Below are positions 1-32,102 of a stretch of DNA of 32,102 bases, one piece after another. This DNA is from a virus: positions 1 through 32,102 of the IMG/VR virus record IMGVR_UViG_3300035216_001382; one strand, written 5' to 3'. The notes beneath the pieces were generated by a model. The model did no database searches. It was not told the DNA's origin and worked only from the letters and a program-made list of their open reading frames with translations. The stretch's first letter is position 1, and each line of letters opens with the position of its first letter. Position numbers and translations under genes: made by a program.

Positions 1-1260
1 AAGAGTTTCTACTGTACCTCCAGTTTGTGCTAATTGATCTAAAATTGCGGATGCTCCTGCAGCGTTTCCTGTACCTGTAGGTAGTGCAAACGTAATTGTT
101 GGTGCAGTAGCATAGAATACACCACCAGTAGTTCCTCCTGGGAAAAGGAAAGAAGATGTCCCAATACTTATAGGAGAAGATACGACACTAACTCCACCAC
201 CCACTATAGGTGAATCTAGAATTGCAGTCGCAGCAGCACCAACATGTTTTGGTGTAGAAAAAGTTACCAATGGTGAAATAACATACCCTGATCCAGGTGC
301 TGTTAAAGTTACTATTCCAACACCACCAGTAGTTGCAAGTCCTACAGTTGCTGCAGCACCAGTTCCACTATTAGATACAAATCTAATACCTGGAGGACTA
401 TTATATTCTGAACCAGAATTTAAAAGTTGAACAGACTGAACTGATTGTAATTTTGGATTTGAGTTAAGGTTGCAAACATTTATTCCACCTATCATCGTAG
501 CTGTTGCTATACCAGTTACACCATTATTCGGTGCCGATGATATAGCAACTCTTGGTGGTGAGGCATACCCACCTCCTCTATTTGTCACTGCAATAAATCT
601 AATAGCACCATTAACTATCCCACTAGTTGCTGTTGCAGTTGACGCAGTTCCAACCAAAGTAAGAGTTTGAGTATTACCCAATATAGTTGATATTCCATCA
701 TCAGTAAGTCCATCAGATTCTCCACCAACTAAAACATCATCAATACTTTCAATACCAGTATCAATAACTTCATTCTCGAAACGGAAGAGTTCACATCTTA
801 ATTCATATACATAATTTTTTTGTAGTTGATAGAAAGGTTTTTCATGTTCTACAAATTTTATTTCAAACAATCTATCTCCAAGGGGAAAATAAAGTAAATC
901 TCCTTCTTTTGGTCTTGTAGATAATTTTATATTTTCTTCATTTTTAATTAGAGGGGAAATATACGTTTCAAATCTTTCCTTTGAGATAATTAAATTAATT
1001 TCTTGTGTTGATTGGATACCAAATTTTGATAAGATAGTTGTGTTGTCACCATATCCTTCAAAATTATCAACATAAGCCTCTATAGGATATGCATCATCAA
1101 ATTTTGATTGTATGACTTCTTTAATTATTGTATTTTCTGAAATATATTTTCTTGGCAAGTAATAAATTTCAACACCATACATCTTCAACTGTTCGTTGAT
1201 TATGTCCTGAATTAAATTTTGTTCAGAACTAGATCCTTGCTGAAAAAACGGATTAAGCAT
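1..1260 (-). CDS. 14: gp14-like neck protein (C-terminus cut by window edge)
   Basis: Partial: the reading frame is open from the ATG at 1260 to the window edge (420 codons, no stop). It begins MLNPFFQQGSSSEQNL and carries the motifs MYGVEIYYLPRKY, RPKEGDLLYFPLGDRLFEIKFVEHEKPFYQL and YVYELRCELFRFE split over residues 1-190, which I recognise from gp14 of marine T4-like phages. In T4, gp14 joins gp13 to form the neck on which the tail docks. T4 gp14 is 256 aa; this one is already longer. From about residue 200 on it becomes Gly/Ala/Thr-rich, with three [NS]xGxxY-SPP units (GGGYASPP, GSEYNSPP, GSGYVISP). The start is 4 nt after the gp13 stop, so the two are surely co-transcribed. The N-terminal assignment is firm; the role of the extension is unknown. 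Confidence 0.88.
   Translation of the reverse strand, partial: MLNPFFQQGSSSEQNLIQDIINEQLKMYGVEIYYLPRKYISENTIIKEVIQSKFDDAYPIEAYVDNFEGYGDNTTILSKFGIQSTQEINLIISKERFETYISPLIKNEENIKLSTRPKEGDLLYFPLGDRLFEIKFVEHEKPFYQLQKNYVYELRCELFRFENEVIDTGIESIDDVLVGGESDGLTDDGISTILGNTQTLTLVGTASTATATSGIVNGAIRFIAVTNRGGGYASPPRVAISSAPNNGVTGIATATMIGGINVCNLNSNPKLQSVQSVQLLNSGSEYNSPPGIRFVSNSGTGAAATVGLATTGGVGIVTLTAPGSGYVISPLVTFSTPKHVGAAATAILDSPIVGGGVSVVSSPISIGTSSFLFPGGTTGGVFYATAPTITFALPTGTGNAAGASAILDQLAQTGGTVETL
277..580 (-). repeat. GxGY beta-hairpin-like repeats in the gp14 extension
   Basis: Three degenerate protein repeats lie roughly 40-50 residues apart, near residues 230, 281 and 320: NRGGGYASPPRVAIS, NSGSEYNSPPGIRFV and APGSGYVISPLVTFS. 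Each is followed by a short beta-like stretch and a Gly/Ala-rich linker. The same pattern recurs about eleven times in the giant wedge protein and once each in gp8 and the DUF4815 protein. The fold is inferred from the alternating hydrophobic pattern only. Confidence 0.7.
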
Positions 1261-1264
1261 ATTT

Positions 1265-2107
1265 CTAACCAATCATATCTAATGGTGGAAGTTCATATGT
1301 ATTGGACATTACTTCTCTGATAGAATCCAATTCTTTCTGAGCATCATCATAAATTTGTCTACCATTCAATTCAACCCCACCAGGAAGTTTTACTCCTTGG
1401 AACTTCATCAAATTTTGTCCCCATTGACGTTTTATCAATTGAGTAACATATCTTTTTACAAAAGAATCATTCCAAACTCTTGTAAAATCATTTGGATTCA
1501 AAAGTCTATAACAATCTAATACTAGATAATCATCTTTGGTTACAGAACCCCAATCAATATCTAAGTAAAGTCTATCTTGTCTTTGGTTAAATCTTATTTG
1601 CTTCTCAGTATTCAACATAAAATCAAGATCTTCTAGATATCTCTTAGTCATTGCATATGTAAGAATTTCGGTAGAACCAAAAGAATACATATCATTTAAA
1701 AACATTTGATATTTAACACTAAACATATTGTTTGTTTTAGTGCTAGATCCATCAAATCTGAATATTTTACTTATCCCAATAACCTCTGGAGGAACTTGGA
1801 TAAAATTACTAGTTTCTTCATATGAAAATGTTGATGTAATTCCAACAGTAGAAGTTGCTGTTGTGGTAACTATCCCTATAGGATTACTTCCCCCTCTACC
1901 TTTTCCTCTGTCAATATCGTCTTGAGTTATTTTATATTTTAAAAATGTTTGAGTTACACCATCAAAGTGTCTCTCATGAAAATATTGTAGTGCATCATCA
2001 ATTAGGTCATCAATTTGCTCATCAGCAACATTGATTTCTAGTACTGGTGCTCCCAGTTGCCTCTTGCAATAATTTACGAGGTCAGACCTACTTGCGGGTT
2101 GAGCCAT
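1265..2107 (-). CDS. 13: gp13-like neck protein
   Basis: 280 aa, close to T4 gp13 (309 aa). gp13 and gp14 form the T4 neck that closes the filled head and joins it to the tail. The N-terminus (MAQPASRSDLVNYCKRQLG, then VLEINVADEQIDDLIDDALQYF) and the C-terminal half with RLYLDIDWGSV and FVKRYVTQLIKRQWGQNL match what I know of gp13 in marine T4-like phages. The ATG at 2107 is preceded by AAGGA about 12 nt upstream. A TATAAATA late promoter sits 22 nt from the start and overlaps the end of the preceding gene. The next gene is gp14, as in T4. The short Gly-rich loop around GKGRGGSNPIG is variable in this family. Confidence 0.93.
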   Translation of the reverse strand: MAQPASRSDLVNYCKRQLGAPVLEINVADEQIDDLIDDALQYFHERHFDGVTQTFLKYKITQDDIDRGKGRGGSNPIGIVTTTATSTVGITSTFSYEETSNFIQVPPEVIGISKIFRFDGSSTKTNNMFSVKYQMFLNDMYSFGSTEILTYAMTKRYLEDLDFMLNTEKQIRFNQRQDRLYLDIDWGSVTKDDYLVLDCYRLLNPNDFTRVWNDSFVKRYVTQLIKRQWGQNLMKFQGVKLPGGVELNGRQIYDDAQKELDSIREVMSNTYELPPLDMIG

Positions 2108-2129
2108 GTATACACTAATTCCTTAAATA

Positions 2130-2137
2130 TATTTATA
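2130..2137 (-). promoter_or_regulatory. Late promoter (TATAAATA) for gp13-gp14
   Basis: The minus strand reads TATAAATA, exactly the T4 late -10 element; cyanophage late promoters are described as NATAAATA. It lies 22 nt upstream of the gp13 ATG, the same distance as the matching elements before gp25 and gp8, and overlaps the last codons of the upstream gene. Confidence 0.7.
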
Positions 2138-2519
2138 TTGCTGATGCTACTGGATTCACAACTAGTATGTTTCCACTTGCAAGAGCATATGTAGTTCCTC
2201 CTTTACCAACTAAAATATCAAATACATATCTTCCTTCTTTAGTTCCTCTAGTATTAGTTTCACTTAAAGATATTTTTAATTTTCCATCATAAGCACTAGT
2301 AAATCCAACTGTAAAAGAACTAGTTATTCCCAATGTTGCCCCAATAGCAACACTTTTTGACATAGCTGCTGAACCAGAATAACCAGTAAGATCATATGCA
2401 GAATTTGATGTTGTTACAATATCAAAATTAACATTAAAATCTGAACCCCCATACATTGTTAAATTAATACCAGAAGGAACTCCAGAATCTGGATCAAAAG
2501 TTATCTTTTTAGTTGCCAT
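2133..2519 (-). CDS. Small beta-rich virion protein, unassigned
   Basis: 128 aa. The sequence alternates hydrophobic and polar residues throughout (FNVNFDIVT, YDLTGYSGSAAMSKS, YDGKLKISLSE, GRYVFDILVGKGG, YALASGNILVV), which suggests a compact beta-sandwich. The pattern of a short N-terminal strand, a 'NFDI...YDLTGYSG' segment and a 'GxYVFDIL' strand resembles the N-terminal domains of small phage baseplate proteins (BppU-like), but I can only call this a resemblance. It sits between the DUF4815 protein and gp13, where T4 has genes 10-12 and wac, so a virion role is likely. Its ATG overlaps the end of the 60-aa ORF by 11 nt, which suggests translational coupling. Confidence 0.75.
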   Translation of the reverse strand: MATKKITFDPDSGVPSGINLTMYGGSDFNVNFDIVTTSNSAYDLTGYSGSAAMSKSVAIGATLGITSSFTVGFTSAYDGKLKISLSETNTRGTKEGRYVFDILVGKGGTTYALASGNILVVNPVASAI

Positions 2520-2691
2520 CTGATATGCCTATTAGTTTCATGGTTTCTTGTTGCTTATAATAAAGTTTGCAGAATGATTTTGCAATATTTTTTAAAGAAT
2601 CATTATCATTACAACTATCTATCTCAGATGCTACCTTAGTATATGCAAATTGTTTTGATAAATTATTTAATTCTATACTATCTGGATCCAT
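2509..2691 (-). CDS. Small hypothetical protein in overlapping cluster
   Basis: 60 aa, mostly helical in appearance (MDPDSIELNNLSKQFAYTK, then AKSFCKLYYKQQETMKLIG). I do not recognise a family. It overlaps the 73-aa gene upstream by 14 nt and the 128-aa gene downstream by 11 nt. This tight packing, with all starts ATG, is the main evidence that it is real. A role as a small chaperone or minor baseplate component would fit the location, but nothing in the sequence shows it. Confidence 0.65.
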   Translation of the reverse strand: MDPDSIELNNLSKQFAYTKVASEIDSCNDNDSLKNIAKSFCKLYYKQQETMKLIGISDGN

Positions 2692-2899
2692 TTAATAACT
2701 CCTTTAATAGTGATTTAATTTCAGAAATCTCATCTTTAATCATAGAAACTTCATCCTCAATTGTCTGTACTTTTTTAATTTCTTTGTTTTTAGCATCACG
2801 TCTTGCAACATACTTTTGATGGTCTAATAAATTTGTATTGAGTATTGCACCGGTATGTGGATCTCTTATAAGATCCACATTGTCTTTTACTTTGTACAT
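2678..2899 (-). CDS. Small coiled-coil protein conserved in marine T4-like phages
   Basis: 73 aa. The N-terminal half (MYKVKDNVDLIRDPHTGAIL, then LLDHQKYVARR) looks folded. Residues 38-70 (from KNKEIKKVQTIEDEV to IKSLLKELL) form an amphipathic heptad pattern, a clear coiled coil that could trimerise. I recall similar small ORFs next to the DUF4815 structural gene in cyanophages, but know no function. The ATG is 1 nt past the stop of the 2539-aa gene. It may be a small trimerising or assembly factor for the fibre or baseplate; that is inference. Confidence 0.75.
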   Translation of the reverse strand: MYKVKDNVDLIRDPHTGAILNTNLLDHQKYVARRDAKNKEIKKVQTIEDEVSMIKDEISEIKSLLKELLNGSR

Positions 2900-2900
2900 T

Positions 2901-5900
2901 TTATGCTAGAGCAAGAACTCTGAGATCTTTTACTCTAGGAACATAAGTTTGATTTTTTCCTGTCAGTACAAGTTTAATCCTATAAGATCTGAATGATGGT
3001 AAATCATCCATAGTAAAAGAGTAATCTTTAAAGGATACATTTTTAAATCCATAAGTAGAAATTGGAGTTACAAATGTATCAGATCTTCCATCACTATCCT
3101 GTTTATCGATAATTTGACCTTGTGAATCTAAATTGAGATATCCAGGGAACGGAATAAAGATTGGATTAAATCCATTCGTAGAACTAATAGCATAAAATGC
3201 GCGAATATCACAATAATCATTAATATGTGCATTTAAAAGAATTTTTAATGAAGTTGCTGAATTTTCTAAAGAAATTTCTTTAGAAATATATTGACATGCA
3301 GATGGATCATCAAATAATGTATTTGCACGAGAATCTGTTGCATAATTTTGAATAACATTATTCACTCTATTTGAAGATAAAATAGTATTAATTCTTTGGG
3401 CATCCAATACTGGTGAAATATTTGCATTAAGTGTTGATAAATTTAATCTCATCTGTAAAGATTTGCCACCTTCAATATTTGCAAGTTTATAATCTTCGTT
3501 AACTTTTGAACAAATTAATCTGGTGCTGTCCATATAATTTGCTTTATTAAATGCTATAGGTTCAAATGGAACATCAATAAATGGAATTTCTTTTCCACTA
3601 ATACTTTGACCTGTAATAGTTCTAATCTCACCTTTAATCGAAGTTCCACTTACAGTCATGTTATGTACATTTGGAGTTATAATTTCAAAAGGCATATTTT
3701 GTGTTGCCTTAATTTCAAATCCACCTGTTGATTTAGATTCTTGTGCAAAAAGTTTTGGCCAACCAACATCATTACTTCTGTCATCATTATCAGAGTTAAA
3801 CTTTTCAGACATATCAACTTTGATATTGTACGAATCATATGCAATTGAGTCTGCAATAGTAGAATCACTTAATAAATGAGTCTTGTTAATTCTTAATAAA
3901 TTAACACCATTTAATTCATATTTAAATACTGGAGTCCCTGCAGGATATGATACTGAAGTTCCTTGATAATTTCTGACAATATTTCCACCAATAACATTTC
4001 CATTTACTGAACTATACTCAATAATTTCTTTACCAATTCTTAAGTATCCAGTATTTGTTGTTCCGACAGAAACATTTTCAAAAGTTCCAAATGATGATCC
4101 ATCTGAAACGGATATTCCTCCAGTTGATGTGGAATCATAAGCAGCACTTAATCTTGCCGGTTTTACATCAGAGATAGCATCTTTAATGATAACTTTGTTG
4201 TCAGGGGAATACATTCCATGATTTTTATGACTAACCTTAATATGCAATCCATCAGTATCTTCAATAATCGACGATACTTGAATATTTCCACCTGCTCCAC
4301 CAGGAATACCTTGATTGAGAGTTTTTGCAATACCAACACTGTTAATATAACTAATACTATTAGCAGCACCAGCAACAATAAAGTTTCCTTGAACATTATT
4401 AAGAATAATTTCGCTAGTATTTCCTATTCCAGAAACAGTTAATCTTACATTTTTTCCAACTGAAGCTCCACCAATAGTGTTAATTCCAAGAACATCTCCA
4501 ACTTGATATCCAGATCCACCAGCATTACTTACAGTTGCCCCAACTGCAACACCATCCTTAACACTAACTTTGGCAACTGCACCTCTACCATTTCCTGATA
4601 GTGATATGAGATTGACTCCAGTAAAAGTATAAGAACCATCTGTAGGTGTTAATCCAATACCAGCATTTGATATTGATAAAGTTCCTGCAGCAGTTCCTGC
4701 AGTTCCCACAAGATTTCCAGTTGCATTGGTTCCAACTTGGAAGAAAGTATTTCCAGTTTCAAATCCACTATCAGTGATACTTGTAGTTGCCAAACCTACT
4801 CTAATTTGTCTAGATGAAAAATTAAGTGAATTTGGTTGCAAGGTTGGAATTTGCCTATTACCTTCAGATAATTCTGGACTATAAAAATCTACAGAACCTG
4901 ATGATAGGAACTGTGCTTTATATAAGGTAAACTTCAAATCTTCCCACTGACTAGCTTCCCATGTAGATGCATTTTGTGATTTAAATAATGATCCAAGATA
5001 TGGTTGATTTGAAATAAATGTGTCGGACAATATATCATTTTCACCAATCCTAGAAATGTATACACTATATTTTGTAGAATTTGATAATAGGCATACTGCA
5101 TATTCAGTTCCACCTGCAAGATAAACCGGAGATTTAAATTCAATTGTTTGTGCTATAGATCCATCATCAGAAAGTATAATATCTGCTGGGTCAACAACAA
5201 CTTCTGAGAAAGGAAGTACTCTTGTTGTTGGATATCCATTTTGCATTGTTCTAAGTTGAACAACCAAAGGAATATCCATATCATCTTTTGACCTAAGGAA
5301 GATGTCAACTTTAGTGATAAACACTCCAGTCTGTTCTTCAACTAAGAATGATTGTGCAAGAGGATCTCCCCAATCTTGTGGTGGTGGATCTGCAACAAAA
5401 TCAATTCTTTGAGTAGTACTAGATGTTGTTGAGTTTGATATTGAATCAACAATTGTACTACCTGTTTGTTGAGTTCCTAGATTTGTATTAACTGATTTTT
5501 CAGCAAATTCTTTTCTAGTTTCAATTCTTGCATTTCTTACTGAATTTATATTTTCTTGAATTGTTTCAAGAGTTCCTGATGAAGAATATCCTTCTTCACA
5601 AATTGTTGTGCAGATGTCTTGATTATTATCTTCTTCATTGATAAGAGTTAGTGTTTTCGATCCAGTATCAAATTTTACATTAAAAGGATTATTTGGATTG
5701 GGAATATAAAAACTGCCCGTCAAATTTGATCCCAAATCAGTAATTAAACGAACCTGAGTAATAGTTGCTTCTGCTCCACTAGTTTCTCCCTTAAGAGTCA
5801 TTCCAGATTCGACAAAACCTCTATATTCTCCATTTGCTTCATTAGATAATGAAAATGTGTCTACGTTTAAAATAGTTGAAGTAAATCCATATGATGCACC

Positions 5901-8900
5901 AAGAGTATTTCCATCATATGGATTTTCTCTAAACACTGCAGTAGGTGCATTATATGGACCTTCTCTATGATTATGTTGAGCAACTCTAAAGGTTATATTA
6001 CCAATTGCATCTGGCAAAGGTCTTTGAGAAAAAGCTGAAACCATAAATCCACTAACTTTCTCTCCAACCTGAAAAGATCCAGATGTCATTGTAACTTCTA
6101 GAAGTTTTGGTACACAATATTTACTTACATTTTGCCCATCAAAGAAAGCATAAAGTCTAGTAAGAGGTTTCATTCTCTTAGAAGTAAATTCAATATTTCT
6201 AGACCTCATGGTTGCGACTAAATCCCTACTAACAACTTTATCGCCAATAGATTCTGTATCAAATTGTTCAGTAACAATTGTTCGAGTTCCATCTCTGGAC
6301 ATTTCGTCCGTTTGAGTAGTTTCCCTAAAAGAATCTTGGATAGTATTTACAGTTGTAGTAACAGTAGTATCAGTAATTTCAATTACATTTATTCCAGCAC
6401 GATTTGTAGCTCTACGTCTTATGGTCTCACTTTCTGAAGTTGTAACATCATTACTTTCACTTCTTTCGGTTGTCCAATCATTGTGTGTAAATCCAGTCCA
6501 ATTTGTCTCCCAAGAATCCCATAGGATAGGACCAAATCCAGTTTGTGGATCTAAACCTTCAGTAGCTGTTAATAGATCCATAGTATTAGCATAATTACCT
6601 TCAACATCAATTATTTTTGCATCCAATCTTACAGTATCTACCCAAGTATCTGATGCAGGATTTAATTCCATAGTTCCTTGCCAGAAACTAATCATAAATG
6701 GAGTTACACTTTCAGTTCTAGTTGCAAATGTTTGCTTAATATATTCAGTTTCTCCATAATCTAAAGTAATTATATCGTTAGTTTTTCTTATGTTAATTCC
6801 ATCGGGTGATGCAAAATTTAAATCTACACTTGAATCCCTATTTGTAACAGGCCCAAAAATTAAATCAATAGCATTGGTATAGTGTCTGGGTCTTAATTGA
6901 CTAAATTTTCTATCAATACTGTTATTAATTGGGAGGCGACTTTCTTGTGTTTTAAATGACTCAAAATTGTCAACAAAAAATCCAGATTTAAATCTATTAT
7001 TACCTTCAGAATCAGTAACTAATAAATTTGTAGTGTTTATTTCTAAAAGAGAAAGAGATGTATAGTACTCAAGATTTTTAATTCTAGTATCAAGATTGCG
7101 GATATCTTTCATCTGATATCTCTTATGCTCTAAGAATTTCAAAGATGCCTGCTTTACATTATAAAGATATGGAGGAAGATTTACTTCTGCAATCTCCAAA
7201 CTATCGTCAATAGGATTAGGTCTTTGTGGAGATTCTGCAGGATCTCCATAAATTATTTGAAATTTTCCATACTTATCTAAAAATACTCTATCAATTCTTC
7301 CAAGATAATAAGTAAATTCTGATAAGAAAGATTCATCGGATGCTAGTATATTTGCAGCAGAGTTTCCAGAGCCATCAAAATTTCTACCATAAAACTCTAA
7401 AGGAGATCTTGTTCCTTCTGCAACAGTATAATCAGAAACTCTAGGTCTGATATCAACAATATCAGTATTTCTACTACCATTAATAGATTGAATTTCAGTC
7501 GAATAATTAAAATTCCTGTAAGAATCTACTGTCGTAAAATCTCCAGTATCAGTTGACTCATATGATCCGCTTGAGAAATATATTTTTATTTTTTTAGATG
7601 GTGCTTCTATACCTTTTTTTCTAGTAATAAATCCTTGATCATAAAATGTGCCTTGCTGCCCACTATTGAAAGTAAAGTTTGAACTAATATCAAAACTATT
7701 AGACTCTATAGTAGAAACTTCTGCTTGTATACCAGAATCTTGGAAAGTTACGGTTTCTCCTTCTTTAAAATCAGTTGCATTTTTATAAATGTATGATATT
7801 TTAGAGGAGTCTATTTTTTCAATAATTATTGCATTAGCACCTGATAAATTCCCAATAAAAGATTCTCCAACTGACAATTCTGCTATTGTTGTAGAATTAC
7901 TAGTAATAGTAGTAAAATTAATTTTTGGTGCTGACGGATCAGAACTTCCTTCTGATTCAAAAATAGCATGAATCTGAATAATATCAGGAGAATTTAGGGA
8001 AATTGTATTATCTTGAACTCTTGTTCCATATGGGTAGTTTCCATAAGTCAATCCATTATTTAATGTTGTTGCCCCGACACCAGAACCTTGATTTTGAGAT
8101 TTGTCAACAAGAACACTTTTTACAAGATTTTTAATTTTTACTTTTGATTTTGGTTTTATTTTTCTTAAGGTTGCAATAAGAGTAGATCCAGTGTCATTAC
8201 CACCAAGACCATAAATTTGTAAAGTAGTTGATCCATTTGATAAAGATATTTTATCAGATGATAATGCTTCAGTTGTGCCATCTGATCTTACTAATGCATA
8301 TCTTTCGTCATCAAATGGTAAAAAAGTTTCACCTGCAACAGAATCTACTGCAGATGATAACTGTCCTGATGATATATTAACAGTAAATGTTTTTCTAATT
8401 GAAATTTGAGCATTTGTTAGATCAATATCAGAAATATTTTCTTTTGGTAAATTGGTATATAATGTATTATCCGAAGATGATGCAAGTCTTGTTGTTATAA
8501 GTTGTAGATCGTTTACCTCTAAAGTTGAAGCTAAGTTGAAACTTTGATAAACTCCAGGAACTGATGTTGGTTGTGATATAACAACATTATTTGTTCCAAC
8601 ACTTTCAACTATTCCTATCGTTTTTTCTAAACGACCTGAACCAACTTGAGTAAACTGAAGAATATTTCCAATTTTAATAATTCCAGGAAAATTGGAATTT
8701 GTGCTTTTTACAGTACTAACTCCAGGACTTCCGGAAGTAGTACTTATTGTAGCAATACCAATATTTAAAATTGGAGACTGAACTGCATCAGCACTAAAGG
8801 TGCCTATACCAGATAATCCAGTTGTTTCATTAATTGGTCCATATACTGATTTGACATCAGACATACTAAATGCCGACACAGCAATAGCAATTCTTCCGTT

Positions 8901-10520
8901 TGAAATGCCGTCAAACTCTAAACTTTCATTTTTTACAAACTCTCCTTGAGTTTCGTATATACTTAATGCTGTTCCACTTGAAACTGCATTTTTTAAAAAT
9001 CCAGTTGCCCCACTGTTAGAACCTTTGACAAAAGTTGGAACGCTTAAAGTAATTGCTTGATTAAGAGTTAAACTTGTAATTGGTTGAACATCATACAAAG
9101 ATATATTCCATTCATTCAGAGAACTATTACTTGTATTATAAGAACCAGATTCTAATCTATAATCATAAACTCTTGCAATACCAACTTCTGTTCCAGGTGC
9201 TGTTGTATCTGTAGTAAGTCCGACCCTAGCACTTCTTAAACTAAGAACATATGTATTACCAATACCTATACTTGGTGCTCTAAATGTTCTATTTAATCGT
9301 AAAGTTGGTCCAGTATTATAATTAATTGCCTGGTCTGTTAAAGTTTTTGTTGTTCTTGGTTTTAAAACGTCAATAAAAGTAGATGATAATGTTTCAATAT
9401 CATATCCCCTAACAAGAGCTCTACCTGGAGGAAACTTATATGCTATTAAATTTTCTGATGCAATTTGTCCTCCATATGTGAGTTGCCCTTGCTCAAAAAC
9501 ACCACCATTTCCTTTTCCATTATTTAAAGATTCTAAAACAGAAACACTAAAAGCTTTTACATAATAATCTCCAGATTCTGCATATGTTCTTGACGCCAAC
9601 ATATCAACTATGTCAAGTGCTCCTGGTCCTCCACCATGATCATTTGATTTTCTTGGAGTTTTTAAAACTCCATTTTCAATAATTGCCAATTCAACAAATT
9701 GATTATCATTATAATCTGTTAAAGATTTTTTGAATAATCCAACTGAAATTTTAAATCTATCGGCACCTGGTGCAGAATAATTATTATATCCTTGAGAATT
9801 ATCATTTAAACTTTCATCTAAATCAGAATTTATTATTTCTTCGTTAACAAATAAACCTATTCTGTATGAAGGTATATTGGTATATTGTTCTAAAATTATA
9901 AGTTCAGTTTTAACATTTACAAAATTTCCATGAATAAAATAAATACCTTCCTGAATTTGAAAAGATGACCCTGTTTGTGCTGCATTGGACACTAAAGTAG
10001 TGGCAAATGGTGTTCCAGCAGAAATTGATGAATTTCCAAGAAGACCAGATTCAATTGTAACATTACAAGTTAGATTTTCCCCATCAGAAAATGTTTGAGT
10101 AGAATTATTTTCTAAACTAGAACTTAAATAGTTAATATATAATGTTAAATTTCCTCTTTCAGAATCTTCAGGTAAAAGAATTTTATCTACAACACCACTA
10201 ACTCCAGATTTTTCTCCAACAATCTTTGTTCCTAAAAGTTGTCCCGCATATGCAGATACTGGAATACCTAAGTAATTATTTTGTAATTGTATACAATAAT
10301 AATTACTATTATATCCAATATTACCTGGAATTACTTTAGCACCCTCTTTAAAAAAATGTTGACCGAATTTTTCAATTTGATTTTGAAGAATTGATTGTAA
10401 TCCAGTCAACTCTCTAGCTTGTACAGGATATCCTGGTTTAAAGAGAATCTTATGGTAATCGTTAGCAGCATCAAAGTCGTCAAAATATGGAGCTACATTT
10501 AAATTTGTTTGCTGAGACAT
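2901..10520 (-). CDS. Very large DUF4815-type baseplate/tail structural protein
   Basis: 2539 aa. The N-terminus (NVAPYFDDFDAANDYHKILF, KPGYPVQARELTGLQSILQN) is the hallmark of DUF4815, a structural protein of marine T4-like phages. Other conserved blocks are FWQGTMELNPASDTWVDTV near residue 1280, RMKPLTRLYAFFDGQNV near 1450, and DPLAQSFLVEEQTGVFITKV with a following beta domain near 1715-1870. A helical stretch near residues 1140-1170 (KRYQMKDIRNLDTRIKNLEYY) may be a coiled coil. The gene sits after gp8, where T4 has gp9-gp10, so it probably forms the outer baseplate or a fibre attachment piece. One GSGY unit (NAGGSGYQVGDVLG) near residue 2000 is shared with the neighbouring giant. No frameshift is seen. 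Assignment to a particular T4 gene is not possible from sequence alone. Confidence 0.88.
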   Translation of the reverse strand: MSQQTNLNVAPYFDDFDAANDYHKILFKPGYPVQARELTGLQSILQNQIEKFGQHFFKEGAKVIPGNIGYNSNYYCIQLQNNYLGIPVSAYAGQLLGTKIVGEKSGVSGVVDKILLPEDSERGNLTLYINYLSSSLENNSTQTFSDGENLTCNVTIESGLLGNSSISAGTPFATTLVSNAAQTGSSFQIQEGIYFIHGNFVNVKTELIILEQYTNIPSYRIGLFVNEEIINSDLDESLNDNSQGYNNYSAPGADRFKISVGLFKKSLTDYNDNQFVELAIIENGVLKTPRKSNDHGGGPGALDIVDMLASRTYAESGDYYVKAFSVSVLESLNNGKGNGGVFEQGQLTYGGQIASENLIAYKFPPGRALVRGYDIETLSSTFIDVLKPRTTKTLTDQAINYNTGPTLRLNRTFRAPSIGIGNTYVLSLRSARVGLTTDTTAPGTEVGIARVYDYRLESGSYNTSNSSLNEWNISLYDVQPITSLTLNQAITLSVPTFVKGSNSGATGFLKNAVSSGTALSIYETQGEFVKNESLEFDGISNGRIAIAVSAFSMSDVKSVYGPINETTGLSGIGTFSADAVQSPILNIGIATISTTSGSPGVSTVKSTNSNFPGIIKIGNILQFTQVGSGRLEKTIGIVESVGTNNVVISQPTSVPGVYQSFNLASTLEVNDLQLITTRLASSSDNTLYTNLPKENISDIDLTNAQISIRKTFTVNISSGQLSSAVDSVAGETFLPFDDERYALVRSDGTTEALSSDKISLSNGSTTLQIYGLGGNDTGSTLIATLRKIKPKSKVKIKNLVKSVLVDKSQNQGSGVGATTLNNGLTYGNYPYGTRVQDNTISLNSPDIIQIHAIFESEGSSDPSAPKINFTTITSNSTTIAELSVGESFIGNLSGANAIIIEKIDSSKISYIYKNATDFKEGETVTFQDSGIQAEVSTIESNSFDISSNFTFNSGQQGTFYDQGFITRKKGIEAPSKKIKIYFSSGSYESTDTGDFTTVDSYRNFNYSTEIQSINGSRNTDIVDIRPRVSDYTVAEGTRSPLEFYGRNFDGSGNSAANILASDESFLSEFTYYLGRIDRVFLDKYGKFQIIYGDPAESPQRPNPIDDSLEIAEVNLPPYLYNVKQASLKFLEHKRYQMKDIRNLDTRIKNLEYYTSLSLLEINTTNLLVTDSEGNNRFKSGFFVDNFESFKTQESRLPINNSIDRKFSQLRPRHYTNAIDLIFGPVTNRDSSVDLNFASPDGINIRKTNDIITLDYGETEYIKQTFATRTESVTPFMISFWQGTMELNPASDTWVDTVRLDAKIIDVEGNYANTMDLLTATEGLDPQTGFGPILWDSWETNWTGFTHNDWTTERSESNDVTTSESETIRRRATNRAGINVIEITDTTVTTTVNTIQDSFRETTQTDEMSRDGTRTIVTEQFDTESIGDKVVSRDLVATMRSRNIEFTSKRMKPLTRLYAFFDGQNVSKYCVPKLLEVTMTSGSFQVGEKVSGFMVSAFSQRPLPDAIGNITFRVAQHNHREGPYNAPTAVFRENPYDGNTLGASYGFTSTILNVDTFSLSNEANGEYRGFVESGMTLKGETSGAEATITQVRLITDLGSNLTGSFYIPNPNNPFNVKFDTGSKTLTLINEEDNNQDICTTICEEGYSSSGTLETIQENINSVRNARIETRKEFAEKSVNTNLGTQQTGSTIVDSISNSTTSSTTQRIDFVADPPPQDWGDPLAQSFLVEEQTGVFITKVDIFLRSKDDMDIPLVVQLRTMQNGYPTTRVLPFSEVVVDPADIILSDDGSIAQTIEFKSPVYLAGGTEYAVCLLSNSTKYSVYISRIGENDILSDTFISNQPYLGSLFKSQNASTWEASQWEDLKFTLYKAQFLSSGSVDFYSPELSEGNRQIPTLQPNSLNFSSRQIRVGLATTSITDSGFETGNTFFQVGTNATGNLVGTAGTAAGTLSISNAGIGLTPTDGSYTFTGVNLISLSGNGRGAVAKVSVKDGVAVGATVSNAGGSGYQVGDVLGINTIGGASVGKNVRLTVSGIGNTSEIILNNVQGNFIVAGAANSISYINSVGIAKTLNQGIPGGAGGNIQVSSIIEDTDGLHIKVSHKNHGMYSPDNKVIIKDAISDVKPARLSAAYDSTSTGGISVSDGSSFGTFENVSVGTTNTGYLRIGKEIIEYSSVNGNVIGGNIVRNYQGTSVSYPAGTPVFKYELNGVNLLRINKTHLLSDSTIADSIAYDSYNIKVDMSEKFNSDNDDRSNDVGWPKLFAQESKSTGGFEIKATQNMPFEIITPNVHNMTVSGTSIKGEIRTITGQSISGKEIPFIDVPFEPIAFNKANYMDSTRLICSKVNEDYKLANIEGGKSLQMRLNLSTLNANISPVLDAQRINTILSSNRVNNVIQNYATDSRANTLFDDPSACQYISKEISLENSATSLKILLNAHINDYCDIRAFYAISSTNGFNPIFIPFPGYLNLDSQGQIIDKQDSDGRSDTFVTPISTYGFKNVSFKDYSFTMDDLPSFRSYRIKLVLTGKNQTYVPRVKDLRVLALA

Positions 10521-10526
10521 AATTCT

Positions 10527-12077
10527 TTAGAACTGCAAAATAATTTTGATATCTTCTTTTTGATTTACTGATCGGGTGATCGCGGGACGATTATCGACGT
10601 AAATGATATTTCCTGCGTGTTTTTTAACTTCTGGACCGGAAACCCCATTTGTAAATGACTGACCAAGATAATATGTCCTATTATTTATTACTGTAGAGAT
10701 ACCGGTAAAAGAGGTATCAATTGCAAGATTTGATCCTGATGATGGAACAATTGTCAAACTACCTCCAGTATCTGGAGATGCTGTAAATTCTTTTTGTTGA
10801 TAACCATAGGTTGGATTTGTAATTCCAATTCCTGCGGTTGTAAATCCTGCAAGAGACCTATCTTGCCAATATTTTAATACTCCAGTAAGTTGATTGTAAC
10901 TTATTACTCTTCCAACAGCTGTTGATCCTGTTGAAATAGTTTGTATAAAATATGAATCTGTAGTGAACAGTGCGGTACTATATCCAATGCCTGTCAATCT
11001 AATAGCATTAAGGGCACTTGCTTTATCTACTGTTAATATAGATCCTGCAGTAACTTTTGGATTTTCTACAACACCAACTCTTGCTATTTGATTGCCAACT
11101 ATAAAATCGGGATTTTCATTATCATTTTCAATTCTAGTATAAAGAAGAATATTATATGCACCGAGTTCTCTATAAATGTCTGAACCATGACCACCTTGAG
11201 GAGTCATAATTGGATTAAAAGTGGGTGATGTGCCAGAAGAAGGTATGCCCCCAGCATTTAAATCAATGCTTCCATAAGTGTATCCCGATCCTTGACTTGA
11301 AACAATTACATTAGAAACTTTAGAATCTCCACCAATTGTTATTGAACATTCTGCTCCAGATCCATCACCACTAATAGGAACTCTAGTATATGTTTGGTTG
11401 GCAGTTCCTACCCCAATTCCACGGTTTGTTATTGTTACAATTTTTATCGAACCATCAACGGCATTATCTCTAACTGGTGCATTTTCTGTTGATTCTGACC
11501 AATTGACAGGAACTGGCATAAAATCAGTTGATTCAAATTTTATAATTTCACTGGGTTTGATAGTATACAGATATTTCCAAATATATCCATCTCCACTAGC
11601 ACCTGCACTTCTTGGTTCCAAATCTGTAAAAACTGGTTCATCTAAAGATGGTTTGCCTAATGGAGTATCTGGAGTTATTCCATTGCGAAGACAAATATAA
11701 ACTCTATAATCACTATTCATTACATAATATGCTGCAGAATATAGATTTGTCGCTCCAGAAACTGCTGCAGAATTAGAAAAACTATAATCATGCCTATACA
11801 TGTCATAAGTTGTTCCAGATGTCCATATTCTTTTAGGAATTACTTGTCTAATATCTTCGGAGTTAATTTTTTTAAGAGCTACCATAGTATCCCAATAATC
11901 ATTCTCTTGAGAAAAATTATCTACAGGCGCTGGTGGAGCTGAATTCCAATTTGTATCATAATTTGTAGGATTTGGTAACCCTACAAAGGAATAATAAGAA
12001 TTGCTACTAGAGGTTACCTCAGCAACAAATTTCTTAGCATTCAAGAGTCTAATTTGATCAGTAATTATTGCAGACAT
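10527..12077 (-). CDS. 8: gp8-like baseplate wedge protein
   Basis: 516 aa. The N-terminus (MSAIITDQIRLLNAKKFVAE, SNSYYSFVGLPNPTNYD), the blocks SGTTYDMYRHDYS and YVMNSDYRVYICLRNG, and the block FTDLEPRSAGASGDGYIWKY are those I know from proteins annotated gp8 in cyanophages. T4 gp8 is 334 aa and is a dimeric wedge component contacting gp10, gp7 and gp6. The extra length comes from a Gly-rich beta middle with SQGSGYTYGSIDLN near residue 265 and from 'GYQQKEFTASPDTGG'-type C-terminal strands. The ATG at 12077 follows a GATAAATA late promoter at 26 nt. The 2539-aa gene begins 6 nt after its stop. Confidence 0.85.
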   Translation of the reverse strand: MSAIITDQIRLLNAKKFVAEVTSSSNSYYSFVGLPNPTNYDTNWNSAPPAPVDNFSQENDYWDTMVALKKINSEDIRQVIPKRIWTSGTTYDMYRHDYSFSNSAAVSGATNLYSAAYYVMNSDYRVYICLRNGITPDTPLGKPSLDEPVFTDLEPRSAGASGDGYIWKYLYTIKPSEIIKFESTDFMPVPVNWSESTENAPVRDNAVDGSIKIVTITNRGIGVGTANQTYTRVPISGDGSGAECSITIGGDSKVSNVIVSSQGSGYTYGSIDLNAGGIPSSGTSPTFNPIMTPQGGHGSDIYRELGAYNILLYTRIENDNENPDFIVGNQIARVGVVENPKVTAGSILTVDKASALNAIRLTGIGYSTALFTTDSYFIQTISTGSTAVGRVISYNQLTGVLKYWQDRSLAGFTTAGIGITNPTYGYQQKEFTASPDTGGSLTIVPSSGSNLAIDTSFTGISTVINNRTYYLGQSFTNGVSGPEVKKHAGNIIYVDNRPAITRSVNQKEDIKIILQF

Positions 12078-12103
12078 TTGCCATTAATAATGGAGTTTTT
12101 TTC

Positions 12104-12111
12104 TATTTATC
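12104..12111 (-). promoter_or_regulatory. Late promoter (GATAAATA) for gp8 and downstream genes
   Basis: The minus strand reads GATAAATA in the 39-nt gap between the giant gene and gp8, 26 nt before the gp8 ATG. It fits the NATAAATA late consensus of cyanophages. Just upstream of the ATG a short CCATT-AATGG hairpin could form in the mRNA. Confidence 0.65.
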
Positions 12112-12116
12112 AGACA

Positions 12117-15100
12117 TTAAATATCATAATTTTTTGATCTTAATGGTACAGATCTTTCAATTATCAAACCTGTCGAAATTCCTACCACCCCATTTTGAGT
12201 ATATGCAGGATGAGTTACAATTCCAATTCTTGATTTTAAAATAATTTTACCCCAACTATATGATCCAAATCCACCAGTTCCAATAAATCCTTGAGGATAT
12301 GGTGATGCGAATGAGTCATCAACTTTAACATAAACTCTCCTACAAACAGTTGTTCCAATTCCAACCCCAGCACCATTAAATCCTGTTATTCTCATGACAT
12401 TTTCAACATTATCAACAACATATACATTATCAACAAAAGTTGTACCAACCCCAACAGTATTTCCATTATTGTCTAAAGAAGTTACATTTCTTGCAGGATT
12501 TGGATTAGAATCTGTAACTACAAAATAATCAAATTTAGAAAGACCACTTAAAGTCGATCCAACTCCAACAATACTCGCATCTCTCAATTGAGAATCAAGT
12601 GGGATGTGTAAGTCAAAGATAAAGGATGTTGTAACTCCAATAGTAGTTGTTCCAAATCCAACAATAACACCAGAGTCTCCTGCAAACAAATCTACAGGTC
12701 TTTCTTCAATAGCAACCATTGATGGTGGAGATATTAAAACTACTGGAGGTTTTGATGATGTATATCCTGTACCAGCATTGGTTATAGATAGACCAGAAAC
12801 CACTCCAGAAGCGATTGTAGCAGCTGCTGTAGCAGTTATTCCCCCACCTACTACCTGTTGCACTGTTCCAGCAATACTAACGGTTGGTGTGGTGGAATAT
12901 CCAACTCCACCGTTAGAAATTACCAAAGAAGTAATAGTTCCACTATCAGATACAACAGCTGTAGCAGAAGATCCAACTAGATTAGTTTGTGGGACAAGTT
13001 TAACTTTTTTCTGGAAAAGAACATTAACATCACTTTCATTTTGTGCATCAAACATAGGTCTCAATCTATCAACGTATATTGATGTTGAACCTATACCAAC
13101 GGATTTGGTAATATATGCATATGGATGGATAACTGGTTCATAAAGTTCCCTATCTTTTGAAACTCTTTGCAAGTCAATTAGCAAATCTGCAGTTTGTCTA
13201 CACCAAACAACTGGTCTTTCTAATGTTTCATCTTCAGATAATCCTGAACCAAAATATGGAAATGTTTGAACCTGGTCTGTAGAATCAATTCTAGTAACTT
13301 TCCTAGATGATTCTTGCAAAATATGACTTTGACCCAATTTAGTATCATATCCAATAGTAAGATCATCACCAATTTTTACACTTGCAATTGTGTCTTTAAA
13401 GATAACATCTTGGCCGTCACCACTTCCTTTGTAGAAAATTATTTGACAAGTATCTCCAACTTTAGGAGGTTCTGAAAATGTTAGTATACTGCCACCAGTA
13501 AACTTATATCCTTCTCCTGGAACTTGAAGAATATTATTAACCAAAACTATTACAACTTGTTGGACATCAATTTTAGATCCTCTTGCAGATCTAATTGATA
13601 CAATAAATCCATCTTTTGATAAATTAAATGCTTTAGTTTCCCCATCAAATTTATCAGAAATATCATCTAAAGTTTCTAGGAATCCAAGTGTCCAAGCACC
13701 AAATTCATCAGATAAAACATCTTGAATTGTCAATTCAAAATTATTAAACGTTCCTGATGTTGGTATACCAGTTGTACTACCTGTCGATACTGTAAGTTTT
13801 TGTCCAAGTAAATATCCAGCTCCAGTATTTTTAATTGTAAAGTCTATTACACTAGAACCTTGTCCAACTACTATATCAACTGTAGCATTTGCACCAGATC
13901 CAGATGTTCCAACATATTCCAAAGGAATGTTTGTATATGATAATGGATTATCAAAATAAAGATTTAATGGTTTGTTGACTTTGCCACATCTAGTATAGAA
14001 GTGTTGAACTGTAGAAATTCCAGTTTGAGTAACAAAAGTAGTATCGTTAATAACTCGCAATACGGAAGAACCGCCAGATGCTGGATCTGTTCCACTGATA
14101 GATCTGTTTTTATGTCTAGGTGCTATAATTGCACCTTGAACAGTTCCACCACTTTGATAGAATGTTGGAATTGTAGAAACTCCTGTATTCGCCACAAACT
14201 GAGTAGAACTTAAAATTTGTGTAATTTGAACTCCACAATATGCTGGATCAGTTGTTCTTGGATAAGTATGTGTTGAACCACCATTGTCAAGTCCACAAGT
14301 CATTCCAATTCCAGTCAGTAAAACATCTTTCCCGACTAAGAATTCATGAGCAGCTGATGTAGTGACTGTAGTAACACCAGATGTATTATCATACAAAACA
14401 TTTGTTATAGTTTTTGATGGAGAATATGTGCAAGTAAATGCAATTCCTGAAAGAATTATTTCTTCGCCAATAGTCAATCCATGAGCAGTTGAAGTAGTTA
14501 CAGTCGTTATTCCTGTTATAGAACTATATCCAACATTACTAATTGATTTTTCTGCATAGAATTCAGAATAAGTATTTGCAATTGATACTGAAGTTGATAT
14601 ATGTCCAGTTCCCTTGATGATAGTTGCAATACCTACATGATATAAAGATGTTTCAACTCCAACACTAGTTGAACCTGCATTAACATTTACAATACCAAAC
14701 TTGGGTTCAGTAATAACAATTGAAACCTGAGTTCCTCTATCCATACTGAGAGAACTAGTACCTCCGGTTCCAATCCTAACGAAGGTATTTCCAGTAGAAA
14801 CAATTGGAGTTGGTTGTATATAATTTCCGATAGCAATGTTGCATGAGGTACTATCATCAAGTAGTAAATCAACAATATTAAATACACTATTTGAATTATC
14901 AAGATAAATTTCTGTTGAACCAATTCCAATAGAAGTAGATACATCTGTTAAGATCTCAATCCTATCTGATGCCCTATATCCACTACCAGTATTGGCAACA
15001 CTGATGGATTGTATAGTTCCAGCAGAGGACACAATTGCTGTTCCACCAGCAGATACTAATGGTTGATATCCAAGACCTTCAGTGGATCCAACAGAAGCAA

Positions 15101-18100
15101 GAACGCCACCTAAAGGTATACCTGCAGTGTTAGCATCCGTTGGCGTTGATGCAGCTGCACCGACAAAGGATATAGTTGTTTTACCTGAATCTTCTGTTAA
15201 ATTATAATTTTTTGTTTCTCCTGGTTCTTGTAAAATATCATTGATTAAAATAATGGCATTTTGTGTAGATATTCCAGTGACATTACTAGATTCATTTTCT
15301 TTCAGAGTAAATACTCTATCTGTTCCATTAAATTTAGTTGATAGACTATCATAAACTCTATTTGTATTGTAAGTTTCATTTGCAGAGTTTTCTATACCAG
15401 ATCTTGTAAACACTCTTCCTTGGAAAGAAGAACTTGTAGATATTCCACTCCAATCTCTTTCATCAGGTGGAGATGAAGTTGTTCCAATTGGCGTATTTCC
15501 ATAAGGAGCTTCGTAGAAAGTAATAATATTATCTACAATGTTATAGTTACCTTCAACTTTGGTGACTACATCACCAGTTTGGCCAGTTCCAACTTTAGTG
15601 CCCATCCATCCTCTACGAACTCTTATAAAGTTTGTTTCACCAATTCCAATACCTTCTATCTTCATTATTTCATCATTAATTTTAAATAGATCGGATCCTT
15701 TAAATGAAGTTATTCCAGAGAATGCTACTATATCAGAAACTGAAGTTAAGTTTGTGGAAAGTCCAGTAGTTGTTCCTGTAGAAACAATTGGAGATTGTAT
15801 CATATTATCAATCGCTACCAAACACTTAGTATTTTGGTTTTTAGCAATAAATCTATGAGAAGTTCCAATACCAACACTTTCCAATTTTAATGCAATAGGA
15901 AGTGATGCTAATGCATTTGCTGCAGAAGTGGCAAGTTTGATTTTATCATCATCAACTTTAATGACAAATATATCCTCATTACTTGGCAAAAATGTTGTGG
16001 AACCTGCACCAGCAAACGTTGTTTCTGCAATTCCAACCGAAGAAGTTATTCCTCCGTTACGATCATATCTAACTGCCTCACCACTTACATAGAAGTGATT
16101 TGGGATATTAATAACATTTTCTGTAAGATTTATGATAGAACTATCATTTGCAAGAAAATACTTTTCAAATATTGGAGATTCTACATGTTTTAGATCAAAA
16201 GATCTCATCAAGGAAACATGGGTTCCTTCATATTCTGAAGAATTTGAAACTATCATTCCATTTTTAAAAGAAATTTCATCTCTAGAATCATCTTCAATTT
16301 TTAATCCATTTTTAAACACTTTTGCTTGAACAGCAATACCTGCATTTGGAGTAAATGTTAATTCAGCTCCACCACCAGCAAGAATTCTAGAACCAATAGT
16401 TCCAAGACCAGTATAAGATCCACCATTACTGGCATCAATCATGCCATATTCAGTATCATAAGTTCTAAGTCTTTCATAGTCATCATCGGTGACCAAAACT
16501 TCACTTAAAGTATATCTCTTATTAGTTGTGTCCGAAATTTGAACAATGAAATATGCTGCATCATAATCTGAATTATATGAAGATATTGTGTGTATACCAG
16601 GAGAACCGGAAGAAGCAATATTTGTAGATCTTGCATCAATTTCAACATGTTTCATTGCAGTAGTTCCAATTCCAGTTGAAGAGTCACTACTAATTGCAAC
16701 TTGAATTGTATTTACGGTTACAGCAATTCCAGTAGTTGGAATAAAATCAACCTTAATATTTGTTCCACTAATATAAGGATAGTAAGTTCCAAAACCTATT
16801 CCAGTAAAAGGTCCAGCACCACTAGTTGTTAATTCACCATAATCGAGCATATAAACTTCAGAATCATCATGAATAAGATTGAGTTCATCAAATTGATATT
16901 CATTATTTGTTGTATCTGATACGCATACAAGAACTTTTGCAGATCTATATGTGTTTGCTAAAGAAACTATAGTTTTATCACTTGAAGAAGAAGTTATTGT
17001 TCCAATACTACTTGTTTGAATCTCAACAACTCCACCAAGACTTACTGTAGTTCCAATACCAATTACATTATCATCCAATTGATATGCTATAGATGTTATT
17101 TCATAATTATTAAACTTAGTTAGATTGGGATAAAAAATTAATGACCCATCAGTTCCGTTTATTAAGAAATCGAATGATCCTAATTCTTTTTCACTTTCAA
17201 CTCTACCGTACTGATTAATATAACCAAAACGATTATCATGCAGGAGATCAATAACCATTAATTGTCTCTCCGCAAGGAATCTTTTGTCCCTTAAGAAAAC
17301 AAAATATTTGAGTGCTCTATTTTGTTGAGTTTTAAAACTATCAATCTGAACAAATGTTGTGGCTCTTGGTTCACTATTAAATTGTGAACTAATATCATCT
17401 ATTCTAATAGCTCTATTACCAAAAGATTCGAAATAATCTGTTAAAATTGTGCTAGAAAATATAATTTCGTCAGAATAAATTGTTCCACTAACTGTTCTAG
17501 AGTTTTCTTTTACCAGATCAAAATTATAAACACAATTTAAATCAGCAACTCCATATATTGAGTTAGTAATATTACTATAACTCAAAGGTGGTTTAACTTT
17601 CATGCTGTTTGCGTCAACTTCGCCACGTTCTGCTGGAGTTTCAAATTGCAAATCTGAGAATTTTTTAAATCCAGAAGTATGATTTGTTGCGCTAATTACT
17701 TCATTCCAAGTATCAAAATCTACTCTAGATTTTAAAGAATATGAGAAATTTTGATAGTAATCGCTATCTTGAATTCTTTGTATATTTGTATTGAGGAATC
17801 CAGAATCAGTGAAAGATCCTTTTACAACTTTAGATGTTGGACCTAATTCAATAACAGAATCAAAAGTTGTAACTGAAGATGCTATTCCTTGAGTACCAGA
17901 AGAAAGACCTTTTATTAATTCACCTACTTTAAAGTTTTTATTTGTAGATATCCTTAAAATTCCTTTAACATTATCCCAACTTTCTACAATTCCAGATGTA
18001 TTATCTGAAGTAACTACTTCTTCATCAAAAAAGTTATTATTTTGAAGTTGAATTTTAAATTGAGGGAAATCTCTATTAGAAATTACTCTTGCTGAAGAAT

Positions 18101-21100
18101 TAAAGAGGTCAAATTTGCCTGGAAGTTCTCCAGGTTTTAATAATCCCTTAAGACTATATGAGAATGTTGCTCCAACTCCACCAAGATTTTTATCAACAGC
18201 AATAACAGAGAATAGTTTATAATTATATGCATCAGAATTATATCCTCTTGCTGTTGATCCAATTCCAACACTTACATTTTCAATTAAAACTTTATCACCA
18301 ACCTGAACTGGGAACCTATCACCTAAACTAAATCCAGTTGATAAACCCACAGTAACTTGGTTAGTTTCCGTATTAAAACCAATGGTACTAATTCCGCATC
18401 CATTATTATTGTGAATGGGAATTATGTTAGGTCTAGTGTTGCTTATACCTTTTGTATTATTAATAATATTAACTTCAGTATTGCCAATTTTATACTCCAA
18501 GTCAACATCAGTCACAACTTTATTAGTTCCTCCATCTACAACTACAAGATCAGGAGAAAAAGAGTATCCAAACCCATTGGAACTTACTCCAATAAAATTA
18601 AATGATTTTAAAGATTTTATTTCTACTAAATTTGGAAGAGATGCAGTTGGTCTTAATGTATTATCTACAGGTAAATCAAATCCAATACTTTTAATCTCAG
18701 TTTTATTAATTTTTCCTATAGAAGAACTCGAAGATTCTAATATAGCTCCAACACCAAATGTGGAAGTAATTGTTGTAATTCCAGGTAGTGATAAATAAGA
18801 TTTGCCTGAATTTATAATAGATATTTCTGCAATTGGTCCTTTTGCATGAACACAATCAGTTTCATATTTAATATCAGAAATAGGTGCTGAATATGAAGAT
18901 TTTTCTGGATATTCTTTTGATGTATAAGAAAATGAATTTCCTATAGAAGTTGCAACTCTATGTTTTCCATTAAATTTACTATTGACAATTAAAATTTCAT
19001 TATTTAGATATACATCAGAATCAACTTTTACTTCAGATTTTGATGCAGGTATGTTATTTTTGTATACAGGATCTAATCTATAATATAATTTGTCTGGGGT
19101 TTTTTCGTTAATAAGTATTGACACCTTAGCATCATTATCAATACCAGGTTCTCCAGTTCTTCTTACGTCAAATTGTTTTCCATCAGTAATTTTTCCATTA
19201 TATTTGTTAGTAAAATTCCCATCATAATATAAATTAAACTCAAATGCAGAATAACTTACTGACTCTTTAGTATATGATAAACTATCACTTGAGACATTAA
19301 TATCAACAATAGAATCTCTATAAAATTTTATTGGTGGGTTGATTGGATTAATTGATCCTCCCGATCCTGTGCTAGCAATTCCTACTGTATTTGGAATTTT
19401 ATTAGTAGCACCATAGAAAGTTTCTGATAATTTAAAAGTATTTTCATCTATTGGAGCAACATAATAAACTCCATTATCAACAAGTCCTATCGAAGGATTG
19501 GTACTGTTTGTATAAACAACCTTTTGACCAGAAACAAGTTTATGATTGTCAATAGAAATAACACTTGTTATGGTATTAATACCAGTGGAACCATATGTTA
19601 GTGGATTGATAATAAGATTTCTATTAAAATCATTATATTCTAATGAGAAACTAGAACTGAGTCCTGGATTTATTTTTGTATAGACATTATGTCCAACATG
19701 CAATTCGTGAGGTTCATCTGTGGCAACTGTTACCAGATGCATATTAACTTCACCTTTTATTACATCATAGTTTGTTTTGAGGCTATGATAAGAACCAGTT
19801 CCAATACCAGTAAAGATTAAAGTTGTGATTGATGTTGATGCAATTCCAACAAATATACCAGTTTCGGCAAGTCCAACTCTAACTGTAGATAATCCGATTA
19901 AATTTTCAGATACTTTAGCAACAAAGAAAGATTCCCCAAAATAAGTAAGAGCCACACCAACATTAGTCGCATCAGATACACTAATTGCAGATCCTACCTG
20001 TGAAGAATATGTCAGTCTATCTCCAGTTTTTAAATTATGATTTGGTATAAAAAGTGTTTTATATGGAACGGATATAGTTGTAGTTCCTATTCCTGAAGAA
20101 TTTTCAATTGAAATAGTAGTTCCTATTCCAACTGATCCTGTTGCAACAGTATGTAATGGATTAAAGTATATTTCTTTATTTTCTAAATTGTTGAATGTAG
20201 TATTGATTCCAGAACTGTTAGAAGCAATGAATTTTCTTTGTTTTACAGTAAGTCCAACTCCAACAGTATGAGATACACCAACAACTCCATTAATGGCTCT
20301 TAAAACTCTAATTCTTGATAAATTTGAATCAACGTTTAAAACTTTTACTTCTTCAGATCCAATACCAACAATGTCATTTTCTCTAATGTTTAGGGGAGAA
20401 AGGTCTCCAGAAATTTTAAAATAAGTTACTAAACCTGTATGTCCATCACCAACTGCTCCAGGTTCTCCGACAGTTCCAATTCCAGAAGATGTTGTTCCAA
20501 TTCCAGATAATGAAAATGATTGGTTAGACACTTCTATTGGTAATAAATTTGATAAATCAATTGTTGATGTTGTTATTCCTGTAATCGAAACCAAATCAAT
20601 ATTTCTAAAATTGTGTGGATTATCACAAATTACCAAATACGAATTTTTAGATTTTGGATAAATTTCAACATTACTAATAGTGCTAGTAGCTACACTGATA
20701 TTATTTACAGATTTGCCAAAGATTTTTGATACCTTTGCAGCAGCATCAGAACCATCTGTTCCAAAATCTTGGAATACTAATGAATCATTTACTTTATAAT
20801 TATTTCCACCAGTCAATATACCAATAGAATCAACTCCACCTCTATAAACTGATTTTACTTCAACCTTTTGATTTAAATTATTTGGTAATGAAAGATAGTC
20901 ATATGTTTCTTTTCCATCAAAATAATTATAAGGGTCAGTATTTTTAATTAGATTTGTTTTATTTAAATCATAACCATCTTGGTTAGATATTTTTTTGAAA
21001 TTAAACTCATCTGGTTTTGCATGATAATTTTCCCCAATCAGATATGGGAACATAGGTCTCTTATAACCCAAAAATGGTTCTTGAGAATCTGGAACTGATG

Positions 21101-24100
21101 TATCAATAGTTGCAAAATAACAATATGTCCCTTGAGGATATTCTGGAGTTACACAATGTCTTCCATTGTTCTCATCAAGAACTGATTCATCATTAACATA
21201 CTTATATACAAAATCTTCTATAAAAAATCCTGGAGCAAAAATATCTAGAGGTGGTCGATTATCTTTTAAAACTGCCTCTTCAATATATCCACTTTTCATT
21301 TGAGTAATTGATCCACCATTTAGATTTGAATATCCATATGGACCATAAATTGGATGGCCATCATAAGACCAACCTATTATTGGAGAATGGTTGGTTGATT
21401 CAGTTTCTCCATCAATATTTTTTCTTAAATCATATTCACCATAAAGTTTTTCACCTTCTTGATTGACCGCAAAAACCATTTCTCTTAGTTTTCTCGGTGC
21501 ATAAATGTGAGAATATTGCAACCCATATTCTTCATTTAATCCAGAGTCAATAAATCCATCATCGTTGGAAATACTATTAAAATATTTTTGAAAAAGATTA
21601 ATTTTCCAACTTTGAATGTTTGCATTTAAATTAGCATCATTACCAGGAGAAAGGACGGTAATATTTGTTGAATCTTGAGAATATCCACCCCCAGATTGAA
21701 TAATTTTTATTGAATCAATTCCACCATTACCATCCATGATAGGAGTCAAAATTGCACCGACACCATCTCCATCTATTCTAATATCTGGAGGAGAATTATA
21801 ATTTTTTCCTGAATTTATTACAAATACTTCATCAATTCTTCCACTATTAATTACGGGATATACTCTTGCCCCTTCTCCACCGGTAGCAATAACTTGTGGT
21901 TTTTTATCTAAATTTATAATTTCAGAAGAACCATATCCAACACCATGATTGGTCAAATTGACTGATGTTACTTGTCCTCTAAAAATTGGTTGAATAGAAG
22001 CTTTAAAAGTTTCATTTCCTATTGACGAAATTCCAATTTTTTCGGATAAAGTTACAACTATTTCTGGATAATTAAACGCATGAGTTCCAACACCTACAGA
22101 TGAAATATTAACAATTTGATTAGTTTTATAATAAAATTCTTTATCAACAGTAGATACTCCAACATTAGTTAATTTAAAACTATCATCATCAATTTTAACC
22201 ACATAATATTCTGTTTTATCCACTAAACCAGAAATTGGAGTATCTCCTGCGTAATATTTTACAATTTCTCCAGATTTATAATCATGATTTTTTATAGTAA
22301 TTTTATTTTGTGATGTACTTATTCCAATTACGCCACAAGATTTTTTCTTATTTTCATATCCAGTTCCAGAAGAAACAAGATTAATTCCCTCTATAATTGA
22401 TTTTTTATTAAAAGATTTAAATTTGTGGATACCTATACCATATCCTGTTAATTCAACAGTATTAATTCCTGCAAGAGCATCACTTAAATTTTTATGCAGT
22501 TTTATTTTGGTATTTGTTTCTGACGATATATGATATGTAGAATTTGTTGTTAACCCTGCAATACCATCTTGACCACTTGTTTCATATACTACTTTTTCTC
22601 CATTTTTAAATTTATGATAAGTAGAGAATCCAATTGCACTTAAGGTTCCTAAACCTACTTTACCGGAAGTTGATTCTGAATAAAATGAAACTCTATGATC
22701 AACAAGTTTCATATTTACAGAAACTTTTGCACCATTTCCATTTCCACCAGTAATTGAAATTGTAGGAGTTTCTGTGTAATCAAATCCCGGATTTATAACT
22801 CTTATTTCTCTTAAAGATCCTAAAACAGAAATATCTCCTGTTGCACCTGTACCTACAGGATCAGATATTACTAATGCTGGTGGTGAAATAATATCATAAT
22901 TTGACCCTGGACTCAAAACTTCAATATTTTCTATTTTTCCATAATTTATTTGTTCTTTTGCTTTATAATTTAAAATTTCAACACCATTTACTAAAATTCC
23001 AGTATATCCCGGAACCGTTTTTGTTAATTTTCCAGTATGTTGAGCAATTTTAGGAATTTTTCTAACTAATTTTTGAGAATTGACAGATTTATCTTTAAAT
23101 TCATATATGAAGAATTTATTATTGGTAATTGTAACAGGCCCACCACCAGTAACAGCATTTGTAACCGATAAAAATATATTGTTATAAAGATTAGTTAAAC
23201 TTTTTGATAATTTTATGGTAGTGTTATTTACTTTCTTAACATAATACAATCCTTCAGTAAACTCTGATCCTAAAGAGGTTCCTATGACTACCTTTTCTGT
23301 AACTGTTCTATTAAAATTAATTGTTACTTCAATAGTTCTTTCTGCCTCATAATAAACTCTATCACCTGTTTGGAAGAAATGTTTTCCTAATGGCGTAATC
23401 TCTAGTTCTTCTCCAATAAACTCGCCAGAAAATATTACAGATCTATCTGGTGTATTTGTTGGAGAAGAGCTATAATTAGGAATTGATGCTGAAGTGACCA
23501 TCATATGATCACCACCATCATAAACTCCCTGAACATTTGCAGAATATAACCTAGTTGTTTCTAGAGTATTTGATATTCCTTTTGAAATATTTCTTTGAAT
23601 TGTATAATTTGACAGAGTATCAATTATTCCTTGTCCTTTTATCTGTACAGATTTTTTAGAGGTAATCCCGGTTACTGACGCTTCATTTGAAACATTATTC
23701 TTATCAATTAAATTTAATACATCTCCAACATTATAGTAATGATTATTATTTAAAATAACATTATACGTGTTATCAGAAGAATCCAATAAATCAACTCTTT
23801 TTATTGTATGTTTGGATGCAGTATTATAAATCCAATTATTAAATCTAAAATTATCTGCCAAAGGATTTCCAAGGCTTTTGATTCTTATAATATCGTTAGG
23901 CGCATAGTACCTTGTATTATCTGGAGTAATATATTTTTTTAAAACTGAATTAATTTTAACTTTTATTATTTCATTTTGATCTTTGAAAGATCTACCAAAA
24001 GCATATGTATTAATTCCAACTTCGGAAGCATTTTCAATATTTCCATCTATGTTTGTGCATCCATAAAATTCTGTTACTGATTTTGAGGTATAAGAAACCA

Positions 24101-25184
24101 CTCCAACACTCAAATCCGTATATTTTACTGCCAATTCTCCAGTTTGTCCAAAACCAACAGTAGAATCTACAGTAAATACGGAAGATCCTGCTGAAATTTG
24201 TCCTATGACTTTTGTTTTTGGATGAACTTTAAAGTTTCCATAAAGTGCCCCAGTTACATCAATATCCCTGTCATATCCACCATCTAAACTCAATACATAA
24301 AAGTTTTTATCACCAGTTAAAGAATCAATTTTTTCAACTCTAGTTATAGGAGCAAGTGATTTTTGAAAAGAAATTCCATATTCATATAAATTTTGATATA
24401 ATGTTGCTTGATCCAAATCAAGAGGATCTCCTTCTAATGCTTCTACAACTAAATCATTTGTAATTCTAAAATCTGAATTAGATGGGGTAAATAAGTAATC
24501 TTTTGGTTTTATTATTGATACTTCTCTACCATACAATGCTTTAAATAAAATTTCAAAAGATCTGTCTGTTCCTCTAGTTGCATAAAAATTCTTTGCTTGC
24601 TTTATAAACAAATTTTCATTCAAATTTGGATCTAATGATCTTGTATCAATTAAAGGTAAAAGTTGTTTTTTTGTTTTCTTTAAGAATTCTTTAAGAAAAA
24701 GATTACTTAAATTCTGAATAGTTGTTCCAGATTTATGTTCTTCACTTACAGATTGGGTAAATAATGAATTTTCTATATTTGCATTAGATGTATATGAAGT
24801 TATACCAACAAAACCTCTTATACATCCAGTAAATTCTAAATTAGTTTTTCCAGTATATGTAATAACCTCATTACCAATCTTTAACAATCCATAAGAATCT
24901 GGAAAACCATAAGTACCTTTTGAATTAGGTCCAAATGAAGCAGCTATTGTTTGATCATTAATATCAATATCATCTCTTAAAACTGTAAAATCTACTAGTC
25001 CAGTAGTTTCATCTAATTTGATATATTTGTCAATACTCTCAATTAGATCAATTGGAGCCCCTTTAAATTCTTGAGCAAGATAATATTGCTTTAAAAATTC
25101 AGAAATCAGAGGAAATTCTTCCCTTACATATGAAGGAAGTTGATTTTGTACTATGTTATTAAATTGAACTCTTTTTTCTGTCAT
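12117..25184 (-). CDS. Giant repeat-rich baseplate protein in the gp7 position, with YHYH-like domain
   Basis: 4355 aa, uninterrupted; T4 gp7, which holds this position between gp6 and gp8, is 1032 aa. Residues 1-230 look like a conserved baseplate head domain (QLPSYVREEFPLISEFLKQY; FYATRGTDRSFEILFKALYG at 200-219, the 'KGTxxSxxxLFxxLFG' block common in phage baseplate proteins). Around residues 1265-1410 lies a YHYH-type domain (GWSYDGHPIYGPYG, later GRHCVTPEYPQGTYCY). The rest is mainly beta repeats: about six Hx4Gx2VxY...YxVxxIDxxxxKL modules, about eleven GxGY units, many GIGT[TS] turns, and two 'DxFDG..xFxL...NxILQxPG' modules near residues 3260 and 3890. It begins 14 nt after gp6 and ends 39 nt before gp8. 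A wedge or peripheral baseplate role is well supported by position. Identity with gp7 is inferred. Confidence 0.85.
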   Translation of the reverse strand: MTEKRVQFNNIVQNQLPSYVREEFPLISEFLKQYYLAQEFKGAPIDLIESIDKYIKLDETTGLVDFTVLRDDIDINDQTIAASFGPNSKGTYGFPDSYGLLKIGNEVITYTGKTNLEFTGCIRGFVGITSYTSNANIENSLFTQSVSEEHKSGTTIQNLSNLFLKEFLKKTKKQLLPLIDTRSLDPNLNENLFIKQAKNFYATRGTDRSFEILFKALYGREVSIIKPKDYLFTPSNSDFRITNDLVVEALEGDPLDLDQATLYQNLYEYGISFQKSLAPITRVEKIDSLTGDKNFYVLSLDGGYDRDIDVTGALYGNFKVHPKTKVIGQISAGSSVFTVDSTVGFGQTGELAVKYTDLSVGVVSYTSKSVTEFYGCTNIDGNIENASEVGINTYAFGRSFKDQNEIIKVKINSVLKKYITPDNTRYYAPNDIIRIKSLGNPLADNFRFNNWIYNTASKHTIKRVDLLDSSDNTYNVILNNNHYYNVGDVLNLIDKNNVSNEASVTGITSKKSVQIKGQGIIDTLSNYTIQRNISKGISNTLETTRLYSANVQGVYDGGDHMMVTSASIPNYSSSPTNTPDRSVIFSGEFIGEELEITPLGKHFFQTGDRVYYEAERTIEVTINFNRTVTEKVVIGTSLGSEFTEGLYYVKKVNNTTIKLSKSLTNLYNNIFLSVTNAVTGGGPVTITNNKFFIYEFKDKSVNSQKLVRKIPKIAQHTGKLTKTVPGYTGILVNGVEILNYKAKEQINYGKIENIEVLSPGSNYDIISPPALVISDPVGTGATGDISVLGSLREIRVINPGFDYTETPTISITGGNGNGAKVSVNMKLVDHRVSFYSESTSGKVGLGTLSAIGFSTYHKFKNGEKVVYETSGQDGIAGLTTNSTYHISSETNTKIKLHKNLSDALAGINTVELTGYGIGIHKFKSFNKKSIIEGINLVSSGTGYENKKKSCGVIGISTSQNKITIKNHDYKSGEIVKYYAGDTPISGLVDKTEYYVVKIDDDSFKLTNVGVSTVDKEFYYKTNQIVNISSVGVGTHAFNYPEIVVTLSEKIGISSIGNETFKASIQPIFRGQVTSVNLTNHGVGYGSSEIINLDKKPQVIATGGEGARVYPVINSGRIDEVFVINSGKNYNSPPDIRIDGDGVGAILTPIMDGNGGIDSIKIIQSGGGYSQDSTNITVLSPGNDANLNANIQSWKINLFQKYFNSISNDDGFIDSGLNEEYGLQYSHIYAPRKLREMVFAVNQEGEKLYGEYDLRKNIDGETESTNHSPIIGWSYDGHPIYGPYGYSNLNGGSITQMKSGYIEEAVLKDNRPPLDIFAPGFFIEDFVYKYVNDESVLDENNGRHCVTPEYPQGTYCYFATIDTSVPDSQEPFLGYKRPMFPYLIGENYHAKPDEFNFKKISNQDGYDLNKTNLIKNTDPYNYFDGKETYDYLSLPNNLNQKVEVKSVYRGGVDSIGILTGGNNYKVNDSLVFQDFGTDGSDAAAKVSKIFGKSVNNISVATSTISNVEIYPKSKNSYLVICDNPHNFRNIDLVSITGITTSTIDLSNLLPIEVSNQSFSLSGIGTTSSGIGTVGEPGAVGDGHTGLVTYFKISGDLSPLNIRENDIVGIGSEEVKVLNVDSNLSRIRVLRAINGVVGVSHTVGVGLTVKQRKFIASNSSGINTTFNNLENKEIYFNPLHTVATGSVGIGTTISIENSSGIGTTTISVPYKTLFIPNHNLKTGDRLTYSSQVGSAISVSDATNVGVALTYFGESFFVAKVSENLIGLSTVRVGLAETGIFVGIASTSITTLIFTGIGTGSYHSLKTNYDVIKGEVNMHLVTVATDEPHELHVGHNVYTKINPGLSSSFSLEYNDFNRNLIINPLTYGSTGINTITSVISIDNHKLVSGQKVVYTNSTNPSIGLVDNGVYYVAPIDENTFKLSETFYGATNKIPNTVGIASTGSGGSINPINPPIKFYRDSIVDINVSSDSLSYTKESVSYSAFEFNLYYDGNFTNKYNGKITDGKQFDVRRTGEPGIDNDAKVSILINEKTPDKLYYRLDPVYKNNIPASKSEVKVDSDVYLNNEILIVNSKFNGKHRVATSIGNSFSYTSKEYPEKSSYSAPISDIKYETDCVHAKGPIAEISIINSGKSYLSLPGITTITSTFGVGAILESSSSSIGKINKTEIKSIGFDLPVDNTLRPTASLPNLVEIKSLKSFNFIGVSSNGFGYSFSPDLVVVDGGTNKVVTDVDLEYKIGNTEVNIINNTKGISNTRPNIIPIHNNNGCGISTIGFNTETNQVTVGLSTGFSLGDRFPVQVGDKVLIENVSVGIGSTARGYNSDAYNYKLFSVIAVDKNLGGVGATFSYSLKGLLKPGELPGKFDLFNSSARVISNRDFPQFKIQLQNNNFFDEEVVTSDNTSGIVESWDNVKGILRISTNKNFKVGELIKGLSSGTQGIASSVTTFDSVIELGPTSKVVKGSFTDSGFLNTNIQRIQDSDYYQNFSYSLKSRVDFDTWNEVISATNHTSGFKKFSDLQFETPAERGEVDANSMKVKPPLSYSNITNSIYGVADLNCVYNFDLVKENSRTVSGTIYSDEIIFSSTILTDYFESFGNRAIRIDDISSQFNSEPRATTFVQIDSFKTQQNRALKYFVFLRDKRFLAERQLMVIDLLHDNRFGYINQYGRVESEKELGSFDFLINGTDGSLIFYPNLTKFNNYEITSIAYQLDDNVIGIGTTVSLGGVVEIQTSSIGTITSSSSDKTIVSLANTYRSAKVLVCVSDTTNNEYQFDELNLIHDDSEVYMLDYGELTTSGAGPFTGIGFGTYYPYISGTNIKVDFIPTTGIAVTVNTIQVAISSDSSTGIGTTAMKHVEIDARSTNIASSGSPGIHTISSYNSDYDAAYFIVQISDTTNKRYTLSEVLVTDDDYERLRTYDTEYGMIDASNGGSYTGLGTIGSRILAGGGAELTFTPNAGIAVQAKVFKNGLKIEDDSRDEISFKNGMIVSNSSEYEGTHVSLMRSFDLKHVESPIFEKYFLANDSSIINLTENVINIPNHFYVSGEAVRYDRNGGITSSVGIAETTFAGAGSTTFLPSNEDIFVIKVDDDKIKLATSAANALASLPIALKLESVGIGTSHRFIAKNQNTKCLVAIDNMIQSPIVSTGTTTGLSTNLTSVSDIVAFSGITSFKGSDLFKINDEIMKIEGIGIGETNFIRVRRGWMGTKVGTGQTGDVVTKVEGNYNIVDNIITFYEAPYGNTPIGTTSSPPDERDWSGISTSSSFQGRVFTRSGIENSANETYNTNRVYDSLSTKFNGTDRVFTLKENESSNVTGISTQNAIILINDILQEPGETKNYNLTEDSGKTTISFVGAAASTPTDANTAGIPLGGVLASVGSTEGLGYQPLVSAGGTAIVSSAGTIQSISVANTGSGYRASDRIEILTDVSTSIGIGSTEIYLDNSNSVFNIVDLLLDDSTSCNIAIGNYIQPTPIVSTGNTFVRIGTGGTSSLSMDRGTQVSIVITEPKFGIVNVNAGSTSVGVETSLYHVGIATIIKGTGHISTSVSIANTYSEFYAEKSISNVGYSSITGITTVTTSTAHGLTIGEEIILSGIAFTCTYSPSKTITNVLYDNTSGVTTVTTSAAHEFLVGKDVLLTGIGMTCGLDNGGSTHTYPRTTDPAYCGVQITQILSSTQFVANTGVSTIPTFYQSGGTVQGAIIAPRHKNRSISGTDPASGGSSVLRVINDTTFVTQTGISTVQHFYTRCGKVNKPLNLYFDNPLSYTNIPLEYVGTSGSGANATVDIVVGQGSSVIDFTIKNTGAGYLLGQKLTVSTGSTTGIPTSGTFNNFELTIQDVLSDEFGAWTLGFLETLDDISDKFDGETKAFNLSKDGFIVSIRSARGSKIDVQQVVIVLVNNILQVPGEGYKFTGGSILTFSEPPKVGDTCQIIFYKGSGDGQDVIFKDTIASVKIGDDLTIGYDTKLGQSHILQESSRKVTRIDSTDQVQTFPYFGSGLSEDETLERPVVWCRQTADLLIDLQRVSKDRELYEPVIHPYAYITKSVGIGSTSIYVDRLRPMFDAQNESDVNVLFQKKVKLVPQTNLVGSSATAVVSDSGTITSLVISNGGVGYSTTPTVSIAGTVQQVVGGGITATAAATIASGVVSGLSITNAGTGYTSSKPPVVLISPPSMVAIEERPVDLFAGDSGVIVGFGTTTIGVTTSFIFDLHIPLDSQLRDASIVGVGSTLSGLSKFDYFVVTDSNPNPARNVTSLDNNGNTVGVGTTFVDNVYVVDNVENVMRITGFNGAGVGIGTTVCRRVYVKVDDSFASPYPQGFIGTGGFGSYSWGKIILKSRIGIVTHPAYTQNGVVGISTGLIIERSVPLRSKNYDI
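12725..12930 (-). repeat. Adjacent GxGY repeats near the C-terminus of the giant protein
   Basis: Two units lie back to back: NGGVGYSTTPTVSIAG and NAGTGYTSSKPPVVLISPP. They are the best-preserved tandem pair of the family. Further units are at about 13790-13840, 14945-15000, 18770-18820, 20775-20820, 21650-21705, 21770-21825, 21915-21958, 22752-22800 and 22865-22920. Confidence 0.7.
14150..14530 (-). repeat. Tandem 'TTVTTSxAHxLxxGxxIxLxGI' repeats
   Basis: Two neighbouring copies are seen in the giant protein: ITTVTTSTAHGLTIGEEIIL with SGIAFTC, and VTTVTTSAAHEFLVGKDVLL with TGIGMTC. Each is followed by a Cys-containing beta segment and 'TQxVxxTGxSTxxxFY'. They are a clear internal duplication. 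Such H-[GE]-[LF] modules are widespread in marine phage tail proteins. Confidence 0.7.
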
Positions 25185-25198
25185 TTTAGATTTTTATA

Positions 25199-27316
25199 TT
25201 AATAACCTGATGAATATCCGCCACCACCACCACCAGATGATGGAGCGGATGGGGTAGATGGAGTAGAACCAGTAGAACTAGTAGTAGTAGTTGTCTGAGT
25301 GGAAGGTGAATAACTTCCAGAGGATGTTGTAGGAGTTATGGAAGATGTGGATGAATCAGATATTGGTGTAGAAGGAATACTTCCTCTACCTCCTGGTCTA
25401 ACTAATGCCCCATTTGCATAACTTGATGTAATAATATAACTTGATGCTGATGGATCTATTCCCGATGAAATTTGATCAATAACCATATCAAACTTACTAT
25501 TACCAATATCTAGTTGTAAATACAAGTCTTGTAAACCAATCACATCATTGGATTTAGGACATCCTGATACTTCAATAATAGTTTGACCATCTTTTGTTTT
25601 TCCAGAAAGGATATTAATAGGATTTATAGTTATAATTCCTTTTTTATAATTAATAGTTCCTATTCCTCTTTTTACAATAAATGGACTTGTTGAATTTATA
25701 TTTGGAACTGAAAATAAAAATAATTCTCCAGTTTCTTGATCAGTGTTTGGAATGTCTGAAATGTAAACATCAGAACCAATACCATCGACTCTAAATGCTG
25801 AAGTTTTAATGTTGTAACCATTCATACTTTTTATATAGAACTCGTTACCGAAACCAATACTATATTCAACTAAAGCATTTGATGTTATTTTTAAATCCCT
25901 CCTCATTTGAATTGTAGTAATATTTGATGTTATCGAATCATGGCTTTCATCAATAACTTTTAAAAATTTACTATATTTTAACCTTGCACCATACTTATTT
26001 AACTCATTAGATTCTGAGTACTTTTGGACATTTTGTTGAATTAAAGTAGAAACATAAGATGAACTAGGTGCTGAATTTGAATTGTAATATATATTTGAAT
26101 TTACTTCAATATAAAGATATTTTAAATCTAGTATCTCTGGAACAATTCCTGCTACAGAATATTTTTTTAGTTTGGTTTTTATATTTTGTTTAATTAAATT
26201 TGATAAGAAATCACCGTATCTTGGTTTAATGCTTATAAAAACTTTTCCATATTGGGGGGGATTTAGTTCTTCACCACCAAATACTGATATCGATTCAGTT
26301 TCTGGATAAATTTTTGCTGGTATAAGAACTTCATAATCACTGGAAGTTAAAGCCCTGTCTTGTGTTGCATACATTCTAGGTGCAAAGTTTTTAATTGAAT
26401 TTACAGACTCAATTACTTCTCCACCAGATGCTGGTAATTCTGCAGATATTAAAGATATTCCACTTGTAATTGTATATTCAGTGCTATTTCTAGTATAAGT
26501 TAATTTTCCAGAAAAAGTAAATTGATTTACACCATTTGCAGAATCTCCATTAGATACAATATAATTTGTATTAATATAATTTCCCTCTCGTAGACTTTTA
26601 CCAAAAATACCATCTCCAAAAATTATTTGATATCTTTCATCAGAAATTTCTTGTAGATAATATACCTTTGATTCAGAATCAATATCAAAAAGATTATCTG
26701 CAAAACTATATTTTGGTCCTATATTTGATGTTTTAGTATTCCTCACTCTTACTGAAATTAAATTAGTATCAATACCAGAATTTGGAAGAATAAATTTTTG
26801 ATTTGGGTCAAATGAAGAATATGTATAATTTTTCTCTAGTAACACACCTTCATAAATTTCAATATTATTAAAACTTGCAATCCCATCAGCAACTGGAACT
26901 GAAATATCTTCTAAAATTGAAAAAACAAATGATTGATTACCAAAAACTGCAGTTGATGATGCAACTGTTCCTTTTTTAAGAGTGATTGATGCTGGTGTTG
27001 GTAATATATTTGATGCATCAACAAAAAAACTTACAATGGATTTTGCTGCTTTTCTTGATCTAGGGAGATATCCAATATTTCTTGCTAAAGCAACTACATT
27101 TTCTCTAAGAGTTGCAGTATCAATGAACACCTCATTTGCAACCATGTTTGCATTATATGAGGTTATATACGTGTTATACGCCAAAACATCAATAATCGAT
27201 GAAAGGTTAGATCCTTCAAAATCATAATCGGTAAAATTGGAGTTAGATCTCAAATATTCTACAAGAGAAGTTTTAATTTGAGAAAAATCCAGATTGGAAA
27301 AATTTACTAGTGACAT
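25199..27316 (-). CDS. 6: gp6-like baseplate wedge protein (J-like) with Ser/Thr/Gly-rich tail
   Basis: 705 aa; T4 gp6 is 660 aa. gp6 (baseplate J family) forms the ring that holds the wedges together around the hub. The N-terminal half carries the expected signature: LSSIIDVLAYNTYITSYNAN, VANEVFIDTATLRENVVALA, RNIGYLPRSRKAAKS. The centre has the expected YYLQEISDERYQIIFGDGIFG block, and 'ALTSSDYEVLIPAKIYPETE' follows. The last 60 or so residues (from GRGSIPSTPISDSS) are unusual: a low-complexity Ser/Thr/Pro run ending in SGGGGGGYSSGY. The ATG is 1 nt from the gp25 stop, with AGG from the end of gp25 acting as a possible ribosome site. The order gp25-gp6-giant-gp8 mirrors the T4 wedge genes. 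Confidence 0.93.
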   Translation of the reverse strand: MSLVNFSNLDFSQIKTSLVEYLRSNSNFTDYDFEGSNLSSIIDVLAYNTYITSYNANMVANEVFIDTATLRENVVALARNIGYLPRSRKAAKSIVSFFVDASNILPTPASITLKKGTVASSTAVFGNQSFVFSILEDISVPVADGIASFNNIEIYEGVLLEKNYTYSSFDPNQKFILPNSGIDTNLISVRVRNTKTSNIGPKYSFADNLFDIDSESKVYYLQEISDERYQIIFGDGIFGKSLREGNYINTNYIVSNGDSANGVNQFTFSGKLTYTRNSTEYTITSGISLISAELPASGGEVIESVNSIKNFAPRMYATQDRALTSSDYEVLIPAKIYPETESISVFGGEELNPPQYGKVFISIKPRYGDFLSNLIKQNIKTKLKKYSVAGIVPEILDLKYLYIEVNSNIYYNSNSAPSSSYVSTLIQQNVQKYSESNELNKYGARLKYSKFLKVIDESHDSITSNITTIQMRRDLKITSNALVEYSIGFGNEFYIKSMNGYNIKTSAFRVDGIGSDVYISDIPNTDQETGELFLFSVPNINSTSPFIVKRGIGTINYKKGIITINPINILSGKTKDGQTIIEVSGCPKSNDVIGLQDLYLQLDIGNSKFDMVIDQISSGIDPSASSYIITSSYANGALVRPGGRGSIPSTPISDSSTSSITPTTSSGSYSPSTQTTTTTSSTGSTPSTPSAPSSGGGGGGYSSGY

Positions 27317-27317
27317 C

Positions 27318-27719
27318 TTACCTAGTTGGTTGCAAAACGAATTCTAATTGTTGTGGGGATACATCTACCCCTATAATATTATATGTAATTACTACATCAA
27401 ATGAATTATTATCAAAATCAGGATCTACTTTTATTTTTTGTAAAGAAACCCTTGGCTCATTATTTTGGATAGAAAATTGAATTTCACTCCTAATCGAATC
27501 GGCAGAAAGATCATCGATATTTTCAAATAATGATCTAGATATCTTTGATCCAAATTTTTCATCAAAGAACTTTTCCCCAGGAAGAGTAAATACAATATTT
27601 CGTATAGAACGAGCAATTGCATTTTCGTTTTTTAGTGCAATTATGTCATTTGTTAAGGGGTTGACCTTAAATGACATACTTACATCTTTAAAACCTTGAC
27701 TTATCCTCTCTAAAGGCAC
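27318..27719 (-). CDS. 25: gp25-like baseplate wedge protein
   Basis: 133 aa, against 132 in T4. It is a gp25/TssE-type protein; in contractile injection systems this wedge component joins the inner baseplate and starts the sheath. The sequence shows the family layout: an N-terminal strand region (GFKDVSMSFKVNPLTNDIIA), a helix (NENAIARSIRNIVFTLPGEK, then FDEKFGS), and the diagnostic EPR motif in NNEPRVSLQKIKV near residue 91. A GATAAATA late promoter lies 21 nt before the ATG and AAGG lies 5 nt upstream. gp6 follows at once. Confidence 0.95.
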   Translation of the reverse strand: MPLERISQGFKDVSMSFKVNPLTNDIIALKNENAIARSIRNIVFTLPGEKFFDEKFGSKISRSLFENIDDLSADSIRSEIQFSIQNNEPRVSLQKIKVDPDFDNNSFDVVITYNIIGVDVSPQQLEFVLQPTR

Positions 27720-27740
27720 CTTAGTATGGCAATTATGTAT

Positions 27741-27748
27741 TATTTATC
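27741..27748 (-). promoter_or_regulatory. Late promoter (GATAAATA) for gp25-gp6
   Basis: The minus strand reads GATAAATA 21 nt before the gp25 ATG, in the 40-nt gap after the 56-aa gene. It matches the NATAAATA late consensus and would start the virion operon. Confidence 0.7.
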
Positions 27749-27759
27749 AATGATTAAGA

Positions 27760-27930
27760 TCAAAATTCATTAAGAGTTGTTGGTTCAGTATGAGAGATCA
27801 CTTCATCAATGTCAAATAACTCACTTTCTTCCAAAGAATCACGTTTTTTGGGAGTTTTATCGTCATTTGCAATCTCACGAAGCATCTTTTGATGCTGATC
27901 ATTGGCTAAATTGTCTAAAAAATCGGTCAT
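27760..27930 (-). CDS. 56-aa acidic peptide, hypothetical
   Basis: ATG at 27930, TGA at 27760-27762. It begins MTDFLDNLANDQHQKMLREI and ends HTEPTTLNEF; an acidic central part (LEESELFDIDEVI) follows a short basic KTPKKR patch. The N-terminal half looks helical. It starts 4 nt after the stop of the 227-aa gene and has no clear Shine-Dalgarno, so it probably depends on coupling. I know of no function. Its place directly before gp25 and the composition favour a real gene. Confidence 0.7.
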   Translation of the reverse strand: MTDFLDNLANDQHQKMLREIANDDKTPKKRDSLEESELFDIDEVISHTEPTTLNEF

Positions 27931-27934
27931 TTTT

Positions 27935-28618
27935 TTAAAAATCCGGTATTTGGGGTAAATTTTCTATATTTTTACGCTCTTTGGCAGTTTTCCAAAAATA
28001 ATTCTCATCATTACCAAGTCCATCACGATCATGACCATTCTCAACTTGATAATATACAGTCGAAACCTTAAAATCTGGAATCTTTGGTTCCTCAGGTGTT
28101 AAAGAATTATCATAAATCCTTGTTCTATTGTTAGGATACAATGCAAACTGCCCATTATCTAGTTCAATAAGATTGTGTGACTTGTGTTCTGATGGATTCT
28201 CACTTGTTGCATAATCAACTGCATCAGGATCTTGATGATAGTTATCAATTGTACAAATATAAGTCCCAGTCTGTGGCCCATAATCTCTTGTATAGCATTC
28301 ATAGTGCATACTTCCAATAAATTGCTTCTGCACTACTGTAACGCCATAATCCATGCAATTCCAGAACTGTAGGTTATGTAGTGGCATATCAGGTTTAGGT
28401 GCCTCTGGAGACGCTACAAACGCGCTTATAGGCAACTTATCATACATTGCTGCATACTCTGGTAAATACGTCTCAAAATAAAAAGCACGCCCAGGTATCG
28501 ACTTAACCGATACCCAGACGCCTTTTACATACTCTCCATGTCCACTTTGATGATCCGTTAGATATTCCTTACGAACCCATACCTCATATGAAGGTAAATT
28601 TGCAATCAAACATGCCAT
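27935..28618 (-). CDS. 227-aa conserved protein of marine T4-like phages
   Basis: I chose the ATG at 28618 (MACLIANLPSYEVWVRKEYL); the frame extends to a TTG at 28633, but that adds only five residues and the 'MACLIANLPS' start is typical. Conserved-looking blocks are SGHGEYVKGVWVSVKSIPGR, LQFWNCMDYGVTVVQKQF and ELDNGQFALYPNNR. It is rich in Tyr and Trp, with no signal peptide or membrane helix. I recall it as a widely conserved unnamed protein in cyanophages near the baseplate genes, which fits its position 4 nt before the 56-aa gene and just upstream of gp25. A virion or assembly role is plausible but unproven. Confidence 0.8.
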   Translation of the reverse strand: MACLIANLPSYEVWVRKEYLTDHQSGHGEYVKGVWVSVKSIPGRAFYFETYLPEYAAMYDKLPISAFVASPEAPKPDMPLHNLQFWNCMDYGVTVVQKQFIGSMHYECYTRDYGPQTGTYICTIDNYHQDPDAVDYATSENPSEHKSHNLIELDNGQFALYPNNRTRIYDNSLTPEEPKIPDFKVSTVYYQVENGHDRDGLGNDENYFWKTAKERKNIENLPQIPDF

Positions 28619-28646
28619 AAAAACATATATCAACTGCTACTATCTA

Positions 28647-28781
28647 TTAACGACCTTGACCTCTATACTTCTTCTTTTTCCCATTGCGAGAGGTTGCCGA
28701 TACTAATGTATTGACCGAGTTACCTTGCCGAGTTTTCTTCGGCTTTGATGGAATGTAATTCCCGTCGTTCATTGCTGCCAT
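28647..28781 (-). CDS. 44-aa strongly basic peptide
   Basis: ATG at 28781 with GGAG 8 nt upstream (taGGAGattattATG), the clearest ribosome site in this part; TAA at 28647. About a third of the residues are Lys or Arg: IPSKPKKTRQGN near the start and SRNGKKKKYRGQGR at the end. It looks disordered and nucleic-acid binding, like small basic peptides I recall at the same place in cyanophages. It lies 12 nt after the glycosyltransferase stop. Function unknown; RNA or DNA binding is inference from charge. Confidence 0.75.
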   Translation of the reverse strand: MAAMNDGNYIPSKPKKTRQGNSVNTLVSATSRNGKKKKYRGQGR

Positions 28782-28793
28782 AATAATCTCCTA

Positions 28794-29564
28794 TTAAATA
28801 ACGCGAGTTTTTTCGTGCCCAACACGAATCCTTGGATCACACCAAATCTCATAGTCCTTTGCAATTGCATCTAAACAGAATGAGACATCCTCACCACACA
28901 TGTCTTGGACTGCTCCACTCTCAAAAACTTGCATCTTTGGTGCAAACCATGGATACTCTAAATTCTCAAAGACTCCATTCTGAATTATTACCCACCCAAA
29001 TCCTGTGTAGTCACATGTAAATGGACTCCTACGTTTCTGAATGGAATCTACAGTCTCGTGATTCATTACTCCACCATTCTTGCGGAAATCATCCTCTTCT
29101 AACCAGTGCGCGACAGATGTTGTGTGACCATCCTCTGTTGCATACCACCCTGCAACAATTTGCTTCTCCTCTCCTTCTTCGTTTAATGCTAAATCACATA
29201 ACTGCCAAAACTTATTTGTGTCAAATACAATATCACTATCAATCCATAACTGATAGTCATACTCTAATTTGCCATCCCAGGGTTTCTGATTTGGTCCCCT
29301 TAATACATTTGCTCCAAGTACCTTGCATCGTGCAAAGTTTACCATTGAGCTGTAATCTTGACTGATCTGAATACTCATACCATTCTGTACCATATCAAAG
29401 CACAGTTGTACAAAGTTCTTCAGAAAGACAAATGAACATCCCCTTCCAGGGAGGCAAAATACAATCTTCTTGCCGTGCATCCTTTGCTTAATTGCATCGA
29501 TGTCCCAGTCTTCTTTCTTCTTTACTTTTGGCGCATTTGCCTTTACAGTGAATCCTTTTGCCAT
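28794..29564 (-). CDS. GT-A-like glycosyltransferase family protein
   Basis: 256 aa. The fold signature is a nucleotide-sugar Rossmann-like start (KKIVFCLPGRGCS, then FLKNFVQLCFDM) and the acidic metal motif DSD in YDYQLWIDSDIVF at about residue 110. Further on come a Trp/Tyr-rich acceptor region (IVAGWYATEDGHTTSVAHWL), GEDVSFCLDA and a late His (CDPRIRVGHEKTRVI). This matches a well-conserved cyanophage protein commonly labelled glycosyltransferase. The expected reaction is transfer of a sugar from a nucleotide-sugar to a protein, lipopolysaccharide or DNA base; the target is unknown. A TTGACA-N17-TAGAAT promoter lies 24 nt upstream. No Shine-Dalgarno is visible. It is not a T4 baseplate gene, so its place beside the wedge genes is a marine-phage feature. 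Confidence 0.82.
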   Translation of the reverse strand: MAKGFTVKANAPKVKKKEDWDIDAIKQRMHGKKIVFCLPGRGCSFVFLKNFVQLCFDMVQNGMSIQISQDYSSMVNFARCKVLGANVLRGPNQKPWDGKLEYDYQLWIDSDIVFDTNKFWQLCDLALNEEGEEKQIVAGWYATEDGHTTSVAHWLEEDDFRKNGGVMNHETVDSIQKRRSPFTCDYTGFGWVIIQNGVFENLEYPWFAPKMQVFESGAVQDMCGEDVSFCLDAIAKDYEIWCDPRIRVGHEKTRVI

Positions 29565-29587
29565 AATGGAAATTTACTTTCAGTTCA

Positions 29588-29616
29588 ATTCTATCGTAGT
29601 ATGTAGTCTTTGTCAA
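29588..29616 (-). promoter_or_regulatory. Sigma70-type promoter (TTGACA-N17-TAGAAT) before the glycosyltransferase
   Basis: On the minus strand TTGACA (29616-29611) and TAGAAT (29593-29588) are 17 nt apart. The -35 overlaps the stop codon of the 63-aa gene, and the ATG of the glycosyltransferase is 24 nt downstream. Confidence 0.65.
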
Positions 29617-29804
29617 TATGATGCGTCTGATAAATTATATCCGGTTTTCCTTACCTCCTCATACGATAAATCCTCAACTACATAATCGGTCTTCATTAAA
29701 CCAACCATACAATTGAGGGCCTCCCATGTATCCTTAAATTGTTCCTTACTTAAACTATGATATAAACACTCTTCTTTTGCATATATGTGATAAACCTTTT
29801 CCAT
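29613..29804 (-). CDS. 63-aa conserved small protein
   Basis: It begins MEKVYHIYAKEECLYHSLSK and contains FKDTWEALNCMVGLMKTDYV and EDLSYEEVRK. It is acidic, with a mixed alpha-beta pattern. I recall close relatives as unnamed small proteins in many T4-like cyanophages. The leader is A-rich (AGAAAAAAATCT before ATG) with no Shine-Dalgarno. The gene is read from the promoter at 29960-29988 through a GC-rich leader. Function unknown. Confidence 0.75.
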   Translation of the reverse strand: MEKVYHIYAKEECLYHSLSKEQFKDTWEALNCMVGLMKTDYVVEDLSYEEVRKTGYNLSDASY

Positions 29805-29893
29805 AGATTTTTTTCTGCGGGAATTTTTTTTTTATCTTTATATATCGATCGCGAATTGTCACCTCTGTAGGTTAGGGTAGTTAAGCGTTTTTA

Positions 29894-29926
29894 TCACGCC
29901 GCCCGCGCCCATAACAACGCCCCCCC
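29894..29926 (-). other. G-rich stretch with possible G-quadruplex
   Basis: The minus strand has a run of seven G, then CGTTGTTAT, GGG, CGC, GGG, CGG. This gives four G3 tracts with loops of 1, 9 and 3 nt. One loop exceeds the usual limit of 7, so folding is uncertain. The island is sharply GC-rich in an AT-rich genome. Confidence 0.45.
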
Positions 29927-29959
29927 ATAAACACTGTCATTTCACTGATACTCTCCTCC

Positions 29960-29988
29960 ATCATATCACGAAGGGAGACTGATGTCAA
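29960..29988 (-). promoter_or_regulatory. Sigma70-type promoter (TTGACA-N17-TATGAT)
   Basis: Minus strand: perfect TTGACA (29988-29983), 17-nt spacer, TATGAT (29965-29960). It would drive the 63-aa gene through a leader of about 150 nt. It is a typical host-like early promoter for a T4-like cyanophage. Confidence 0.75.
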
Positions 29989-30024
29989 CCCCCGTGTTAT
30001 AAAGTATCAAATAGGACTGCTAAT

Positions 30025-30201
30025 CTACCACCGGACAGGATTACTCAGGTCCTCTACGTAGCTATCAATCACCTGCTCATTTCCCTCCAGTTCAAAGAGA
30101 TCTTCCCAGTTAATCTGATGCGGGTCAAAGTCTTCCATCACCTCTAAATCTAGGGTGATTCTGTAACGTTGCTTCTGGACCTGACTGATAGCGACTGACA
30201 T
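30025..30201 (-). CDS. 58-aa acidic protein
   Basis: I start at the ATG at 30201 (MSVAISQVQKQRYRITLDLE) because the longer frame back to 30231 would begin inside the promoter -10. The protein is strongly acidic after residue 20 (DFDPHQINWEDLFELEGNE) with a C-terminal YVEDLSNPVRW. Small acidic proteins of this make-up recur in marine phages, without known function. There is no Shine-Dalgarno. A TTGACA-N17-TATACT promoter is immediately upstream. An 11-nt sequence in the leader is complementary to the last codons and stop codon. Confidence 0.7.
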   Translation of the reverse strand: MSVAISQVQKQRYRITLDLEVMEDFDPHQINWEDLFELEGNEQVIDSYVEDLSNPVRW

Positions 30202-30218
30202 GATTGGTGTCCGGTGGT
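30027..30218. repeat. 11-bp inverted repeat flanking the 58-aa gene
   Basis: ACCACCGGACA at 30027-30037 and its exact reverse complement TGTCCGGTGGT at 30208-30218. One arm covers the stop codon region and the other lies in the 5' leader, 7 nt before the ATG. Confidence 0.75.
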
Positions 30219-30230
30219 GATGACTTAACA

Positions 30231-30259
30231 AGTATAGTATGCCTGAGAGATATTGTCAA
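30231..30259 (-). promoter_or_regulatory. Sigma70-type promoter (TTGACA-N17-TATACT) for the 58-aa gene
   Basis: Minus strand TTGACA (30259-30254), 17-nt spacer, TATACT (30236-30231). Transcription would start about 25 nt before the ATG at 30201. Confidence 0.78.
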
Positions 30260-30271
30260 TCTTCCATGGGT

Positions 30272-30279
30272 TATTTATA
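30272..30279 (-). promoter_or_regulatory. Late-type element TATAAATA upstream of the 58-aa gene
   Basis: The minus strand matches the T4 late element exactly, but lies 70 nt from the ATG, much further than the 21-26 nt seen before gp25, gp8 and gp13. It may be functional or chance in AT-rich DNA. Confidence 0.4.
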
Positions 30280-30286
30280 AAAATCT

Positions 30287-30316
30287 CTTATATTTTGTGT
30301 TCTGAATCCCTGTCAA
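30287..30316 (-). promoter_or_regulatory. Second sigma70-type promoter (TTGACA-N18-TATAAG), leftward
   Basis: Minus strand TTGACA at 30316-30311 and TATAAG at 30292-30287, 18 nt apart. It points at the 58-aa gene and is divergent from the plus-strand promoter at 30334. Confidence 0.55.
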
Positions 30317-30338
30317 GACTTATGGCGGCGGTCTTGAC
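30310..30338. repeat. 8-bp inverted repeat made around the two divergent -35 elements
   Basis: GTCAAGAC (30312-30319) and GTCTTGAC (30331-30338) around an 11-nt centre. The arms include most of each TTGACA and extend past it by three bases (GAC), so it is more than a by-product of the -35s. It could be an operator. Confidence 0.6.
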
Positions 30339-30362
30339 ATTTCTGCGAGTTGGTGATAGACT
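30334..30362 (+). promoter_or_regulatory. Rightward sigma70-type promoter (TTGACA-N17-TAGACT), no gene downstream
   Basis: The only good plus-strand promoter I see in the window. TTGACA 30334-30339, 17-nt spacer, TAGACT 30357-30362. It reads into the DnaA-box cluster; no plus-strand gene follows. Confidence 0.5.
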
Positions 30363-30426
30363 GCTCGCTAAGATCACAAGACCTGAGTACATTTAAATCA
30401 TCACTAATTAACACATAAGAACATAC

Positions 30427-30490
30427 TTATCCACAGAAATACACCTTTCTCCACAGATAAATGATACCTTTTCCACAGACATGTGAATAA
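30427..30490. other. DnaA-box-like cluster (candidate origin or DnaA-responsive site)
   Basis: Four 9-mers: TTATCCACA (30427-30435), TTCTCCACA (30447-30455), TTTTCCACA (30469-30477) on plus, and TTATTCACA on minus (30490-30482). The first and last fit the general bacterial box TTATNCACA exactly; the third is the form described for Synechococcus elongatus (from memory). The three plus-strand boxes start 20 and 22 bp apart, about two helical turns, and each continues as CCACAGA. An AT-rich stretch follows directly. Confidence 0.6.
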
Positions 30491-30550
30491 CAGTATAAAA
30501 TAGCAAAACATATTTATAATACCATTTAAAAACGTTTTTCAATCAATTAG
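30491..30550. other. AT-rich stretch with 12-bp palindrome next to the DnaA-like boxes
   Basis: Mostly A and T, with the palindrome AAAAACGTTTTT at 30528-30539 and a minus-strand TATAAATA at 30518-30511. It could act as a duplex-unwinding element; this rests on position and composition only. Confidence 0.45.
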
Positions 30551-30563
30551 TGTAGCAGTTGAT

Positions 30564-30589
30564 ACAAAAAGAGAGGAATTACCCTCTCT
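30564..30589 (-). terminator. Rho-independent terminator after the 30-aa gene
   Basis: On the minus strand AGAGAGG, a short loop and CCTCTCT form a 7-bp stem followed at once by TTTTTG. It ends leftward transcripts from the small-gene cluster, 30 nt after the stop of the 30-aa gene, and insulates the origin-like region. Confidence 0.75.
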
Positions 30590-30619
30590 ATGTGTTATTC
30601 AGTTGTGTGTCTTATCTAA

Positions 30620-30712
30620 TCAATAGAGTGCCTCAATTGCTTCAAGGATGAGTAGAATATCATTACCATTCTCTGCTGAATCAAGTGCATCAAAGAGTTG
30701 AACTTTAGACAT
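30620..30712 (-). CDS. 30-aa micro-ORF before the terminator
   Basis: ATG at 30712, TGA at 30620-30622. It begins MSKVQLFDALDSAENGNDIL and ends LILEAIEALY; it is one acidic amphipathic helix pair with good Leu/Ile spacing. It has no Shine-Dalgarno, but its G-free leader of 29 nt matches the two genes upstream, and a terminator follows closely. These two points are the evidence that it is a gene. Function unknown. Confidence 0.55.
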   Translation of the reverse strand: MSKVQLFDALDSAENGNDILLILEAIEALY

Positions 30713-30741
30713 GAAAAAGTGTTAGTTAGTGTGTGTTTGTT
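30713..30741 (-). promoter_or_regulatory. G-free leader of the 30-aa gene
   Basis: 29 nt immediately before the ATG contain no G on the minus strand (C/A/T only), so no Shine-Dalgarno is possible. Confidence 0.6.
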
Positions 30742-30788
30742 CTGGGTCTTATGCTTAATACTGTGCAGCCCAGATTATGAACTAAGTG

Positions 30789-30968
30789 TTAGGCAAAGAA
30801 AGAAATATTCTTTGCTTCAGTATTATTCCAATAACGATTCTTGCTTCCTACATGACCTTTATATTTTGAATTAGCACCGGCATGAACATAAGCAGGAAGA
30901 CCAATTGTTTCCCCCTCTGCAACCCATAGAGTGCGATGAGTTGTGATGGAAGATGCAATGCGATACAT
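30789..30968 (-). CDS. 59-aa small conserved-looking protein
   Basis: ATG at 30968, TAA at 30789-30791. The protein has a folded look: MYRIASSITTHRTLWVAEGE, then GLPAYVHAGANSKYKGH and RYWNNTEAKNISFFA. It is rich in aromatic residues, His and Asn. I recall similar small ORFs next to relatives of the 115-aa protein in cyanophages, without function. Its leader has no Shine-Dalgarno and no G for 41 nt. A hairpin-like sequence (GCAAAGAA/TTCTTTGC) near its 3' end is coding. A hydrophobic 60-codon frame that overlaps it in another register (30848-31030) is the shadow. Confidence 0.72.
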   Translation of the reverse strand: MYRIASSITTHRTLWVAEGETIGLPAYVHAGANSKYKGHVGSKNRYWNNTEAKNISFFA

Positions 30969-31009
30969 GAAATTAAAAGAGAAGTAATAAGAAAAGAATG
31001 GAATAAAAG
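30969..31009 (-). promoter_or_regulatory. G-free leader of the 59-aa gene
   Basis: 41 nt before the ATG, pyrimidine-rich and without a single G on the minus strand; no Shine-Dalgarno possible. Confidence 0.65.
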
Positions 31010-31046
31010 CGGGAATAGATTGAAGCCCATTCCCCTTTACTTTTAA

Positions 31047-31394
31047 TCATGCGAAGGTATAACCATTAGTAAATGTATCGTTCTTGAATACATTCTTACC
31101 ATTGATTGCACCTACGAATAGTCTTACATACCACTGAAAGTCTTTTTGGAAAACTCCTTCCCCAGTGACACAAAACTCAGAGCAAAGTGCATTGAGTCTT
31201 GATTTAGTTGTATTAGACTGATAACCACCATCAAAGATTTGCATATCATCATCTGTAACAATTGCAATCAAATTGTTATGAAGATAGACTTCTGAAGTGT
31301 TACGAATAGGTGAATAAATTACACGAGTATTTGCATTTGACCAGTCCTGATTGTTGTGAATAGCAGCACACATTTGGGATTCGATCTTACGCAT
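31047..31394 (-). CDS. 115-aa conserved hypothetical protein
   Basis: It begins MRKIESQMCAAIHNNQDWSN and includes NTRVIYSP, VYLHNNLIAIVTDDDMQIFD, TTKSRLNALCSEFC and GVFQKDFQWYVRLF. The pattern (a helix, a TRV strand, a 'VYLHNNxIA' strand pair, then 'TKSRLNAL' helix and 'FQKDFxWY') is one I recall as a recurrent unnamed protein in cyanophages and pelagiphages. There is no membrane segment. Its leader is a G-free C/A-rich tract of 39 nt with a repeated CACAACT. The 59-aa gene follows after a 78-nt gap. Confidence 0.8.
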   Translation of the reverse strand: MRKIESQMCAAIHNNQDWSNANTRVIYSPIRNTSEVYLHNNLIAIVTDDDMQIFDGGYQSNTTKSRLNALCSEFCVTGEGVFQKDFQWYVRLFVGAINGKNVFKNDTFTNGYTFA

Positions 31395-31433
31395 GAGTTG
31401 TGAGTTGTGAAAGGTTTGGTTGGGTGGGGTTGT
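31395..31433 (-). promoter_or_regulatory. G-free leader of the 115-aa gene
   Basis: 39 nt before the ATG contain no G on the minus strand and include a CACAACT direct repeat (CACAACTCACAACTC). No Shine-Dalgarno; likely unstructured. Confidence 0.65.
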
Positions 31434-31534
31434 CTTCCCTTGACTCTCTTAATATACACGATTTTGAGAGTCTGTGGGGTGGTTGTGTGCCAGTTTGTAG
31501 AGTGGTTTTTTTAGTGGCGCTCGCGCTACTCGTA
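31434..31534 (-). other. Short intergenic region with two hairpins
   Basis: About 100 nt between the 40-aa gene and the 115-aa leader. It holds an inverted repeat GACTCTC/GAGAGTC (31442-31448 and 31466-31472) that encloses a minus-strand TATATT, and a GC hairpin at 31513-31530. A -10-like TATATT without a -35 is too weak to call a promoter. Confidence 0.45.
31513..31530 (-). other. GC-rich hairpin just after the 40-aa gene, followed by A7
   Basis: AGTAGCGC and GCGCCACT pair over eight positions with one wobble or mismatch and a 2-nt centre, starting 4 nt past the stop codon. On the minus strand it is followed by seven A, not T, so it is not a standard terminator. It may protect the mRNA 3' end or be a processing site. 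Confidence 0.4.
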
Positions 31535-31657
31535 TTAGATTATACTTTCGATTGATTCTTTTCTCTCTTCTAATATTTCAATCATATTACTATCTAACAT
31601 TTCAATCATCAGATTAGCTCCAAGAAGAATAAACACAGAAATAAGAACAATTCTCAT
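31535..31657 (-). CDS. 40-aa single-helix membrane micro-protein
   Basis: ATG at 31657 directly after the TAA of the 82-aa gene, TAA at 31535. GGAGG lies about 10 nt upstream inside the preceding gene. Residues 2-18 (RIVLISVFILLGANLMI) form one hydrophobic membrane segment with Arg on the N side; the remainder (EILEERKESIESII) is an acidic amphipathic helix. A one-helix inner-membrane peptide is the simplest reading. Function unknown; candidates such as a lysis regulator or superinfection factor cannot be told apart here. Confidence 0.68.
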   Translation of the reverse strand: MRIVLISVFILLGANLMIEMLDSNMIEILEERKESIESII

Positions 31658-31906
31658 TTAATCAGTACCTCCAAACATTTGATCAAATAATGCTTTTCCT
31701 TCCAATTTGATTTTTTCCTCACCATCCTCAGTTGTTCTTTGTGACTCGCGAAGATTAGCAAGGAAGTAAATCTGTTCTTGAATAATATCTACTTCATTCT
31801 GTAACTTCTCTTTTCTAAAGTTCAACTCCATGATAGATTTGTTGATCTCAATTGTGTTCATTGTTTTGCGAATAGTGAGGGAATTGAGTTGTTCTTTGAT
31901 GTTCAT
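31658..31906 (-). CDS. 82-aa coiled-coil protein
   Basis: It begins MNIKEQLNSLTIRKTMNTIE. Residues 20-52 (from INKSIMELNFRKEKLQNEVD to EQIYFLANLRES) show a steady heptad pattern; the C-terminus is KALFDQMFGGTD. Its ATG overlaps the stop of the upstream gene (ATGA), with GGAGG 4-5 nt before the start, so it is translationally coupled. I know no family. It may oligomerise or act as an adaptor. Confidence 0.72.
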   Translation of the reverse strand: MNIKEQLNSLTIRKTMNTIEINKSIMELNFRKEKLQNEVDIIQEQIYFLANLRESQRTTEDGEEKIKLEGKALFDQMFGGTD

Positions 31907-32102
31907 AGTTCCTCCATCATTTCATCTAATTCCACCGTATTAACGTTAACATCATCCCACTTAACTCCATCTAAAGTTGCAGCACCTTCCTCAAAATTAC
32001 GACGAACAAAATCTTGATAAGAATAAGAACGACGGGCTAAGTTATACAAACCCTCATCATTTTCGATCCAAAGTGCAACATTCCATGTTTCATAATTTGT
32101 CC
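31903..32102 (-). CDS. ETWNVALWIENDEGLY family protein (N-terminus outside window)
   Basis: Partial: 65 residues plus stop. It reads NYETWNVALWIENDEGLY, then ARRSYSYQDFVRRNF, and ends with an acidic LDGVKWDDVNVNTVELDEMM EEL stretch. The NYETWNVALW-xNDEGLY and DGVKWDD blocks mark a small unnamed family common in marine phages and other phages. The function is not known to me. The stop overlaps the next start, giving a three-gene coupled operon. Confidence 0.75.
   Translation of the reverse strand, partial: TNYETWNVALWIENDEGLYNLARRSYSYQDFVRRNFEEGAATLDGVKWDDVNVNTVELDEMMEEL

Follow-up and report, generated by a model that had tools for sequence, protein, structure and literature searches.

A conserved promoter-driven element with phased predicted DnaA boxes as a candidate replication origin of T4-like cyanophages

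Introduction

Replication of phage T4 has been described as beginning from promoters, R-loops and recombination (PMC3016281). At T4 oriF, a promoter is followed by a downstream unwinding element and priming occurs from an R-loop; oriE combines evenly spaced 12-nt repeats with an early promoter, and these repeats are kept in related phages (PMC3016281). Among the T4-like cyanophages, what has been described of the start of replication is limited to a single origin predicted in Syn9, and motA is absent from cyanomyoviruses (PMC2984593). DnaA boxes are part of a software-predicted origin in one Pseudomonas phage (PMC11512268). In cyanobacteria the DnaA box is TTTTCCACA, with in vitro support from Cyanothece and Anabaena (PMC4674748). 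In a search of open-access literature, the papers naming both cyanophages and DnaA boxes were, judged by title and abstract, not about a phage origin, and nothing on the locus described here was found for cyanophage transcription maps or for lytic phages using host DnaA.

We analyzed a viral DNA of 32,102 bases (hereafter, the window), an IMG/VR record; such records are often fragments, and the single-copy count given below comes from complete relatives. The window contains a promoter-leader-array-AT unit that is a real, conserved and, within a literature search limited to an open-access library, apparently undescribed cis-element.

Results

Genomic context of the element

By DNA similarity, the window virus is a T4-like cyanomyovirus related to S-SM2 and Bellamy, and 29.8-30.4 kb is shared with S-SM2, Bellamy and SynMITS9220M01 at 69-78% identity. 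The gene order is that of S-SM2: gp6 (25199-27316), gp25 (27318-27719), a 232-aa protein, a 256-aa protein, small genes, the element and, to its right, a member of the 115-aa family phrog_554 (31047-31394). In the window, gene 25 is no more than about 3 kb away from the element; in T4, oriF likewise neighbors gene 25, next to uvsY.

Several other features of this neighborhood were observed. Left of gp6 there are very long minus-strand open reading frames of 2539 aa (2901-10520) and 4355 aa (12117-25184). A second conserved noncoding block at 29808-29898 (TTATATATCG...CCTCTGTAGGTTAGGG) matches S-ShM2, S-RIM14, S-SSM2 and others at about 76%, and Syn10, which has no box element, shows a stretch resembling it. 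Directly right of the element, a 30-codon leftward open reading frame (30620-30712, minus strand) resembles, by eye, a short open reading frame at that place in S-SM2.

Anatomy of the element in the window

The element consists, in order, of an extended -10 sigma70 promoter, a leader of ~35 nt, an array module, an AT-rich module and a leftward terminator. The first-pass annotation, made from the sequence alone, had described a cluster of DnaA-box-like 9-mers beside a divergent promoter pair, and both promoters are present. The rightward promoter (30334-30362, plus strand), a conserved core of the element, has the hexamers TTGACA (30334-30339) and TAGACT (30357-30362), a 17-bp spacer and an extended -10 TG; since it fits sigma70 at both hexamers, it is not of the MotA-dependent middle-mode type. 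As the annotation had also remarked, it has no gene to serve, there being no rightward gene downstream of it within the window. Its leftward partner (TTGACA-17-TATACT, 30259-30231, minus strand) is sigma70-like with 11/12 consensus bases and faces a small leftward gene (30025-30231, minus strand). The rightward promoter is followed by a conserved leader, GCTCGCTAAGATCACAAGACCTGAGTACATTTAA (30363-30397, plus strand), which is predicted to be transcribed and carries no notable open frame. In the window's transcript region no RNA fold stood out above shuffles (z = -0.08) and Rfam gave no convincing family match, and a structured noncoding RNA was rejected for the window on these grounds.

All four of the 9-mers that had been noted were found, and they occupy exactly 64 bp (30427-30490). 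Predicted DnaA box 1, TTATCCACA (30427-30435, plus strand), lies in a TTWTCCACA column that is kept in 14/14 aligned relatives. Box 2 (30447-30455, plus strand) is a degenerate copy, TTCTCCACA, with one mismatch, and in the alignment it has the consensus TTATCCACA in relatives L015, L073, L308 and L149. Box 3 (30469-30477, plus strand) is TTTTCCACA, the exact cyanobacterial consensus, and is invariant in the alignment, and predicted box 4, TTATTCACA (30482-30490), is in reverse orientation on the minus strand and reads TTCTCCACA or TTTTCCACA in several relatives. The three plus-strand copies start 20 and 22 bp apart, which had been taken to place them on one face of the helix; the spacing is as described and the helical phasing holds in relatives.

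Immediately to the right lies an AT-rich module (30491-30560; 77% AT), a candidate DNA-unwinding element containing the 12-bp palindrome AAAAACGTTTTT (30528-30539) that the earlier reading had also placed there. In S-SM2, S-SKS1, S-BM3 and Bellamy the corresponding module belongs to the 0.009-0.1% of 60-mers that melt most readily; its rank is weaker in Syn33 and S-8S55 (about 1-1.6%) and in the AT-rich window (top 2.75%). A rho-independent terminator directed against leftward transcription coming from the right (30570-30589, minus strand), with equivalent hairpins in relatives, shields the element from that transcription, and the right-hand genes terminate before reaching it.

Conservation and module exchange

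Pattern and HMM searches with the promoter plus leader recovered 127 distinct copies of the element, which is single copy in 6/6 complete genomes. Two parts stay constant and are also its best-conserved portions: the promoter, with TTGACA and TAGACT about 17 bp apart, and the leader CTCGCTWAGATCACAAGACCTGAGCACATTTAA. An alignment of 14 relatives showed the box columns conserved in fixed register, with a variable length of DNA before the array. The AT-rich module is mainly of type A or type B, and the window carries B. The variable middle holds one to four TTWTCCACA boxes in 69 of the 127 copies, and the remaining 58 have no such box at +50 to +260. Conservation in related phages had been proposed as a check on the first-pass annotation: boxes, spacing and layout are indeed kept, once per genome, but the absence of boxes from those 58 elements means that this holds for only part of the family.

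In Bellamy, SynMITS9220M01 and many other relatives the promoter, leader and AT-rich module are kept and the DnaA boxes are absent, so that the boxes are one of several interchangeable modules and not an invariant feature. Other repeat arrays fill the box slot in many of these boxless relatives. Some copies carry 11-bp repeats of the form nAGnnAC in the variable middle, where 23 lags of 10-12 were counted, compared to 0.09 on average and at most 1 in shuffles. Rarer arrays after the same promoter and leader are TGTGTTACACA-type repeats (L020, L282), TATGTGCCCCACATA repeats (L300) and GAGAACnnTTCTC dyads (L002, L070, L079). Box types and AT types occur in varied combinations, which suggests mosaic exchange. 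At the other extreme, the virus contigs L122 (around 581-890) and L109 (around 12899-13218) have up to seven exact TTTTCCACA boxes on either side of the conserved promoter in a stretch of about 310 bp, a density that is oriC-like. At the syntenic place in Syn10, S-PM2, P-RSM1 and S-CAM7 we found no box array or convincing element; as Syn10 is presumably of the same type as Syn9, the element is not tied to the origin predicted for Syn9.

Further variation was noted within individual modules. The leader unit is in tandem as GGTTTATAAGAGTATTAGAGAA in S-SKS1 (L010, 1870-1990) and as ATCACAAGRYCTGAGTACATTAA in L024, L045 and L064. In A-type AT modules such as those of L042, L062 and L072, inverted arms ~50 bp apart co-vary by eye (CTCAAATA/TATTTGAG and CACAAATA/TATTTGTG), a pattern suggestive of a hairpin or cruciform. 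A T4 late promoter within the AT-rich module (TATAAATA, minus strand) was rejected: by eye, the motif is found in the B type, including the window, but is not conserved in the A type, and it is therefore not a constant feature.

Box frequency, spacing and identity

The looser motif TTWTNCACA has four matches in the window, three of them within 64 bp, compared to about 6.7 expected. TTWTCCACA is rare in the six complete relatives (2-9 copies per 170-208 kb), and TTTTCCACA itself occurs 0-7 times per genome among twelve cyanophage genomes. In the six complete genomes, TTWTCCACA pairs closer than 64 bp were found only at the element, in S-SM2, S-SKS1, S-BM3 and Syn33, and the expected number of pairs within 64 bp is 0.002-0.022 per genome. 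We also scanned 85 cyanophage loci, nearly all of them fetched via the neighboring phrog_554 gene and not via boxes, with an HMM built on the promoter and leader alone, the boxes being left out (cut-off E < 0.01). The element was detected in 36/85 loci, with boxes within 260 bp in 19 of these 36, and box density in the 36 loci was ~150-fold higher inside elements (37 in 9.4 kb) than outside (5 in 194 kb). Conversely, an independent scan for box pairs alone led back to the conserved promoter in many hits with several cyanophage-like open reading frames.

The same-strand spacings of the phage boxes fall almost entirely into three classes, 11-12 bp (9), 20-22 bp (24) and 40-43 bp (24), which together hold 57/60 with 3 others; the boxes are thus phased. 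The boxes of the window fit the cyanobacterial consensus TTTTCCACA/TTATCCACA, and in 50 cyanobacterial genomes the spacing of TTWTCCACA pairs is likewise mainly 11-12 and 20-22 bp. In three of the cyanobacterial sequences (L459, L467, L469) dnaN adjoins the box clusters. Three-box arrays of TTTTCCACA with spacings of 20-21 bp also occur outside oriC in L463, L464, L465, L466, L471 and L472, with guaA as the nearest large upstream gene in L463 and L472; they may represent a conserved site for titration of DnaA or for regulation. Since cyanobacteria carry such arrays outside oriC, an array alone is no proof of an origin. The consensus match, the spacing repertoire, the fixed register and the seven-box phages would make binding of host DnaA the simplest reading of these sequences.

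GC skew

The GC skew, which had been put forward as a check, gave no sign of an origin at this place: it is monotonic in the six complete genomes, with no minimum and no switch at the element, and third-position skew is likewise unchanged there. Changes of third-position domain lie instead near 20 and 115 kb in S-SM2 and Bellamy. The skew is mostly set by one-way transcription, and a skew switch is common at DnaA origins but not required; we regard this analysis as uninformative or mildly against an origin.

Discussion

These data lead us to propose, as the probable reading, that the element is a promoter-driven replication origin of T4-like cyanophages which uses host DnaA in the window's lineage. 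The locus combines a host-type box cluster, phased spacing and an adjacent AT-rich unwinding candidate, as in a DnaA-type origin; a promoter (30334-30362) with an AT-rich module (30491-30560) close downstream, as in a T4 R-loop origin; and, in relatives, evenly spaced repeats with an early promoter, as in an iteron origin of the T4 oriE type, the kind of repeat depending on the lineage. The DnaA- or iteron-origin layout suggested by the first-pass annotation is thus borne out in its consensus boxes, its phasing and its arrangement of promoter and AT-rich DNA, but the skew does not support it and the boxes are not invariant.

We infer the following course of initiation from this layout. The strong early-type sigma70 promoter would produce a rightward RNA that serves no gene and that would cross the conserved leader and the four-box array into the easily melted AT-rich module. 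Host DnaA may bind the phased boxes on one helix face and open the AT-rich stretch, aided by transcription, and the transcript, perhaps persisting in an R-loop like that of T4 oriF, could then prime the leading strand. The phage replisome would be loaded onto the displaced strand, and the terminator would keep leftward gene transcription out. Other lineages combine the same promoter and AT-rich module with an alternative array, which a different initiator would presumably recognize. It is possible, with a little less than even confidence, that T4-like cyanophages share one modular origin, in which promoter, leader and unwinding region are constant and a cassette of ~100 bp that binds the initiator, with host-oriC-like or other repeats, can be swapped.

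A chance cluster of DnaA-like 9-mers might be suspected, as TTWTNCACA itself is not over-represented in the window, but it can hardly be credited given the conserved register in relatives, the phasing and the enrichment at one element; the box-pair counts, spacing, alignment register and density inside versus outside elements refute it, and the cluster is real. It is very improbable that the boxes are read by a different regulator with a DnaA-box-like motif. The exchangeable arrays would allow a phage-encoded reader, but box sequence, variants (TTTTCCACA, TTATCCACA) and spacing repertoire are identical to those of cyanobacterial DnaA arrays at oriC, and the regulator box of merely similar appearance that the first-pass annotation had offered as an alternative is disfavored for this reason.

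The remaining explanations accept DnaA and dispense with an origin. The element could titrate DnaA as a datA-like decoy, or change its nucleotide state as DARS does, and so stop host replication, an alternative that had also been raised at the outset. The three-box arrays away from oriC in cyanobacteria, such as those near guaA, demonstrate that arrays of this kind exist outside origins, and a phage genome at high copy would presumably multiply DnaA sites. We consider this quite unlikely, however, because titration accounts neither for an invariant promoter and leader, nor for the AT-rich module, nor for the replacement of the boxes by unrelated arrays in the same slot, and because the element provides only 3-4 boxes in each genome. 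DnaA-responsive control, in which the boxes act as a roadblock or operator tuning the rightward promoter and a short regulatory or antisense RNA, with no replication start, is in our view also unlikely. It would suit the position of the boxes, some 60-120 bp beyond the predicted transcription start, the best conservation being that of promoter and leader, and the operator-like, dyad-like repeats of some alternative arrays (L020, L282, L300 and the GAGAACnnTTCTC type), but the transcript region offers no detectable fold, convincing Rfam match or gene to control, and a purely regulatory site would leave the constant AT-rich module unaccounted for.

If a host-DnaA array does function in a T4-like origin, phage replication would be tied to host replication and to the light-dark cycle. 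If the modular reading is correct, exchange of a ~100-bp cassette would let phages alternate between the host initiator and others, and the swapping of arrays flanked by an unvarying promoter and AT-rich module would reveal how phages change initiators. The element also offers an exact DNA target for tests of DnaA binding and of replication start.

The proposed origin can be compared with several described types. Like T4 oriF and oriG, it is a short noncoding unit of a T4-type genome in which a promoter precedes an AT-rich downstream unwinding element. The T4 origins, however, rely on a MotA-dependent middle promoter and lack initiator boxes, whereas the element has a plain sigma70 extended -10 promoter and a predicted DnaA-box array before the AT-rich DNA. 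Given this sigma70 promoter and the lack of motA in cyanomyoviruses, it would not be a member of the oriF type and may only work like one. With T4 oriE it shares an early promoter and short direct repeats at even intervals; the oriE repeats are 12 nt long and have no known reader, whereas those of the element are predicted host DnaA boxes and, in other lineages, 11-bp or other repeats. Phage and plasmid origins such as P1 oriR combine DnaA boxes and iterons with an AT-rich region and an adjoining Rep gene. The predicted use of host DnaA beside repeat arrays and an AT-rich region is common to both, but Rep is encoded beside the P1-type origin, whereas none was identified at the element and the phage has a T4-type replisome. 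With cyanobacterial oriC, finally, the element shares the box TTTTCCACA/TTATCCACA and the spacings of 11-12 and 20-22 bp, and it differs in that the window has only four boxes, one of them degenerate, with no dnaN adjoining and a strong promoter reading through.
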